64,000 bases of DNA from Gammaproteobacteria bacterium. GTDB taxonomy: Bacteria > Pseudomonadota > Gammaproteobacteria > Steroidobacterales > Steroidobacteraceae. The translations under genes and the position numbers were made by a program. Under the pieces are notes generated by a model that worked only from the letters and a program-made list of their open reading frames with translations, was not told the DNA's origin and did no database searches. Positions 1 through 64,000 of this stretch are shown piece after piece (position 1 is the stretch's first letter; each line of letters begins with the position of its first letter). The stretch spans positions 62,001 through 126,000 of the forward strand of contig VGVG01000003.1 in the NCBI GenBank assembly GCA_016874055.1, in the 5' to 3' direction.

Positions 1-275
1 ATGATGCTCTCGTAGAGCGCCTTCTGCGCGAGGTCCGGCGCCAGCATGGCGATGAGATCAGCGCCCTTGACGGCATCGACGGGCAACACGACAGAGAGCC
101 CGTCCTTGCGGGCCCTCTTCCAGCTATCGCCTTTGCGCACGCCAACCACGACATCGAAGCCGCTATCTTTAAGATTCAAGGCGTGGGCGCGACCCTGGCT
201 GCCGTAGCCGAGCACACAGATTCTCGCGCGGCGCAGAGCCTTTTTATCGACATCTTTTTGAGCAAACAGTCTCAT
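1..275 (-). CDS. ilvC: Ketol-acid reductoisomerase, N-terminal part (cut by window edge)
   Basis: About 91 N-terminal residues are present; the gene runs off the left edge of the window. IlvC catalyses the NADPH-dependent isomeroreduction of acetolactate or acetohydroxybutyrate in valine, leucine and isoleucine synthesis. The Rossmann dinucleotide-binding segment is clear: [19 protein letters not shown] followed by [11 protein letters not shown], a combination diagnostic of the family. The ATG at 273-275 is preceded by a GGGGAAG ribosome binding site. Upstream on the same strand are a rho-independent terminator and a Leu/Val-rich leader ORF, so expression is probably controlled by attenuation. 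The gene is divergent from the aminopeptidase-ilvD pair, which places four branched-chain functions at one locus. Identity is certain; the rest of the operon cannot be seen. Confidence 0.96.
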
Positions 276-318
276 TTTTCTTCCCCTGATCCGTATCGAG
301 GACCCAATAAAAATCGGT

Positions 319-352
319 AAAAAAACCCCGCATCGGCGAAACCGGTGCGGGG
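319..352 (-). terminator. Intrinsic terminator of a branched-chain amino acid attenuator
   Basis: On the minus strand CCCCGCACCGG pairs with CCGATGCGGGG (7 bp, one C-A mismatch, 3 bp) around a TTTCG loop and is followed by seven T. It lies 36 nt past the stop of the leader ORF (389-481) and about 43 nt before the ilvC start, the position expected of an attenuator. The leader segment GAGCGGGT is partly complementary to the 5' arm of the stem and could form an antiterminator. The terminator is directly visible; the regulatory role is inferred from the Leu/Val codon content of the leader. Confidence 0.85.
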
Positions 353-388
353 TAGGTGTTGACTCTCGTCCGCTTGTGAGTTGTGGCC

Positions 389-481
389 TTACGCCAAACT
401 TTTAGGGAACGACCCGCTCCGGCCACCTAGGAGAGGTAGCACTAGACCCAATGGCAGAACTCGGGAAGGCAGGCAGACCAT
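389..481 (-). CDS. Leu/Val-rich leader peptide of the ilvC attenuator
   Basis: A 30-codon ORF begins with ATG at 479-481 and ends with TAA. It encodes [20 protein letters not shown] followed by ten more residues. Eight of the 30 residues are Leu and three are Val, and the core (residues 8-18) carries GTT, CTG, TTG, CTA, GTG, CTA, CTC and CTA almost without interruption. No isoleucine is present. Such peptides sense charged tRNA: ribosome stalling at scarce Leu or Val codons favours an antiterminator and read-through into the biosynthetic genes. The ORF precedes a clear terminator and then ilvC. No Shine-Dalgarno sequence stands at normal distance, and the promoter suggests the message may start at the ATG. 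It is too short for standard gene callers. Confidence is high for the attenuator as a whole and moderate for the exact start. Confidence 0.78.
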
Positions 482-487
482 CCGGGG

Positions 488-517
488 ATTCGACCACGTA
501 TTAAGCCTCTCTGTCAA
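488..517 (-). promoter_or_regulatory. Predicted sigma70 promoter of the ilvC leader
   Basis: Minus-strand TTGACA (512-517, perfect -35) is separated by 18 nt from TCGAAT (488-493, four of six matches to the -10 consensus). Six bases then separate the -10 box from the ATG of the leader peptide, so the predicted start site is at or next to that ATG. The weak -10 makes the call provisional. Confidence 0.5.
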
Positions 518-559
518 TGTATCGACCTCGGCGCGCGCTTTTCCGGATAACATTTGCAT

Positions 560-1966
560 ATGGATCAGGAAGCCCTGATTTGCTCATCGAATAGCCGATC
601 ACTCCCCCTCTGGTTCGTGCGGGAGGGTGATCTTGCGGCATTCAAAACGTCAGTCCCGGCGGCTGCCACTTGGTTAAATCAGCTCGCCTTCGCTCCAGAG
701 AGGCACCGTATCGCGGCTATCCCGGGACCTAATGGGGAAGTCGCTGGTGCAGTCGTGGGGTTGGGCCTGCTTGCTGACTGGAGTCAGCTCGCGTGGTGGC
801 ACGTGTCAGGGTTGGTCGACCGACTTCCTGCACGTGATTTTCACATCGAGGGCGATCTGCCGCCTGCCGCACGGTACCAAATTTTGATTGGCTGGCTGCA
901 CGGCGGGTACCAACTGACTCGCTACAAATCGATGAGTCCCCGGAGCCAAGGAGCAAAGCCGCGACTTGTATTACCGTCGGGAATTGAGGCGTCTTTCGTG
1001 CTGCGTCAGGCCAAAGCTTCGGCATGGGCTCGCGATCTCATTAACGCTCCCGCCAACGAACTCGGACCGGCAGAACTCGCATCGATAGCCGCCGATCTCG
1101 CGCGCGAGCATGCCGCAGAGCTTCGTTGCCTCGAAGGGGATGACCTGTTGGTTAATAACTTTCCGCTAATTCATGCCGTAGGTCGTGCGAGTATTCGATC
1201 ACCGAGATTAATCGACCTGCGCTGGGGTGATCCTCGTCATCCCACCGTCACGCTGGTAGGCAAGGGCGCATGTTTCGATACTGGAGGTCTCGATATCAAG
1301 TCATCCGCCGGAATGGCGTTGATGAAAAAAGACATGGGCGGCGCTGCCATCGTTTTGGCGCTCGCCAGTAGCCTCATGACTCGTCGCGCACCGATCCGTC
1401 TGCGGGTGCTGATTCCTGCTGTCGAGAACAGCATCGCCGGAACCGCGTATCGACCTGGAGACGTCTTATGTTCTCGTCGGGGGCTTACTGTCGAAATCGG
1501 AAATACCGACGCCGAGGGTCGATTGATACTCGCAGACGCCTTAACAGAGGCCGATGTAGAACGCCCTTCGTTGCTGCTTGATTTCTCAACCCTGACGGGC
1601 GCGGCGCGGGTGGCGCTCGGGCCCGAGCTTCCTGCCGTATTCGGTGTAGATCGTGATCTCGTTGAGCACATTCGTCGATGTGGAGACAAGGAGTCGGACC
1701 CAGTGTGGCCGATGCCATTATGGGACCCCTACGACGAGGAATTGGCCAGTCGGATTGCCGATATCAATAACGTCTCGAGTTCGTCATTCGCCGGGGCAAT
1801 CTTTGGCGCGTTGTTTTTGCGACGTTTCGTATCATCGACGCGCTTTTGGGCGCATTTTGATCTTTACGCCTGGAACGCGCGCGAGCGGCCTGGGCGTCCC
1901 GTTGGTGCAGAGGCTCAATGTCTTCGCCTTGCAGATCGCCTTATTCTTGATCGTTTCGGAACATGA
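560..1966 (+). CDS. M17-family leucyl aminopeptidase
   Basis: A 468-residue cytoplasmic di-metal exopeptidase of the leucyl aminopeptidase (M17) family, which removes N-terminal residues from peptides. The catalytic C-terminal domain is unmistakable: GKGACFDTGGLDIK at about residues 234-247, MKKDMGGAA just after, and NTDAEGRL at about 315-322 supply the metal-binding Lys, Asp and Glu residues and the catalytic Arg. The N-terminal third is divergent from classical PepA. ATG at 560 is chosen; an in-frame TTG six bases upstream is the alternative, and neither has a good ribosome binding site. The stop overlaps the ilvD start by four bases (ATGA), so the two genes are probably co-translated. Pairing a peptidase with branched-chain synthesis suggests linked amino acid supply, which is inference. 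Family certain, substrate unknown. Confidence 0.9.
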   Translation: MDQEALICSSNSRSLPLWFVREGDLAAFKTSVPAAATWLNQLAFAPERHRIAAIPGPNGEVAGAVVGLGLLADWSQLAWWHVSGLVDRLPARDFHIEGDLPPAARYQILIGWLHGGYQLTRYKSMSPRSQGAKPRLVLPSGIEASFVLRQAKASAWARDLINAPANELGPAELASIAADLAREHAAELRCLEGDDLLVNNFPLIHAVGRASIRSPRLIDLRWGDPRHPTVTLVGKGACFDTGGLDIKSSAGMALMKKDMGGAAIVLALASSLMTRRAPIRLRVLIPAVENSIAGTAYRPGDVLCSRRGLTVEIGNTDAEGRLILADALTEADVERPSLLLDFSTLTGAARVALGPELPAVFGVDRDLVEHIRRCGDKESDPVWPMPLWDPYDEELASRIADINNVSSSSFAGAIFGALFLRRFVSSTRFWAHFDLYAWNARERPGRPVGAEAQCLRLADRLILDRFGT

Positions 1967-3636
1967 AAATCAAGTCAGATCCTCGCCAGTGGTCTAAACA
2001 GGTTGTCGACGGCGCGAAGCAGACGCCTTCGCGTGCAATGCTCCGGGCCGTGGGATTCACGGATAAAGATTTCAAACGTCCGCAGGTGGGCATCGCCTCG
2101 ACTTGGGCGAATCTCACGCCCTGCAACATGCACATCAACTCCCTTGCTGCCGAGGCGGAGGCGGGGACGAACGCCGCCGGCGGGAAAGGTGTGCTTTTCA
2201 ACACGATTACTGTGTCCGATGGTATCTCAATGGGCTCCCCGGGAATGCGCTACTCGCTGGTGTCCCGCGAAGTGATCGCCGACTCCATCGAAACCGTAGT
2301 CGGCGCAGAGGGATTTGATGGGTTCGTCGCGATCGGTGGTTGCGACAAAAACATGCCTGGCTGTGCCATCGCCATGGCACGCCTCAACCGACCTTCCGTG
2401 TTCGTGTACGGTGGCACCATTCGTCCGGGCGTTAAACGCCGGGACATCGTTTCGGTCTTCGAAGCAGTTGGTGGCCATGCGGCTGGCAAGATCAGTGATG
2501 CGGAGCTCGCCGAAGTGGAACGTACCGCGATACCGGGCCCAGGCAGCTGTGGTGGCATGTACACCGCAAATACCATGGCTTCGGCGATTGAAGCGCTGGG
2601 GTTATCGTTGCCTGGTAGCTCCGCACAGGAGGCGGTGGGGAAGCAAAAGCGAAGCGATTCTTATAAAGCTGGCGAGGCGGTGGTCCGGCTCATCAAGGCG
2701 GGCATCGCACCATCAATGATTCTTACGCGTAAGGCATTTGAGAATGCGATAACCGTAACAATTGCGGTCGGAGGATCGACGAACGCCGTATTGCACCTTT
2801 TGGGGATCGCGCGAGCGGCTAACGTGAAGCTGACCCTCGACGACTTCACACGAATCGGTCGTCGCGTTCCTGTGCTTGCTGATTTGCGGCCCAGCGGTAA
2901 ATACGCAATGTCGGAGCTGATTGCCATCGGAGGCATTCAGCCACTTATGAAGCGCTTGCTCGTTGCGGGACTCCTGCATGGTGAATGTCTCACGGTTACC
3001 GGTAAGTCACTCCGAGAAAACCTTTCGGGCGTCGCGGATTACCCAAGAGGGCAATCGATCATTCGCAATTTCTCAAATCCAATCAAAAAAGAGAGTCATA
3101 TCGTCGTGATGCGTGGGAATGTCGCGCCAGAGGGAGCAGTCGCAAAAATAACGGGGAAAGAGGGTCTGTCGTTCGATGGCCGTGCGAAGGTCTTTAACGG
3201 CGAGGAGAACGCCACACGTGCAATTTTAGGTGGGCGTGTTAAAGCCGGTGATGTGGTCGTCATACGTTACGAAGGACCGCGGGGCGGGCCGGGTATGCGC
3301 GAGATGTTAAGTCCTACTGGGGCAATCATGGGGCTCGGTCTCGGTGACAAAGTCGCGCTGATTACTGACGGACGCTTTTCGGGTGGCAGTCATGGATTCG
3401 TGGTGGGACACATCTCGCCGGAAGCCGCGATTGGCGGACCGATCGCACTCATTCGTAACGGGGATAGAATTAAAATTGATGCTGTCAAAAGGCGAATCGA
3501 TCTTGATGTGCCGGTTTCGGAAATGCGACGTCGTCGGGGGCCCTGGCGGGCGCCAAAACCTTATGTAACCCGCGGCGTCCTCGCGAAGTATGCGAGGATA
3601 GTCGGTAGCGCCTCAGAGGGCGCTGTCACGGACTGA
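1963..3636 (+). CDS. ilvD: Dihydroxy-acid dehydratase
   Basis: A full-length IlvD of 557 residues, which dehydrates 2,3-dihydroxy-isovalerate (or the methylvalerate) to the 2-oxo acid, the step after IlvC. The three conserved Fe-S cysteines are visible at residue 54 (LTPCNMH), residue 127 (GGCDKNMPGC) and residue 196 (GSCGGMYTANTM). The C-terminal signature GRFSGGSHGFVVGHISPEA is intact. The start ATG overlaps the stop of the upstream aminopeptidase (ATGA), giving translational coupling. It is transcribed away from ilvC, so the divergent region 276-559 must serve both units. Two IlvD subtypes exist with [2Fe-2S] or [4Fe-4S] clusters; the sequence as read does not settle which. No terminator is evident downstream. 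Confidence 0.96.
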   Translation: MKIKSDPRQWSKQVVDGAKQTPSRAMLRAVGFTDKDFKRPQVGIASTWANLTPCNMHINSLAAEAEAGTNAAGGKGVLFNTITVSDGISMGSPGMRYSLVSREVIADSIETVVGAEGFDGFVAIGGCDKNMPGCAIAMARLNRPSVFVYGGTIRPGVKRRDIVSVFEAVGGHAAGKISDAELAEVERTAIPGPGSCGGMYTANTMASAIEALGLSLPGSSAQEAVGKQKRSDSYKAGEAVVRLIKAGIAPSMILTRKAFENAITVTIAVGGSTNAVLHLLGIARAANVKLTLDDFTRIGRRVPVLADLRPSGKYAMSELIAIGGIQPLMKRLLVAGLLHGECLTVTGKSLRENLSGVADYPRGQSIIRNFSNPIKKESHIVVMRGNVAPEGAVAKITGKEGLSFDGRAKVFNGEENATRAILGGRVKAGDVVVIRYEGPRGGPGMREMLSPTGAIMGLGLGDKVALITDGRFSGGSHGFVVGHISPEAAIGGPIALIRNGDRIKIDAVKRRIDLDVPVSEMRRRRGPWRAPKPYVTRGVLAKYARIVGSASEGAVTD

Positions 3637-3968
3637 AGACACTGTTCGGGGTTCCTGTTGTATCAGTCGCGCGGGGCAGGTAAAGTTGGCAGCGGGTGGG
3701 GGTCCGCAAGGGACTGCAGGTTTCGATTGTTCCGGCGTAAAGCCGCGTCGGAGCTCGCTTCAAGGACCGCAGTCCTCCAGCCACTCTGTTCAGGTTTCGC
3801 GTCGCGCAGCCGCCTTGGTCGGCGGGATTGCCTTGCGTGTCTTTTTCTGGGCCCCCGATTTGCCTGCTTCAGGAACGATCGGAGACGGGGGGAGAGTGTT
3901 GGAAAAACGGAAGCCGAGTAGTTTTCGGACAGCATTTACCGCAACCGCTGCTTTTGCCACGAGAGAAC
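3637..3968. other. Intergenic region between ilvD and tonB
   Basis: 332 bases with no credible gene. Short frames run through it on both strands but show no family features, and the GC-rich composition explains them. A small stem (GCCGCC-TTGGT-GGCGGG type, near 3807-3827) is visible without a U tract. It probably holds the tonB-operon promoter and leader, but no convincing -35/-10 pair was found. Confidence 0.5.
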
Positions 3969-4580
3969 ATGGCAACATACATACAACAGAACCAATCCCG
4001 TCGTATGGCGATTTTCGGGTTAATTGTGGGCTTCCACGTGCTGCTCGGATACGCGCTAGTCACCGGGTTGGCCCGAAAGGTAGTCGAAGTCGTTGCCCAG
4101 CCCCTCGTGACCGATCTCATCGAAGAGATTAAGCCGGAGGATAAGCCGCCTCCACCGCCTCCGCCGCAGATCGAACGCCCGCCGGTGCAGGTGCCACCAC
4201 CTGACGTGATTATCGATATCCCGATGGAACCCAGTACTACTGCGATCACCAACGTCACAAATAAGCCCGTACCACCTGCGCCTCCTCGAGTGGTTGCGGG
4301 CACACCCGCCAAGATCGGTCGAATGCCCTCGAGTGAGGACTACTATCCAGCCGCATCGAAACGCGCTGAGGAGCAGGGCACGGCTACTATTAAGGTTTGC
4401 GTGGACGCGAAATCGAAGATCATTGGCAACCCGAGTGTCGTGACGTCATCTGGCATTTCGCGCTTAGACGAGGGAGCCGTCAAGCTTGCTCGTGATGGAC
4501 GTTATCAAGCGGGAACGTCAGGCGGCCAGCCGCTGCCGGAGTCTTGCGTTTCCTTCCGCGTGAAATTTGAGATCAGGTAA
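3969..4580 (+). CDS. tonB: TonB-family energy transducer
   Basis: A 203-residue TonB protein that transmits proton-motive-force energy from an ExbB-ExbD motor to TonB-dependent outer-membrane receptors. One N-terminal membrane anchor is seen (residues about 13-33, MAIFGLIVGFHVLLGYALV). A Pro-rich periplasmic linker follows (KPEDKPPPPPPPQIERPP and similar), then a C-terminal TonB domain with a polar YYPAASKRAEEQGTATIKV core and a terminal VKFEIR strand. ATG at 3969 is chosen over longer in-frame extensions because GAGAGA lies just upstream and it puts the membrane anchor at the normal place. It leads a cluster with exbB, two exbD genes and two TPR genes. Two Cys in the C-terminal domain could form a disulfide. 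Confidence 0.93.
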   Translation: MATYIQQNQSRRMAIFGLIVGFHVLLGYALVTGLARKVVEVVAQPLVTDLIEEIKPEDKPPPPPPPQIERPPVQVPPPDVIIDIPMEPSTTAITNVTNKPVPPAPPRVVAGTPAKIGRMPSSEDYYPAASKRAEEQGTATIKVCVDAKSKIIGNPSVVTSSGISRLDEGAVKLARDGRYQAGTSGGQPLPESCVSFRVKFEIR

Positions 4581-4603
4581 ATCGTTTTATCCCCGAGGAA
4601 CAC

Positions 4604-5335
4604 ATGGAAAACACTGAAGTCGCAAACGCTGTCGTCGAAAACCCGTATGGCCTTGAAGCCTTGTGGGAGCAAGGCGATTTCGTCGCTAAAAGCACGCTAA
4701 TCATCCTTTTTATCATGTCGTTAACTTCTTGGTACGTCGTTATTATGAAGATTCTCGATCAGCGTAAGCTCTTGGCCTCCGCTAAGCTCGCTGAGCAGAA
4801 GTTCTGGTCCGCAGGCTCAATTCGGGAAGCAATCGAGCGTCTTCCGAAACAAGACGTCTATCGTCAAATCGCCGAAGATGGGCTGCGTGCTTCGCAGCAC
4901 CACGAGGGTCGTCTGACCAATCGAATCGAACTCCACGAGTGGGTGACGATGTCGCTTCAACGCTCGACGCAGGGCGTGTCGATGGCCCTAACGGGGGGTC
5001 TGCCGTGGCTTGCGACGGTCGGCTCTACCGCGCCCTTTGTTGGTCTGTTTGGTACGGTTTGGGGCATTTACCATGCGCTCGTCGCGATCGGTGTGTCCGG
5101 TCAGGCCTCGATCGATAAGGTCGCTGGGCCCGTTGGTGAAGCCCTCATCATGACGGCCCTCGGTCTGGCCGTCGCCGTTCCGGCGGTCATGGGCTATAAC
5201 TGGCTCATCCGTCGCAACAAGGAAGTGCAGGAAGAGATGGGTAATTTCACGTCCGACTTGCACTCCTTCTTGGTGAGTGGCGCGCGCGTTGCGGTCCCGA
5301 CCGCAGCCCCTGCTGCCGCTGTCGCAAAGAAGTAA
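4604..5335 (+). CDS. exbB: ExbB / TolQ / MotA-type proton channel
   Basis: A 243-residue inner-membrane protein of the MotA/TolQ/ExbB family, the pentameric scaffold of the TonB motor. Membrane segments are visible at about residues 30-48 (LIILFIMSLTSWYVVIMKIL), about 125-150 (GLPWLATVGSTAPFVGLFGTVWGIY) and 175-200 (GEALIMTALGLAVAVPAVMGYN). The conserved GSTAPFVGLFGTVWGI signature is intact. A GAGGA ribosome binding site stands before the ATG, 23 bases after tonB. The C-terminal tail ends in an Ala/Val-rich, Lys-terminated stretch. Assignment to ExbB instead of TolQ rests on the neighbouring tonB and the absence of tolA, tolB and pal. Confidence 0.93.
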   Translation: MENTEVANAVVENPYGLEALWEQGDFVAKSTLIILFIMSLTSWYVVIMKILDQRKLLASAKLAEQKFWSAGSIREAIERLPKQDVYRQIAEDGLRASQHHEGRLTNRIELHEWVTMSLQRSTQGVSMALTGGLPWLATVGSTAPFVGLFGTVWGIYHALVAIGVSGQASIDKVAGPVGEALIMTALGLAVAVPAVMGYNWLIRRNKEVQEEMGNFTSDLHSFLVSGARVAVPTAAPAAAVAKK

Positions 5336-5421
5336 TTTGGTTCTTTCTGGTTCCTCAGTAGTAAGCCGGTCGGTCCCAGACTGAGCGGCTATCGAATCGG
5401 GGCCACAAGAGGTTTTGGTTC

Positions 5422-5859
5422 ATGGGCATGAATGTCGGATCCGCCGGTGGTGAGGATGAGCTGAACTCGACCATCAATACGACTCCTTTAGTGGACGTCA
5501 TGTTGGTGCTTTTGATCATCTTCCTGATCACGATTCCAGTAATCCACAAGACCGTGAAGGTGTCGCTGCCGAAGGCTGCAAACATAGCCACGCAGACAAA
5601 GCCCGAGAACATCACGGTGGCGGTGGACTCTCGAGGTAATGTTTATTGGAATAACGAACCGGTCGCCGGTCGTGACGAACTTATTGAGTTGATAAAGGTC
5701 GAGGCGGTCAAGGATCCGCAGCCCGAGATCCACATCCGCGGCGACTCCGACACTCGATTTGAAGACATCGGAGGGGTCATTTATTCAATTCAACGCGGTG
5801 GTATCGTGAAAGTTGGATTCATCACAGAACCTGACCGCGGTATTCGCGGGTCACGCTGA
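5422..5859 (+). CDS. exbD: ExbD-type biopolymer transport protein (first copy)
   Basis: A 145-residue ExbD/TolR-family protein with a short cytoplasmic N terminus, one membrane helix (about residues 24-44, PLVDVMLVLLIIFLITIPVI) holding the conserved membrane Asp that carries protons, and a periplasmic domain. The NTTPLVDVMLVLLIIF motif is classical. It works with ExbB to drive TonB. It lies 86 bases after exbB and 20 bases before a second exbD. Compared with the second copy it has a longer N-terminal glycine-rich stretch and a different periplasmic domain (VKVSLPKAANIATQTKP), so the two may form a mixed dimer. Confidence 0.93.
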   Translation: MGMNVGSAGGEDELNSTINTTPLVDVMLVLLIIFLITIPVIHKTVKVSLPKAANIATQTKPENITVAVDSRGNVYWNNEPVAGRDELIELIKVEAVKDPQPEIHIRGDSDTRFEDIGGVIYSIQRGGIVKVGFITEPDRGIRGSR

Positions 5860-5879
5860 GCTTTCGGGAGCGAAAGATA

Positions 5880-6302
5880 ATGGGAATGAGTGTAGGGTCT
5901 GACGACGGCGATTCGATGTGCGACATCAACACGACGCCGCTTATCGACGTCATGCTAGTGCTCCTGATTATGTTCATCATCACCATCCCGATCATGACGC
6001 ATGCGGTAAAGCTCGATATGCCAAGACCGACAAACGCTCCACCGCCACCAGTTCCGCCGGAGGTGATCGACATCGAAATCGACTTCGACGGAACGGTAGT
6101 GTGGAACGGAACGTCGGTTCAGGATTTGGATGTCCTCGACCGATACTTTCGCGTCGAGTCACAAAAGGATCCGCAGCCTGAGCTACATCTTCGTCCCGAT
6201 AAGCGCGCGAAGTACGACATGGTCGCGAAGGTACTAGCCTCGGCCCAGCGGAGCCGATTGAGGAAAATCGGATTCGTAAACGTTTCCGAATTCGCGGAGT
6301 AG
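5880..6302 (+). CDS. ExbD-type biopolymer transport protein (second copy)
   Basis: A 140-residue ExbD/TolR-family protein with the signature INTTPLIDVMLVLLIMF, one membrane helix at about residues 17-40 and a periplasmic domain that starts with the Pro-rich NAPPPPVPPEVID. The GGGAGCGAAAG sequence before the ATG supplies a ribosome binding site. Two tandem exbD genes behind tonB and exbB occur in Xanthomonas-type genomes, where the second copy can be dispensable for iron uptake but needed for other functions. The two copies share the membrane motif but differ in the periplasmic half, which argues for divergence of role and not a recent duplication. Confidence 0.92.
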   Translation: MGMSVGSDDGDSMCDINTTPLIDVMLVLLIMFIITIPIMTHAVKLDMPRPTNAPPPPVPPEVIDIEIDFDGTVVWNGTSVQDLDVLDRYFRVESQKDPQPELHLRPDKRAKYDMVAKVLASAQRSRLRKIGFVNVSEFAE

Positions 6303-6431
6303 CTCAACGGCGCTGAGTGGTCAGTCGGAACGGGAAGCCCGCCAAGCATTTATCACCGTGTCGCCGCAGTTCCTCGGACCGTGAGGTACTGTTTTTCGGT
6401 TGATCATGGATTTAGTTCGAAAGAGGAAAGT

Positions 6432-7628
6432 ATGATAAAGCCGGTTAGATCGTTCGTCCTTTTCGTCGCAATGACCCTCCAAATCTCGCAGCCGACGTTC
6501 GCCGAGAAGGTGAGCGGTGCGGTAGCCAAGCCTTTGTTGGCTGCCCAAAATGCGAGCAAGACGCGAAAGTGGGCCGAGTGTCTTTCAAGCCTGAGGACCG
6601 CCGATGCAACGGACGGCAAAACCGCCTACGACAGTTTTATCATTAATGAACTTACGGCGTTCTGTGCGCTGAGCTCTAACGATGTTCCAACGGCGACGCG
6701 CGCGTACGAAATAAATCTTTCCTCGCCTTTCGCGGCTGAGAAGATTGCTCAGCGTACCCGCGATCTCGCCAAAATTCATTTCAATGCACGGGATTACAAG
6801 AAAACTATTGAGGTCGGTCGCAATGCGATCGCTAAAGGCTATGGCGATGCGGACACTTTTCTTGTCGTCGCACAGTCCTATTATCAGACGAACGACTTCC
6901 GCAATGTGCGGGAATTTGTTGGTAACTGGATCAAAGACCAGGAAAAGCGGGGTCAGCGACCGCGGGAAAATGCGATTCAGATGTACGTTACGTCGTGCAT
7001 GCGCTTAAAGGACGAAGCCTGTACCGCTGCAGGGTTTGAAAAGCTTGTTACGTACTACCCAAACCCGGCGGGTTGGGCGAATCTGATGCAGTCGCTTTTC
7101 GCTTCGCGTAACGAAGTTGCGGCGTTCAACGCATACCGTTTGGCAACGGATGTTGGAGCGATGCGGACGGGAGACGACTACACCGAAATGGCTCAGCGCG
7201 CTCTCGAAAAGGGCTTGCCGGGAGAAGCGCTTGCGGCGTTGGAAACGGCATTCGCGCGAAAGGTGTTCACCACAAAGCGCGATATTGATCGAAACACGCG
7301 CCTTCTCAACACAACGAAGGAACGAGTTGCTGCAGATCGCGCCAGTCTCATCAAGCAAGATCGTGACGCCGCCATCGGCAAGAGCGCGGATGCCGATGTC
7401 CGCGTCGGTCAGGCGTTCTTAAGCTACGGTCAGTACCCGCAGGCCGTCATAGCGATCCGTCGCGGCATTACGAAGGGCAACTTAACTGATGCGGGCGAGG
7501 CTGAGTTGGTGCTTGGTATTGCTCTTTTGAAGTCGGGCAACAAAATCGAAGCTGGTCGCGTGCTGCGTGCGATCAAAGGTGATGCGGAGCTCCGGCGTGT
7601 GGCCAAGCTTTGGAGCCTGCGCGCGTAG
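6432..7628 (+). CDS. Secreted TPR-like protein (first of a tandem pair)
   Basis: A 398-residue protein of unknown function with a Sec signal peptide (MIKPVRSFVLFVAMTLQI, cleavage near ...TFA-EKV) and helical repeats of tetratricopeptide type over most of its length, for example FNARDYKKTIEVGRNAIAKG and LSYGQYPQAVIAIRRGITKG. The ATG at 6432 has AGAGGAAAG directly upstream; a longer in-frame extension to 6381 would hide the signal peptide and is rejected. It is followed by a paralogue with the same plan (both share EFT/DYTEMAQ-ALEKGLPGEA). Its place behind tonB-exbB-exbD-exbD suggests a periplasmic scaffold for the TonB motor or its receptors, which is inference. Confidence 0.85.
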   Translation: MIKPVRSFVLFVAMTLQISQPTFAEKVSGAVAKPLLAAQNASKTRKWAECLSSLRTADATDGKTAYDSFIINELTAFCALSSNDVPTATRAYEINLSSPFAAEKIAQRTRDLAKIHFNARDYKKTIEVGRNAIAKGYGDADTFLVVAQSYYQTNDFRNVREFVGNWIKDQEKRGQRPRENAIQMYVTSCMRLKDEACTAAGFEKLVTYYPNPAGWANLMQSLFASRNEVAAFNAYRLATDVGAMRTGDDYTEMAQRALEKGLPGEALAALETAFARKVFTTKRDIDRNTRLLNTTKERVAADRASLIKQDRDAAIGKSADADVRVGQAFLSYGQYPQAVIAIRRGITKGNLTDAGEAELVLGIALLKSGNKIEAGRVLRAIKGDAELRRVAKLWSLRA

Positions 7629-7661
7629 TAATCAATCTGTTAAGGGGGGTGGGGTTGCATC

Positions 7662-8909
7662 ATGCGTACGCTTCCGGCTTGGATATATGTCGCTCTGACG
7701 ACGATCGTGCTGTCATCGGGTGCCACCGCGCAACAGGCCAAAAATTCCCAACAAAAGAGCGCCCCTGCGCCGAAGGGTCCAACGGTCTCGAAGGCATTGC
7801 TTAAGCCTCTCGCCGCGGCGCAGGATGCGGCGAAGAAAGAGCAGTGGGCGGAATGTATTTCGCAACTTAAATCAGTCGACGGACAGCCGACTAACGCGCC
7901 GTACGACGTCTATATAATCAATGATATTCTCGGATTCTGCGCGCTTCGTGCCAATGAAAATGCGTTAGCCATCGCCTCATGGGCCAAGGTTGTTGACTCC
8001 GAGTTTGCTGAGGGTACGCGCGCCGCCTCGCTTCGCAAGGGTTTACTACAGTTATCGTACCAAGCGAAAGACTATGCGGCTGCGGTTTCCTATGGGCGCC
8101 GTCTCATAGAGCTCGGGACGGCCGACGAGAGCGTCTACCTGTTGACCATTCAGTCGCTATACCTTCAGAACGACTTTAAAGGAGCCGAGGCGCTTTCGGC
8201 CACCTATGTGACGTCGTTGGAGACGGCGGGGCAAACACCGCCAGATATGGCGCTACAGCTCTACTCCAGCGCGTGTATAAAGCAAGACGATGATGCCTGC
8301 ACGTTGCGTGCGCTCGAAAAACAGGCCCGTTACGCGCCTAAGAAAGAAACTTGGCCAAATCTCACGCTGCTGATGTTCCGTACAGGCGGCGAAGCGAATA
8401 CGCTCAATGTCTTCAGACTCTCTCGCGAAATGGGCGGGCTTTACCGTGGCGAAGAGTTTACGGAAATGGCTCAGCTTGCTCTGGAGAAGGGCTTGCCAGG
8501 CGAAGCGCAGTCGGTCATCGAGGAAGGCAAGGCGAAAGGAGTCTTTACGAATAAGTCGAACGCAGACCTCGCATCTCGACTGCTCGCATCAGCTAAGACG
8601 CAGGCGGCCGCTGATAAGCCCACGCTGTTGATGCAAGATAAGGAGGCCGCTGGTCGCAAAAACGGCGAGGTTGAGGTGCGCATTGGTGCGGCGTTCTTGA
8701 GTTATGGTGACTACGAACGCGCCGTAACCGCGTACGAGCGCGGTTTCGGCAAGGGAAACATTCGCAATCCGGAGGAAGCTCGTCTTAACCTCGGTATTGC
8801 TCAGCTCAAGGCCGGCAGTAAGGAAGCAGCGGCGGCGACGTTCGCAGCGGTCAAGGGCGATGAGACGCTGCAGCGAGTCGCTCGCCTGTGGGCGCTGCTC
8901 GCGAAGTAA
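7662..8909 (+). CDS. Secreted TPR-like protein (second of a tandem pair)
   Basis: A 415-residue paralogue of the preceding gene. It has a signal peptide (MRTLPAWIYVALTTIVLSSG, cleavage near ATAQQ), then TPR-like helical repeats such as YQAKDYAAAVSYGRRLIELG, LYLQNDFKGAEALSATYV and FLSYGDYERAVTAYERGFGKG. AAGGGGGGTGGGG lies before the ATG. The two proteins align along their whole length, so the pair arose by tandem duplication, but they are diverged enough to have separate roles. It is the last gene of the TonB cluster; the next gene is on the other strand. Predicted periplasmic location; partners unknown. Confidence 0.85.
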   Translation: MRTLPAWIYVALTTIVLSSGATAQQAKNSQQKSAPAPKGPTVSKALLKPLAAAQDAAKKEQWAECISQLKSVDGQPTNAPYDVYIINDILGFCALRANENALAIASWAKVVDSEFAEGTRAASLRKGLLQLSYQAKDYAAAVSYGRRLIELGTADESVYLLTIQSLYLQNDFKGAEALSATYVTSLETAGQTPPDMALQLYSSACIKQDDDACTLRALEKQARYAPKKETWPNLTLLMFRTGGEANTLNVFRLSREMGGLYRGEEFTEMAQLALEKGLPGEAQSVIEEGKAKGVFTNKSNADLASRLLASAKTQAAADKPTLLMQDKEAAGRKNGEVEVRIGAAFLSYGDYERAVTAYERGFGKGNIRNPEEARLNLGIAQLKAGSKEAAAATFAAVKGDETLQRVARLWALLAK

Positions 8910-8951
8910 AGAGTCAGTGATCTGAGGTCTGAGAAAATCCGAGCGTTTCGA

Positions 8952-9317
8952 TTAGGAGCCGACCGCCTCAAGGGGATCAATACCTCTCTCTGCTGATCCT
9001 AGGCGAGAAATTTCCTCAAGCTCGGCGTGCATCGCCCGCATCATCCGTTCGACGTACGCTGTACGAGCTGCGCTGCGCTCTGTCGCGGCGTCGGCATCCG
9101 GTTTCCACGCTTCGAGCTCCGAACGCGCGATCACTTGGTTCGAAGCGAGCAATCTCTCGAGGGCATCGAGTCGCTCACGAGTGACCGATAACTCTTCCAT
9201 TAGTGTCAGAGTCATTGAGAGCAGCTTGTCGGTGGCGGGGTCATTGAAATACTGCGGTCGCTTACCTTTGGCGACTCGCGCGATTTTCACTCTGGGGGTG
9301 GGTTGAGATTTGGTCAT
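8952..9317 (-). CDS. Small coiled hypothetical protein
   Basis: A 121-residue protein that I do not recognise. The N terminus is basic (KIARVAKGKRPQYFNDPATD), the middle is a long amphipathic helix (LLSMTLTLMEELSVTRERLD and ALERLLASNQVIARSELEAW), and a second helical stretch closes the protein (YVERMMRAMHAELEEISRLG). No membrane span, signal or catalytic motif is visible. ATG at 9317 is chosen because GAGG stands about ten bases upstream inside the end of the methyltransferase gene and the two genes are separated by two bases, so they are co-transcribed. It could be an accessory subunit or chaperone of the methyltransferase, which is inference from order alone. Confidence 0.7.
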   Translation of the reverse strand: MTKSQPTPRVKIARVAKGKRPQYFNDPATDKLLSMTLTLMEELSVTRERLDALERLLASNQVIARSELEAWKPDADAATERSAARTAYVERMMRAMHAELEEISRLGSAERGIDPLEAVGS

Positions 9318-9319
9318 CG

Positions 9320-10468
9320 TTATCCCGCCTCGGGCCGTGCCGCGAGAATCTTCCACAAGAAATTTTCTGCATAGTTCATTTGCGCGATGTCGAGTTTGGG
9401 AGCGAACTCATCGACTGTAACGCAATCCGCGACGAAGCCGCCCTTAAGTGCCTCGGCTGTGAGATCGATGTTGGTCATGAATCGGCTAAACGTTTCGTTG
9501 TTATTGTAGCTTTCCCAGTTGTGCATGAACTTTTCAATGATCGTCTTGCCACGTGGAATTTCAAGGTGCAGCATGAGTCCATTCGGAGAAAGCAACCGGT
9601 GACACTCGCGAAGAATTTTCGGCAGTGCACTCCGCGAGGTTTCGTGCAGTACGATATGTGACAGTACCAGATCGAAGCTGCTATCTGGGAAATCGGTTTT
9701 TTCAGCGTTTTGTTGACTGAAGTCGATTGCGACGCCAAGCGCCTCGGCACGTGCATGCGCATAACGAAGGACGGGTGCGGCGACGTCGATGCCATGAACA
9801 CGAGCCTGCGGGAAGGCACGCGCCCAGACCACTGAGCTGTTACCGATAGCGCAACCGAGGTCGAGAATTTTCTTAGGACGAAAGTCGGGATATTTTTCGC
9901 GGAGGTAGGCAAGAAGAATATCGCCCATTAGGTTATTTTCAGGCCCGAGCGCCCCACCCATGTAGAGGTTGATGCCCTTGTCGTAGATCACCCCGGCCGC
10001 GATGTCATCGTTGGTAAATTCAGTGTGGTAACCACCCGGTTGCAGGTGAATGTCTACCGCGGTGTGATAACGCGGAATGTTCAGATTAGGGTCGAGGCGC
10101 ATCGAACCACGGCCAGTCGTTGTAGCCCCCTCAGCAAGCTTTCTGGATGTTTCAATTAAAGCATCGAGTTGGCGCTCAGTCGGATCGATAACTGAGTCCC
10201 AGAGCATCTCCTGGCTGCGGCGCTGCATGGCACTCCAAAACTGGTAGAACGGGTCCTGGGTCATGAGCTCGCGAACTTCGTCGTGATCGTTGGGCGCACG
10301 TCCCTCGCTCGCCCGGAAATTTGGTTCGACGCGATTCTCGTAAACCTTGTACGCGCCCGGCATCAGCCGCGCCGAGAGATGGGCACGCAGGGAAGAAACG
10401 AAATCCTGCCTAGCCTGCTCATCGAGATCGGTCGTCGGCTGCATCGCATGTTGATTGAACGCGGGCAT
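9320..10468 (-). CDS. Class I SAM-dependent methyltransferase with long N-terminal extension
   Basis: A 382-residue cytoplasmic enzyme. Residues about 195-310 form a Rossmann methyltransferase domain with motif I ILDLGCAIGN (201-210), the acidic ribose-binding VHGIDVA, and post-motif SFDLVLSHIVLHE. The first 190 residues form a helical, family-specific extension (LMPGAYKVYE, FYQFWSAMQRRSQEM) that has no counterpart in generic small-molecule methyltransferases and may shape the substrate pocket. It is followed after two bases by the small coiled protein gene and preceded by a 104-base gap to the VOC gene. Together with the hydantoinase and CoA-transferase genes it suggests a role in a dedicated catabolic pathway. 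Fold certain, substrate unknown. Confidence 0.85.
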   Translation of the reverse strand: MPAFNQHAMQPTTDLDEQARQDFVSSLRAHLSARLMPGAYKVYENRVEPNFRASEGRAPNDHDEVRELMTQDPFYQFWSAMQRRSQEMLWDSVIDPTERQLDALIETSRKLAEGATTTGRGSMRLDPNLNIPRYHTAVDIHLQPGGYHTEFTNDDIAAGVIYDKGINLYMGGALGPENNLMGDILLAYLREKYPDFRPKKILDLGCAIGNSSVVWARAFPQARVHGIDVAAPVLRYAHARAEALGVAIDFSQQNAEKTDFPDSSFDLVLSHIVLHETSRSALPKILRECHRLLSPNGLMLHLEIPRGKTIIEKFMHNWESYNNNETFSRFMTNIDLTAEALKGGFVADCVTVDEFAPKLDIAQMNYAENFLWKILAARPEAG

Positions 10469-10572
10469 TAAGTCTTCTCTGCGGCCGATGGGGTTATATT
10501 GATCCTACCGAAACCAACGAGCCTGTCTGACGCACAGATCAGTCGTGTCCGAAAGGTGGTTAGAGTCGGCGC

Positions 10573-11466
10573 TCAGGTTGACGTCTCGATGAGTTCGATC
10601 AGCTCACCTGCCGCCCCCCAACAAAGCGCCGCCCTGCGTCCGTTGTAGGGCGACTCGGGCAGCGCCCGTGGCGGTGCGGTCCACTCAAGGCCAGCAGGAA
10701 GTTGCTCAACACCGAACGTGACCATCGAAATGGCGGGCGGAAGTTCGCCCTTTCGCGCATCGCGAGGGAACGTGGTAGCCGGCATTCGATCGATCTCGAT
10801 GTAGGACTGCCCCTGCAGCGGCAAAGCGGCTAGGTCGTATCGAGTGTCGGGTGGCATGCCATGGGCATTGGAGAGAACGGAAATCACCACCGGCATTACA
10901 GGCGCCTCGGCCACGCCGAAATGCTCTCGGTAGAACGCATTGACCTGCTGCACCGACGGCCCACCCAAAATTACGATGAACACCCGATCGATGAAATGCT
11001 TGGCTTCAGGGGTATCGAACTGCGGAAGTTTTTCTGAGAACGATGTGAGATACAGCGCCTCGTTGGCCGGTCCGAGCACTTGCGCTGCACGAATCTTATC
11101 CGAGATCGAGAGGTTTGCAGGGGCGCCTATTATTTTGAACGGCGAGCCGGCGAGGGCGGCTACAGCCTTGTCGGTGTCTTGCACCATGAGCTCTGCCGAA
11201 TTCCAACCCATGTGGCGAAACGGAACGTAATTGGGACAGATCTCGCCCTCAACAAAACGTAGAAATGTTTGTCCGTCGCCCTCTGGGAGCATCAGCGCAT
11301 ATCGACGACCCGTGAGATTCGATATCCCCCAGAGCGAGGCCTGTGCGGTGCTCAGGCGTCCGTGATCGACTAGCTCGTAACCGAGAAATAGCCGATAGCT
11401 GTCAATCATCTGCTGCAATTCCGGCGCGGAAATGGTCACACAGTAAATCGGCCCTAGAGTGGACAT
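10573..11466 (-). CDS. VOC-superfamily protein (glyoxalase/dioxygenase fold)
   Basis: A 297-residue protein with two vicinal-oxygen-chelate modules. The first starts GPIYCVTISAPELQQMIDSY with the typical LGYELVDHGRL continuation, and the second covers about residues 140-295 (FIVILGGPSVQQVNAFYREH). VOC proteins bind a metal and include glyoxalases, extradiol dioxygenases, epimerases and resistance proteins. The usual His and Glu ligands are not obvious in every position, so a metal-free or unusual variant is possible. It lies eight bases after the cysteine hydrolase gene, in the same minus-strand run as the CoA transferase. The neighbouring genes suggest an isomerase or ring-processing step, but the sequence alone does not give the substrate. 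Confidence 0.78.
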   Translation of the reverse strand: MSTLGPIYCVTISAPELQQMIDSYRLFLGYELVDHGRLSTAQASLWGISNLTGRRYALMLPEGDGQTFLRFVEGEICPNYVPFRHMGWNSAELMVQDTDKAVAALAGSPFKIIGAPANLSISDKIRAAQVLGPANEALYLTSFSEKLPQFDTPEAKHFIDRVFIVILGGPSVQQVNAFYREHFGVAEAPVMPVVISVLSNAHGMPPDTRYDLAALPLQGQSYIEIDRMPATTFPRDARKGELPPAISMVTFGVEQLPAGLEWTAPPRALPESPYNGRRAALCWGAAGELIELIETST

Positions 11467-11474
11467 GTGGAGCC

Positions 11475-12128
11475 TCAGCGTCCGAGGCCGTTAAGATAGC
11501 TAAGGACGTCAGATAACGAAGCTACTTCAGCGTACTTAGCTTGCAGATCAAACAGGTTGGCCTCGTGCGGTCCTACGGCTCGATCACCGACGGCCTCGCG
11601 TACGACCACCGGAATGAACCCGTGCTGACAACAGTCGACTGCGCTTGCGCGCACGCAACCACTCGTTGATAAACCAGCGATGAGTACGGTATCAACGCCC
11701 AAGGCAGTCAGTGTCGAGGCTAAGGTCGTACCAAAGAACGCGCTCGCGTATTGTTTAGAAATGACGGTTTCATCGGCAGCCGGCTCGAGACCCGCTGCGA
11801 ACGCCGCGAGATCCGGGTGCATACCCGCCTCGAAGCATTTAAGGGCGGGTACTTTCTTAAAAAAAACTCCGCCGTCTCGGCCGCCCGGTTGGTACACCAC
11901 GTTCGTATGGATGACGGGAATACGCGTGTGTCTCGCGTACCGCAGTAAAGTTTCGCAATCTGTGCGCGCCTGTTCGACTCCAGCATAGAGCGGGGACTCT
12001 TTGACGAGATACGCGCGGACAAAGTCGATGACGAGCAAGGCGGGTCGACATCCGAGCGCCAGCGTTTTGCCGAATCCGCCGCGAGCACAGTTCGCGTGAA
12101 GTGACTCACCCACAACGGTCGCGCTCAA
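11475..12128 (-). CDS. Isochorismatase-like cysteine hydrolase (N-carbamoylsarcosine amidase type)
   Basis: A 217-residue hydrolase of the isochorismatase superfamily. The catalytic triad can be read as Asp in LLVIDFVRAYL, Lys in VISKQYASAFFGT and Cys in GLSTSGCVRASAVD. The GCVRASAVD context and the N-terminal aromatic-rich approach to the Asp are typical of the N-carbamoylsarcosine amidohydrolase branch, which releases ammonia and CO2 from N-carbamoyl amino acids. The start overlaps the stop of the CoA-transferase gene by four bases. A second member of the same family lies at 18632 on the other strand, next to hydantoinase genes, which strengthens a carbamoyl or amide substrate. Exact substrate is inference. 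Confidence 0.87.
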   Translation of the reverse strand: MSATVVGESLHANCARGGFGKTLALGCRPALLVIDFVRAYLVKESPLYAGVEQARTDCETLLRYARHTRIPVIHTNVVYQPGGRDGGVFFKKVPALKCFEAGMHPDLAAFAAGLEPAADETVISKQYASAFFGTTLASTLTALGVDTVLIAGLSTSGCVRASAVDCCQHGFIPVVVREAVGDRAVGPHEANLFDLQAKYAEVASLSDVLSYLNGLGR

Positions 12129-13339
12129 ATGACCTTCGCCGCGCGTAACTGGGCGAGTCGCTCTACGCCATACCCCAAGAGTCGCGCGAAGACCTCGTCG
12201 TTATGCTGACCGAGATCGATGGGCGCCGCGCTGTGTACGCCGCCCGGTGTGACCGAGAACTTCGGCACCGCGTTCTGCATACGCAGCTCGCCGAAATACG
12301 GGTGCTTAGTCGTGATGATGGCGTCTCGCGCCTTAAAGTGCGGATCTTCCAGCATCTCGGGCGCTCGGTAGATCTGCCCGGCAGGTACGCCGAATTCGTC
12401 CATGATCTCGAGAACCTTTTTAGTTGACATCGTCTGCGTCCAGGCTTCAATTAAACCGTCCAGCAACTTTTGATTAGTACCGCGCGACTGATGATTCACA
12501 AACCTCAGATCGGTCGGCCATGTCGGTTGCTGCATCGCTTCGCACAGACGTCCAAAGACGGTGTCCTGATTGGCCGCAATCAATACCAGGCCGTCGCTAG
12601 TTTTATAAACGTTCGAGGGCGCGACGTTGGGCAGGATCGCTCCGGTGCGCTCGCGGATGTAACCGGTTTTATCATATTCGGTGATGAGCGATTCCATCAT
12701 TGCAAGAACGGCTTCATACAGCGCCGAATCGACGATCTGTCCGCGACCGGTCTTTTCGCGATGGTGGAGGGCCGCCAGGGCACCCACGCAGGCAAAGGTT
12801 GCGGCGAGCTCGTCACCAATGCTGATGCCCATACGCGCGGGTGGGGTGGACGGGTCGCCGCATACGTAACGCAAACCACCCATAGCCTCACCGATCGCCC
12901 CGAAGCCGGCTCGACGAGAATATGGGCCGGTCTGGCCATAGCCGGACACGCGGATCATGATGAGCTTGGGATTGATCTTGGCGAGCTCGGCATAGCCACA
13001 ATTCCATTTTTCCATCGTTCCCGGACGGAAGTTCTCAAGTACGAAGTCAGCCTTTTTGACTAAACCCTTAAAAAGGCTTTGCCCTTCCTCGTGCCGCATA
13101 TTGATGGTTACTGCCTTTTTGTTTCGTGCCACGACCGGCCACCACAAAGAAGGCTCGCCTGCCTTCTGCCGGCCCCAGACTCGCATCGGATCGCCTTGAC
13201 CGGGCGGTTCGATCTTTATGACCTCGGCGCCCATGTCGCCAAGGAGCTGGCCACAGAACGGGCCCGCGAGCAGGGTGCCGAGCTCGAGGACTCGTAGATC
13301 GGATAGGGGACCACGCTTAAACGTCGTATCCTCGGACAT
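12125..13339 (-). CDS. Class III (CaiB/BaiF) CoA transferase
   Basis: A 404-residue family III CoA transferase, which moves CoA between acyl donors and a free carboxylic acid. Characteristic features are LGTLLAGPFCGQLLGDMGAE near the N terminus, VIKIEPPGQGDPMR, the FGAIGEAMGGL stretch, and the catalytic Asp in GISIGDELAATFACVGALAA. TGRGQIVDSALYEAVLAM and the C-terminal RAPEMLEDPHFKARD are also typical. It heads the minus-strand run (cysteine hydrolase, VOC, methyltransferase, small protein) and is divergent from an HMG-CoA-lyase-like gene 151 bases away. CoA transferase plus lyase is a recurring pair for activating and cleaving a hydroxy dicarboxylic acid; a second such pair lies at 43067-45186. 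Substrate unknown. Confidence 0.9.
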   Translation of the reverse strand: MSEDTTFKRGPLSDLRVLELGTLLAGPFCGQLLGDMGAEVIKIEPPGQGDPMRVWGRQKAGEPSLWWPVVARNKKAVTINMRHEEGQSLFKGLVKKADFVLENFRPGTMEKWNCGYAELAKINPKLIMIRVSGYGQTGPYSRRAGFGAIGEAMGGLRYVCGDPSTPPARMGISIGDELAATFACVGALAALHHREKTGRGQIVDSALYEAVLAMMESLITEYDKTGYIRERTGAILPNVAPSNVYKTSDGLVLIAANQDTVFGRLCEAMQQPTWPTDLRFVNHQSRGTNQKLLDGLIEAWTQTMSTKKVLEIMDEFGVPAGQIYRAPEMLEDPHFKARDAIITTKHPYFGELRMQNAVPKFSVTPGGVHSAAPIDLGQHNDEVFARLLGYGVERLAQLRAAKVI

Positions 13340-13490
13340 GAAAACCTCGATTATTCGAGAGGCATAGAATCGATGAACTTGTACCGGCGGGAATCGTGCG
13401 GGTCAAGGACCGTCGGTGCTGTGGTCCGCCGCTGCTAGAATCGTGGGAGCCATCGTCTTGGTCGAGCGCGAGGAGAACGAGGAGAATAAA

Positions 13491-14408
13491 ATGTTCCGAC
13501 GGGTTGAGATCGTTGAGGTGGGTCCTCGAGACGGGTTGCAGAGCGAGCCTGGCGTGCTACCTACCCCGGCGAAAATCGAGTTGATCGAGCGTCTGATCGA
13601 TACGGGGCTTCGGCGGGTCGAAGTAACGAGTTTTGTAAACCCAAAGAAAGTCCCGCAAATGGCGGATGCAGAACTCGTGCTTGCGGGTCTTCGCAAACGC
13701 GATGACGTTTGCTACGTCGGGCTGGTTCTCAATAAAAAAGGTTTTGAGCGCGCCGTGACTGCGGGTTGCGATGAAGTCGGGATGGCGGTCGTTGCAAGTG
13801 ATACGTTCAATAAAAGAAATCAGGGTGTCGGCACGGACGAGTCCATTGCCGCATGGCTTGCGATCGCTCGTGAGGCGAAAGTGGTTGGGATCCGAGCGCA
13901 AGTCACCGTATCGGCGGCGTTCGGTTGCCCGTTCGAGGGCGAAATCTCCGTCGCCCGAGTGATCGAAGTGGCCAAGCGGGTGGCGGAGGCCGAGCCATTC
14001 GAGATCTCGTTTGCCGACACCGTTGGAGTCGGTGTTCCGTCTCAGGTGACTGAGATCATCGGTCGGGCTCGGTCGGTCTTGCCCGACAGTATTCGTCTCC
14101 GGGCGCATTTTCACAACACGCGAAATACCGGGTTGGCGAATGCCTACGCGGCCATTGAGGCTGGTGTGTCAGCCCTCGACTCTAGCGTCGGCGGGATCGG
14201 TGGCTGCCCCTTCGCCCCAGCTGCAACCGGCAATATCCCGACGGAGGACCTGATTTATATGTTGGAGCGCTCGGGGGTTTCGACGGGGGTCAACCTCGCC
14301 AAGCTTGTGTCCACGACCGAGTGGCTGCAGAAAACTCTCGGTCGTAACGTGCCGGGGATGCTCGTCAAGGCAGGGATGTTTCCTAAAACTGCGGCGGAAG
14401 CCGCCTGA
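13491..14408 (+). CDS. HMG-CoA lyase-like acyl-CoA lyase
   Basis: A 305-residue TIM-barrel lyase of the DRE-TIM/HMG-CoA lyase family, which splits a 3-hydroxyacyl-CoA to acetyl-CoA and a ketone or oxo acid. VEVGPRDGLQSEPG carries the catalytic Arg and Asp, HFHNTRNTGLANA the metal-binding His pair, and GGIGGCPFAPAATGNIPTED the catalytic Cys loop. GAGGAGAATAAA precedes ATG 13491; a longer in-frame start at 13416 is rejected because it adds a non-homologous leader. It is divergent from the CoA transferase and precedes hydantoinase genes on the same strand after a 105-base gap. HMG-CoA or citramalyl-CoA are the likeliest substrates of the family; specificity cannot be read. Confidence 0.9.
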   Translation: MFRRVEIVEVGPRDGLQSEPGVLPTPAKIELIERLIDTGLRRVEVTSFVNPKKVPQMADAELVLAGLRKRDDVCYVGLVLNKKGFERAVTAGCDEVGMAVVASDTFNKRNQGVGTDESIAAWLAIAREAKVVGIRAQVTVSAAFGCPFEGEISVARVIEVAKRVAEAEPFEISFADTVGVGVPSQVTEIIGRARSVLPDSIRLRAHFHNTRNTGLANAYAAIEAGVSALDSSVGGIGGCPFAPAATGNIPTEDLIYMLERSGVSTGVNLAKLVSTTEWLQKTLGRNVPGMLVKAGMFPKTAAEAA

Positions 14409-14513
14409 TGGAAGCCTGCGTCTCCGAAAGGACAGCCCAATTGCGCTGCCGACGGGGTCGCCCGATACTTGCGGTAAATTGTCTTCTCTGAATCGGAGAG
14501 CCCCGGAGGGCGC

Positions 14514-16613
14514 ATGTCATATCGTTTGGGTGTAGATGTCGGCGGCACGTTCACTGACCTGCTGCTCGTTCACGAAAAATCAGGCCAGACCTGGTCTGCA
14601 AAGGTTCCTTCGACCCCTGCGGATCAATCGATTGGCGTTCTCAACGGCATTCAGCGAGTCTGCGGGCGCGCGGGGATCGATCCCACCGCGATCGATCACG
14701 TGATGCACGGGACAACTATTGCCACCAATACCGTGCTCACTGGAACGGGTGCGCGTTGCGGCCTCGTTACGACAAAGGGTTACAAGCAGGTGCTGCAGAT
14801 TGCGCGCTCCTACGTACCGGGCGGACTCGGCGGATGGATCATCTACAATAAGTCGCTGCCGATGGCACCGCTCGCGTGCACCATCGAAGCCGACGAACGC
14901 GTAAGCGCAAAGGGCGAGATCGTCAAGCGCCTCGACGAAAAAGCGCTACGTACGAGTTTGCGCAAGCTAAAGGCGCAGAACATCGAAGCACTCACGGTCT
15001 CTCTGATTAACTCCTTCGCTAATCCTTCGCACGAACGGCGGGTACGCGAAATCGCTCGGGAGGAACTGCTGGGCACCCCGGTCTCGATCTCTTCCGACGT
15101 CGTCCCTGAAATGCAGGAGTACGAGCGCACGGTTACCACGGTCGCCAACTCGTATGTCCGTCCTCGAGTCGATCGCTACGTCAATAACCTAAAGGCAAAG
15201 CTCGGACAGGTCGCGAAAGATGTGAAACTGCACATCCTGCGTTCCGACGGCGGTCTCGCCTCGGCGTCTTCGGCCGCCGAATATCCGGTCAATCTGTTGA
15301 TGTCTGGTCCGGCCGGGGGTGTGACGGGTGCGCTATGGGTCGCCGTGCAGGCAGGGTTTCCGAACCTGCTAACGGTGGACGTCGGCGGAACGTCCACGGA
15401 TGTCGCGCTCATTCAGGGCGGTCATCCGCGTCTGCGTCGCGAAACGACGGTCGGTGACGTCACAGTTCGTGCGTCGTCGGTTGACATTCGTACGATCGGT
15501 GCGGGTGGTGGCTCGATTGCCCACGTCCCTGAGCTCACAAAAGCGTTGCGCGTCGGTCCGCAATCGGCCGGCGCTGATCCGGGACCTGCGGCATATAACC
15601 GCGGCGGCACAGAACCTACAGTGGCAGACGCAAATATCGTGCTCGGTTATCTCCCCGAGATGCAAAAGCTCGGTGGGGACATGGTGCTCAACCGCGAACT
15701 CGCCTACATGGTGGTCAAGAAAGTAGGTACAGCACTCGGGCTTAACGTTGAGCAGGCCGCGCAAGGTATATACAACATTGTCAACGAAAACATGGTCGGC
15801 GCTCTGCGGCTCGTGTCGGTTGAGCAAGGTTACGATCCACGCGATTACGCACTTATCGCCTTCGGCGGCGCAGGTCCGCTGCACGCCAATGCCTTGTCGC
15901 GATTGCTCGGCTCGTGGCCGTCGATCATCCCGCCGGGTCCTGGCGTGCTCTGCGCCTTAGGTGATGCGACCACGGCTGTCCGTGACGAGCGCGCGCGTAC
16001 CTACGTTCGAAAGTTCAGCGAGACGAGTGCCAAAGAAATCGATAAAATCCTTAAGGGCCTCGCGAGTGACGCCTCGAGGGGACTTGAGGAAGAAGGCGTC
16101 AAAAAGTCAGAGATTACTACGACTTATCAGGTCGACGTCCGGTACCACGGTCAGGGCCTGCGTCTTTCGGTCGAGGTCAACCTCGCTGAGTTACAGAAAA
16201 AGGGACTCATGGCGATCTCCGACAAATTCGATGAAGAGCATAAGCGTCTTTTCACGTTTGCGCTACCGCTCGAGCACGAGCTCGTAACGCTGCGCGCCTC
16301 GGTTCAGGGTCAGGGCATCAAGATCAAGCGCCAAACGCTCGTTTCGGGCGGGTCCGATCCAAAGGCCGCGGTAGTCGGTAAGCAAAAATCGTTTATGGAC
16401 GACAAAGGTGTTACGGCTACCGTTTACGACCGTGCGAAGCTCAAGTCCGGCAACAGGGTTCGCGGCCCGGCGATTATTGTAGAGATGGACTCGACGACGA
16501 TTATCTTGCCGAAGCACACCGGCCATGTCGAAAAGTCCGGCTGCATTCTGATTTACCCCGATAACTACAAGGCGCAAAAGAAAGTTGCGTCGCGTAAGTC
16601 GGGAAAGAAGTAA
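14514..16613 (+). CDS. hyuA: Hydantoinase/oxoprolinase subunit A
   Basis: A 699-residue ATP-dependent amidohydrolase or carboxylase subunit of the hydantoinase A/5-oxoprolinase family. The N-terminal ATPase-type domain begins RLGVDVGGTFTDLLLV, and a second phosphate-binding segment VDVGGTSTDVALIQGG marks the hydantoinase A domain near residue 285. MHGTTIATNTVL and GAGGGSIAHV are typical. The C-terminal region is the less conserved domain shared with acetone carboxylase subunits. GGAGG lies five bases before the ATG. It forms a complex with HyuB, encoded 17 bases later. Members hydrolyse N-methylhydantoin, oxoproline or caprolactam at the expense of ATP, or carboxylate ketones; the neighbouring carbamoylsarcosine-type hydrolases favour a hydantoin-like ring, which is inference. 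Confidence 0.92.
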   Translation: MSYRLGVDVGGTFTDLLLVHEKSGQTWSAKVPSTPADQSIGVLNGIQRVCGRAGIDPTAIDHVMHGTTIATNTVLTGTGARCGLVTTKGYKQVLQIARSYVPGGLGGWIIYNKSLPMAPLACTIEADERVSAKGEIVKRLDEKALRTSLRKLKAQNIEALTVSLINSFANPSHERRVREIAREELLGTPVSISSDVVPEMQEYERTVTTVANSYVRPRVDRYVNNLKAKLGQVAKDVKLHILRSDGGLASASSAAEYPVNLLMSGPAGGVTGALWVAVQAGFPNLLTVDVGGTSTDVALIQGGHPRLRRETTVGDVTVRASSVDIRTIGAGGGSIAHVPELTKALRVGPQSAGADPGPAAYNRGGTEPTVADANIVLGYLPEMQKLGGDMVLNRELAYMVVKKVGTALGLNVEQAAQGIYNIVNENMVGALRLVSVEQGYDPRDYALIAFGGAGPLHANALSRLLGSWPSIIPPGPGVLCALGDATTAVRDERARTYVRKFSETSAKEIDKILKGLASDASRGLEEEGVKKSEITTTYQVDVRYHGQGLRLSVEVNLAELQKKGLMAISDKFDEEHKRLFTFALPLEHELVTLRASVQGQGIKIKRQTLVSGGSDPKAAVVGKQKSFMDDKGVTATVYDRAKLKSGNRVRGPAIIVEMDSTTIILPKHTGHVEKSGCILIYPDNYKAQKKVASRKSGKK

Positions 16614-16630
16614 TCGAGAGGAACACGCTT

Positions 16631-18547
16631 ATGCCTGCATCCATCGTCCAGCGCAACAAGAAGTCCTTCAAAAAGGTCAAAGTCGATACCGTCACCATCG
16701 ATATCATCGAAAGTGCGCTGCGTAATGCGCGATATGAGATGGATACGGTGCTTTTTCGAACGGCAATGTCGCCGGGTATTCGCGAACAGCATGACGAGTT
16801 CCCGATGATCGCCAACACCGAAGGTAAGATGGTCGTTGGTCAGTTCGGCTCGTTTATCTGGGGCTTCATGCAGGGTTACGACGGTACGGTCGAGGAGGGC
16901 GATATCTTCCTCACCTCCGATCCATACTCAGTTAACGGCGCCATCAGTCACGCCAACGACTGGCTGATGCTCATGCCGGTGTACCACAACGGTCGCATAA
17001 TCGCGTGGTCCGCGATGTTCGGTCACATGACAGACGTGGGTGGTAAGGTTCCGGGGTCGCTACCAACCGACGGTACGACCATCTACGAAGATGGCATCGT
17101 TGTGCCGCCGGTTAAGATCTTCAAGGGCGGCAAACTAAACGACGACGTGCTGCGCGTCGTGTTGCATAACTGTCGTTTGCCTGAGTGGAATCTCTCCGAC
17201 TTTAACGCTATCACGGCGGCGCTGCGCACGGCAGGCACACGATGCATCGAAATTGCCGAGCGATTCGGCGACGACGTATTTTATTCGGCGATGGACGCCA
17301 TGCTTGAGCGAAACAAGCGCGCAATGCGTGCGCTCATTCGACAGAACGTACCTGAGAGTAAGCAGCATTTTGAGGACTATATTTGCGACGACGGTCTCAA
17401 CATGGGTCCGTACCGTATCAAGTGCAGCATGTGGCGTGAGGGTGATAACTGCATCTTCGATTTCACCGGGACGGATCCGCAGTCCATTTCTTCGATCAAC
17501 TTTTTGTTGAATGAGGAGATGTTCAAGATGTTTGCGGGCATCTACATGATCATGGTGTTCGACCCGCAGATTCTGTTCAACGACGGATTTTATGATCTTA
17601 TGGAAGTCCGTATTCCACCGGGAACGCTGCTCAAACCGCTTAAGCCCGCAGCCTTGTCCTGTCGTACCCATGCACTCGGACGCATCTTCGACATCCTGGC
17701 GGGTTTGCTCGGTCAGGGTAACCCTGACTTCATGTGTGGCGCCGGCTTCTCCGATAGCCCGCACTTCATGTACTCGGGCTACGATAAGAACGGCGAGTGG
17801 TACCAGCTGTATCAGATCACCTTCGGTGGCATTCCGGGTAAGCCGTTTGGCGACGGTCCAGATGGTCACTCGCTGTGGCCGTCGTTCACCAACGTGCCGA
17901 ACGAGTTCCTCGAGAGCTACTTCCCGCTTCGAATCGATATCTACGAAACGATTGCCGATACCGGGGGAGCCGGGAAGAACCGAGGAGGTAATGGTCTACG
18001 TATTGGCTACCGCTTCCTGGAGCCGGGTGAGATTTCTATTCACGATGATCGTTGGCTCACGTATCCATGGGGAGCGAATGGCGGCGAGCCAGGGGCCCGC
18101 AGCCGCAAGCTGCTGCAGCGCGCAGATGGCACCACGCGGTTGCTGCCCTCGAAAATTGATCACGTCAAGGTAGAGACAGGCGATGTATTGATCGCCGACA
18201 CTTGGGGCGGCGGCGGTTGGGGCGATCCGCTGGAGCGGGATGCGGCCCAGGTCAGCTTCGACGTGGCGGCTGGACTCGTCACTGTCAAAGGCGCTAGACG
18301 CTATGGCGTCGTCTGTAACGCCGATGGCAAAGTCGACCAAGTCGCTACTGAGGCGCTGCGTACTGAAATACGCATGAAGCGAGGCCCGAAGAAAATCTTT
18401 GATCGCGGCTTCGAGTCGATCGAGGAGCTTAAGGGTCGTTGTAAGGCCGAGACAGGGTTCGATCCGCCCGCTCAACCGCACTTCACGAAGTGGGCAGCTG
18501 TCGCCGCAGAAGCCATGATGCGCAAGAAGGGCATCAAGGCAGCCTGA
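16631..18547 (+). CDS. hyuB: Hydantoinase/oxoprolinase subunit B
   Basis: A 638-residue HyuB-family subunit, partner of the gene just upstream. Visible family features include ALRNARYEMDTVLFRTAMSP at the N terminus, the FGSFIWGFMQGYD stretch, EEGDIFLTSDPYSVNGAISH, and the C-terminal block GGAGKNRGGNGLRIGYRF with DTWGGGGWGDPLERD. The enzyme is an (alpha beta) complex that uses ATP to open or carboxylate its substrate. GAGAGGA stands nine bases before the ATG. A strong intrinsic terminator follows directly, so the hyuA-hyuB unit ends here. The length is at the long end of the family; no truncation is seen. Acetone-carboxylase-like activity cannot be excluded. Confidence 0.92.
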   Translation: MPASIVQRNKKSFKKVKVDTVTIDIIESALRNARYEMDTVLFRTAMSPGIREQHDEFPMIANTEGKMVVGQFGSFIWGFMQGYDGTVEEGDIFLTSDPYSVNGAISHANDWLMLMPVYHNGRIIAWSAMFGHMTDVGGKVPGSLPTDGTTIYEDGIVVPPVKIFKGGKLNDDVLRVVLHNCRLPEWNLSDFNAITAALRTAGTRCIEIAERFGDDVFYSAMDAMLERNKRAMRALIRQNVPESKQHFEDYICDDGLNMGPYRIKCSMWREGDNCIFDFTGTDPQSISSINFLLNEEMFKMFAGIYMIMVFDPQILFNDGFYDLMEVRIPPGTLLKPLKPAALSCRTHALGRIFDILAGLLGQGNPDFMCGAGFSDSPHFMYSGYDKNGEWYQLYQITFGGIPGKPFGDGPDGHSLWPSFTNVPNEFLESYFPLRIDIYETIADTGGAGKNRGGNGLRIGYRFLEPGEISIHDDRWLTYPWGANGGEPGARSRKLLQRADGTTRLLPSKIDHVKVETGDVLIADTWGGGGWGDPLERDAAQVSFDVAAGLVTVKGARRYGVVCNADGKVDQVATEALRTEIRMKRGPKKIFDRGFESIEELKGRCKAETGFDPPAQPHFTKWAAVAAEAMMRKKGIKAA

Positions 18548-18568
18548 GTGCTGGGTGAACGGACACCA

Positions 18569-18599
18569 GTTCCCGCACTTCGCGGTGCGGGAACTTTTT
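18569..18599 (+). terminator. Intrinsic terminator after hyuB
   Basis: GTTCCCGCAC and GTGCGGGAAC form a perfect 10-bp stem around a six-base loop (TTCGCG), followed by TTTTT. It lies 22 bases after the hyuB stop and ends the lyase-hyuA-hyuB unit before the second cysteine hydrolase. Confidence 0.9.
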
Positions 18600-18631
18600 C
18601 GGAAATTCCGAATGAGTGACATCCTATCCGG

Positions 18632-19258
18632 ATGAGCGACACTTATAAAAACGTCGGTTACGCTTCGACTCAGATTGGTATAGGTAGCCGGGCGGCAGTG
18701 CTCGTCGTCGACTGGCAGCTCGCCTTTACGGACCCCCGTTTCGAAATGGGTGGACTCGCGCGCTTGCATTCGGCCCGCGACAATACTGCGGCGCTACTTA
18801 AGACCGCGCGATCATCAAGAGTTCCAGTGGCAGCTTGCTACACGGCGTACTGCAGCCAAAAGGACATGCCCCTTTGGAAGGTCGCGGCTGTCCGTCGTGA
18901 CTTTTTTTTTGGGCATGAGTGTACCGAAATAGATCCCAAGATCCACGATCCCTCAAACTTCACCTACTGTAAGAACGCACCATCGATGTTTTTTCACACA
19001 CCCCTCATCACTTGGCTCGTTAAACAACAAATCGACTCGGTATTCGTGACCGGTTGTACGACGAGCGGCTGCGTTCGGGCAACTATCGTTGATGCGTTTT
19101 CCCACGGACTTCGGGTTCAAGTGATTTCCGATTGCTGCGGCGACGCCGAGCAGGGGCCACACGACGATACTTTGCGTGACGTGGGCCGTCGATATGCCGA
19201 CGTTATCAACCGAGAGACCGCCGAGCACTGGATGCAACTGCAGCATGGTGCGACATGA
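18632..19258 (+). CDS. Isochorismatase-like cysteine hydrolase (second copy)
   Basis: A 208-residue hydrolase of the same superfamily as the gene at 11475. Catalytic Asp is in VLVVDWQLAFTDPRF, Lys in NFTYCKNAPSMFFHT and Cys in TGCTTSGCVRATIVDA. The GCTTSGCVRATIVDA loop again resembles N-carbamoylsarcosine amidohydrolase. A seven-codon mini-ORF (18612-18635) with a near-identical ATGAGTGAC/ATGAGCGAC opening overlaps the start, and no strong ribosome binding site precedes it. The stop overlaps the ATG of the next gene by four bases. Presence directly after hyuA-hyuB fits a two-step ring opening and carbamoyl removal as in creatinine breakdown through N-methylhydantoin; pathway assignment is inference. 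Confidence 0.87.
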   Translation: MSDTYKNVGYASTQIGIGSRAAVLVVDWQLAFTDPRFEMGGLARLHSARDNTAALLKTARSSRVPVAACYTAYCSQKDMPLWKVAAVRRDFFFGHECTEIDPKIHDPSNFTYCKNAPSMFFHTPLITWLVKQQIDSVFVTGCTTSGCVRATIVDAFSHGLRVQVISDCCGDAEQGPHDDTLRDVGRRYADVINRETAEHWMQLQHGAT

Positions 19259-21435
19259 AGCGCCGCCACTTTCTCAAGGTTGGAGCGACTGCGACCGGCG
19301 GCTTCTACTTAACCGCATCGATTGGGTCCGTGTTCGCTCTCGATACCGCCAGGGAGACAGGGACCAGAGGGGGGCAGTTCAACGCGTATCTCGAAATTGA
19401 TAAAGACGGGCGAATTTTCATCACTTGTCCACAAGCGGAAATGGGGCAGGGAATACACGACGGTCTACCAAAGATATTGGCAGAGGAGCTAGAGGCGCAG
19501 TGGGAAGATGTCGTGATTCGTCTCGCAGGAGGCGAGGATACTTATGTCAATCCCATCACTCGACGACATCGAACAGCCAGTAGCGATTCAACAATGACCT
19601 ATTTCGCACTAATGCGTACCACAGGCGCCACGGCACGCGAGATGTTGCGAGCTGCTGCCGCGGAGCGCTGGGGTGTTTCGCTAAATGAATGCCGCGCTGA
19701 ACGCTCGAAAATCCTACACGAACGATCGGGTCACTCTTTCTCCTATGGTGAGTTAGCAGCAGACGCAGCGCGACAATCTGTGCCGTCCTCTGCTGAACTT
19801 AAAGATCAGACTCGTTTTTCACTCGTTGGTACCACCACCCCCCGGAAGGACACCCCAAGTAAGGTGGACGGGTCAGCAATATTTGGTATCGACGTGACCC
19901 TGCCCGGAATGCTTCACGCCGTGCTTCGAAGATCTACGACCGTGAAATCACGGGTCATCGAATTCGATCGCGATGCGGTACTAACGTTCCCGGGTGTTGT
20001 GGATGCATTCGAGGTAAGTGACGGCGTAGCCATCGTCGCCAAGAGCACTTGGCATGCGCGACGTGCGGCGGACACCATCACTGTGAAATTCGATGAATCG
20101 GAATCGCTTGCCATCAATACGGCAGGACTCCGTCAACGGTTGCGAAATGCGCTGAATCAGGACGATCTCGCATTGATCGCGCGACCGGGACGTGGACAAC
20201 CATTCCCTGACCTTGACGCCACCTTGAAGGCGCTCTCGGTCGCCCATCGACGCTTTGAATGGGAGTATGAAGTCCCATACGTCGCGCATGCAGCGCTGGA
20301 GCCGCTCTGCGCAACGGTCGTAGTTCACGCCGATGAGGTCGAGGCGTGGATACCGACCCAGCAGCCAGACCGAGTTAGAGATGTAATGTCTGAATTAACG
20401 GGTGTTGCGCGATCGCGTTGCCTCTTAAATGTCACGTTCCTTGGGGGCGGATTTGGTCGCAAGTGGGAATTGGATTTCGTTCGGCAAGCCGTACAAATAG
20501 CGAATGCAGTGTCGAAAAGACGACCTAACACGCCGGTAAAACTCACTTGGACTCGTGAGCAGGACTTCCGACACGATCGATTCCGTCCTGCACACATGGT
20601 TCGGACGCGAATCGGTATCGATGAGTCGAATAATATCTTGGTCGTCCAGAGTCGAATCACGGGTGGGAGTATATTGCGACAGATAAATCGTCCACCACCA
20701 CCGGGCGTCGCCGATTTTTTCGCCGTCGGTGACTTAATTTCTAATAGGTATCTAATTCCGCTTAAGTTTGCCGACTTCGTCGAGGTGTATGAACCCGTCC
20801 CGATCGGCATGTGGCGATCGGTATCTTCCTCAATGAACGGATTTTTCTCCGAGAGCGCACTCGACGACGTAGCGTACTTGGTGCGCCGGGATCCGCTGCA
20901 GCTACGCCTCGAGCTCTGCGAAGACGATCCCCGAGCCGTAGCCGTGTTGCGCAAGGCGGCTCAGCTCTCGGACTGGGAACGACCCCTTGGAAAAGGCCGA
21001 GGACGGGGTATTTCGCTTACTGTCGCTTACGGCTCGTATTGTGCTGAGATAGTCGAGGTCGCTGTCAAGGGACGAGGGGTTACTATCACGCGCGTTATCA
21101 CGGTGTTCGATTGCGGTCTCATCATTGATCCGCGCAATGTCGAGGCGCAAGTGCAGGGCGGAATTATTTGGGGTCTCTCTGCAGCAATCGACGGTCAAGT
21201 TCGCTTTGAGAAGGGTGCCGCAATAGAAAGTAATTTTGACAATGCTCCGATCCTTCGATTTGCACAAACTCCGCCTATTGAGGTTCATTTATTGCGAAGC
21301 GGGTATCCTCCCGGCGGGGCCGGGGAGGCCAGTGTTCCGGGCGTAGCGCCGGCGCTCGCAAGTGCGATTCAGATAGCTTGCGGCGAACGTCCGCGGAGTC
21401 TGCCCATCGTTTCATCTGGATTCACGTTCACCTGA
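19255..21435 (+). CDS. Orphan molybdopterin subunit of a xanthine dehydrogenase / isoquinoline oxidoreductase-type enzyme
   Basis: A 726-residue molybdopterin-binding large subunit of the xanthine oxidase family, closest in plan to the isoquinoline 1-oxidoreductase beta subunit. It opens with a twin-arginine-like export signal (MKRRHFLKVGATATGGFYL), and has the family blocks QAEMGQGIHDGLPKILAEEL, TFLGGGFGRKWELDFVRQAV and YPPGGAGEASVPGVAPALAS. Such enzymes hydroxylate N-heterocycles or oxidise aldehydes with electrons leaving through a [2Fe-2S] subunit, but no small Fe-S subunit gene is adjacent. The start overlaps the preceding cysteine hydrolase stop (ATGA). With hydantoinases nearby, a ring hydroxylation before ring opening is plausible. 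Export signal, and absence of a partner, are what the sequence shows. Confidence 0.87.
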   Translation: MKRRHFLKVGATATGGFYLTASIGSVFALDTARETGTRGGQFNAYLEIDKDGRIFITCPQAEMGQGIHDGLPKILAEELEAQWEDVVIRLAGGEDTYVNPITRRHRTASSDSTMTYFALMRTTGATAREMLRAAAAERWGVSLNECRAERSKILHERSGHSFSYGELAADAARQSVPSSAELKDQTRFSLVGTTTPRKDTPSKVDGSAIFGIDVTLPGMLHAVLRRSTTVKSRVIEFDRDAVLTFPGVVDAFEVSDGVAIVAKSTWHARRAADTITVKFDESESLAINTAGLRQRLRNALNQDDLALIARPGRGQPFPDLDATLKALSVAHRRFEWEYEVPYVAHAALEPLCATVVVHADEVEAWIPTQQPDRVRDVMSELTGVARSRCLLNVTFLGGGFGRKWELDFVRQAVQIANAVSKRRPNTPVKLTWTREQDFRHDRFRPAHMVRTRIGIDESNNILVVQSRITGGSILRQINRPPPPGVADFFAVGDLISNRYLIPLKFADFVEVYEPVPIGMWRSVSSSMNGFFSESALDDVAYLVRRDPLQLRLELCEDDPRAVAVLRKAAQLSDWERPLGKGRGRGISLTVAYGSYCAEIVEVAVKGRGVTITRVITVFDCGLIIDPRNVEAQVQGGIIWGLSAAIDGQVRFEKGAAIESNFDNAPILRFAQTPPIEVHLLRSGYPPGGAGEASVPGVAPALASAIQIACGERPRSLPIVSSGFTFT

Positions 21436-21439
21436 ACTC

Positions 21440-22894
21440 GTGGCGACAGACGCAATACGCAAATTCGGACTTTGGACGGGGCTGATCCTTTTCCTGACGG
21501 TGTTGGCCTTACCTGTCCCTGCGGGTTTGTCGCAGATCGGCTGGCATGTCGCTGCCGTCACCGTTTTAGTCGGCTTTTGGTGGTTTACCGAGGCAGTACC
21601 TGTGACGCTGACCGGTAGCCTGCCGTTCCTTGTATTACCGCTGCTCGGGGTAGCGAAACCCGATGCGGTCGCTGGGTTCTACATGTCGCCGGTGTTATTT
21701 TTGATTTTGGGCGGTTCGCTAATTGGATTGTCGTTCGAGAAGTGGAATCTCCACCGCCGCGTAGCGCTCATTGTGGTTTCGCGGGTGAATCCAGCACCGC
21801 GCTCATTACTACTCGCGCTGATGGGTGTAACGGCATTTGTTTCGATGTGGGTCAACAATTCCGCGACCACGGTTATGATGTTGCCGATCGCCCTGGCTGC
21901 GTTGGCTGCGGTCGTTCCAAATAACGACTCGGTGAGCGTAGTCTCTCGCGACCATCAAAATTTTGCGGCGGCGACGATCTTAGCGATTTCATTCGCCTCT
22001 AATCTGGGTGGTTTCGCAACACCGATCGGAACCCCCGTTAACTCGATCGCCATCGGCATTCTCGATCGTAGTTACGGCGTGAACATCAGTTTTGCGGAAT
22101 GGATGGCCTACGGTGTGCCGTTCACGCTGCTCGGTGTTCCGATCTGTTGGTGGATTCTGTCGCGGGTGACACTACCGTTCAAATTTGAGGGCGCCACGCG
22201 AGACGCGGTCCGACAGGCCATCGGGGAGCCAGGACCGATGCAAACACCTGAGAGGCGTGTACTCACCATCGTATTAGTTGTTGCCATTAGCTGGATTTTT
22301 TCGCCATTAATCGTTGGCTTCATTCCAAACCTGACCGACGCCGGAGTCGCAATCGCTGGGGCGCTTGCGCTCTGTTTATGCCCCGCGGGTGATCGGCGAG
22401 CGCACGGCTCGCCAGTGTTGCTCGAATGGGAAGACGCGAAGCGCGCTCCTTGGTATCTAATTCTGCTGCTCGGGGGTGGTCTCGCACTTGCGGATGCGGT
22501 AGTGAAATCGGGCTTGTCAGCCTGGATCGGTCATTCCCTCGTTGCAGTCAGTGGATTACCGTGGATCCCCATGCTGCTCGCAATTACCGTGTTGTGCGCG
22601 CTGATCACCGAAGCAGCAAGTAATGTTGCAACCGCGACGATTTTCATGCCGATCGCCGCGACGCTCGCGATGGGCGCTAATTATGACCCGACGATCGCTG
22701 CGCTTGCAGCGGCGATGGCAGCTAACCTCGGGTTTGCTAATCCTGCGGCCACGTCGTCGAACGCCCTCGTTTACGCGACGGGGCGTGTGCCAATCACCGC
22801 GATGCTAAAAACGGGAATCTGTATCGATATCGTCGGGGCAGTAATTATCACGCTCGTATGTGCTCACATCGTTCCCATGCTCCCGCTCCGCTGA
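21440..22894 (+). CDS. DASS-family (SLC13) dicarboxylate/anion transporter
   Basis: A 484-residue polytopic membrane protein of the divalent anion:Na+ symporter family. About 11-12 hydrophobic segments are visible, with the conserved WWFTEAVPVTLTGSLPFLVL helix and the two substrate-site SNT-like motifs MWVNNSATTVMMLPIAL and TEAASNVATATIFMPIAA. GTG at 21440, four bases after the oxidoreductase stop, is the start; no in-frame ATG near it gives the full first helix. It ends the plus-strand run that starts with the cysteine hydrolase and is likely the uptake system for the pathway's acid substrate. Substrates of the family include succinate, malate, citrate and tartrate; specificity cannot be read. 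Confidence 0.9.
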   Translation: MATDAIRKFGLWTGLILFLTVLALPVPAGLSQIGWHVAAVTVLVGFWWFTEAVPVTLTGSLPFLVLPLLGVAKPDAVAGFYMSPVLFLILGGSLIGLSFEKWNLHRRVALIVVSRVNPAPRSLLLALMGVTAFVSMWVNNSATTVMMLPIALAALAAVVPNNDSVSVVSRDHQNFAAATILAISFASNLGGFATPIGTPVNSIAIGILDRSYGVNISFAEWMAYGVPFTLLGVPICWWILSRVTLPFKFEGATRDAVRQAIGEPGPMQTPERRVLTIVLVVAISWIFSPLIVGFIPNLTDAGVAIAGALALCLCPAGDRRAHGSPVLLEWEDAKRAPWYLILLLGGGLALADAVVKSGLSAWIGHSLVAVSGLPWIPMLLAITVLCALITEAASNVATATIFMPIAATLAMGANYDPTIAALAAAMAANLGFANPAATSSNALVYATGRVPITAMLKTGICIDIVGAVIITLVCAHIVPMLPLR

Positions 22895-23056
22895 TCACGA
22901 CCCGTAACGTGGGGCGATCGTAAAAAGCGATATTACTTTTCTCGAAGAGACTCAGGATGATGAATCCCGTGGTCCTTAGTTCGAATCCAGGCGGGCCTAG
23001 TTTTGTATCTACGATTCACAGAGTCCCGACATCTGCGAGAGTCAGTTTAGGGGGGG
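22895..23056. other. Noncoding stretch with T-arm-like motif and hairpin
   Basis: 162 bases between the DASS carrier and the DUF418 pseudogene without a gene. GTTCGAATCC (22979-22988) followed by AGGCGGGCC looks like the 3' part of a tRNA but no matching 5' half is found. A run AGGGGGGGTC facing CCCTCCT near 23048-23070 can form a hairpin and might be a bidirectional transcription end. Confidence 0.35.
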
Positions 23057-24224
23057 TCAGACTCCCTCCTTTCCAAGATAGACCCATCGTCGCAGGACGC
23101 TCTCTACGGGCTCGAGCCGATACCGACGGCGCCACGCGGAACACAACAACAGCGAAATCAGCGCAACGGCTACAGCGATCGGAACATAAAATGCTGTGGC
23201 GAGTTTGCCGACCGCACCCAGCCCGTAGCCTGAGAAAATCAAGGACATCAAAAGTCCTTGCAGCAAGTACGCCGTCAATGACGTTCCGCCTGCGCGGATC
23301 AACCCCGCGCGCACTGAGGAGTCAGGACGCCGCATCCACGCTGCCATTAATCCGAGATATCCCATGGTGGAGAACGGACTCCCCAAGGTAATTACCGCAA
23401 GACCTGCCATAAACGGCGGATCCAACTCACTGGAGCTCGTCAGCATGAGCCAACCGCCAGCGGCTGCGAGTATTAGTCAAATCGGTAGGTCGATGCGACG
23501 CGCACGAGACCAGCGCGGCGAGTTGGAATCGAGTAGTAGGCCACTACGAGAGAGATAGAGTCCGTAGAGCATGAAGGCTAGTGCGCCGACGCCTTGTATG
23601 GCGAGCATCCAAGTGAAATCGGATGCCCGTGCGTTGACTCGAGTCGCCGCTACGGTAAAAAACGAGGATCAGCGAAACCGGCCAAGCGTGCTGCAGCGTC
23701 TGCCACCTCCGTCGCGTTCGCCTCATCCAATGCCGCAACGGCCTCCTCTGTTGAAAGCAACCTGGTGCTCGCCGCGACCAGCACCGCGAGCGTGATCTGC
23801 AGCAGATAGATTCCGATGGCCCAACGTCGAAGTCTCGCGGCCACAAAATTTCGAAAAAGCAACAGGAGAGTTCCAAGGAGCGAGTACATGACGAGGATGT
23901 CGCCGTAGAGAAGAGGAGGGTGATATTAAGGAACCAGAGCATGCGTCGGGAATAGCGACCCGCGAAGTTCGCGTTCTGTTGGCTGCTGGTCAACATCTGC
24001 TGATGGACGCCCACGCCAAACATGAGCGAGAAGAGCGAATAGGACTTGAGCAGGAACAGGGTGGCGACGATCCACCAGAGGATGCGGTCTGTCGGGGTCC
24101 CCCAGCCGGTGCCGATCACACCGCGGAAGCTGGCGTGGGCGAAGAAGTCCACATTGACCACCGCGATGCCGAACAGCGCGAAGGCGCGCACCAGATCAGG
24201 TAACGGATATCGGATTTGGCTCAC
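23057..24224 (-). pseudogene. Broken DUF418-family membrane protein
   Basis: Three pieces in different frames add up to one DUF418 protein of about 390 residues. The start (24224 down to about 23900) reads PDLVRAFALFGIAVVNVDFF and FSLMFGVGVHQQM; a middle piece near 23890-23650 reads MYSLLGTLLLLFRNFVAARL and continues in another frame as WMLAIQGVGALAFMLYGLYL; the end (23446-23057) reads TLGSPFSTMGYLGLMAAWMR and SLTAYLLQGLLMSLIFSGYG. At least two frame changes and an in-frame TGA near 23478 separate them, so no single protein can be made. DUF418 proteins are multi-span membrane proteins of unknown function. It is a remnant, possibly of recent loss because the remaining stretches are well conserved. 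The frameshifts could in part be assembly errors. Confidence 0.8.
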
Positions 24225-24617
24225 ATCCCGAATCTTGGTGAAGGGGAGCTCAGAGGCGCAACCGTGAGGACTATAGTCAAAACCAGATTCTTATACTCGT
24301 ACCCCCCTTTTTTTGACCGTTGATTAAGCTCTGCTTGCGCAAGTGTTCTCGCTCTAGAAATCACCTGTTAAAACCACGATATTTACTTACACATTCACTT
24401 ACACACGACTTAGTGCCGCGTGTAGGTCATTAGAGGCCAGCCGCGATTCCGGAGTCTAGCCTTCTCGAAATATCACACGCGAAGTGTTCATCGTAGCACT
24501 CGTCTTCTTGTAATAGGATAGGTTCGCGCTTCAAAGATTGGCGCGAGTGAGGGTGACTACCCATAAAAAGCGGCGGGGTGGTTAAACGCGCGTCACGAGT
24601 TAGGGTGATGTTGTGCC
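24225..24617. other. Intergenic region without a gene
   Basis: 393 bases with no credible coding sequence on either strand. It contains a T-rich tract (24306-24312), a direct repeat of ACTTACACA (twice, near 24387-24407) and lower GC than the flanks. These features resemble the edge of a degraded mobile or phage-derived segment, but no integrase or attachment site is demonstrable. Confidence 0.4.
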
Positions 24618-25334
24618 TTAGAGGGTTCGCTGGCCGCTGGCCGACAGCCAGTGACGAAGCATCACCGCCGCACGTTCCCCAGACCGACGCGCGAGCGAAA
24701 AAACCTTTGCTGGCGCCAGCGACTCGTCAGCGCGATCTGAGATCATTCTTACGCAGGCAAAAGGCACACCGAATTCAAAACACACCTGAGCAACGGCTGC
24801 GCCTTCCATATCAACGCAGACTGCGGTCGGCACGGCCACTGAGACTCGCTCCCGTTGGTGCGAAGTCCCGATGACTTGATCCCCCGTCGCGACATCGCCG
24901 ACCAACGTTCGCGGCGCGCGACTCCCGAGCCCATCGAGCATGGCCCGACGAAGTGATGCTGTAAGCGCCCTATCAGCCGGGAGCGCCGATCGTTCCAGCA
25001 ACGGGATATGGGCGGGAGGGTAGAAGGGGGACGCGTCCAAGTCGTGCTGATAGAGATCGTCCGCAAAGACTACGTCCCCGATCGCAAGATCGTCGATCAA
25101 TGCACCGGCTATCCCTGAGAAAACGATCTGGCGCGGCTTTAGCACCGTAATCAAATGTGCAGCAGTCGACGCCGCTGCAACCTTCCCCCAGCGCGAGAAC
25201 GAGAGTGCTACAGGGTGCCCAGAGATCTTTCCTTGGACGACTTTACGACCGGCAGAGCTATTGGCGGCGGGGTGGTCGATAGAGTCTAAAATCGCCTCCA
25301 GCTCCTGCGGCATTGCAGTTAATATCAAAATCAT
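24618..25334 (-). CDS. mtnN: 5'-methylthioadenosine/S-adenosylhomocysteine nucleosidase
   Basis: A 238-residue purine nucleosidase of the MTAN (Pfs) family that removes adenine from methylthioadenosine and S-adenosylhomocysteine, recycling the products of SAM-dependent reactions. The family blocks are FSGIAGALIDDLAIGDVV, CVDMEGAAVAQVCFEFGV with the substrate-binding Met-Glu, and VRMISDRADESL with the catalytic Asp. An AT-rich region with a TATATTAT-like element lies just before the ATG. SAM recycling may support the nearby methyltransferase, but the enzyme is housekeeping in most bacteria. The N-terminal LILTAMPQELEAIL stretch is as in the family. Confidence 0.9.
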   Translation of the reverse strand: MILILTAMPQELEAILDSIDHPAANSSAGRKVVQGKISGHPVALSFSRWGKVAAASTAAHLITVLKPRQIVFSGIAGALIDDLAIGDVVFADDLYQHDLDASPFYPPAHIPLLERSALPADRALTASLRRAMLDGLGSRAPRTLVGDVATGDQVIGTSHQRERVSVAVPTAVCVDMEGAAVAQVCFEFGVPFACVRMISDRADESLAPAKVFSLARRSGERAAVMLRHWLSASGQRTL

Positions 25335-25851
25335 TGATTATTTTACATAATATACATTATGCGCACTTATGATGAGGGATGGCAGCGCCCCGGATCCAGT
25401 GCACCGTATCACGGTCTGTCGGAAAGTCAGCCAGCCCCTTGGTCCTGCACGTGTGACCGCCACCGTCGACACGAGCGTTTTAGATTCAAGTTTCTGCACG
25501 TGGATCGAGGGCACGCCCGAGCCACCACCTCACTGCCCGCCGCCCGTGACGCCTTTACTTTTTTAATTGGGTAGCGCGCTTAGACGCGGGGCATTTTAGG
25601 TTGCCAGATTGCCGCCGGCTCCCCCAAGTCTCGTGGCTCTTGGCAACGGTCCGGAGACTCGCGCATCCGCGTTCGGACCAGCGTGCGCACGATTGCTCCC
25701 GTAGTCGGAGCGTTTGCAGTTTGGGGTTGCACGGAGACATCCGCTGGTCGCTAGACTGGGTGCTGATGCATATGACGCCGATCACAGGATCTCGATCTAC
25801 AACGGGGTTCGCGTAAACTTTGCGCGAAGACTCGGAGGTTCGGGATTTCCG
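25335..25851. other. Divergent intergenic region
   Basis: 517 bases between the nucleosidase (minus) and the phosphatase-fold protein (plus). Short frames run through it but none has a recognisable fold or a ribosome binding site. An AT-rich palindromic segment ATAATATACATTAT (near 25347-25360) probably carries promoters in one or both directions. GGAGG (25834-25838) precedes the TTG start of the next gene. Confidence 0.45.
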
Positions 25852-26640
25852 TTGCGGTTATTGATTTATAACATTCGTTACGCTGCCGGGACCGGACCCG
25901 CATTCCATTTGCCGTTGCCGGGCGCAGGTTACCTGCGCAGCAAGCGTCGCGTGCTTGATGAGATTACCAATTTCATTCGCCGCGAGGATCCCGATCTCGT
26001 AGGTCTTATTGAGGTCGATACCGGTTCTGTTCGCAGCGGGTTCGTAAATCAAGCTGAATACATCGCTAAACATCTCGGCCATTACACGGTCTACGAGTGT
26101 AAGTATGGCGCGGCATCGTTAAATAACCAGCTACCGATCGTACGTAAACAAGGAAACGCGATTCTTGCTGCACCGCGAGTGAACGGCGAGCGATTTCATT
26201 ATTTTCCGACGGGTATAAAGCGGCTCATCATCGAAATGGAACTTGATGATGTTTGTGTTTTTCTCGTCCATCTCTCCATCAAGTATCGACATCGTCAGGA
26301 GCAGCTAAGACACCTACACGATCTCGTGCTCGCGGCGCAGAAGCCGGTCGTCGTTGCGGGGGACTTCAATACATTCTCTGGCACGAACGAGCTGTACTTA
26401 TTTATGCGTGCGACGGGTCTTCGTAGTGCAAACGTGAGTAGCCTAGCATCCTTCCCGGCACGGTTTCCGCGCTTTGAACTCGATTTCGTATTGGTGAGTC
26501 GCGAAATCGACTTAATTGATTTCCATGTCCCAGAGGTACTGCACTCAGATCACCGACCGGTAGTCTGTGATTTCCAAGTTTTAACCCTGACGGAGATTAC
26601 ACAACGTGGCGAACGGACCGGAATCCCGCTGCTGGCATGA
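25852..26640 (+). CDS. Endonuclease/exonuclease/phosphatase-family protein
   Basis: A 262-residue protein with the EEP fold, which hydrolyses phosphodiesters in DNA, RNA or lipids. Conserved pieces are LIYNIRYAAG near the N terminus, PDLVGLIEVDTGS with the metal-binding Glu, VFLVHLSIKYRHRQEQL, VVAGDFNTFSG with the Asp-Asn pair and LHSDHRPVVCDF with the catalytic Asp-His. TTG at 25852 is chosen: GGAGG stands 13 bases upstream and longer in-frame extensions add no conserved sequence. It overlaps the start of the next gene by 35 bases. No signal peptide is seen, so it is likely cytoplasmic. Specificity cannot be read. Confidence 0.82.
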   Translation: MRLLIYNIRYAAGTGPAFHLPLPGAGYLRSKRRVLDEITNFIRREDPDLVGLIEVDTGSVRSGFVNQAEYIAKHLGHYTVYECKYGAASLNNQLPIVRKQGNAILAAPRVNGERFHYFPTGIKRLIIEMELDDVCVFLVHLSIKYRHRQEQLRHLHDLVLAAQKPVVVAGDFNTFSGTNELYLFMRATGLRSANVSSLASFPARFPRFELDFVLVSREIDLIDFHVPEVLHSDHRPVVCDFQVLTLTEITQRGERTGIPLLA

Positions 26641-28684
26641 AGAAACTGATGCTGAAGGTGTCGTGTGGCTGACACTCGACAAGCCTGACGCCTCAGTCAA
26701 TACGTTGTCGTCATCGGTTCTTAGAGAGCTTGGTGCAATCGTTGCGAGCCTTAAGCGGCGTTTACCGCGAGGGGTTGTACTGCAATCCGTCAAAACTTCA
26801 GGATTCGTATTGGGGGCCGACGTCAAGGAATTCACTACCCTGCGTAGCGTCGATGAAGTGCGTGCGCTGGTTGAACACGGTCACCGCGTGCTTCTCGATC
26901 TTGAGTCTCTACCCTGCCCTTCGGTCGCGCTCATCGAGGGCTTTGCACTCGGCGGCGGATTAGAACTTGCACTCGCCTGCCGTTACCGGGTGGGCGTGAA
27001 TGACGATCGACTCACCTTGGGTTTCCCGGAAGTGAGGCTTGGTATTCATCCAGGGTTCGGTGGTACGGTCCGCGCTGTTCGCACTATCGGTTCACTCGCT
27101 GCGCTCGATCTCATGCTCACCGGACGTAACATAAAAGGCGCGAAGACCTTGTCACTCGGCCTGGTCGATCGCCTGGCCATCAACCGCGAATTAGCGATTA
27201 ATCTTTGCCGAGATCTGATCAAAAAAAATCCTGGTATGCATAGACCGATTCTCGTGCAACGGCTGGCATCACTGAGAGTGGCACGCCTTTTGTTACGATC
27301 GAGAATTGAAGCCCAAGTGGCGCGAAAGGTACGTAAGGCGCACTACCCTGCCCCTTACGCCATCATCGATCTGTGGGCTCGTTATGGCGGCAAGGGTCCT
27401 GCCGCCTACTCTGCTGAAGCCGATTCCATCGCCTCGCTTGCAGCAACGTCAACCGCACGTAATCTCATTCGAGTATTCATGTTACAGGACGCACTTAAGT
27501 CGCAGGGAAAAAAGGTTGCTGATCAATTATTAAAGAGAGTTCACGTAGTCGGCGCTGGCGTGATGGGAGCCGATATTGCCGCTTGGTGTGCGTTTCGCGG
27601 TCTCGATGTGACACTACAGGATCTGGAGCAGCACTTTGTAGACTCAGGCCTCGCTCGAGCAAGAAGATTTCTTGACAAGAAAATAAAGGACCCGACTAAC
27701 CGAGCAGTCGTAGCCACACGGCTACGCAGCGATTTTGATGGCGCAGGCGTTGCAGACGCGGATATCGTTCTCGAAGCGATAATCGAGAACGCTGAGGCGA
27801 AGCGCTTGCTTTATGTAATGCTCGAACCGAAGATGAAAGCAAGCGCTATCCTCGCCACGAATACCTCATCCATTCCGCTCGACCAGCTGTCGTCTGTACT
27901 CGCCGATCCTTCACGTCTCGTCGGATTGCATTTTTTCAATCCAGTCGCGCTCATGCCGTTAGTGGAAGTCGTTCATACGGAGGTGACGAGCAGTGCATCC
28001 ATTGAATGTGCTACTGCCCTTGCTCGTAAGATAGATAAGTTGCCGCTACCATGCCGCAGCGCGCCAGGTTTCCTCGTCAATCGGGTACTCGCTCGGTATA
28101 TGCAAGAAGCCATACAAGCTGCGCAGGATGGGTTTAGTTTTGATGAGATCGATAAAGTCGCCACTGACTTCGGTATGCCGGTTGGGCCCGTCGAGCTCTC
28201 GGATATGGTGGGTCTCGATGTATGTCGGAATGTCGGTGGTATCGTCAACCAAGCGCTGGGTCGACCTTTACCAGACACATCAGTCCTTGATGTAAAGATT
28301 TCAGAAAAAAATCTCGGCCGAAAGACCGACAGAGGTTTTTATCGCTGGTCGAATGGTCGTGTTGTTCGAGATTCAAGCACCGCTGCACCGCTTGCGGGGG
28401 TAACTCGGCAGCCTGACGCCACAGCAAAGGCCGATCTTCAGGATCGATTGATACTGTCGTTACTAAACGAGTGCGTAGCAGTGCTGCGCGAGGGGATCGT
28501 CGAGTCGCAGGATATGGTCGATGCCGGCGTAATCTTTGGTTCGGGATTCGCGCCATTCCGAGGTGGCCCGTTACAAGAGGCGATTACGAGAGGGGCAGAC
28601 GAGTGCGTCAGGAGACTCGAGGAGCTTGCAACGCGTTACGGCGAGCGTTTCAACCCGGACGCCGCTTGGTCGAGGCTGCGTTGA
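26606..28684 (+). CDS. fadJ: Fatty acid oxidation multifunctional protein (enoyl-CoA hydratase / 3-hydroxyacyl-CoA dehydrogenase)
   Basis: A 692-residue bifunctional enzyme of beta-oxidation. The first 190 residues form the crotonase domain (VWLTLDKPDASVNTL, GFALGGGLELALACRYRVG, FPEVRLGIHPGFGGTVRAV), and residues from about 305 form the NAD-dependent dehydrogenase with VHVVGAGVMGADIAAWCAF, HFFNPVALMPLVEVV and FLVNRVLARYM. The C-terminal domain follows. GTG at 26606 is the start, inside the end of the phosphatase-fold gene. The partner thiolase (fadI or fadA) is not adjacent. FadJ and FadB cannot be separated confidently by eye; the plan and length fit either. The 3' end overlaps that of holB by 35 bases. 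Confidence 0.9.
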   Translation: MANGPESRCWHEETDAEGVVWLTLDKPDASVNTLSSSVLRELGAIVASLKRRLPRGVVLQSVKTSGFVLGADVKEFTTLRSVDEVRALVEHGHRVLLDLESLPCPSVALIEGFALGGGLELALACRYRVGVNDDRLTLGFPEVRLGIHPGFGGTVRAVRTIGSLAALDLMLTGRNIKGAKTLSLGLVDRLAINRELAINLCRDLIKKNPGMHRPILVQRLASLRVARLLLRSRIEAQVARKVRKAHYPAPYAIIDLWARYGGKGPAAYSAEADSIASLAATSTARNLIRVFMLQDALKSQGKKVADQLLKRVHVVGAGVMGADIAAWCAFRGLDVTLQDLEQHFVDSGLARARRFLDKKIKDPTNRAVVATRLRSDFDGAGVADADIVLEAIIENAEAKRLLYVMLEPKMKASAILATNTSSIPLDQLSSVLADPSRLVGLHFFNPVALMPLVEVVHTEVTSSASIECATALARKIDKLPLPCRSAPGFLVNRVLARYMQEAIQAAQDGFSFDEIDKVATDFGMPVGPVELSDMVGLDVCRNVGGIVNQALGRPLPDTSVLDVKISEKNLGRKTDRGFYRWSNGRVVRDSSTAAPLAGVTRQPDATAKADLQDRLILSLLNECVAVLREGIVESQDMVDAGVIFGSGFAPFRGGPLQEAITRGADECVRRLEELATRYGERFNPDAAWSRLR

Positions 28685-29630
28685 GGCGCCACAACAACCT
28701 CTCGATTGCGAGAGGCTTGTTGACCGGTGTCTCTGCTAACTGACGCGCCTCCCGTGCGTCATCGAGTGCGGCAAACAAAGCCTCAGTATTGGCCACCTTT
28801 TGGCCGCTGGCCCATTCGCGTATTCGCGAAACCAACCAGTTTTCGATACTCATAATGCGGAGCGTGAAACGCTCTTTACCCCAAGATTCCGCCGTCTCTA
28901 CCGGGTCCAAATTGCCCGCTAAGACTTGATCGAGCGCGCGAATCGTCTCGCGTTGTAGGTTGACGATCGCCTCTGCTTCCACCTGCAAGGCAACTAACGG
29001 TCGCGGCCCGATAACACCGAGCACCGCCCTCCAGTCCTTGTTTCGATTGCCTTGCGTCCGCAGCCAGGCTTCGAGCGCCTCGGTCGGTGGAGTTGGCACT
29101 CCCACCGGAGTGCACCGACTCAGCACTGTTGCCGGCAAACGCGACGGTTCACCCGTTACCAACACGAGTAACGAGCTCCCAGCGGGCTCCTCCAGAGTTT
29201 TTAGTAACGCATTGGCTGCATTTCGATTGAGTTTTTCGGCTGGCGTAATGATCACGACCTTACGACCCCCGCCGTGGCTCGTCAGTGCAAGCTCTGCATC
29301 CATTTCGCGTACCTGATCGATACGTATTTCTTTCGACTCATCGATGGGACTCAGTCGCAACATATCGGGTTGTTCGCCCGTGACCACTCGACGACAATCC
29401 AAGCACTGTCCGCAGGGCTTCACCGTTTCCGCGGTACAATAAAGACGCGCAGCGAGCCACGTGGCGAGCCATTCGCCACCTAATCCCGGATCGATCTGAA
29501 TGAGCACTGCGTGACCTAGCCGGTCGTGGTGCACCGCATCGGATAAAGATTGCTTCACCGACGTAAGCCACGGAAGGTTAGCGTCCATCGGTAACGTGGT
29601 CGGTACGAACACTCCCTCGCGCCCGGCCAT
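28650..29630 (-). CDS. holB: DNA polymerase III subunit delta'
   Basis: A 326-residue clamp-loader subunit. The AAA+ fold is visible in GHAVLIQIDPGLGGEW, the Cys cluster CGQCLDCRRVVTGEQPDML of the zinc module, VREMDAELALTSHGGGRKVV, LNRNAANALLKTLEEPAGSS and LPATVLSRC, without a functional Walker A, as expected of delta'. ATG 29630 is preceded by AGGA and follows the tmk stop by two bases; a second ATG 42 bases later lacks a ribosome binding site. Here it is the last of the tmk-holB pair, found next to mltG in many proteobacteria. It acts with DnaX and delta to load the beta clamp. Confidence 0.93.
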   Translation of the reverse strand: MAGREGVFVPTTLPMDANLPWLTSVKQSLSDAVHHDRLGHAVLIQIDPGLGGEWLATWLAARLYCTAETVKPCGQCLDCRRVVTGEQPDMLRLSPIDESKEIRIDQVREMDAELALTSHGGGRKVVIITPAEKLNRNAANALLKTLEEPAGSSLLVLVTGEPSRLPATVLSRCTPVGVPTPPTEALEAWLRTQGNRNKDWRAVLGVIGPRPLVALQVEAEAIVNLQRETIRALDQVLAGNLDPVETAESWGKERFTLRIMSIENWLVSRIREWASGQKVANTEALFAALDDAREARQLAETPVNKPLAIERLLWRLNAASTKRRPG

Positions 29631-29632
29631 AA

Positions 29633-30268
29633 TCAAAGATCCTGCAACTCGGCGAGCACCGCTTTCGATACGGAGTTGGTGTCGGCCGACGCATCGATGA
29701 TTCGGCATCGATCGGGCGATTTACGCGCCACGTCAAGATAGGACGATCGAACTCGCTCGAAGAACTGTCGTGTCTCGCTCTCGAATCGATCGGACACGGT
29801 TTCGCCAGTCGCCTGCCGACGCGCCCGCGCTCTCTCAAGTCCAACCGACACTGGTAGGTCAAGGAGCAGCGTGAGATCGGGCTCGAGGCCGCGATGCACC
29901 GAGCGCGCCAATTGCTCGATAAGTGCGAGGTCGACCCCACGGCCACCTCCTTGGTACGCACGAGTCGCGTCAGTGAATCGGTCGCAGATCACCCACTCAC
30001 CTTGCGCGAGCGCCGCCCTCACAAAATTATCAAGGTGAACGGCGCGCGCTGCAAACATAATCAACGTTTCAGCCTCGGCGGAGAGAACCTCGGATCCTCG
30101 CTCAAGAGCGAGGTTACGTAGCCGTTCCGCAAGCGGGGTACCCCCGGGCTCACGGGTTTGTCTTACGACGATGCCGCGTGCACGTAAGGCTTCGACGAGA
30201 GTCGTGATCACCGTGGATTTTCCAGCCCCCTCGATCCCCTCAAGCGTGATGAATTTGCCGTGCTTCAT
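29633..30268 (-). CDS. tmk: Thymidylate kinase
   Basis: A 211-residue kinase phosphorylating dTMP to dTDP. The P-loop ITLEGIEGAGKSTVIT, the dTMP-binding REPGGTPLAERLR, the DR motif CDRFTDATRAYQGGGRG and the lid ERARARRQATGETVSDRFE are intact. The start overlaps the mltG stop by four bases (ATGA) and the stop is two bases before holB, so mltG-tmk-holB is one transcription unit. Cytoplasmic and essential. Confidence 0.95.
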   Translation of the reverse strand: MKHGKFITLEGIEGAGKSTVITTLVEALRARGIVVRQTREPGGTPLAERLRNLALERGSEVLSAEAETLIMFAARAVHLDNFVRAALAQGEWVICDRFTDATRAYQGGGRGVDLALIEQLARSVHRGLEPDLTLLLDLPVSVGLERARARRQATGETVSDRFESETRQFFERVRSSYLDVARKSPDRCRIIDASADTNSVSKAVLAELQDL

Positions 30269-31281
30269 CGTACATTTCTTTGGCGCTGCAGCATCTGCGC
30301 CAGTGCCTTTCGGTGCTCCGCGTAGGTATGAGAAAACGTATGAGAGCCGTCTGGTAATCCTGTCGCCACGAAAAAAAGTTCACCCGATTCGAGAGGCCGT
30401 GTTGCTGCACGCAACGCCGTCTCACCTGGCAACGCGATGGGTGTCGGCGGCAATCCTTTTCGGATATACGAGTTGTAGGGCGTATCAGTCCGCAGGTCAC
30501 GGCTGCGAATATCGCCGTCGTAAGCATCCCCTAGTCCATAGATGACGATAGGATCTGACTGTAGACGCATACCTTCACGCAATCTTTGAACAAAGACTCC
30601 CGCCACCCGCGGACGCTCTCCAGCGAGCCCGGATTCCTTCTCAACGATCGAGGCGAGGATAAGCGCCTGATCCGCCCCTGATAAAGGCAACCCATCGGCT
30701 CGATTCGCCCAAGCTGCATCGAGCCGCTCGCGTAGCCGCGAGTGTGCGAGTTTCAAGATCTCTAGGTCCGACGTCCCCCCAGCGAATCGGTATGTATCCG
30801 GAAAAAATCTCCCCTCCGGATGCACACCTGCCGAGCCGAGACGCGCCATGAGTTCGGTATCGCTCATGCCAAACAGCGTCTGCCTCACGCCCTCATGTGT
30901 GGCGAGTAACCGGCGAAAGTCCCGGTAGCGCATACCCTCGATCACGGTCAGAGATTCGAGGAGAACCCGTCCTTCATCGAGTTGACGCAGGATATCTTTG
31001 GCTGTTGCACCTGGGGCGATCTCATACCGACCAACCTGCACACGCGGCTCCCCACCCAGCGTACGCGCCCACCATTCGACGAATATCGCGTTGTCGATCG
31101 CGCCGACCTGCTCAAGATCTGAAAGTACGGCCCGCACTGACTCACCTTCGCGCACATCGATACGTACCGCCTCAACGTGTGAACCCGGCTGGTTGACGGT
31201 ATGAGAAAGCCAAACCGCACCTGATCCTGCGATACCGAGCGACAAGGCAATCGAAATAAAAAATATTCGCGAAAGGTGCAC
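30265..31281 (-). CDS. mltG: Endolytic murein transglycosylase
   Basis: A 338-residue YceG-family inner-membrane lytic transglycosylase that cuts nascent glycan strands. An N-terminal membrane anchor (ISIALSLGIAGSGAVWL), a LysM-like segment and the catalytic domain with the family Glu in LILASIVEKESGLAGERPRV are seen, together with RLQSDPIVIYGLGDAY and TPYNSYIRKGLPPTPIALPG. GTG at 31279-31281 is the start; no strong ribosome binding site is present. It follows fabF after 59 bases; pabC, often found between them, is absent. Confidence 0.93.
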   Translation of the reverse strand: MHLSRIFFISIALSLGIAGSGAVWLSHTVNQPGSHVEAVRIDVREGESVRAVLSDLEQVGAIDNAIFVEWWARTLGGEPRVQVGRYEIAPGATAKDILRQLDEGRVLLESLTVIEGMRYRDFRRLLATHEGVRQTLFGMSDTELMARLGSAGVHPEGRFFPDTYRFAGGTSDLEILKLAHSRLRERLDAAWANRADGLPLSGADQALILASIVEKESGLAGERPRVAGVFVQRLREGMRLQSDPIVIYGLGDAYDGDIRSRDLRTDTPYNSYIRKGLPPTPIALPGETALRAATRPLESGELFFVATGLPDGSHTFSHTYAEHRKALAQMLQRQRNVR

Positions 31282-31340
31282 GACGGAAGTCTAACCGGTT
31301 TACCGACACTCCTGTCCTCGCAGGGCGCCAGCAATATCCG

Positions 31341-32588
31341 TCACCTGTTAAAGCGACGGAACACTAAGGTTCCGTTCGTACCGCCGAATCCGAAGCTGTT
31401 TGAGACAGCGACATCGATCGACATCTCACGACTTGTATGCGGCACGTAATCGAGGTCGCATTCTGGGTCCGGATTGTGCAAATTGATCGTCGGCGGCGCA
31501 ACTTGGTCCCGCAGGGCCAACACGCTGAGTACGCCCTCGGCGACACCCGCTGCACCGAGCAGGTGACCGGTCATGGACTTGGTCGAGCTCACGGCAAGTC
31601 GAGCGGCATGGGCACCAAAAGTCTGTTTGATGGCCACCGTCTCCGCGCGGTCGCCGAGCGTGGTTGAGGTGGCGTGGGCGTTCAAATATTGCACGGCCGA
31701 CGGGTCGATCTGCGCGTCCCGCAGCGCGTTGCGCATCGCGAGCGCAGCACCTCCCCCATTCTCCGGGGGTGCCGTGATGTGGTGCGCGTCGGCGCTCATT
31801 CCGAACCCGACGAGCTCAGCGTAGATGCGAGCACCACGCGCTTTAGCGAACTCGAGCTCCTCGAGAAGCATCGCGCCGCCCCCATCGGAAGCCACGAAGC
31901 CATCCCGATCCCGATCCCATGGTCTCGAGGCTTCGGAGGGACTTTCGTTACGCTGAGACAGCGCCTTAGCCTGCGAGAACCCGCCAATCCCTAGACGGGT
32001 GGTCGACATTTCACCGCCGCCTGCGATGATGAGATCCGCATCGCCGTATTGAATAGCTCGCATGGCAAGCCCCACGGCATGGGTCGAGGTCGAACAGGCG
32101 GTCACGACGCCAAGGTTCGGCCCCTTAAGGCCAAATCGAATCGACAAATGACCCGAAATCATGTTGATAATGGTCGCTGGAATGAAAAACGGTGAGATCC
32201 TTCGCGGCGCCTCGGACTCCAGCAGCGCGTTGTACTCGGCCTCGATAGTGGCAAGACCGCCGATGCCCGCGCCCATGATGGCGCCGCAGCGTTCCGTATC
32301 GACCGTGTTGAAGTCGATGCCGGCGTCTTTCACCGACTGCACGCCCGAAGCCACGCCGTAGTGCATGAACTCGTCCATGCGGCGAGCTTCTTTCGCGGTG
32401 ATGTACTCCCCCACTTCGAAACCCCGCACCGTTCCGCCGATCTTAGTAGCGTAGGCGCTGGTATCAAACCGAGTGATGAGTCCGATGCCACTCTCGCCCC
32501 GGAGAACGGCCTCCCAGGCACTCTGGATGGTGCTACCGACCGGGGAAACAATCCCAAGACCGGTGACGACGACTCGACGCTTGCTCAG
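31341..32588 (-). CDS. fabF: 3-oxoacyl-ACP synthase II, CTG start
   Basis: A 415-residue condensing enzyme of fatty acid elongation. The catalytic triad is Cys in VTACSTSTHAVGLAMRA, His in LNAHATSTTLGDRAE and His in STKSMTGHLLGAAGVAEG. The reading frame upstream of the first internal ATG clearly belongs to the protein (KRRVVVTGLGIVSPVGS, the normal FabF N terminus). No ATG, GTG or TTG exists in that frame between the preceding stop and this segment; CTG (32586-32588) stands where FabF normally starts, with TGTGAGG five bases upstream. This makes CTG initiation the simplest reading. Without it the protein would lack about 53 residues. Gene order is fabD-fabG-acpP-fabF. Confidence 0.9.
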   Translation of the reverse strand: MSKRRVVVTGLGIVSPVGSTIQSAWEAVLRGESGIGLITRFDTSAYATKIGGTVRGFEVGEYITAKEARRMDEFMHYGVASGVQSVKDAGIDFNTVDTERCGAIMGAGIGGLATIEAEYNALLESEAPRRISPFFIPATIINMISGHLSIRFGLKGPNLGVVTACSTSTHAVGLAMRAIQYGDADLIIAGGGEMSTTRLGIGGFSQAKALSQRNESPSEASRPWDRDRDGFVASDGGGAMLLEELEFAKARGARIYAELVGFGMSADAHHITAPPENGGGAALAMRNALRDAQIDPSAVQYLNAHATSTTLGDRAETVAIKQTFGAHAARLAVSSTKSMTGHLLGAAGVAEGVLSVLALRDQVAPPTINLHNPDPECDLDYVPHTSREMSIDVAVSNSFGFGGTNGTLVFRRFNR

Positions 32589-32669
32589 GGGAGCCTCACA
32601 TGATGCGATTCGAGCGACTCAAATGCCAAGGCCAGCTCGGGCCCATCTCGACGGCACCTTTCCTGCTAA

Positions 32670-32909
32670 TCAGGCCTGCCGACGCGCCGAGACGTAGTCG
32701 ATGGCCTGTTGGACGGTTGTGATCTTCTCCGCGTCTTCGTCTGGAATCTCAGTTTCGAATTCCTCCTCCAGAGCCATGACCAACTCGACCGTGTCGAGTG
32801 AGTCTGCACCGAGGTCGTCAACGAACGAGGCGGTACTGGTGACCTGCTCGAGCTTTACGCCCAGTTGTTCAGCGACGATGGCTTTGACCTGTTGTTCGAC
32901 AGTGCTCAT
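32670..32909 (-). CDS. acpP: Acyl carrier protein
   Basis: A 79-residue acidic carrier of acyl intermediates. Ser37 in [18 protein letters not shown] accepts the phosphopantetheine arm. All four helices are recognisable and the length is standard. AAGAGGG stands before the ATG. It lies between fabG and fabF as in the conserved cluster. Confidence 0.97.
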
Positions 32910-33071
32910 CTGTGAATTACCCTCTTATCAACTTGAAAATTCCGACCCATGCCTAGGTGCTCCGGCATTCTAGGGCAAGCAGTGGGCTCACGCTATGCAC
33001 GCCGGATTAACTCTCTGTTTCGTCTGAAAAAATCGACATGTATTAAAAAAACGACGGCATCGCCTAGAGAA

Positions 33072-33827
33072 TCAACCCAGATACATGCCGCCATTGACGT
33101 GTAGCGTATGTCCTGTGATGTAGGCGCCGCTGGGCGCCACTAAAAAAAGCACCGCCGCAGCGACGTCGGCGGCGGTCCCAAGTCGTCCTAGCGGAATACC
33201 AACCTCTAGGGCTTCACGCTGCGTGTCGTCCAGCGCTCGGGTCATATCGGTATCGATGAATCCAGGGGCGACCGCATTGACCGTGATGTTCCGACTACCA
33301 ACCTCCCTAGCGAGCGCCCGCGTGAAACCGACAACGCCCGCTTTGGCAGCGGCGTAATTGGTTTGTCCCGGATTGCCCAAAGACCCCACTACCGATGTGA
33401 TGTTAATGATCCGGCCGGAGCGGGCCTTCATCATGTGTCTTAGGCATCCGCGGCTGAGCGCGAATACAGAGGTTAAATCTGCCGCAATGACCTGGTCCCA
33501 ATCGTCGGGCTTCATGCGGATCAACAGATTGTCGCGCGTGATACCGGCACTGTTGATCAGGATTCCCGGCTGCTCGCTCCTATAATCCAAATCTTCGAGG
33601 AGAGCCGTGACGGATTTGGCGCACGACACGTCGACGACAGCTCCGCGGCTACCCAACGATAGCTTGCCAATCCACTCACCGATGGAGGCAGCGCCGGATT
33701 CGGTCGTCGCTGTACCAACCACCTTGGCGCCGGCTCGCGCAAGCGACTCAGCGATGGCTCGGCCGATGCCGCGGGAAGCTCCCGTGACGAGGGCAATCTG
33801 ACCAGCCAGATCAATTTGAACGGTCAT
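33072..33827 (-). CDS. fabG: 3-oxoacyl-ACP reductase
   Basis: A 251-residue short-chain dehydrogenase that reduces 3-oxoacyl-ACP with NADPH. ALVTGASRGIGRAIAESLA binds the cofactor, NITSVVGSLGNPGQTNYAAAK bears the catalytic Ser-Tyr-Lys, and the C-terminal GRLGTAADVAAAVLFL and ITGHTLHVNGGMYL are typical. AGGAG lies inside the fabD stop region before the ATG, three bases apart. Standard length. Confidence 0.95.
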   Translation of the reverse strand: MTVQIDLAGQIALVTGASRGIGRAIAESLARAGAKVVGTATTESGAASIGEWIGKLSLGSRGAVVDVSCAKSVTALLEDLDYRSEQPGILINSAGITRDNLLIRMKPDDWDQVIAADLTSVFALSRGCLRHMMKARSGRIINITSVVGSLGNPGQTNYAAAKAGVVGFTRALAREVGSRNITVNAVAPGFIDTDMTRALDDTQREALEVGIPLGRLGTAADVAAAVLFLVAPSGAYITGHTLHVNGGMYLG

Positions 33828-33830
33828 ATA

Positions 33831-34772
33831 TCACTCCTTAGAGGGAGCGAGAGCCTTCTGAAAACTTGCGTCATCTTCAAGCGCAAAACAGGCCAGCGAC
33901 GGTGATTTGTCGATGCGACGGTTTAACGCTGTGAGAACCTTCCCAGATCCGCATTCGACCAGTCGATCGACGCCAAGTGAAACCAAGGCTTGAACGGTGG
34001 CGGCCCAACGGACCGGACTCGCGAGCTGGCGATACAGCAGATCCGCGATGGCGCTCGGGTCGGAATACTCCGTCGCGTCGATGGAACTCAAAAAACGCGT
34101 TGCGGGATTAGAGAGCGTTATGGACCGAAGACGCTCGCGCAGTTTTTCGGCAGCTGGTCGCATTAGCGAGCTGTGACAGGGAGCACTGATCGGTAATGGA
34201 ATCGCACGCTTGGCGCCCTTTGCCTTGGCCGCCTCGATAACTCGTTTGAGAGCCGTTATATGCCCCGCGACGACAACCTGGCCGGGCCCGTTATAATTCA
34301 CCGGCTCAACCACCTCGCCCTGCCCTGCCTCGTGACAGGATGCCTCGACGTCCGAATCCGAAAGCCCAAGAATCGCCGCCATGCCGCCTCGGCCATCCGG
34401 CACGGCATCGCGCATGATCTCTCCGCGATAACGCACAAGGGCTACGGCGTCTTCGAATCGCAGGACATCGGCCACCACTAATGCAGTGAATTCGCCTAGG
34501 GAATGACCCGCGACCCAATCGGGTGATCTCCCGCCACGGCTCTGCCATAACCGCCAACTCGCGACCCCCGCGACCAACATCATAGGCTGCGTAATCTCGG
34601 TGCGTGAGAGTTGCTCGGCCGGGCCCTGTTGAGCGAGAGTCCAAAGATCGAAGCCCAAAACCTTGGAAGCAGAGTCGAACGTGGCTCTCACCGAGGAATC
34701 GACGCTGGCAAGTTGCGCCAACATGCCTACCGACTGAGACCCCTGACCAGGAAAAACGAAGGCCACCGACAT
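33831..34772 (-). CDS. fabD: Malonyl-CoA:ACP transacylase
   Basis: A 313-residue enzyme transferring malonyl from CoA to ACP. FVFPGQGSQSVGML starts the protein, VAGHSLGEFTALVVADVL holds the catalytic Ser, and the ISAPCHSSLMRPAAEKL block carries the His. GGGGGAGG precedes the ATG. It leads the fabD-fabG-acpP-fabF run. The usual upstream plsX-fabH genes are missing here; the divergent gsp operon takes their place, so these are encoded elsewhere. Confidence 0.95.
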   Translation of the reverse strand: MSVAFVFPGQGSQSVGMLAQLASVDSSVRATFDSASKVLGFDLWTLAQQGPAEQLSRTEITQPMMLVAGVASWRLWQSRGGRSPDWVAGHSLGEFTALVVADVLRFEDAVALVRYRGEIMRDAVPDGRGGMAAILGLSDSDVEASCHEAGQGEVVEPVNYNGPGQVVVAGHITALKRVIEAAKAKGAKRAIPLPISAPCHSSLMRPAAEKLRERLRSITLSNPATRFLSSIDATEYSDPSAIADLLYRQLASPVRWAATVQALVSLGVDRLVECGSGKVLTALNRRIDKSPSLACFALEDDASFQKALAPSKE

Positions 34773-34873
34773 GTCCGCCTCCCCCTGAAGCCCCCAAATA
34801 GTATACGTCCACGTCGCCTCAAAGGACCGGAATACGTTTTGATATGATTAGGGGGGAGATGGGAGGACGGAAT

Positions 34874-35311
34874 TTGCGCCGCAACAAGACTCGGGGCTTT
34901 ACGCTCATCGAAATAATGGTCGTCGTTGTAATCATCGGCCTAATGGCGGCATTCATCGTTCCGCGGGTGATGGACCGAGTCGATGAAGCTCGGGTCACCA
35001 AAGTCCGGGCAGATCTTCAGGCCATCGAGACTGCACTTGCGATGTACCGCTTAGATACGGCGCGTCTGCCTAGTACGACTCAAGGGCTCACAGCTTTAGT
35101 TCAGAAGCCCGAAGATCCTGCTCTTCGTAATTGGCGCACGGGGGGCTACATGACTCGCGTCTCTGCGGACCCTTGGGGTAATAATTATCAATATCGCCAA
35201 CCAGGGACGCGCGGGACCGAGTTTGATCTGTACTCGCTTGGACCAGACGGCCAGCAAGGCAGCCCTGAGGCCGATCAGGATAACATCGGTACCGGGTCGC
35301 TTAATAATTGA
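34874..35311 (+). CDS. gspG: Type II secretion major pseudopilin
   Basis: A 145-residue major pseudopilin that forms the piston of type II secretion. The prepilin motif is RGFTLIEIMVVVVIIGLMAAF with cleavage after Gly and Glu at position 5 of the mature protein. The TTG at 34874 is chosen because GGAGG lies seven bases upstream and yields a normal eight-residue leader; ATG codons at 34844 and 34859 lack a properly spaced site. The C-terminal YSLGPDGQQGSPEADQDNIG calcium-binding end and LPSTTQGLTALVQKP are typical of GspG. It leads gspG-N. Confidence 0.93.
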   Translation: MRRNKTRGFTLIEIMVVVVIIGLMAAFIVPRVMDRVDEARVTKVRADLQAIETALAMYRLDTARLPSTTQGLTALVQKPEDPALRNWRTGGYMTRVSADPWGNNYQYRQPGTRGTEFDLYSLGPDGQQGSPEADQDNIGTGSLNN

Positions 35312-35327
35312 GCCTGCTCGCGCGGTA

Positions 35328-35855
35328 ATGCCGATGCTCGGCCAACACCCGCGCTCCCGGGGATTCACCCTCGTCGAAGTTCTGGTTGTCCTCTCAATCA
35401 TCGCGATCGTACTGGGAGGCGCTTTAATCTCTCTCGGACTGATCGATAGACGGGACGAACCGCCCGAAGAGCTCGAGCGCCTTAGTACCCTCATGATCGA
35501 ATTACGCGAAAAGGCCGAACTCGAAAATCGTCCTTACGGTCTTCAGTTATCCTCCGACGGTTACGAATTCTTAGTTTTCGATACACGATCTGTACGATGG
35601 CTACGCATGAACGATCGGCACTTCTTACACGGTCCCTGGCCTAGCGGCGCGTCTATTGCGCTCGATGTTGAGGGCCGACGAGTGATTATTAAACCGCGCG
35701 CCGAGCGCGATGATCCCGTACCCGAGCTGGGTGTCGATGGTTTGGGTGAATACACCTCGTTCGATCTACGAGTGGCGAATCCAGACTCACCCAAACCGTG
35801 GCGCCTCAGTCCCGACGAAAATGGCGATTTGGCGTTACGACGGACAGATCGATGA
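35328..35855 (+). CDS. gspH: Type II secretion minor pseudopilin GspH
   Basis: A 175-residue minor pseudopilin. The N-terminal prepilin peptidase motif RGFTLVEVLVVLSIIAIVLG is intact and is followed by a beta-rich periplasmic domain (YGLQLSSDGYEFLVFDTRS). ATG 35328 is chosen; a longer in-frame extension back into gspG is rejected. It lies 16 bases after gspG and its stop overlaps the gspI start. GspH caps or anchors the pseudopilus tip complex with I, J and K. Confidence 0.87.
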   Translation: MPMLGQHPRSRGFTLVEVLVVLSIIAIVLGGALISLGLIDRRDEPPEELERLSTLMIELREKAELENRPYGLQLSSDGYEFLVFDTRSVRWLRMNDRHFLHGPWPSGASIALDVEGRRVIIKPRAERDDPVPELGVDGLGEYTSFDLRVANPDSPKPWRLSPDENGDLALRRTDR

Positions 35856-36286
35856 GCCATCCTCTGAAGAAGAGGTCGTACGGATTCACGCTTATCGAAG
35901 TACTCGTCGCGCTGGTAATCGTGGCGCTCGGCGTGGCGGCAGCGATGTCCGCTCTGTTGTCCGCTGCAAATGGAACAGACCGGTTGCGTGAACGCACCTA
36001 TGCCGAGTGGGTAGCGATAAACCGAATCACCGAAACTCGAATCGATGCGTCGTTTCCAGCGCTAGGTCGAACCGAGGGCGTATCACGCATGGCCGATAAG
36101 GATTGGCAGTGGCGACAAGACATTCGCGCCACGGCCATCGAGGGCGTGGTGCAAATTATCGTCGAGGTTCGATCTCAGGGTAGCGAGAGTTGGATCGTCA
36201 CCCTTAGCGGCGCCAGAGGTCGCGACGTGGTTTCAGCGCAGTCAGCCGATGGCCTTTGGGATACGGCTGAACGAGCTCAACCATGA
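35852..36286 (+). CDS. gspI: Type II secretion minor pseudopilin GspI
   Basis: A 144-residue minor pseudopilin. Prepilin motif YGFTLIEVLVALVIVALGVA is followed by a WVAINRITETRID segment and a beta-rich C-terminal part. The ATG overlaps the gspH stop as ATGA, and its end overlaps gspJ likewise. It forms the tip complex with GspJ and GspK. Confidence 0.88.
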   Translation: MSHPLKKRSYGFTLIEVLVALVIVALGVAAAMSALLSAANGTDRLRERTYAEWVAINRITETRIDASFPALGRTEGVSRMADKDWQWRQDIRATAIEGVVQIIVEVRSQGSESWIVTLSGARGRDVVSAQSADGLWDTAERAQP

Positions 36287-36951
36287 GTCCGAGGGAATTG
36301 ATCCCATACGGAATTGACCGTTCAGTGACTCCACATCGAAAAATTGACGGCTTTACCTTGATCGAGTTACTGGTTGCGTTGTTCGTCGCAAGTGCGATGT
36401 TTGCGCTCGGATACGGCGCATTGACCGATATCGCCCGACATCGAATCGAGACTAAAAACACCCAAACGAGTTTAAGCGACGTCCAGCGCACCATTCGCGT
36501 GATAATTGATGACATATCACAACTCAATCCGCGACCAATTCGTGACCAAATCGGCCGCACGTCCATCCCGGCGCTATTGGCCGAACCGGGAACGCCGTCC
36601 CGGTTTGCCCTGACACGGGGCGGTAGAGTACCCACTTCGATGTACGCCTCTAGTAGCCTTCAACGCGTCGAGTATATTCTTGAGAACAGCCGTCTCGTTC
36701 GCCTTGTCTGGCCAGTGCTCGATAGCGCGCAGTCCACCGATACCTCCCGTCGCGTGCTCATGCGAAGTGTTCGAGGACTCGAATTGCGCTATCTCGATGA
36801 TCTTGGCGAGTGGCGTAAAGATTGGCCGCCAGCTGTCTCTGGCGAGCAGAATGGACTCGTGATTCAACGAGTTCGGCCAAAAGCCATCGAAGTTGTTCTA
36901 CTAACGGAGGGCCACGGCACTCTGCGTCGCCTGATCGAGGTGCCACGGTGA
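36283..36951 (+). CDS. gspJ: Type II secretion minor pseudopilin GspJ
   Basis: A 222-residue minor pseudopilin with prepilin motif DGFTLIELLVALFVASAMFA and a long beta-rich periplasmic domain (DVQRTIRVIIDDISQLNPRP, RGLELRYLDDLGEW). It has a 22-residue leader, longer than in gspG, which is usual for this subunit. It overlaps gspI upstream and gspK downstream by four bases. Confidence 0.88.
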   Translation: MSPRELIPYGIDRSVTPHRKIDGFTLIELLVALFVASAMFALGYGALTDIARHRIETKNTQTSLSDVQRTIRVIIDDISQLNPRPIRDQIGRTSIPALLAEPGTPSRFALTRGGRVPTSMYASSSLQRVEYILENSRLVRLVWPVLDSAQSTDTSRRVLMRSVRGLELRYLDDLGEWRKDWPPAVSGEQNGLVIQRVRPKAIEVVLLTEGHGTLRRLIEVPR

Positions 36952-37892
36952 GACAGCGAGGTGTCGCCTTACTTACCGCGCTCATCGTTGTAGCGATCAC
37001 ATCCGCCATTGCGACTGCTATTTTCTTTGAAACCGGTCTTCTGCTACGTCGTTCTGAAGGGGGAATTGCACGAGAGCGTGCGATGTTACTCGCGGGGGCT
37101 GTCGAAGCTGCAGCGGCACGCATTCTTCGCGAAGAGCTTGATACGGGAACTGTACCAGTCCATCCGGCGCAACGTTGGTCCACGTCGCTCGGTCCGATTG
37201 AGATCGAGCACGCTGGCATCGTCACGGGACGAGTGGTTGATCTGCAGGGTCGTTTCAATCTCAACAGCCTTCGCACTGCCACCGGAGAAACCGATCCAGT
37301 AGCACTCGAGGTATTGACGCGGTTGCTAGGGGTGCTCGAGATTGATCCGAAATGGGCGCCAAGGATTGCCGACTGGATCGACGCAGACGATATCCCTTCG
37401 ATCGCCGGCGCGGAGGATGACTTCTATACCTCGCGGAAACCGAGCTATCGCCCGCCTAATCGCCCGATCACGTCAACCACCGAGCTAATGTTAGTACCTG
37501 ACTTTGATGTTGCCAGCTATGCGCGTCTCGCGCCGCATGTATCGGCGTTGCCGCGTGATACAAAGATCAACCTTTGCTCGGCCTCGGCCGCTCTCCTCGA
37601 TGCGCTAAGCGACGAAAGGCAATGGGTCGGTGCGGAGCAGTTTCTCGCCCGTAATCGAGAACGGGAGTGCTTTCCTCGGCGTGATGTATTTCGGGCGGGG
37701 TTCGGCGACGTCGCGGCATTCGCGCAACTTGATCAGGCACTCGGGCTCGGCGAACGTAGTTGGTATTTTCAACTTCAGACCGAAGCTGTCATTGGCACGA
37801 GTCGGTTCTCCTTGTACAGTCTACTTCGTTACGAAAGCGCTCCACCCTCGCCGCCCGGGATGCGAGTGCTTTTGAGACAAACGGCTGAGTAA
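36948..37892 (+). CDS. gspK: Type II secretion minor pseudopilin GspK
   Basis: A 314-residue GspK. The GTG at 36948 overlaps the gspJ stop; a longer in-frame start upstream (36822) lies entirely within gspJ and is rejected. The N terminus RQRGVALLTALIVVAITSAI shows the family's short leader and, as in other GspK proteins, no Glu at mature position 5. The large helical insert and the SAL-like C-terminal region (LPRDTKINLCSASAALLDAL) are present. GspK closes the pseudopilus tip. Confidence 0.88.
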   Translation: MRQRGVALLTALIVVAITSAIATAIFFETGLLLRRSEGGIARERAMLLAGAVEAAAARILREELDTGTVPVHPAQRWSTSLGPIEIEHAGIVTGRVVDLQGRFNLNSLRTATGETDPVALEVLTRLLGVLEIDPKWAPRIADWIDADDIPSIAGAEDDFYTSRKPSYRPPNRPITSTTELMLVPDFDVASYARLAPHVSALPRDTKINLCSASAALLDALSDERQWVGAEQFLARNRERECFPRRDVFRAGFGDVAAFAQLDQALGLGERSWYFQLQTEAVIGTSRFSLYSLLRYESAPPSPPGMRVLLRQTAE

Positions 37893-37904
37893 CCTGTCCC
37901 CGCC

Positions 37905-39098
37905 ATGACTGAAACACTTTTCATTTATTTTTCATCCCCCGATCCAACACAGGTCGTCGAGGCGACCGTCGTTTCCTCGGATGGCTCGGTATCGAAGGCC
38001 TCATTCACAACAACGCTGGAGTCGGTGGCAACGTCATTCGGCGAACTACCGTTGGTCGTGCTGATCCCAGGATCAAAAGCTCTGTGTACGACGGCAGTGC
38101 TCCCCAAAGTTCGCACTAGTCAAATCCGGCGAATGCTGCCGTTCGCTCTCGAAGAACAAATCGCAGGGGAACTCGAACAGCAGCATTTTGCCATGGGACG
38201 CCCGTCGCTAGGTACTGGCGCATCCGCAAGTAGTAGTCTGTCCGTTCCTGTTGCAGTCATCCAACATCAAACTCTCCAGAGCTACCTCGATCCGTTGCGG
38301 TCGTTCGGTCTTGAGCCTGCTCAAATGCTGCTTGACCAAGAATGCATCGCAGGGAAACCCGGTGATGTCGTTGCGTGGGTACAGGGCGAGGAGGTATTTT
38401 TACGTACGCCCTCCGGTCTAGGCCTTCGATGCCGAGCCAATGATTTACAGACTACGCTCGGCTTGCTGCCGAATGAACCTCCGATGTCCACACTCGGGCT
38501 GCAAGTCGTTGGAACGTCGCTGACTGAGCCGATGAACCCTTTTTTTGAGAAAATCGATCAACGATTTGCGAGGATTTTTTCTACTGATATCGGAGAGAGC
38601 CCCTTGAATTGGCTCGTTTCTCAGCGCGTGCTCGCCGATCCCATTAATCTCTTGCAGGGCGAATGGCGATCGCGACGATCACAAACCTTGCTCTCCGAAA
38701 AATGGCGACGACCCGTTGCTCTGGCTGCGACTCTGCTGTTACTGATTGTCATTGACCAAGCCAACACTTGGCGGATCGCTGCAGCTGAGGAGACCAACCT
38801 GAATTTAGCCATTTCTCAAACCGGTATTGACCCAGACGTATCGTCGACTGGGTTGATAAAAATATCGCCTATGCGCCGAGTGCTTCTCGATCTCGCAAAT
38901 GCTGGAGTGCGCGATAACGTCCTAAATTCGATCGTTATGGATGGTGCTATCATCCGAATAACGCTCGCGAGCGGCCGGTCGGCCGAGCCACTCAATGAGC
39001 TGCTCGGTGCTTTAGGGTGGCGATTGTCGACAGGGAAAGACGAGCAAGGTCATGTTGTGATTACGCTCAGCGTAACCGATGCAGGCGATGCCACGTGA
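37905..39098 (+). CDS. gspL: Type II secretion inner-membrane protein GspL
   Basis: A 397-residue bitopic protein that couples the GspE ATPase to the membrane platform. The N-terminal cytoplasmic actin-like domain (LFIYFSSPDPTQVVEATVVS, VRTSQIRRMLPFALEEQIAG), one membrane helix at about residues 266-285 (PVALAATLLLLIVIDQAN) and a C-terminal periplasmic ferredoxin-like domain are seen. Its stop overlaps gspM by one base (TGATG). Twelve bases follow gspK. Identity rests on plan and position. Confidence 0.85.
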   Translation: MTETLFIYFSSPDPTQVVEATVVSSDGSVSKASFTTTLESVATSFGELPLVVLIPGSKALCTTAVLPKVRTSQIRRMLPFALEEQIAGELEQQHFAMGRPSLGTGASASSSLSVPVAVIQHQTLQSYLDPLRSFGLEPAQMLLDQECIAGKPGDVVAWVQGEEVFLRTPSGLGLRCRANDLQTTLGLLPNEPPMSTLGLQVVGTSLTEPMNPFFEKIDQRFARIFSTDIGESPLNWLVSQRVLADPINLLQGEWRSRRSQTLLSEKWRRPVALAATLLLLIVIDQANTWRIAAAEETNLNLAISQTGIDPDVSSTGLIKISPMRRVLLDLANAGVRDNVLNSIVMDGAIIRITLASGRSAEPLNELLGALGWRLSTGKDEQGHVVITLSVTDAGDAT

Positions 39099-39574
39099 TG
39101 AACTACCTTCAAATATTTAAAGATCGCTACACTGCGCTTGGGGAGCGCGATCAGCGTGCGCTACGGCTCGGCGGCCTGAGCATTGTAGCGACCCTGTTAA
39201 TCGCCGCCGTGTTCACCGTGATCACCGAATCGCGAAACACAGTCGCGCGCGTCAATGAAAAACGCCAGGTCCTTGCCGATACGCCCGCCTTACAAGACCG
39301 CGTACAGCGCTTACAGCGGCTTGGACCCTATAACGCCTTGCCGCTTGAGGCGCTCGCTCGACGTATCGCGCAAAGCCAGTCGATCGAACTCATTATCGAA
39401 ACCGGCCAAGGCCCTGCAGTCCGAGTACGAGGCAGCGGTATACCTTTCGATGCGGCGATGGCGATGCTGGGAGACTTTGAGGCGACATCCATTGCCGTGA
39501 CCCGCGCGACAGTGGTTGCAGCAGGTTCTGGACGCGTGGATTTCGAGTTGGATCTACAACCGCCTGCACCGTGA
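39098..39574 (+). CDS. gspM: Type II secretion inner-membrane protein GspM
   Basis: A 158-residue protein with one membrane helix near residues 27-46 (GLSIVATLLIAAVFTVI) and a periplasmic domain with a ferredoxin-like fold. It pairs with GspL. ATG at 39098 overlaps the gspL stop (TGATG) and its stop overlaps the gspN GTG. Sequence similarity within GspM is low, so assignment relies on size, topology and place. Confidence 0.82.
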   Translation: MNYLQIFKDRYTALGERDQRALRLGGLSIVATLLIAAVFTVITESRNTVARVNEKRQVLADTPALQDRVQRLQRLGPYNALPLEALARRIAQSQSIELIIETGQGPAVRVRGSGIPFDAAMAMLGDFEATSIAVTRATVVAAGSGRVDFELDLQPPAP

Positions 39575-40281
39575 GCGGGCGAAGAACGACCATCGGACTA
39601 ATTTCGCTTGGCGTCATGGTGGGCGTGATTCTTTGGCCGCCTGCGACGGTGATTACTCGCTCTCTCCCGAAATCGATCACTTGCGCCGACCTTTCGGGCA
39701 CTGTCTGGCGCGGCCAATGCTCTGGGCTTAGCGTGCGCGGCAGTCGATCGGGAGCGATACAGTGGCACATTCGCGCGCCCGACAATTCTCCTGCCGGCTT
39801 GCGGGTAGATCTGATGTGGAAGAAATCCGAATCGCTCGCACAAGGCACGCTGACCCTACCTCTTAGTGGAGCTAGCTCGCTTCGGGTTGGTAACAGCGCC
39901 GTCGAACTCCAAACTCTGCGCAACGCACTTCCAGCCGATCTTATTCTTGGTGCCTTGGTCGGTGTCTCGGGAACACTCAACACCTCAAATCTTTTGCTCG
40001 AGTTTGAGTCGGGGCGACTTGCTGGACTGACGGGCAATATCATTTTATACAACGCTCGTCTGCTGAAGTCAGGCGCATCGATTGGACCCTTTAGTGGTCA
40101 GTTCCGCGGCGCAGACGGGTCGCTCCGTGACCTCGGCGGCGCCTTAGGTTTGTCCGCCACAGTAAAGATCAGCGATGGGGCGTTTCGCAGCCTATTTCGT
40201 CTCGTACCGCGCGATGCGAGCGTTCTACGTGGTTTCAGCGCGAGTACACCACTCGAGGCTGAGGTAGAGGGTCGGCTCTAG
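39571..40281 (+). CDS. gspN: Type II secretion protein GspN
   Basis: A 236-residue protein with one N-terminal membrane segment (GLISLGVMVGVILWPPATVI) followed by a periplasmic beta-rich domain (LSGTVWRGQCSGLSVRGSRS, which is the typical GspN start). GTG at 39571 overlaps the gspM stop by four bases. The 3' end overlaps the convergent aminotransferase gene by four bases. GspN occurs only in some systems and its exact role is unknown. Confidence 0.83.
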   Translation: MSGRRTTIGLISLGVMVGVILWPPATVITRSLPKSITCADLSGTVWRGQCSGLSVRGSRSGAIQWHIRAPDNSPAGLRVDLMWKKSESLAQGTLTLPLSGASSLRVGNSAVELQTLRNALPADLILGALVGVSGTLNTSNLLLEFESGRLAGLTGNIILYNARLLKSGASIGPFSGQFRGADGSLRDLGGALGLSATVKISDGAFRSLFRLVPRDASVLRGFSASTPLEAEVEGRL

Positions 40282-41516
40282 ACGCGCTGCGACGGCTTTG
40301 ATCGATACTCGTCGAGCAATTCACCAATCCGCGAGAATACGATTTGCAGGGTCGTCGCGTCGGGAAGGTTGGTGATCCGGACGTGCGTGTTGTACGGAAC
40401 GTTGAAACTCACGCCCGGTGCCACAAGTACATGCTTCTTCTCGAGTAAATCGAGAGCGAAGGTCTGATCGTCAAAATCTGGAACGTCATCACCCACGCCG
40501 ACGAACGCGTACAACGCGCCTGCGGGTGCCTTCAGGCGTAGACTCGGGTTAGAGGCGACGGCCGTGAGGATGGCTCGTCGTGATTCGTACAACCGACCGC
40601 CGGGGGCCGTGAGCTCTCGGATACTTTGATAACCCCCGAGTGCAGTTTGCACCGCCCACTGCCCTGGAACGTTGCTACATAAGCGGAGCGACGCCAGGAG
40701 TTCCATCGCATCGATGAAATTCTTTGCTAAATGGATATTACCGGATACCACTGCCCAACCGACGCGGTAGCCACAAGCACGATACACCTTCGACAAACCA
40801 GACATCGTGACGCACACGGAATCTTTTACAAGTGTCGCCATCGGCACGAACTCGGCGCCGTCGTAGGTAATTTGGTCGTATATCTCATCGCAAAGCAGCA
40901 CGAAGCCGCGAGTCTCAGAAAGACGCGCGAGGGCCTTAAGCACCTCGTACGGATACACCGCGCCTGTCGGGTTGTTGGGGTTAACGATAACGACGGCGCG
41001 GGTCCGCGTCGTAATCAAAGATTCGATCTCTTCAGGGTCTGGAACAAAACTGTTCTCGGATCGGCAAGGGTAGTGAATGGCACGACCGCGATTAAGATTG
41101 ACGGCCGCTGTCCAGAGCGGGTAGTCCGGACTTGGCACCAGAACCTCATCACCTTCGTTCAGTAAGGCACGTAACGCAATATCAATAAGCTCCGAGACGC
41201 CATTACCAACAAACACCTCCTCGGCTGTGACACCCTGTACGCCTCGCTCTTGCTGCTGCATGACGATGGCTTCTCGCGCCGGAAAAATACCCTTCTGATG
41301 GCAATAGCCCTCGCTGTCCGGAAAGTTTTCGATCATGGCGAGACGCATCGTCTCGGGGGCTCTGAAGCCGAAGAGCGCGGGATTTCCAATGTTGAGCGAT
41401 ATAATCTCATAACCCTTACGAGACAACTCGAGTGCGCGCCTCGCAAGCCTGCCGCGAATCTCGTATCGAATGTTGGCAAGACTGTCGCTGGTTCTGATAG
41501 GGTTTGCGGCCGACAT
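40278..41516 (-). CDS. AlaA-like pyridoxal phosphate aminotransferase
   Basis: A 412-residue class I/II aminotransferase. NPNNPTGAVYPYEVL, LLCDEIYDQITYDGAEF and the Schiff-base Lys in MSGLSKVYRACGYRVGW identify the family. The sequence near the Lys resembles AlaA (YfbQ) of E. coli, which makes alanine from pyruvate and glutamate. GGAG lies five bases before ATG 41516. The gene ends in a four-base overlap with gspN. A link to branched-chain synthesis is possible since related enzymes transaminate valine. Confidence 0.87.
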   Translation of the reverse strand: MSAANPIRTSDSLANIRYEIRGRLARRALELSRKGYEIISLNIGNPALFGFRAPETMRLAMIENFPDSEGYCHQKGIFPAREAIVMQQQERGVQGVTAEEVFVGNGVSELIDIALRALLNEGDEVLVPSPDYPLWTAAVNLNRGRAIHYPCRSENSFVPDPEEIESLITTRTRAVVIVNPNNPTGAVYPYEVLKALARLSETRGFVLLCDEIYDQITYDGAEFVPMATLVKDSVCVTMSGLSKVYRACGYRVGWAVVSGNIHLAKNFIDAMELLASLRLCSNVPGQWAVQTALGGYQSIRELTAPGGRLYESRRAILTAVASNPSLRLKAPAGALYAFVGVGDDVPDFDDQTFALDLLEKKHVLVAPGVSFNVPYNTHVRITNLPDATTLQIVFSRIGELLDEYRSKPSQRV

Positions 41517-41869
41517 GGGAACTCCGAGCCCGCGTTAGGGATACCGAAAAAACACCAAATCAGAATACAGGCTATCGGGTCCTTAAACCAAGCGCTCCCG
41601 GATTGATAACCCCCTACGGTTTAAGTGCGCGCTTGACGAGGGGAGCGGGCTCCGAGGATTTTGGTCGCAAACTATCTTGACAAGGATTAACTTTTCTAAG
41701 TTGGTCTGACGTAGTAATTGGCTCTACGTCGGCGGAGTAATAAAATTATACGTTCCGTGACGGTGCGGTGTAACCCGAGCTGTTCGCAGCGAAAAGTGCG
41801 ACCAGGTATTCGCCCTCGGCGCTCGTTTATACTTTGGCGACCGTACCCCTGCTCATGGTCTTTCGCCCT
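41517..41869. other. Intergenic region with perfect inverted repeat and possible promoter
   Basis: 353 bases between the aminotransferase and the GCDH gene, both on the minus strand, without a gene. GACGTAG and CTACGTC (41708-41714 and 41724-41730) form a perfect 7-bp inverted repeat with a nine-base spacer. TATAAT (minus strand, 41745-41750) with GTTACA (41769-41774) 18 bases upstream is a possible promoter toward the aminotransferase; the inverted repeat lies just after it. A regulator site is inferred. Confidence 0.4.
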
Positions 41870-43033
41870 CTAAAACGCATTGAGTCCGGTCAGCGCACGT
41901 CCAAGCGATAGCTGATGGACGGTTTCAGTCCCCTCATAGGTGATGACGCTCTCGAGGTTGAGTGCGTGACGAATGGGTGCATACTCGGCGAGGATGCCCG
42001 CCCCGCCCAGCAGATCGCGAGCGTCGCGCGCTACCTCGATGGCCGCGCGACAGTTATTCCATTTGGCAAGCGATACCTGAACTGGGGTGAGGATTCCGCG
42101 ATCCTTTCGCCGAGCCAGCTGTAACGACAGCGTCTGACCTACGGCGATCTTCCGCGCCATTTCCGCAAGCCGAATCTGTACAACCTGTGTCGCCGCGAGT
42201 GAGCGACCAAACATCACGCGTTCCTTTGAGTAGTGCAGCGCTTCGTCGAGGCAGGCTTGAGCAGCGCCGAGCACTCCCCAAGAAATTCCGAATCGTGCCT
42301 GAGTCAGACAGGAAAGCGGCGCCTTGAGACCCGCGCTCGAACCCGGCAACATATTTGCTTCGGGTACTACAACGTCATCGAAGAATAGCGCACCCGTCAC
42401 CGACGCGCGCAGCGAGAACTTGCGATCGATTTCTTGGGTAGTGAATCCCGCCATACCGCGCTCAAGTAAAAAGCCTCGGACGCCTTCCTCAGTCAGCGCC
42501 CAAACGACCGCGACATCGGCGATCGGCGCATTGGTGATCCACGTCTTTGATCCGTTGATAACCCAATCCCCACCCTTCCGCCGAGCCGTGGAATTCATAT
42601 TGAGCGGATCGGAGCCGCCATGAGACTCGGTCAGTCCGAAGCAGCCAATGAGTTCACCCTTCGCCATACCCGGCAGCCAGCGTTCCTTTTGCGTCTCCGA
42701 GCCGTAGGTGAAGATGGGATACATGCAGAGCGACGATTGCACCGACACGAAGCTGCGGATCGCAGAGTCCCCTCTTTCGAGCTCCTGACAAATGAGCCCG
42801 TAGCTCACGGCATTGAGGCCTGCACAGCCGTACCCTTCGAGCGAGGACCCTAACAAACCGAGACGCGCCATAGGCGCGATTAAATCTTTGGGAAACGTAT
42901 GGTCAGCGAAGTGACGACCAATGATTGGCAGTACTTCAGCGTCAACGAACCGAGCGACTGAGTCGCGTACCAACCGTTCCTCATCCCGAAGCTCGTCGTT
43001 GATTCCAAGAATATCGAGTCCGTCAGTCGTCAT
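41870..43033 (-). CDS. gcdH: Glutaryl-CoA dehydrogenase-type acyl-CoA dehydrogenase
   Basis: A 387-residue FAD enzyme of the acyl-CoA dehydrogenase family. The plan and sequence fit glutaryl-CoA dehydrogenase, which oxidises and decarboxylates glutaryl-CoA to crotonyl-CoA: ARFVDAEVLPIIGRHFADHT, CFGLTESHGGSDPLNMNST, ARFGISWGVLGAAQACLDEA and ITYEGTETVHQLSLGRALTG with the catalytic Glu. CAGGGGAA precedes the ATG. It lies 33 bases after the CoA transferase. It closes the run leuC-leuD-lyase-CoA transferase-dehydrogenase. A free-standing role in lysine or glutarate breakdown would be normal; a short-chain branched substrate is possible in this context. Confidence 0.88.
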   Translation of the reverse strand: MTTDGLDILGINDELRDEERLVRDSVARFVDAEVLPIIGRHFADHTFPKDLIAPMARLGLLGSSLEGYGCAGLNAVSYGLICQELERGDSAIRSFVSVQSSLCMYPIFTYGSETQKERWLPGMAKGELIGCFGLTESHGGSDPLNMNSTARRKGGDWVINGSKTWITNAPIADVAVVWALTEEGVRGFLLERGMAGFTTQEIDRKFSLRASVTGALFFDDVVVPEANMLPGSSAGLKAPLSCLTQARFGISWGVLGAAQACLDEALHYSKERVMFGRSLAATQVVQIRLAEMARKIAVGQTLSLQLARRKDRGILTPVQVSLAKWNNCRAAIEVARDARDLLGGAGILAEYAPIRHALNLESVITYEGTETVHQLSLGRALTGLNAF

Positions 43034-43066
43034 GCCGCATTCCCCTGAAACGCGCCTACTGTTGAT

Positions 43067-44260
43067 TTAGCCAATGACCTTGCAAGCTCTTAGATCGCGG
43101 ATCTGATCAGCCGAGTACCCCACCCCCGACAGTACCTCATTGGTGTGCTCACCGGGCCGCGCGAGTGTACCGCCCCGCGTCGGTCGATGCCCATCCATCT
43201 CGATCGGCAAGATCGGTAACCTTGTGGCGCGACCGTCTGGAAGCACTGTAGCGCCCAATCCACCACTCGAGGCGAGATGCGGATCGTCAAACATTTCCTC
43301 GGGTTTACCGATTGGTGCAAACGGCAAACCGGTTCGCTCAAGAATGGGTACGAGCTCCGACTTGCTATAGCGCTTAACGAGTTCGCGCACCTGCGACAAC
43401 ACCGTTTCGCGCTGCACGACCCGCTGGGCATTGGTTTTGAGAGTCTCGTCCCCTGCTAATGCAGTCAATGAAAATGCTTCACAGAACTTCTGCCATAAAC
43501 TATCCGACACCACACCGATGAAAACCTGCTCGCCGTCGAGAGTTTCAAAGACGTCGTAGATCGCCCAGGCCGAGATGCGAACTGGCATGGGCTTGGCCGG
43601 CTGGCCGGTTACCGCCATTTGTGCCATATGCTGACCAACCAGATAAACGGTCGTCTCGAATAGTGCACTGCTCACCTTTTGACCGCGCCCGGTTAGGTGC
43701 CGATTCTGGATCGCCGCGAGTACCGCGATGGCACCGAACATTCCACCCGTCACATCGATGACCGAGGTCCCTGCACGTAGCGGCCGACCGGGAGGCCCAG
43801 TCATATAGGCAAGTCCGCCCATCATCTGCGTCACTTCGTCTAGCGCAGTACGATTCTCGTACGGGCCCGATAGAAACCCTTTTTCGGAACAATAGATCAG
43901 GCGAACGTTTAATTCGGCGAGATCATCGTAACCGAGACCTAGCTTCTCCATAGCACCGTTACGGAAATTTTCAATCACAACATCGGCAGCAGAGCAAAGA
44001 TGTTTCGCGATATTGAGGCCGTCAGATGATTTTAGATCGATACAGATACTTTTCTTATTGCGGTTATACATCGGAAAGTAACCGGCACCCGATCCGGATA
44101 GATTTCGAGTCGGATCGCCGCCGATCGGCTCGATGCGAATCACCTCCGCGCCAAGTTCGACGAGGATTGCGCCCACCGCAGGCCCCATGACCATATGCGT
44201 GAATTCAACAATCCGGATACCTCGGAGCGGGAGCCAGGAAGGATTTATCTCTAAACCCAT
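43067..44260 (-). CDS. Class III CoA transferase (glutarate/citramalate type)
   Basis: A 397-residue CaiB/BaiF CoA transferase. IRIVEFTHMVMGPAVGAILV, VIRIEPIGGDPTRNL and the catalytic Asp in RAGTSVIDVTGGMFGAIAV are visible, with TGRGQKVSSALFETT downstream. Only about a quarter identical by eye to the copy at 12125, so not a recent duplicate. It overlaps the lyase stop (TAATG) and precedes the GCDH-like gene, an order resembling mitochondrial SUGCT with GCDH: succinyl-CoA donates CoA to glutarate, then GCDH acts. The adjacent HMG-CoA-lyase-like gene instead suggests a citramalate or HMG substrate. Both readings are inference. Confidence 0.88.
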   Translation of the reverse strand: MGLEINPSWLPLRGIRIVEFTHMVMGPAVGAILVELGAEVIRIEPIGGDPTRNLSGSGAGYFPMYNRNKKSICIDLKSSDGLNIAKHLCSAADVVIENFRNGAMEKLGLGYDDLAELNVRLIYCSEKGFLSGPYENRTALDEVTQMMGGLAYMTGPPGRPLRAGTSVIDVTGGMFGAIAVLAAIQNRHLTGRGQKVSSALFETTVYLVGQHMAQMAVTGQPAKPMPVRISAWAIYDVFETLDGEQVFIGVVSDSLWQKFCEAFSLTALAGDETLKTNAQRVVQRETVLSQVRELVKRYSKSELVPILERTGLPFAPIGKPEEMFDDPHLASSGGLGATVLPDGRATRLPILPIEMDGHRPTRGGTLARPGEHTNEVLSGVGYSADQIRDLRACKVIG

Positions 44261-45186
44261 TAAACGGGTCCCTGCTTGAACCCGAGCGGTAGACCCGCAT
44301 CGGGCGTAAATCCGTACAGCTCCTCACTGGGAAGCGCCTCGCGCAAAATTCCCCGCACCTCGATCAGCTTGGTTAGGTTGATACCCGTCGTCAGCCCCAT
44401 GGCCTCAAGCATGAAGACCAAATCTTCGGTGACGATGTTACCTGAGGCACCTGGCGCGAAAGGACATCCACCGAGTCCTCCAAGAGAGCTGTCGAAAGTC
44501 GTGATACCCACCTCGATACCGGCGAGAACGTTGGTAAGCCCCAATCCGCGAGTATTGTGCAGGTGTAGCCCGGCAAGGGCATGATTACCGACCGTTGATA
44601 GAACGCGTCGCACGAGTTCGCGAATTTGAGACGGATTTGCATAGCCAGTGGTATCGGACAATCCGATCTCATCGCAACCAGCGGTCATCAAAGATTCGGC
44701 GAGAGCCACCACCTTATCCGCTGGAATGAGCCCCTCAAGCGTGCATCCAAATGCCGTTGAAAGACCTCCCTCGAATTTAGGCCGCCGATCTTTTGGCAGG
44801 CTCCTCAATAAGGCAACGATGCCCTTCACCTCATCGAGCATCTGTGCGTGGGTACGACGCACGTTCCTTAGACTATGCGTTTCCGATACCGACAGCGGGA
44901 TCGTGATTTTGTGTACACCCGCCTCAACCGCAGCTTCGGCCCCCTTTAAATTAGGAACTAATACCGCGACCGTGAGTCCCGGAATCGTCCGGGCATACTT
45001 AACCAACTCGGCCGTGTCGGCCAGTTGCGGAAGAAGTTTTGCTGGAACGAAGCTGCCCACCTCGATCTCCCTAACGCCCGCGGCCGCCTCAGCACTAACC
45101 CAGGCTTTTTTCGCTTCGATGGGCATGATGGATTTAACGCTCTGCAAGCCATCTCGCGGCCCGACCTCACTCACTAAAATCGTCAT
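44260..45186 (-). CDS. HMG-CoA lyase-like acyl-CoA lyase (second copy)
   Basis: A 308-residue TIM-barrel lyase, same family as the gene at 13491. VSEVGPRDGLQSVKS has the catalytic Arg-Asp, GLHLHNTRGLGLTN the metal-binding His pair and GGLGGCPFAPGASGNIVTED the catalytic Cys loop. Its ATG overlaps the leuD stop and its stop overlaps the CoA transferase start, so it is translated with both. HMG-CoA lyase makes acetoacetate and acetyl-CoA; close relatives cleave citramalyl-CoA to pyruvate and acetyl-CoA. Placement after leuCD favours a hydroxy dicarboxylic substrate made by a hydratase or isomerase, which is inference. Confidence 0.89.
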   Translation of the reverse strand: MTILVSEVGPRDGLQSVKSIMPIEAKKAWVSAEAAAGVREIEVGSFVPAKLLPQLADTAELVKYARTIPGLTVAVLVPNLKGAEAAVEAGVHKITIPLSVSETHSLRNVRRTHAQMLDEVKGIVALLRSLPKDRRPKFEGGLSTAFGCTLEGLIPADKVVALAESLMTAGCDEIGLSDTTGYANPSQIRELVRRVLSTVGNHALAGLHLHNTRGLGLTNVLAGIEVGITTFDSSLGGLGGCPFAPGASGNIVTEDLVFMLEAMGLTTGINLTKLIEVRGILREALPSEELYGFTPDAGLPLGFKQGPV

Positions 45187-45821
45187 GCTCGCTCCGGCAG
45201 ACGGTAAATCCAGGGCCGCTCCGCCCTATCGCAGGATAGGAATGCATCGATCGCGGCTCTATACACGAGCGTAAGATCGATCGCGTCGAGCCCATTACGT
45301 AGCATATCGCGTGTTTCGGTATCGAGCTTGAATGGGAAGTGCATTCTCTCCCCTGCAACGACGGTCAACGTATCGACGTCGACGGTTATCCGATGACGCT
45401 GTGGATCGGCAGAAATATGCGAAGCGAGCAGTTGAATGATATCCGCGTCGATTCGGATCGGTACGATGCCATTACGCACGCAGTTTCCAAAAAATATCGG
45501 TGCGAATGATGGCGCGACGATAGCTCGGATACCGAACTCATGTAGCGCCCAAACCGCATGCTCACGGCTCGAACCGCAACCGAAGTTTTCTCCGCCGAGT
45601 AAAATCTGCGTGTTCGCATACTGAGGCTGATTCAGCACGAACGAGGGATCTGGCTCCCTACCGCCAATGGTCGTGTAACGCCAACCTGCAAACAGCCCTG
45701 TCTTGAGACCGGTTTTGGATACTGACGTTATCTCTCGTGAGGGAATGATGGCATCCGTATCGACATTCGATCGAATGAGCGGTGCCGCGACGGCCGTGAG
45801 TTGCCGAATCGGTTCAGTCAC
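45183..45821 (-). CDS. leuD: 3-isopropylmalate dehydratase small subunit (LeuD type)
   Basis: A 212-residue LeuD swivel-domain subunit. SNVDTDAIIPSREI at the N terminus and GGENFGCGSSREHAVWALHE bind the substrate, with FGIRAIVAPSFAPIFFGNCV after it. It pairs with LeuC to isomerise 2- to 3-isopropylmalate. The start overlaps the leuC stop and the stop overlaps the lyase start, each by four bases. A LeuCD homologue may also act on citraconate, mesaconate or other small dicarboxylates. Confidence 0.93.
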   Translation of the reverse strand: MTEPIRQLTAVAAPLIRSNVDTDAIIPSREITSVSKTGLKTGLFAGWRYTTIGGREPDPSFVLNQPQYANTQILLGGENFGCGSSREHAVWALHEFGIRAIVAPSFAPIFFGNCVRNGIVPIRIDADIIQLLASHISADPQRHRITVDVDTLTVVAGERMHFPFKLDTETRDMLRNGLDAIDLTLVYRAAIDAFLSCDRAERPWIYRLPERA

Positions 45822-47236
45822 TGGCCTATCTTCAATTTTGGCAGATCAGTAATACTGGTAATCCGGCCGAGCACTGCGCTCGCCGCCACCGTCTCCGGAC
45901 TTGCAATATGGGTTCGCGTCTGTGGACCCTGCCGACTCTCGAAGTTTCTGTTCGTCGAAGAAATGACCCGCTGCTTTTCTCCAAAACGCTCGCCACCAGC
46001 AAAAAAGCACATGGAGCAACCAGACTCGCGCCACTCAAAGCCCGCTTCGCTGAATATTTGATCAATACCCTCCGACTCCGCCGCTCGTTTGACCGACATG
46101 GAACCGGGAACACAGATCGCCCTAACGCCGGAGGCTACGCGCCGACCACGAAGCACAGCCGCAGCCCGCCGTAAGTCGGTCAAGCGACTGTTCGTGCAAG
46201 AGCCGATAAACGCCGCACCAATCTCCAGCTCTCGCAGTGGCATGCCCGGCTCAAGTGCCATATAGGTTAGCGCGCGCTGATATGCCTCAGGCGAAGCGCC
46301 ACTTTCCGACACCGAAGGAACGCAGGCCGAGATGGGTACCGCATGCTGGGGACTCGTTCCCCACGTTACCATCGGTGTCAAACTCGTCACGTCAATGGAG
46401 AGCTCGCGATCGAATATCGCACCCTCATCGCTACGCAACTGCCGCCAATGTTGAATGGCAAGCTCCCAGTCTTGATCGCGCGGAGAATATGGGCGACCGC
46501 GCAGGTAGGCGAACGTCGTCTCGTCAGGGGCAATGAACCCCGTCACGGCCGAAAACTCTGTGACCATATTACATAGCGTTAAACGCGCCTCCATATCGAG
46601 CTGCTGAACCACCGGTCCGGCAAACTCGACGGCATAACCGTTACCACCCACCGAGCCGTACTTCGCGATCAATGCGATGGCGAGATCTTTGGAGGTCGCT
46701 GATGGTGCAAGCGTGCCTTCGAGCCGCACCCGCATTGTTTTAGGTTTTCTTACTCGTAGCGTCCCCGTTGCGAGCGCATGCTCTGCATCGGTCGAACCGA
46801 TGCCCCAGGCAAAAGCGCCCACCGCGCCCTGCGTGCAGGTGTGACTGTCCGGACAAACGACGGTCGTCCCAGGCAAAACAATACCGAGCTCCGGAGAGAT
46901 GACATGGACGATACCCTGCCGCGGATCCGGAACGTCAAAAAGTGTAATCCCAGCGGCACGTGCCGCGGCACGAGTCTCCGTGATGAAGTGTTTCCCGCCG
47001 GGAAGCTGCGTGTCATCGCCTCGCCCCCTCTGCGTATCGACAATATGGTCCATCGTGCAGAACACCCGGCCCGGATCAATCACCGATCGTCCTGACTCGG
47101 CAAGACTTTTCAGCGCGACCGAACCCGTGCGCTCGTGGAGGAAAACCCGATCGATCGCAATTAAGGCAGTACTCTCGTCAAGTTCGTGTACGAGGTGCGA
47201 TGCCCACAGTTTTTCGAATAGCGTTAAAGCGGACAT
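45818..47236 (-). CDS. leuC: 3-isopropylmalate dehydratase large subunit (LeuC type)
   Basis: A 472-residue aconitase-superfamily subunit with a [4Fe-4S] cluster. The three cluster Cys are found in FIGSCTNSRLTDLRRAAAVL and in RESGCSMCFF; TVVCPDSHTCTQGAVGAFAW and GTSPQHAVPISACVPS are also typical. No strong ribosome binding site precedes ATG 47236; a 51-codon frame overlaps the start by 13 bases and could couple translation. tRNA-Pro lies 157 bases upstream on the same strand. In this window it is in an operon with a CoA transferase, lyase and dehydrogenase, without leuA or leuB. Confidence 0.94.
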   Translation of the reverse strand: MSALTLFEKLWASHLVHELDESTALIAIDRVFLHERTGSVALKSLAESGRSVIDPGRVFCTMDHIVDTQRGRGDDTQLPGGKHFITETRAAARAAGITLFDVPDPRQGIVHVISPELGIVLPGTTVVCPDSHTCTQGAVGAFAWGIGSTDAEHALATGTLRVRKPKTMRVRLEGTLAPSATSKDLAIALIAKYGSVGGNGYAVEFAGPVVQQLDMEARLTLCNMVTEFSAVTGFIAPDETTFAYLRGRPYSPRDQDWELAIQHWRQLRSDEGAIFDRELSIDVTSLTPMVTWGTSPQHAVPISACVPSVSESGASPEAYQRALTYMALEPGMPLRELEIGAAFIGSCTNSRLTDLRRAAAVLRGRRVASGVRAICVPGSMSVKRAAESEGIDQIFSEAGFEWRESGCSMCFFAGGERFGEKQRVISSTNRNFESRQGPQTRTHIASPETVAASAVLGRITSITDLPKLKIGQ

Positions 47237-47379
47237 ACCAGCACTGCTCGATCGACGAGCGAAAGAACTACCGCGCTCCTCTCGGCCCGTGATTTGCGGT
47301 AAACCTCCCTGACGAGCTCGATGCAGGCTATTGGATCGGCAGGGAACTGGTTTGAGTCCGAGCTTTTGATGAGCCCCAT
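47224..47379 (-). CDS. Possible 51-codon upstream ORF of leuC
   Basis: A frame from ATG 47379 to TAA 47224, overlapping the first 13 bases of leuC. The C-terminal end reads SAVVLSLVDRAVLVCPL, with nine of seventeen residues Val or Leu. No signal or known family is visible, and the ribosome binding site is weak. It could be a coupling leader for leuC, since leuC lacks its own clear site. No terminator hairpin is seen, so attenuation is unproven and the ORF may be fortuitous. Confidence 0.3.
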   Translation of the reverse strand: MGLIKSSDSNQFPADPIACIELVREVYRKSRAERSAVVLSLVDRAVLVCPL

Positions 47380-47393
47380 TCGATTACCCAAGT

Positions 47394-47470
47394 TGGTCGG
47401 GACGCCGAGATTTGAACTCGGGACCCCTTGCACCCCATGCAAGTGCGCTACCAGACTGCGCCACGTCCCG
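47394..47470 (-). tRNA. tRNA-Pro (GGG)
   Basis: A complete 77-base cloverleaf with encoded CCA. On the minus strand it starts CGGGACGTGGCGCAG, the anticodon loop is ATGGGGT with anticodon GGG between CTTGC and GCAAG, and the T arm contains GTTCAAATC. Acceptor CGGGACG pairs with CGTCCCG. It follows the merR-like gene, as in many gammaproteobacteria. Confidence 0.96.
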
Positions 47471-47532
47471 TCCGACCGTTGAGCTGTAACTAGAACGCCT
47501 TTATATCTCGAGGCGTATCATACCCCCTACAC

Positions 47533-47889
47533 TCAGCGTCGAAGAATACGCAGGATTTCCTCCAGCTCAAGGCGCACCTGTCGAACGATCTGCTGGCTGT
47601 GGGAGGCGTCGATTTGGGCTTCTTCGCCCTGAAGCTTGTTTCGAGCACCGCCGATGGTGAAACCCTGGTCGTATAGAAGCGCACGGATCTGACGGATGAC
47701 GATCACGTCCTGACGCTGATAGTAGCGCCGGTTTCCTCGTCGCTTAGCGGGCTTGAGTTGCGGAAACTCTTGCTCCCAATAGCGCAAGACATGAGTCTTG
47801 ACCCGACACAGTTCCGCCACCTCGCCGATGGCGAAATAGCGTTTACCTGGGATGGCCGGAAGTTCGTCGTTATTCTTTGCTTCCAACAT
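47533..47889 (-). CDS. MerR-family transcriptional regulator
   Basis: A 118-residue MerR-type DNA-binding protein. The winged-helix head is [20 protein letters not shown], followed by [19 protein letters not shown], a helical linker and a short C-terminal coiled coil without metal-binding Cys. It overlaps the ihfA stop and precedes tRNA-Pro, the conserved position of a MerR-type gene next to ihfA in gammaproteobacteria. The target is unknown. Confidence 0.88.
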
Positions 47890-48169
47890 ACGCTTCGACT
47901 CGCGCCTTCAGCTTTTGTCCGGGACGGAAGGTCACCACACGCCGCGCGCTGATCGGAATCTCTTCGCCCGTCTTGGGATTACGTCCGGGACGTTGATTTT
48001 TATCGCGGAGATCGAAGTTACCGAAACCGGAGAGTTTGATCTGAACCCCCGACGATAGCGCAGCCCGTAATTCCTCGAAAAACAGATCGATAACTTCGCG
48101 GGCTTCGCGCTTGTTGAGGCCAAGCTGGTTAAACAGCGCTTCAGCCATCTCCGCCTTGGTCAAAGCCAT
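47870..48169 (-). CDS. ihfA: Integration host factor alpha subunit
   Basis: A 99-residue DNA-bending protein that pairs with Ihf[21 protein letters not shown], the [20 protein letters not shown] beta-arm with the intercalating Pro, and [20 protein letters not shown] are typical. It follows pheT at 65 bases and overlaps the merR-like gene, as is common in gammaproteobacteria. Confidence 0.96.
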
Positions 48170-48212
48170 GTTGGTTGTCCTGAAATCTCGTTGCTCTAGT
48201 GACAGTGCTAGA

Positions 48213-48230
48213 CCTCGACAACTGTCGAGG
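48213..48230. repeat. Perfect 8-bp palindrome between pheT and ihfA
   Basis: CCTCGACA and TGTCGAGG separated by AC form a perfect hairpin four bases past the pheT stop. It lacks a U tract, so it is not an intrinsic terminator; it could stabilise the mRNA 3' end or bind a protein. Function is unknown. Confidence 0.5.
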
Positions 48231-48234
48231 AAGA

Positions 48235-51656
<3,422 letters not shown>

Positions 51657-51661
51657 TCACC

Positions 51662-52024
51662 TCAGGCTACGCCGAGAGTTGCTTTGACCTTCGTGGCAAT
51701 AATCGCAAACGCTGGCGCATCGTGAACAGCAATGTCCGCGAGCATCTTGCGATCGATCTCGATATTCGCAAGCTTAAGACCGTTCATCATGCGGCTGTAG
51801 GACATACCGAACTGACGAGCCGCGGCGTTGATGCGTTGAATCCAGAGCGCACGATAGTCACGCTTTTTCAAACGACGGCCCTTATAGGCGTACTGACCCG
51901 CCTTGATCACCGCCTGCTTGGCAGTACGGTAGACCTTGCGACGAGCATTGTAGTATCCTCTGGCTTTTCCAAGAACCTTTTTGTGGCGGCGACCCGCGGT
52001 CACACCACGCTTTACTCTTGCCAT
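51662..52024 (-). CDS. rplT: Ribosomal protein L20
   Basis: A 120-residue L20: [40 protein letters not shown] and [20 protein letters not shown] are diagnostic. L20 builds the 50S subunit and in E. coli represses rpmI-rplT translation by binding mRNA; a similar control is likely here. The gene lies 19 bases after rpmI. Confidence 0.97.
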
Positions 52025-52043
52025 GTTCTTTTACCTCGCTTAC

Positions 52044-52247
52044 TTACTTCGCATGCGGGAGCAGCTGGTCTAGACGACCAACATCGCTCTCATTCACGAG
52101 GCTTGAGCCGCCCGAACGAAGATGTCGCTTGGTTTTGCGCGGCTTGTGTCCGAGGTTGTGACGGCGGCCGGCGGAGTAGGACTTGTACCCCTTCGCCGTT
52201 TTACGAAAACGCTTCGATGCCGCCCGATTAGTTTTCAACTTTGGCAT
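52044..52247 (-). CDS. rpmI: Ribosomal protein L35
   Basis: A 67-residue L35 (MPKLKTNRAASKRFRKTAKG). ATG 52247 with AGGAG eight bases upstream is chosen over a GTG nine bases earlier. It lies 119 bases after infC; that gap is where the L20 operator is located in E. coli, but no pseudoknot was worked out here. Confidence 0.96.
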   Translation of the reverse strand: MPKLKTNRAASKRFRKTAKGYKSYSAGRRHNLGHKPRKTKRHLRSGGSSLVNESDVGRLDQLLPHAK

Positions 52248-52366
52248 GCTATGCACTCCTTACTTCTTGCTTCTTGCTTCGCTCACAAGACTCCCACGAG
52301 TCCGCTCGCGTGCGGGTGTCTACTCTGCCGTGCGGTCCACCATGGACCAAATCGGCCGTGCAGACA

Positions 52367-52888
52367 TCACTTTTTTTTCGGCGAAAACACCATGACCATC
52401 TGACGACCCTCCATAAGCGGGCTCTGCTCGACACTTGCCTGCGCGGCGAGGTCTTGAGCCAACCGATCGAGTAGTCGACGTCCGATCTCCTGATGCGCCA
52501 TCTCTCTACCACGAAACCGCAAGGTAACCTTGGCTTTATCACCTTCGGTCAGGAAGCGTACAAGGTTACGCAGTTTGACTTGGTAATCTGCTTCTTCCGT
52601 ACCTGGGCGAAACTTTACTTCCTTTACTTGCTGTTGCTTCTGCTTTCTTCGAGCGGAATGCGTTTTCTTCTTCTGCTCAAAGAGGAACTTCCCGAAATCC
52701 ATAATTCGGACCACCGGAGGCTCCGCCATCGGCGAAACCTCGACGAGGTCCATCTCATTCGTCTGCGCCATCTGCAGTGCTTCAAACCGAGTCATGATGC
52801 CGGCCTGAGCCCCATCCGCCGCGATTACTCGAACCTGCGGCGCCGTAATTTCATCATTGCGCCGGATGTGCTTTATTGCCGTCGAGAT
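52367..52888 (-). CDS. infC: Translation initiation factor IF-3, ATC start
   Basis: A 173-residue IF-3. The N domain reads [20 protein letters not shown] and the C domain contains [17 protein letters not shown]. No ATG, GTG or TTG exists in frame between the thrS stop and the first conserved residues. ATC at 52886-52888 has GGAGG eight bases upstream inside the end of thrS and gives the usual length. infC is known for unusual starts such as AUU, which allow IF-3 to repress its own translation. It lies three bases after thrS. The start call is strong but indirect. Confidence 0.93.
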
Positions 52889-52891
52889 ACG

Positions 52892-54820
52892 TTAATCCTC
52901 CAAAACCCTGCGCCCACGGCTCTCGAGCTCGACGCGCAACCGCTCGACAAAAGTCTGCGGGGACATCCGACCCAAATCCTTGCCACTACGGGTGCGCACG
53001 GACAAAAACTTCGCTGCTACTTCCTTATCGCCTGCCACCACTAGGTATGGCACGCGTTGCAACGTGTGTTCTCGAATCTTAAAGCCGATCTTCTCGTTCC
53101 GCAAGTCGATATCGACCCGAACCCCATGATTTTTAAGGAAAACGGCAACCTCGCAAAGATAGGCGTCCGCGCGGTCCGTGATTCCGAGGAGTACAACCTG
53201 CACCGGAGCGAGCCATGTGGGGAGTCGTCCCGCATGGTGCTCGATCAAAATACCCAAGAATCGCTCAAGCGAGCCGAATATCGCACGGTGCAGCATGACC
53301 GGAATCTGTTTCTGGCTATGTAGGTCTATGAAGTAGGCTCCCAGCCGCTCAGGCAGGTTGAGATCCACCTGGAGCGTTCCGCACTGCCAATCGCGCCCTA
53401 TGGCATCTCGAAGGACGAATTCCAGTTTCGGTCCGTAGAAGGCCCCCTCACCTTGGTTGAAGGTGAAATCGATGTCTGCGACTCGAGCCGCTTCCTTCAA
53501 GGCTGCCTCCGCTTTGTCCCAAATTCCGTCCGAACCCACCCGCTTTGCTGGGCGGTCAGAGAACTTTATGCGGACATCGTCGAAACCAAAGTCCCGATAA
53601 ATGTCGAGGATCAGTCGGCTCACAGCCACTGACTCCTCAGTAATTTGCTCCGGACTCACAAAAATATGCGCATCGTCCTGGGTGAACGCTCGCACTCGCA
53701 TTAAGCCATGCAGGGCGCCCGAGGGCTCGTAGCGATGAACTTTACCGAACTCTGCATAACGGATCGGCAGATCACGATAGCTTCGCAGACCCTGCTTGAA
53801 GATCTGCACGTGTCCCGGGCAGTTCATGGGCTTTATCGCGAAGACGCGTTCATCGGGCGTCTGCGTCGTGAACATGTTCTCGCCAAACTTCTCCCAGTGA
53901 CCAGAGGCTTCCCACAGGCTACGATCCATAAGCTCCGGTCCGTTCACCTCCTGAAAGCCCGCCGCCTGTTGCTTCTCGCGCATGTAGCCAATGAGCGACT
54001 GGAACACGCTCCAGCCCCTCGGGTGCCAGAACACCGCACCCGGAGCTTCCTCCTGCATGTGGAACAGATCGAGTTCTCGTCCGATTTTACGGTGGTCACG
54101 CTTCTCAACTTCTTCGAGACGAGTGAGATAATTTTCGAGATCTTTCGCGTTGGTCCACGCGGTGCCGTAGATGCGCTGCAGCATCTCGTTGCGCGAATCA
54201 CCGCGCCAATACGCACCCGCGACCTTCATCAGCTTAAATACTTTGAGCTTCCCAGTCGTAGGCACGTGCGGTCCACGGCAGAGATCGACCCAATCGCCCT
54301 GACCATAAAGACTGATAACTTCGTTTGAGGGGATGCTCGCGATGATTTCAGCCTTGTACTGCTCGCCGAGGTTCTTAAAGAAATCTACAGCGTCGTCACG
54401 CGACATTTCACGACGGCTGACCGTCAGATTGGCCGCGGAGAGCTCGCGCATCTTTTCCTCGATGGCGGTTAGGTCTTCAGGACTGAAAGGACGCTTATAA
54501 GAAAAATCGTAATAGAATCCGTCTTCAATAACGGGACCGATCGTCACCTGTACATCGGGGAATAAAGACTGAACCGCTTGAGCGAGCAGGTGCGCCGTCG
54601 AGTGTCGAATGACTTCAAGAGCATCCGGGTGTTTTTCGGTAACTATTTCAAGACGAGCGTCCTCACGGATCTTGAAGCTCGTGTCGACAAGCTTGCCGGA
54701 CACCTTGCCCGCTAGCGCCGCCTTAGCGAGACCCGCGCCCACCCCGGCCGCCACTTCTGCCACGGTCACGGGCGCTTGGAATATTCGCTGGCTGCCATCC
54801 GGCAGCGTAATTACGGGCAT
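52892..54820 (-). CDS. thrS: Threonyl-tRNA synthetase
   Basis: A 642-residue class II synthetase. The N-terminal TGS domain, the SAD editing domain ([20 protein letters not shown]), the zinc-binding [13 protein letters not shown], motif 2 [18 protein letters not shown], motif 3 [20 protein letters not shown] and the anticodon-binding domain ([19 protein letters not shown]) are all in order. It follows an intrinsic terminator and tRNA-Val on the minus strand. No T-box or threonine leader is obvious. Confidence 0.97.
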
Positions 54821-54838
54821 CTTTGCCAGTCTCTCTGG

Positions 54839-54873
54839 AAAAAGGGAGGCTTTTGCGACGCAAAAACCCCCCC
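54839..54873 (-). terminator. Intrinsic terminator between tRNA-Val and thrS
   Basis: On the minus strand GGGGGGGTTTTTGC and GCAAAAGCCTCCC form an imperfect hairpin (one G-U pair and one mismatch) around GTC, followed by TTTTT. It begins eight bases after the CCA end of tRNA-Val and ends 18 bases before the thrS ATG. It may end the tRNA transcript or act on thrS read-through. Confidence 0.65.
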
Positions 54874-54881
54874 AGCCGAAT

Positions 54882-54956
54882 TGGTAGGCGCGAGTGGGAT
54901 CGAACCACCGACCACCACCATGTCAAGGTGGTGCTCTACCACTGAGCTACGCGCCT
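54882..54956 (-). tRNA. tRNA-Val (GAC)
   Basis: A 75-base cloverleaf with encoded CCA. The minus strand reads AGGCGCGTAGCTCAGTGG at the start, the anticodon loop is TTGACAT (anticodon GAC) between CCACC and GGTGG, and the T arm has GGTTCGATCCC. The position just upstream of thrS is typical of Xanthomonas-like genomes. Confidence 0.96.
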
Positions 54957-54979
54957 GCAGAAAGGCGGCGAAAGATAAC

Positions 54980-57256
54980 CTAGGCACCGATTAGCGGCAA
55001 CCGGCGGACCCGGCGACCGGTGAGAGTCGCCAGGGCGTTGGTAACCGCTGGTGCGACCGGGGGAACCCCCGGCTCGCCGACACCGCCCGGAGGCGCTTCG
55101 CTCGGCACGATGAACGTCTGGATGATTGGAGACTCGGCGAAACGCAGAATGGGGTAACTATCGAAGTTCCCCTGCTCGACCGCACCACCCTTGAAACTAA
55201 TGCGACCGTAAAGAGCAGCTGAGAGGGCAAAAACCACCGAACTCTCAAGCTGCTGTGCGACGAGATTGGGATTGACCGCGACGCCGCAATCGATACTCGC
55301 AAAGACTCGATGGATACGCGGCACACCACCCTCGCCCTCGGAAACTTCTGCGACAAGGCCGACTATGCTACCGAAGCTCTCATGCAGGGCGATACCCCGA
55401 GCGATCGGCTGACCATCGGCCGCGGTGCCCATTGGCGAGCCCCACCCGGCCCTCTCCGCCACCAACTTGAGCACAGCTGCATGACGCGGACGATCTTTGA
55501 GGTGACGAAGTCTGAATTCGACCGGATCGACTTTAGCAAGACGCGCCAATTCATCCATGAAAGATTCTTGGAAGAACGCTTGTTGAGAGTGGCCCACCGA
55601 CCGCCAGAAGCCGATACCCACCGGAAGTTCGACGGTCGTATGGGTGACCTTGTGATGGGCAAAGGCGTACGCCTGCCCGGTCGCCCCCTCAACATTACTC
55701 GTATCAGCCCCCGGAGCAGGCATATCGAACTGGCGAGGTATCGCCTGTGCTCCAATCGACTGACCGACCGAGTGCGAGTGATAGGCCGTGATCATCCCAG
55801 TGCCCGGATCGATCGCCGCCGAGAGTCGAGCTCGAACTGCAGGGCGGTAGAAGTCGTGACGCATATCGTGTTCGCGGCGCCACTGCAGCTGTACCAGTTT
55901 GTCGGGTACCGCTCGACCAATCGCCGCAGCAACCGCGACGAAGTCTGCATCGAGTCGGCGACCGAATGCGCCTCCGATTAGCACCGGTGCGAGTGACACC
56001 TGCTCAGCGTCGAGATCGAATACTTTGGCCGCAACATTACGTGCAACGTTCGGCACCTGCACACCTGCCCAGACCGTTGCCTTGGTGATTTCGTATTTGA
56101 CGGTACAGCAAAGCGGCTCCATCGCTGCGTGCGCAAGATAGGGAACCTCATAGTCCGAGCGTAGTACCGTCTTCGCCACGGTGATTATTGGATCCGCTGT
56201 GCCAATGTCACGATAGACCTGAACCTGTGAATCTGTCTCGAGCCCTCGCAAAAGTGACTTGTCGATCAGCGATTGATCAAAGGTGCCCGAGGCGCCAGGA
56301 TTCCAGCTCGCATTCAGCGACTGCACTGCACGATGTGCCCGCCAACGCTGATCGGCGACCACCGCAACGGCCGCGGGCGCACCCCTAGCCGCGGGAATCG
56401 CCAACACATGTACGACACCTGGCATTCCCCGTACCGCCGCTTCGTCGAACTTATTGAGGGTTCCGTCTGCAAACGGGCAGAGTTCGATTTCGGCATAGAG
56501 CATTCCAGGCTCGTGGATGTCCGATGCGAAGACTGCTCGACCCGTCACTTTGTCGATCGCCTCGAGACGCTTTGCCGGGGTCCCGATAAGCGTCCATTCC
56601 CTCGAGGACTTTAAAGGGAATTTGGAGGCGGGCTTCAGCGTATACTCGCCGAGCGACAGGATGGCGCCGAAGGTCAAAAATTGACCATCTGGACGTCGTA
56701 CTTTACCGGCGCTGACGGTACAGTCAGTCAGCCGAACTCCCCAGTGCCGAGCTGCCGCCTCCCGCAGCGTTTCGCGCGCCATGGCCCCCGCCTCGCGCAG
56801 TACGACCCAGAGGTCAGAAATGCTACTCGAACCGCCCGTCACCATGAACCCGATCTCGCGCACTAACTTCGCCGTAAAGTGCGTGGCTAATCGGGTCGAC
56901 ACTGACTGATCAGACTCGCTCAAGGGTGGGCTACCGCCGGCGATATTGACGTTGTTGTACACGCTTGCGATGGGCGCAGGAGCGATTTGAATTGCAGCGA
57001 GCGTGCATCCAAGCTCCTCGGCAAGCAGCATCGCAAGCCCCGTGTGTGTTCCCTGCCCTATCTCCGCTCGAGGCATAAATAGCGTGATCGAATCATCGCG
57101 TCCGATCCGCACCCACGCATTGGGGGTGAACGAACCGGGAATCTGCATTTGATCGGCGCCCCCCGTAAGTCGCTGGCGCGGCGGAAGCACACTCCATCCG
57201 ACGGCAAGCGCGCCCAGCGTTCCGAGCCCCATCCAGAGAACGGTGCGACGTTTCAT
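54980..57256 (-). CDS. Orphan molybdopterin subunit (isoquinoline oxidoreductase beta-like), coupled to uvrB
   Basis: A 758-residue molybdopterin-binding subunit of the xanthine oxidase family, paralogous to the gene at 19255. The N terminus has a twin-arginine-like signal ([20 protein letters not shown]). [40 protein letters not shown] and [20 protein letters not shown] are the family blocks. No [2Fe-2S] subunit is adjacent. The ATG overlaps the uvrB stop (ATGA). Pairing of an exported oxidoreductase with uvrB is unusual. Substrate and electron partner cannot be read. Confidence 0.87.
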
Positions 57257-59310
57257 CCGGCTTTCACCGCTGGCAAGCCAAATCCGGTCCGCCGCAAATT
57301 TTCAATATCATCTCTCAGCCGAGCAGCTTCTTCGAATTCGAGGTTACGCGCATGCTTAAACATTTCAGCTTCGAGTTGCTTCATACGACGCAAGGCCTGC
57401 TCCGGGCGCAATCCGTGCACTGCACTCTGGTCGGCTCCACGCGCCACTCTCTTAGACGTCTTACCGACTCGGGCGATCACCTGGCCCTTGGACGATGGCG
57501 CGGCGCCTTCGGCTCGCGCACCCTCCATGACATCGACAACTTGCTTGACGATGCTTCGCGGCGTGATGCCGTGCATCTCATTGAACGCTAGTTGCTTTAG
57601 CCGCCGACGCTCGGTTTCCTCGATCGCGCGCTGCATCGAATCCGTGATTCGGTCGGCATAGAGAATCGCACGCCCATTGACGTTGCGAGCCGCCCGACCG
57701 ATCGTCTGAATCAAGGAATTCATCGAGCGCAGGAATCCCTCCTTATCAGCATCGAGAATGGCCACCAGCGCGACCTCGGGCATGTCGAGACCTTCGCGCA
57801 AAAGATTAATACCGACCAGCACGTCGAATACTCCAAGACGCAGATCACGGATGATTTCGCTGCGCTCAACCGTTTCGATATCCGAATGCAGATATCGAAC
57901 TTTCACACCGTGCTCATCGAGATACTCGGTGAGATCTTCAGACATTCGCTTGGTAAGAGTCGTAATAAGCACCCGTTCCAGACCCTTCACGCACCGCAGA
58001 ATTTCGGATAGTACATCGTCAACCTGTGTACGCACCGGCCGAACCTCAACCATCGGATCGACGAGACCGGTAGGTCGTACCAACTGCTCGACCACTTGCG
58101 ACGCATACCGAGCCTCATAATCTCCAGGCGTCGCCGAGACAAATATCATCTGTGGCGCAAGTTGCTCCCACTCATCGAAACGTAGCGGACGGTTGTCAAG
58201 AGCTGAGGGTAATCGGAACCCATACTCGACCAAAGTTTCCTTACGGGACCGGTCGCCTTTATACATGGCACCGAGTTGCGGCAATGTCTGATGGCTTTCG
58301 TCGACGATGAGTAGCGAGTTCGACGGCAGATAATCGTAAAGACACGGTGGTGGCTTACCGGATTCGCGCCCGGATAAATATCGCGAGTAGTTCTCGATAC
58401 CCGCGCAGTACCCTATTTCTTTCATCATTTCCATATCGAACATCGTCCGCTGCTCAAGGCGTTGCGCCTCCACCAACTTGTCCGCCGCGCGCAGTTCTAT
58501 GAGCCGCTCGCACAACTCCTCGCGAATACGGTCGACGGCTTGAGTCAACCGATCCTTAGGCGTGACGAAGTGGGTACCGGGATAAACCGTATAGCGCGGT
58601 ACCTTCCGAGTAATCGACCCGGTCAAGGGATCAAAAATCGCAAGGCTCTCTATGGTCTCATCGAAAAGTTCGACCCGAATCGACTCCCTTTGTGACTCCG
58701 CGGGAAAGATATCGATGCAGTCGCCGCGTACGCGGAACGTACCCTGTGAAAAATCGATTTCATTGCGCGTGTATTGCATATCGGCAAGTCGCCGTAACAG
58801 TTTGCGCTGATCGAGCCGCTCGCCTCGCACCAGATGAAGCACCATCGCCAAATACGTCTCAGGGTCACCAAGGCCGTAGATCGAGGACACCGTAGCGACG
58901 ATGATGCAGTCCGGCCGCTCCAGTAGCGCCTTCGTCGCAGACAAACGCATTTGCTCAATATGCTCGTTGATGGACGCATCTTTCTCGATAAACGTATCGC
59001 TCGCTGGGACGTATGCCTCCGGCTGGTAGTAGTCGTAGTACGACACGAAGTACTCCACAGCGTTATCCGGAAAGAATTCGCGAAATTCGCCGTACAACTG
59101 AGCCGCAAGTGTCTTGTTATGCGCGAGGATTAAAGTTGGTCGTTGCACCGCCCGAATGACATTGGCGATGGTGAACGTTTTGCCGCTACCCGTGACGCCC
59201 AGCAAGGTCTGATGAGCGAGACCGCTCCTGAGACCGTCAATAAGCCCCGCGATGGCCACGGGTTGATCCCCAGCGGGCTGATAATCAGAGTTGAGTCGGA
59301 ATTCGCCCAT
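57253..59310 (-). CDS. uvrB: UvrABC excinuclease subunit B
   Basis: A 685-residue damage-recognition helicase of nucleotide excision repair. [14 protein letters not shown] is the Walker A motif, [19 protein letters not shown] contains the beta-hairpin tyrosines, [20 protein letters not shown] and [18 protein letters not shown] are helicase motifs, and the C-terminal UVR domain ([20 protein letters not shown]) binds UvrC. Standard length, intact. Its stop overlaps the next gene. Confidence 0.97.
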
Positions 59311-59430
59311 ATGGCCCTACTATATCGCCTCAGGGCGACCGATGTTTCGTGGGTCAGCCAGCGATTCCGCGGAGCCGCTTGACGCGTCGACGCACATTCC
59401 AGAAAATGCGCGCCACTTTTCGCCTGCAGT

Positions 59431-59506
59431 TCCCCGGTAGCTCAGTCGGTAGAGCGTCGGACTGTTAATCCGCAGGTCGCTGGTTCGAGTCCAGCCCGGG
59501 GAGCCA
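59431..59506 (+). tRNA. tRNA-Asn (GTT)
   Basis: A 76-base cloverleaf with encoded CCA: TCCCCGGTAGCTCAGTCGG at the start, anticodon loop TGTTAAT with GTT, T arm GGTTCGAGTCC and acceptor CCGGGGA. An IS481-type remnant begins about 38 bases downstream, so the 3' side of this tRNA borders a recombined region. Confidence 0.96.
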
Positions 59507-59543
59507 AATCTCTGTTGTCTATTCCGACCACATGGGTAACGGA

Positions 59544-59934
59544 TTATTCCGGAGACATCGGTAACACCTTAGCATCGAAGGGGTTCGGGGCGCACTCGAA
59601 GTGAGCGCTCTCGTGGTCGAAGAACCTAAAGTCGTAATGCATGAAGCTGACGAGTCAGACGCTCTCGCTGATCTCTTTGACGCCAACGGTTTGACCGGCG
59701 AGCGCTTTGCTTAGGCTGACCTTTTTTCGATCGATGCAGAGTCTGCCGCAGCGGGTGATGGTGATCGCCTTGTCGTGGAAGGGATAGTCGAGCTCTCCGA
59801 TGCCGGTGTAGGGGCGCGGTGAGGGTGGATAGAGCTCGCTCGGTGTCTTCATACCAAGCGCTTGATGCGGGCGTACCTGATTGAACTCATCAACGAACGT
59901 GTCGAAGCGCGCTTGCTGCTGTCGATGGAGCGCA
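59544..59934 (-). pseudogene. IS481-type transposase remnant
   Basis: The C-terminal 130 residues of a DDE integrase-core transposase. QQQARFDTFVDEFNQVRPHQ, ALGMKTPSELYPPSPRPYTG and LDYPFHDKAITITRCGRLCI are the typical tail of IS481-family transposases. A TGA replaces the expected Trp codon after EISESV, but the frame continues with LVSFMHYDFRFFDHESAHFE and stops at 59544. No N-terminal half exists. The flank at 59515-59560 (CCATGGTTACC-like, CCGGAGACATCGGTAAC) resembles an IS end. Not functional. Confidence 0.8.
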
Positions 59935-59947
59935 CAGCGAATTTATG

Positions 59948-59988
59948 GGAATAAAGATCGAAAACCGTGGTCCGTCCCCTTTTATTCC
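59948..59988. repeat. REP-like inverted repeat
   Basis: GGAATAAA and TTTATTCC (8 bp, perfect) flank a 25-base segment with GTGGTCCGTCCCC. The combination GGACGGACCAC next to an A/T-rich inverted repeat resembles REP/BIME sequences linked to RAYT transposases in gammaproteobacteria. No RAYT gene is in the window, so the class is inferred. Confidence 0.45.
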
Positions 59989-60007
59989 AATTATTTGAAA
60001 GTCTTAC

Positions 60008-60041
60008 CGCAGAGGCGCGGAGACGCAGAGGTGACGCAGAG
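60008..60041 (+). repeat. CGCAGAG-type short direct repeats
   Basis: CGCAGAGGCGCGGAGACG CAGAGGTGACGCAGAG contains CGCAGAG three times plus a close variant (CGCGGAG) within 34 bases. Such CGCAGAG tandems occur as dispersed intergenic repeats in several proteobacteria. It lies between the IS481 remnant and the lipoprotein gene. Confidence 0.55.
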
Positions 60042-60114
60042 AAAAACGCGGCAAATAAATCGCCCTCGGTGAGTGCTTTTCTCTGTGTTCTCTCTAGTGA
60101 AATGAGGTCGTCGC

Positions 60115-62178
60115 TTAGCAGCGCAAGGCGTTGAGCCGGGTGCTGAACTTGAAATCGGCGACCCACAGGTAGCCGTTGGCGACCAGCAGATGTGCCGGCA
60201 TCATGAAGCCATCGGCATAGCTGCCGCCGTGCCTGCCGACACGGCCGAGCGAGACGTCCGGCGCGACGTCGGCGAGAGCGGCGGTGATGCTGTTCCATAC
60301 ATAGACATGGTTATTCTGCGCATCGGCCAGATATAGCCGGCCGTCCTTGAGATAGGCGGCGGTGGGCCAGAAGCGCAAGCCGCCGGCCGCCGCGGTGGCC
60401 TTGGCGGCGGCGATCTCGCCGAGTTTGGCCGCACTGCTGCCCAGCCTGGCGATCTCGAACAGCGTCACCTTGCCGCCGGGCGTGCCCGACGGCACCGCCA
60501 GGGTGGTACCGTCCGACGACAGCCTGCCCGCCCAGTCGACATCCAGCGTGAAGCGCGGCGTGCTGGTGGCATCCGGCAGGGCATCGAACACATACACCTT
60601 GCCGGCTGCCGAGTCGGCAAGGTAGAGATAGCGCTCGTCCAGCGCCACGCCGCCGAGGGTCTTGAAGCTCACCGGGCCGATGCCTTGCGGGAAGTGTAGG
60701 TCGGGTGCCTGGTCCTGGTCGGGCAGTGTCTTCCAGATCGCCACGCTGGTGCCGCCGACGGTGACGAAGCGGCCGTTGTGGAGATCGTTGTCTTCGCTGA
60801 ACAGGCCGCGACGGAGCAAATCGATGCTGTAGTCGTAGCGCGCTCCGTTGCTCGTCGGTATTGTCCTCCAGACATAGACCTTGCCGTCGTAGCCGGAACC
60901 AGCCACCAGCCGGGTGCCGTCGCTTGCAGGTACGGCGTTCTGGATGAAGCCCTGACTGATCAGTGTGTTGGTCGTCGCGTCCGGGGTGCCGATGGCGAAG
61001 TCGGGCGCACTTGCCGCGCTAAGCACGCTACGCCAGCCGAGGATCGCGTTGCCGTTGTAGCTTGCCGCATACAGGCGGCCATCCGGAAGCAGTGCCAGGG
61101 CGCTGCCATCCATGCCGTTAAAGCCCATGTTGCCCAGCGTCCCCGCACCTAGTTGCAGCGCGGGACTGGCCAGAGCCGTGGCGCTGGCCGGCACCCCGCT
61201 GTAGATATTGATTACTGGTGACGCCATCAGCAGGAAGCGCCCATCCGGCGCCAGGACGCCATTGCCGGGAAACTGGCCGCAGTTCGCCGCCGTACATTTG
61301 TCATGCGTGCCGTAGTAGGAATACGGCTGATCCGAGGTCGGGAAGCTGTTCCAGACGAAGGCGCCTTTACCGCTGCCGGTGACATTGCGCGCATTGTGAT
61401 CGCCGATCAGCAGATAGCTCCGGCCATCGGTCGCGATGTTGCGCGGCGTGCCGAAGTCGTTCCCGCCGCTAACGTTGCGCGCGGTCAGGGTATAGCTGGG
61501 GGGCGTTTCGGCGGCGGCGGGAAACGTGTTCCAGACGTTGACCATGCCGATCGAGGTCGATGAAACGATGAGGCGCTGCCCGTCGGTCCATACCCCCCAC
61601 GGCCATTCGATGCGTGCCTGGCTACCGTTACGACTGCCGAGGGTCAGCACTAGGTCAGGAGTCTGGCCATTGCGCGTCGGCAGGCTGTTCCACACCAGCA
61701 CGCGGTCGTTGCCGGAATCGGCCACCACCAGCTTGCCGCCGCCGAACACCAGCTGGCCGGGGAAATTCATCTGCTCCGGCTTGCTGCCGGCAAGACTCTG
61801 AATCATGTCGGGCTGGCCGAGCACGATGTCGGGTGCGGTGTTCGCCGTCGGCGCCTGCTTCCAGATCAGTACCCGGTTGTTCATCCTGTCGGCCATTGCC
61901 AGCGCGACACCGTCGCTGGCGATACCTCCGGGATGATTGAAGAGCTGGGCGCCGCCGCTATTGTTCAGCCCGGGTACGCCGAGGGCCAGATCGACCGCCT
62001 GTGCGCTGCGCAGGACGCCGGTACATGCGAAGGCTACCGGAGGTGCTGGAGTTGGTGATGTCCCGGGTGTGGTCGGCGCCGCGACCGGGACGACGCCATC
62101 GTCGCCGCCTCCTCCTGAACATCCGCAGAACAGCAGGGCAACCAGCAGACAGACTGAGAGCACGGTGGTGAGTGACAT
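60115..62178 (-). CDS. Secreted beta-propeller lipoprotein with NHL-like repeats
   Basis: A 687-residue protein that I can place only by fold. The N terminus is a lipoprotein signal (MSLTTVLSVCLLVALLFCGC, lipobox ending in Cys20), followed by a Thr/Pro linker. At least eight repeats of about 50-60 residues follow, each with a VxVWNSxPT core and a PDxxLG partner, for example NRVLIWKQAPTANTAPDIVL, DRVLVWNSLPTRNGQTPDLV and GKVYVFDALPDATSTPRFTL. NHL/PQQ-like beta-propellers are used as surface binding or sensor proteins. GGGGAGG precedes the ATG. GC-rich codon use differs from neighbours, and IS remnants lie on both sides, so horizontal transfer is likely. Function unknown. Confidence 0.8.
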   Translation of the reverse strand: MSLTTVLSVCLLVALLFCGCSGGGGDDGVVPVAAPTTPGTSPTPAPPVAFACTGVLRSAQAVDLALGVPGLNNSGGAQLFNHPGGIASDGVALAMADRMNNRVLIWKQAPTANTAPDIVLGQPDMIQSLAGSKPEQMNFPGQLVFGGGKLVVADSGNDRVLVWNSLPTRNGQTPDLVLTLGSRNGSQARIEWPWGVWTDGQRLIVSSTSIGMVNVWNTFPAAAETPPSYTLTARNVSGGNDFGTPRNIATDGRSYLLIGDHNARNVTGSGKGAFVWNSFPTSDQPYSYYGTHDKCTAANCGQFPGNGVLAPDGRFLLMASPVINIYSGVPASATALASPALQLGAGTLGNMGFNGMDGSALALLPDGRLYAASYNGNAILGWRSVLSAASAPDFAIGTPDATTNTLISQGFIQNAVPASDGTRLVAGSGYDGKVYVWRTIPTSNGARYDYSIDLLRRGLFSEDNDLHNGRFVTVGGTSVAIWKTLPDQDQAPDLHFPQGIGPVSFKTLGGVALDERYLYLADSAAGKVYVFDALPDATSTPRFTLDVDWAGRLSSDGTTLAVPSGTPGGKVTLFEIARLGSSAAKLGEIAAAKATAAAGGLRFWPTAAYLKDGRLYLADAQNNHVYVWNSITAALADVAPDVSLGRVGRHGGSYADGFMMPAHLLVANGYLWVADFKFSTRLNALRC

Positions 62179-62302
62179 GGCGTATTCCTCCCCAATCGTG
62201 TTGGTGAGCTTAACGAAGGAAAGGATAGGAAATTCAACGCTATTGTCCAGCCCGCTTTGCTTGGTCCAGTGTTGAAGTGAGTTCAGGCAGCCTTTTCGGG
62301 GG

Positions 62303-62602
62303 TTATCGGGAAGATCCGAGGACTCGGGGGCGAGCCCCCCAGGTCTCGGGCGCGGGGGGTCGATAGCCGAGGGCGCTGTGCGGGCGAACCCGGTTGGAGT
62401 GGTCTCGCCATGGTTCGATCAGCACCTGTGCGTCACGTAAGGTGTAAAAGAGCTCGCCGTTCAACAGCTCATCTCGGAGCTTGCCATTAAAGCTCTCGCA
62501 GTAGCCGTTCTCCCAAGGACTGCCGGGCGCGATGTGCAGCGTCTTCGTGCCGAGCTTGTCCAGCCACTCGCGCAGCTTCATCGCCACCATCTCCGGGCCG
62601 TA
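62303..62602 (-). pseudogene. IS3-type transposase remnant
   Basis: About 95 C-terminal residues of an IS3-family OrfB integrase-core protein: GPEMVAMKLREWLDKLG, ENGYCESFNGKLRDELLNGE and RDHSNRVRPHSALGYRPPAP with the catalytic Glu region. The N-terminal part is cut at about 62603, where the IS110-type element begins, so that insertion probably broke it. Inverted TGGACCA-like ends lie downstream near 62250-62270. Confidence 0.82.
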
Positions 62603-64000
62603 GTACATACGGAACTTTGAGGAAGCAGGTAGCCAGCCATCGCCAGGTTCGACATCCTGAGGGTGTTCTAGAACCTTAGGAGGACTCTGACGATGGCTAG
62701 CTCCACCGATGTTACTCCAGTCAAAACCTGGGTGGCGATTGACGTGGCGAAGTTCACCAACCTAGCGCTGATGGAGTTTCCGGACGGCAAGCGAAAACAG
62801 TTTCGCTTTCGTCACTGCGCAGAAGATTACGACCAGTTGGTGTCTTCGTTGCGTTTGGGGTCGGCTCCGACTCGGATTGCTTTCGAGCCCACCGGTGATT
62901 ATCACCGCGCGCTCGGTTACCGACTGGTATCTGAGGGATTTGATGTCGTGTTGGTCTCTTCCGTCGCCGGCGCCCGGATGCGCGAAGCGATCTTTAACTC
63001 GGGGGATAAAAACGACCCCAAAGACGCACAAGTGATTTTGCAATTGATGAAGCAAGGAATGACGCTGCGGTATTGTGATCCGCTGATCCTGAAGACGCAT
63101 GACCTGCAGGAGCTCTCGAAGACCTATCACTCGATCGCGATCGCCCGTAAACGCTTGCAGCATGTTTTGCTGACCCATTACTTGCCGCTGTACTTCCCGG
63201 AGATGGAGACGTTCTGGACCAGCACGCGCAACGAATGGTTCATCCGCTTCCTGATCGAGTTCCCGACCCCAGCCAGCATTACCTCGATGACCTTCGCCGA
63301 TTTCCGCGAAGCCATTTGGGTCTCGATGGGGCGCCGCGTTCACAAGGAAGACAAAATCGCCGAGATTTACCGGTTGCAGCTGAGTCGCTATCTCGAACTC
63401 TGTCAGCATCGCCGTGCACTTGAGAGCAAGGCTGATGAGATTTTGAGCCGAGGCGTCGATTATCAGCATTTGCGCTCGGTACCCGGTATCGGACCGATCG
63501 TCGCCCTGATCATCCTGGCAGAAGCCGGCGATCTGCGCCGCTTTACTCATCATCGGCAATTTCTCAAATATTGCGGGCTCGATCTCGCCAAAAACCAATC
63601 GGGCGTCTCCCGCTCGCGCGAGCAACTCTCCAAGCGCGGTAATGCCCGATTGCGAGGGGGGCGCTCTGGCAAGCGGCACTCAGTGCCGTACGGATGCGCG
63701 AGAACGCCTTTCGGGACAAGTTCCAGCGCTATACCGCCACAGCGCCGCTTGACCCCGATCTGCGACGCAAAGCGCGTGTCGCCGTCACGGCGAAAATGGC
63801 GCGGATCGTTTATGCACTGATTAAATACGGACAACCTTATCGGCATTACCTTGATGCGTTTACACCCAGCGGATCGATCCCTAACAAACGGGCCGTGGAG
63901 GCCTTCCGGACCTCGTAGATAATGCTCGGACCTTCCGCTGGGACCTTACGCTGTGTTTTGTGCGAGCAAGACCGTCGTGACGTGGCGGATCTTGTGTTGA
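62603..64000 (+). mobile_element. IS110-family insertion sequence (3' end beyond window)
   Basis: Left boundary is set where the IS3 frame breaks (about 62603). An approximately 90-base 5' noncoding part precedes the transposase; the 3' noncoding part runs to the window end. IS110 elements lack classical inverted repeats and are guided by a structured noncoding RNA from one end. Neither right end nor target duplication is visible. Boundaries are approximate. Confidence 0.65.
62693..63918 (+). pseudogene. IS110-family transposase interrupted at a G6 tract
   Basis: A DEDD-type recombinase. The RuvC-like domain shows Asp17 in TWVAIDVAKFTN, Glu65 in RIAFEPTGDYHRA and Asp108/Asp111 in SGDKNDPKDAQVIL; the C-terminal Tnp20 domain has LRSVPGIGPIVALIILAEAG and FLKYCGLDLAKNQSGVSRSR. 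At GGGGGG (63656-63661) frame 0 leaves the homologous track and runs on to 63820. The rest of the family sequence (VRMRENAFRDKFQRYTATAP to the TAG at 63918) lies in the -1 frame. Either the gene is broken or the run allows -1 slippage (CGA GGG GGG CGC). GGAGGA precedes the ATG. An assembly error is also possible. Confidence 0.85.

Follow-up and report, generated by a model that had tools for sequence, protein, structure and literature searches.

Nicotinate fermentation uses a dimethylmaleate hydratase and a dimethylmalate lyase and starts from nicotinate by other enzymes, and in transferase-lyase pairs of the HMG- or citramalyl-CoA type a class III CoA-transferase stands beside an HMG-CoA-lyase-family enzyme. 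The creatinine route combines N-methylhydantoinase with N-carbamoylsarcosine amidohydrolase. The caprolactamase CapAB of Pseudomonas jessenii is a two-subunit ATP-dependent ring-opening amidase, as described in PMC8453981, and nicotinate breakdown includes the maleamate amidohydrolase NicF (3ot4/3uao; PMC5806882). The locus described here has likenesses to all of these systems, and we found no pathway with its whole gene set in the open-access literature under the terms used.

The window, by which we mean the whole analysed stretch of 64,000 nucleotides, carries this locus at 8952-22894 as two divergent arms, sm-MT-VOC-ICH1-CoAT on the reverse strand and HMGL-HyuA-HyuB-ICH2-MoCo-DASS on the forward strand, which diverge between CoAT and HMGL (Table 1). 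The genes that a preliminary description had named on these arms all lie where it placed them and on the same strands, and profiles confirmed their families; VOC, which matched no Pfam or NCBIfam profile at E 0.001, was supported by its predicted fold. No Pfam or NCBIfam match was found for sm, and MT has an N-terminal region of ~195 residues besides its methyltransferase domain. A search for operators detected no inverted repeat in the CoAT-HMGL intergenic stretch of the window; that of L031 yielded a single 8-base palindrome. The host is a freshwater-type bacterium.

Table 1. Features of the window, with positions numbered from its first letter.
Feature	Coordinates	Strand	Description
sm	8952..9317	-	small protein that pairs with MT; ORF open from 9356, with a probable start near 9317
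MT	9320..10468	-	SAM-dependent methyltransferase domain (Methyltransf_25, 1.2e-22); accessory
VOC	10573..11466	-	two-domain glyoxalase-fold protein; accessory
ICH1	11475..12128	-	amidohydrolase of the isochorismatase fold; has the D-K-C triad and an Arg at Cys+25
CoAT	12125..13339	-	class III (CaiB/SUGCT-like) CoA-transferase
HMGL	13416..14408	+	HMG-CoA-lyase-family C-C lyase; likely ATG start 13491
HyuA	14514..16613	+	Hydantoinase_A with N and C domains; ATP-binding subunit of predicted ring-opening amidase
HyuB	16631..18547	+	Hydantoinase_B (E 2.5e-139); metal-site subunit of predicted ring-opening amidase
ICH2	18632..19258	+	second hydrolase of the isochorismatase fold; has the triad but another residue in place of the Arg at Cys+25
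MoCo	19255..21435	+	molybdopterin large subunit, with an RR-type signal seen by eye; accessory
DASS	21440..22894	+	Na+/dicarboxylate-sulfate type carrier; accessory
LeuC-LeuD-HMGL-CoAT set	43067..47236	-	~20 kb downstream of the locus; possible unlinked helper

HyuA is the sole PF01968 (Hydantoinase_A) match in the assembly, which is 84% complete. We took the ATP-motif and metal-site residues of the superfamily from PMC8453981 and counted them by alignment columns, strict regular expressions having under-counted them. The ATP phosphate motifs and GxxPGP occur in 54 of 54 aligned HyuA sequences and the Asp-His-Asp-His metal site in 48 of 48 HyuB sequences; both features are common to CapAB and the window pair. 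By sequence, then, HyuAB are members of the hydantoinase/oxoprolinase superfamily with intact motifs. In profile scores CapA (536 bits) came before the carboxylase ApcC (323) and ApcA (185), and the match to N-methylhydantoinase, from a separate search, is at 440 bits; the pair thus scores with amide and lactam hydrolases, in keeping with the preliminary description. Both proteins nevertheless stay below the NCBIfam equivalog cut-offs for caprolactamase (536 bits for CapA and 194 for CapB, where each requires 1000), as does the ApcC score for the carboxylase (cut-off 1500). The closest solved relative is N-methylhydantoinase (1.3e-130 for HyuA, 8.4e-66 for HyuB).

HyuB also differs from caprolactamase in its clade and its gene company. 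In a tree of 54 rows, 46 of them different (several are the same locus fetched twice), 40 rows form a HyuB clade of their own with support 100/99, which excludes caprolactamase and the N-methylhydantoinase 7hk5, whose own placement is unsure on long branches. By a hand count of the matches listed, 69 of 148 relatives have a HyuB orthologue of at least 56% identity, and the next match among those listed is at 33%; HyuB orthologues are thus sharply separated from other relatives. Above 60% identity we found 5 in a class sample of 274 and 7 in a phylum sample of 299, the own genome being counted in each.

ICH1 and ICH2 are the only PF00857 matches in the 84% complete assembly, and the best solved relative of each is N-carbamoylsarcosine amidohydrolase (26st, 2.2e-44 for ICH1, which matches the maleamate amidohydrolase 3ot4/3uao at 8.4e-41). 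The isochorismatase-fold cysteine amidohydrolases have a D-K-C triad (PMC5353710). In both window proteins the Cys and the Lys at Cys-33 were placed by alignment and the Asp was read from the sequence; two truncated ICH1-type rows do not extend to the Lys. The two proteins part at Cys+25, where an Arg, as in the maleamate and N-carbamoylsarcosine hydrolases and not distinguishing between their substrates, is present in 58 of 58 ICH1 rows and 0 of 24 ICH2 rows (a count that excludes one truncated ICH2-type row without the motif). In those hydrolases this Arg has a role in carboxylate binding. ICH1 thus shares fold, triad and Arg with NicF, whereas ICH2, unlike the hydrolase of the creatinine route, is without the Arg. 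In contrast to the NicF pathway, ring opening here is assigned to HyuAB and not to nicotinate enzymes; apart from the likeness of ICH1, profile searches recognised no nic-type genes in the locus.

The aligned Asp of CoAT, which we take to be the catalytic Asp of class III CoA-transferases, is D in the window protein and in 60 of 64 sequences; the four with N or T may include paralogues or alignment slips. HMGL scored 319.5 bits against NF004283 (cut-off 246), and Arg, Asp, Glu, His, His, Cys and Asn, presumably the catalytic positions of HMG-CoA lyase, are each kept in 56 of 56 sequences. The locus itself holds no LeuCD or isocitrate-lyase-type gene. LeuCD, HMGL and CoAT also co-occur without HyuAB, for example 20 kb away in the window, beside an acyl-CoA dehydrogenase gene (41870-43033); this set could supply the hydratase or belong to a separate pathway.

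An AlphaFold2 model of VOC (mean pLDDT 93.4), which Foldseek aligned with Zea mays glyoxalase I at TM 0.64-0.65, supports a two-domain VOC fold. No invariant or nearly invariant His was seen across 16 aligned orthologues, and we ruled out an extradiol dioxygenase or a metal glyoxalase for want of invariant histidines; matches to methylmalonyl-CoA epimerase profiles were weak (best E 0.054). No [2Fe-2S] partner gene for MoCo lies in the locus, and the assembly (84% complete) has one Fer2_2 match, on a contig other than that of MoCo, which thus lacks the adjacent [2Fe-2S] subunit of two-subunit Mo hydroxylases of the IorAB type.

Recurrence was counted across 44 stretches that each contain a HyuB orthologue, with those having enough flank as denominators and gene orders taken from an ORF caller based on amino-acid composition. 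The 44 are what remained after 3 stretches without HyuB were dropped from 47, made up of 26 of 40 first-batch stretches, all 20 of the second batch and the window; of the 14 first-batch stretches left out, 8 had contig ends before HyuB and in 6 no HyuAB was seen. One set of relatives retained 80 of 87 found. HyuA accompanied HyuB in 41/41 stretches, HMGL in 37/37, CoAT in 36/37 and ICH1 in 33/37, which bears out the co-occurrence expected of a single catabolic unit. VOC (23/36), MT (14/29), MoCo (7/37) and DASS (8/33) are accessories, not core, so the molybdo-enzyme, carrier and methyltransferase are not integral as first described. The VOC rate is a biased estimate because the first batch was picked by VOC and the second consisted of HyuB loci for which VOC was not found on the same contig stretch. 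VOC and MT had been considered as core genes until HyuB loci without VOC turned up. The small protein recurs next to MT and is at times present without it.

The synteny was found again in other families, classes and phyla, with a shorter form in archaea, and the gene set is therefore no chance grouping. Many gammaproteobacterial families carry the core, as do Alphaproteobacteria, a Bacillota and, with shorter gene sets, an Actinomycetota and haloarchaea; in some relatives its genes are plasmid-borne. The HyuB clade extends to Geobacillus, Rubrobacter and two haloarchaea, there beside ICH. TonB-receptor-like genes lie in several clusters.

Partners absent from the window locus appear elsewhere. 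LeuC and/or LeuD are linked in 12 related loci (L218, L179, L187, L219, L220, L221, L229, L233 and L237, with LeuC in L222 and L239 and LeuD in L241), and L218 reads CoAT-HMGL-HyuA-HyuB-ICH-LeuC-LeuD, all on one strand. L218 also carries a regulator of the PrpR_N/sigma-54 kind, together with a small VOC gene whose match to methylmalonyl-CoA epimerase is weak (29 bits, below cut-off). An isocitrate-lyase/PEP-mutase-type lyase occurs in five loci. On two haloarchaeal plasmids HyuA-HyuB-ICH is followed by such a protein, and neither CoAT nor HMGL is annotated within the ~20 kb stretches; on three Novosphingobium plasmids a relative of the haloarchaeal lyase (36-37%) directly follows HyuB, no ICH being seen in the stretch, and two of these (L237 and L241) have HMGL and CoAT nearby as well. 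Other members depart further: L228 and L231 carry no ICH, CoAT or HMGL in the stretch and have a succinate-semialdehyde dehydrogenase and other oxidoreductases, L226 and L240 have ICH and lack CoAT and HMGL, no HMGL, class III CoAT or ICH was seen in L219, and none of L057, L059 and L062 has an ICH in the stretch. Since some members are without these partners, the HyuAB enzymes in the clade may take part in several pathways.

We propose, at a probability of about one half, that the two divergent operons are together dedicated to breaking down a small cyclic amide, which is most likely a five-membered, maleimide-type imide; our best guess for the substrate is an alkyl-maleimide-type imide. Judged from family and intact sites, HyuAB would use ATP to activate a ring carbonyl, and the ring would open to a half-amide. 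ICH1, with its carboxylate-binding Arg, would release the amide nitrogen as ammonia to leave a cis-diacid, which a LeuCD-type hydratase, linked in a dozen related loci and present here as an unlinked copy, would convert to a malate-type hydroxy acid. CoAT would attach CoA to this acid, and HMGL would cleave the 3-hydroxyacyl-CoA to an acyl-CoA and an oxo acid. ICH2 would act on a second amide, one without a carboxylate at the Arg-contacted position, while VOC, MT, MoCo and DASS may fit the core to one specific starting material. The passage from half-amide through amidase and malate-type acid to C-C cleavage is favoured because LeuCD or isocitrate-lyase-type partners are linked. As in nicotinate fermentation, a hydratase of the aconitase type and a lyase from the isocitrate lyase/PEP mutase family stand near the HyuAB of some relatives; in the window, by contrast, CoAT and HMGL would fill the lyase role. 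This last pair resembles the HMG/citramalyl-CoA type pairs, from which it differs in its company, a predicted cyclic amidase and an amidase of the half-amide type.

Among the alternatives, a six-membered version is unlikely: a Mo-enzyme would hydroxylate a pyridine twice to 2,6-dihydroxypyridine, a glutaconimide tautomer, HyuAB would open it, ICH would remove ammonia, and, after hydration and CoA activation, an acid resembling 3-methylglutaconate or aconitate would be cleaved in the form of HMG-CoA or a related compound. MoCo does sit in the right-hand operon, succinate-glutarate and succinate-HMG CoA-transferases are among the relatives of CoAT, and HMGL exceeds the subfamily cut-off with all its catalytic positions kept. 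However, MoCo is rare among the stretches and has no linked Fe-S subunit, and the isocitrate-lyase-type enzymes that haloarchaea have in place of CoAT/HMGL cleave 2-hydroxy-succinates rather than 3-hydroxy-glutarates. Distinctly unlikely is the carbamoyl route of the preliminary description, in which HyuAB would open hydantoin or N-methylhydantoin to an N-carbamoyl amino acid for ICH1 and ICH2 to decarbamoylate. The creatinine enzymes are indeed the closest solved relatives of HyuA, HyuB and both ICH proteins, and L223 carries an Asp/Glu/hydantoin-racemase family gene; yet HyuB falls outside the tree part with N-methylhydantoinase and caprolactamase (both unsurely placed), and ICH2 lacks the Arg of the aligned N-carbamoylsarcosine hydrolase. 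The recurring core, moreover, has no amino-acid-handling gene, and it is the recurrence of CoAT and HMGL, LeuCD (often) or an isocitrate-lyase-type lyase with HyuAB and ICH, partners that handle nitrogen-free hydroxy-diacids, that disfavours this analogy.

It is very unlikely that two independent pathways merely adjoin, HyuAB/ICH acting on a ring compound and CoAT/HMGL/VOC on an unrelated branched acid. The set at 43-47 kb of the window stands alone, and HyuAB occurs without CoAT/HMGL in L228 and L231; against this, HMGL and CoAT accompany HyuB almost throughout, and single-strand gene runs connect HyuAB with CoAT/HMGL in L218, L220 and L233. That HyuAB is an ATP-dependent ketone carboxylase supplying a beta-keto acid to CoAT and HMGL is extremely unlikely: the superfamily, ATP motifs and metal-site residues are shared with carboxylases, but CapA outscores ApcC and ApcA, HyuA and HyuB stand alone with no further carboxylase-type subunits in the locus, and the ICH amidases would be left without a role. 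Lactam opening of the indole-acetate type (IaaCE) was also considered, and the open-access literature searched for it yielded nothing relevant; nor did open-access papers found for plasmid pJE1, judged by title and abstract, prove to be related. The best reading thus remains a single catabolic unit, as in the preliminary description, that first opens a ring with ATP, then hydrolyses an amide, attaches CoA and finally cuts a C-C bond; the carbamoyl chemistry of that description is not supported.

A more specific form of the maleimide reading, itself a long shot, is that the cassette supplies the missing route by which bacteria and archaea mineralise alkyl-maleimides, which arise by oxidative breakdown of chlorophyll and haem, with methyl-, methyl-ethyl- and methyl-vinyl-maleimide and haematinic acid as substrates. 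HyuAB would open the imide, ICH would give an alkyl-maleate and LeuCD an alkyl-malate, from which CoAT/HMGL or an isocitrate-lyase-type enzyme would form propionyl-CoA-like and pyruvate-like products. Lake, marine and sponge-type sources, TonB-receptor-like genes and the PrpR_N regulator would fit such a role.

Every step of the proposed route, like its substrate, is predicted from sequence. The analysis sets apart a subfamily among the ATP-dependent cyclic amidases and offers a concrete reaction order. That a five- or six-gene core is so widely retained, in part on plasmids, implies that its natural substrate is a common one. Should the maleimide interpretation prove true, the cassette would close a gap in how the carbon and nitrogen of tetrapyrrole pigments are cycled.

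The cassette at 8952-22894 is built of two arms that diverge at a point between CoAT and HMGL (see table). Family calls made for these genes in the preliminary description were matched by Pfam and NCBIfam, apart from VOC, for which neither database gave a family match. The VOC model is confident (pLDDT 93.4) and its best solved neighbours are two-domain glyoxalases; since histidine is absent among the residues that are invariant or nearly invariant across 16 orthologues, the usual metal site is unlikely. Adjoining the cassette, 3828-8909 holds genes that by eye resemble those for TonB, ExbB, ExbD (two copies), and repeat proteins (two). This neighbourhood also lies beside the cassette in many relatives, so the two seem to be inherited together.

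Cassette genes in the window and their occurrence in HyuB-bearing stretches with sufficient flank
Gene	Product	Position	Arm	Stretches
CoAT	class III CoA-transferase	12125-13339	leftward	36/37
ICH1	isochorismatase-fold hydrolase	11475-12128 (4-base overlap with CoAT)	leftward	33/37
VOC	glyoxalase-fold protein	10573-11466	leftward	23/36 (biased rate)
MT	SAM-dependent methyltransferase	9320-10468 (then a small protein)	leftward	14/29
HMGL	HMG-CoA-lyase family	13416-14408	rightward	37/37
HyuA	ATP-binding amidase subunit	14514-16613	rightward	41/41
HyuB	metal-site amidase subunit	16631-18547	rightward	
ICH2	isochorismatase-fold hydrolase	18632-19258	rightward	23/38
MoCo	molybdopterin large subunit	19255-21435	rightward	7/37
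DASS	dicarboxylate-sulfate type carrier	21440-22894	rightward	8/33
Any ICH				30/33

A contig search with a VOC alignment kept 80 loci of 87 relatives, nearly all titled metagenome-assembled genomes (MAGs). Among these loci (81 with the window included; many on short contigs), clusters were found for CoAT in 67, HyuA in 59, HMGL in 58, and HyuB in 51, usually in the order VOC-(ICH1)-CoAT / HMGL-HyuA-HyuB; VOC paralogues without HyuAB occur at L058, L060, L061, L064, L065, and L070. Two MAG records titled Klebsiella pneumoniae (L083 and L090) carry the cassette, with VOC identity of 66-70%; their titles are apparently wrong. HyuB orthologues of at least 56% identity were counted by hand in 69 of 148 relatives among the rows listed, where the next match stands at 33%. 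Co-occurrence was counted in 44 HyuB-bearing stretches, each gene being scored only where the flank sufficed; the stretches were partly chosen by VOC, and the VOC rate is therefore biased. These counts define a core of HyuAB, HMGL, CoAT, and an ICH hydrolase. Hence, that part of the gene set first noted in the window recurs in other genomes, whereas VOC, MT, MoCo, and DASS vary.

HyuB of more than 60% identity was found in 5 of 274 genomes of a class-wide sample and 7 of 299 genomes of a phylum-wide one (own genome counted in both). Locus L218 has a single-strand run of a TonB-receptor-like gene, CoAT, HMGL, HyuA, HyuB, ICH, LeuC, and LeuD; in the other loci compared, the best matches to its CoAT and HMGL reach only 33-37% identity, which looks as though different gene versions had been brought together into the same set. 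Plasmids carry related arrangements in Acidiphilium multivorum (HMGL / CoAT-HyuA-HyuB-ICH, LeuCD close by), Novosphingobium capsulatum (HMGL-HyuA-HyuB-CoAT-ICH), Geobacillus sp. Y412MC52 (ICH-HyuA-HyuB-CoAT-HMGL, an insertion element, then LeuC-LeuD), Rubrobacter indicoceani (CoAT-HyuA-HyuB-ICH; HMGL is not among the annotations of the stretch), and the haloarchaea Natronorubrum aibiense and Halorientalis marina (HyuA-HyuB-ICH, then an isocitrate lyase/PEP mutase family protein). A parallel set on the Acidiphilium plasmid (L236, 11422-16195) has two polysaccharide-deacetylase genes with ICH, HMGL, and CaiB, as though HyuAB had given way to a different ring-opening enzyme; one deacetylase gene matches PuuE allantoinase, below the cut-off. 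A related island at L122 and L140 (Pfam scan made on L140 proteins) joins MT-small protein-HyuA to an Amidohydro_1 gene, aconitase-type LeuC, CoAT, VOC, and a TRAP carrier, with a luciferase-like monooxygenase, Amidohydro_2, AMP ligase, nitrilase-type hydrolase, and ALDH.

In a maximum-likelihood tree, all 40 HyuB rows of at least 44% identity form one clade (support 100/99) that excludes caprolactamase, N-methylhydantoinase, and the remaining HyuB rows of the tree, although long branches make the position of these outer rows unsure. At L228 and L231, HyuAB of this clade lies beside oxidoreductases and succinate-semialdehyde dehydrogenase, and no ICH, CoAT, or HMGL was found in either stretch. 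L219, L226, and L240 are partial sets, and in the marine f13 genomes no CoAT accompanies HMGL-HyuAB at the locus (a 43-44% CoAT lies elsewhere). Three Novosphingobium plasmids (THN1, KACC 22771, and RL4) have a relative (36-37%) of the haloarchaeal lyase-family protein directly after HyuB, and no ICH in the stretch. Partial loci and those lacking ICH, CoAT, or HMGL count against the single route proposed below and suggest that the HyuB clade may serve more than one compound.

Seven HMGL catalytic positions are kept in 56/56 aligned sequences; of 64 CoAT sequences, 60 have D in the catalytic-Asp column, 3 have N, and 1 has T. The HyuA ATP motif is kept in all 54 aligned sequences and the four HyuB metal ligands in all 48 (residues defined after PMC8453981). 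Triad Lys and Cys are kept in ICH1- and ICH2-type proteins alike. At Cys+25, however, Arg occupies 58/58 ICH1-type rows and none of the 24 ICH2-type rows (A in 20, V in 2, M in 2). By alignment, solved N-carbamoylsarcosine and maleamate hydrolases share this Arg with ICH1 and not ICH2; we take it to bind the substrate carboxylate. This split suggests that the substrate of ICH1 is an amide carrying a carboxylate as well, and that ICH2 acts on something else. Among ICH proteins of the wider-sample and plasmid loci, 13 of 14 have Arg; the remaining one, the Acidiphilium plasmid's second ICH, has Lys.

Two C-N cleavages in succession, by HyuAB and then ICH, would suit either an imide or a hydantoin, whereas opening a plain lactam would yield an amine in place of an amide. 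Recurring genes decide between the first two. LeuC and/or LeuD lie in twelve loci and an isocitrate-lyase/PEP-mutase-type lyase in five, and these enzymes, like CoAT with HMGL, handle nitrogen-free hydroxy-diacids. The hydantoin/carbamoyl route of the preliminary description would yield an amino acid that needs none of them, yet they recur. The most economical reading of the gene content is that HyuAB would open a cyclic imide to a half-amide, which ICH would convert to a cis-diacid, followed by a malate-type acid, its CoA ester, and cleavage. Isocitrate lyase family members would act on 2-hydroxysuccinates, so a five-membered ring is favoured; the haloarchaeal lyase scores 227 bits against PrpB, below the cut-off of 354. 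The main alternative is a six-membered glutaconimide, made from a pyridine by the Mo-enzyme.

The source assembly (1.39 Mb, 84% complete) has close relatives among metagenome-assembled Gammaproteobacteria; the titles of several read Steroidobacteraceae, and the isolate names of several suggest lake or bay origin. HyuA is its sole PF01968 match, and ICH1 and ICH2 its sole PF00857 matches, so all three look dedicated to the cassette. About 20 kb away, 41870-47236 (-) holds LeuC-LeuD-HMGL-CoAT with an acyl-CoA dehydrogenase, which together look like an operon acting on a branched hydroxy-acid. Against the cassette versions compared, identity is 43-46% for its LeuC, 38-39% for its HMGL, and 31-34% for its CoAT; the set may supply a hydratase to the cassette or be separate. 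In five close relatives (G014, G019, G007, G001, and G010), a second LeuC and a CoAT are also no more than about 3 kb apart. A further orphan molybdopterin large subunit is encoded at 54980-57256 (-); the 84% complete assembly has two such genes and a single Fer2_2 small-subunit gene, which lies on a different contig. The MT family is much enlarged in many related genomes (at least 13 scored matches, up to 41 candidates per genome; own genome 2).

The enzyme families are all known; the novelty lies in how the genes are combined, in the separate HyuB clade, and in the split between ICH1 and ICH2. Searches of open-access full texts by family names turned up no account of this gene set. According to PMC7318184, oxidative breakdown of haem and chlorophyll yields methyl-, methyl-ethyl-, and methyl-vinyl-maleimide and haematinic acid, and there are reports of such products in senescent leaves and lake sediments; in its own samples, it gives haematinic acid as found and maleimides as not. 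TonB-receptor-like genes occur in several cassette clusters. Our guess is that the cassette represents a microbial fate of haem- and chlorophyll-derived imides, which would agree with the proposed chemistry, its aquatic occurrence, and the presence of these receptor-like genes.
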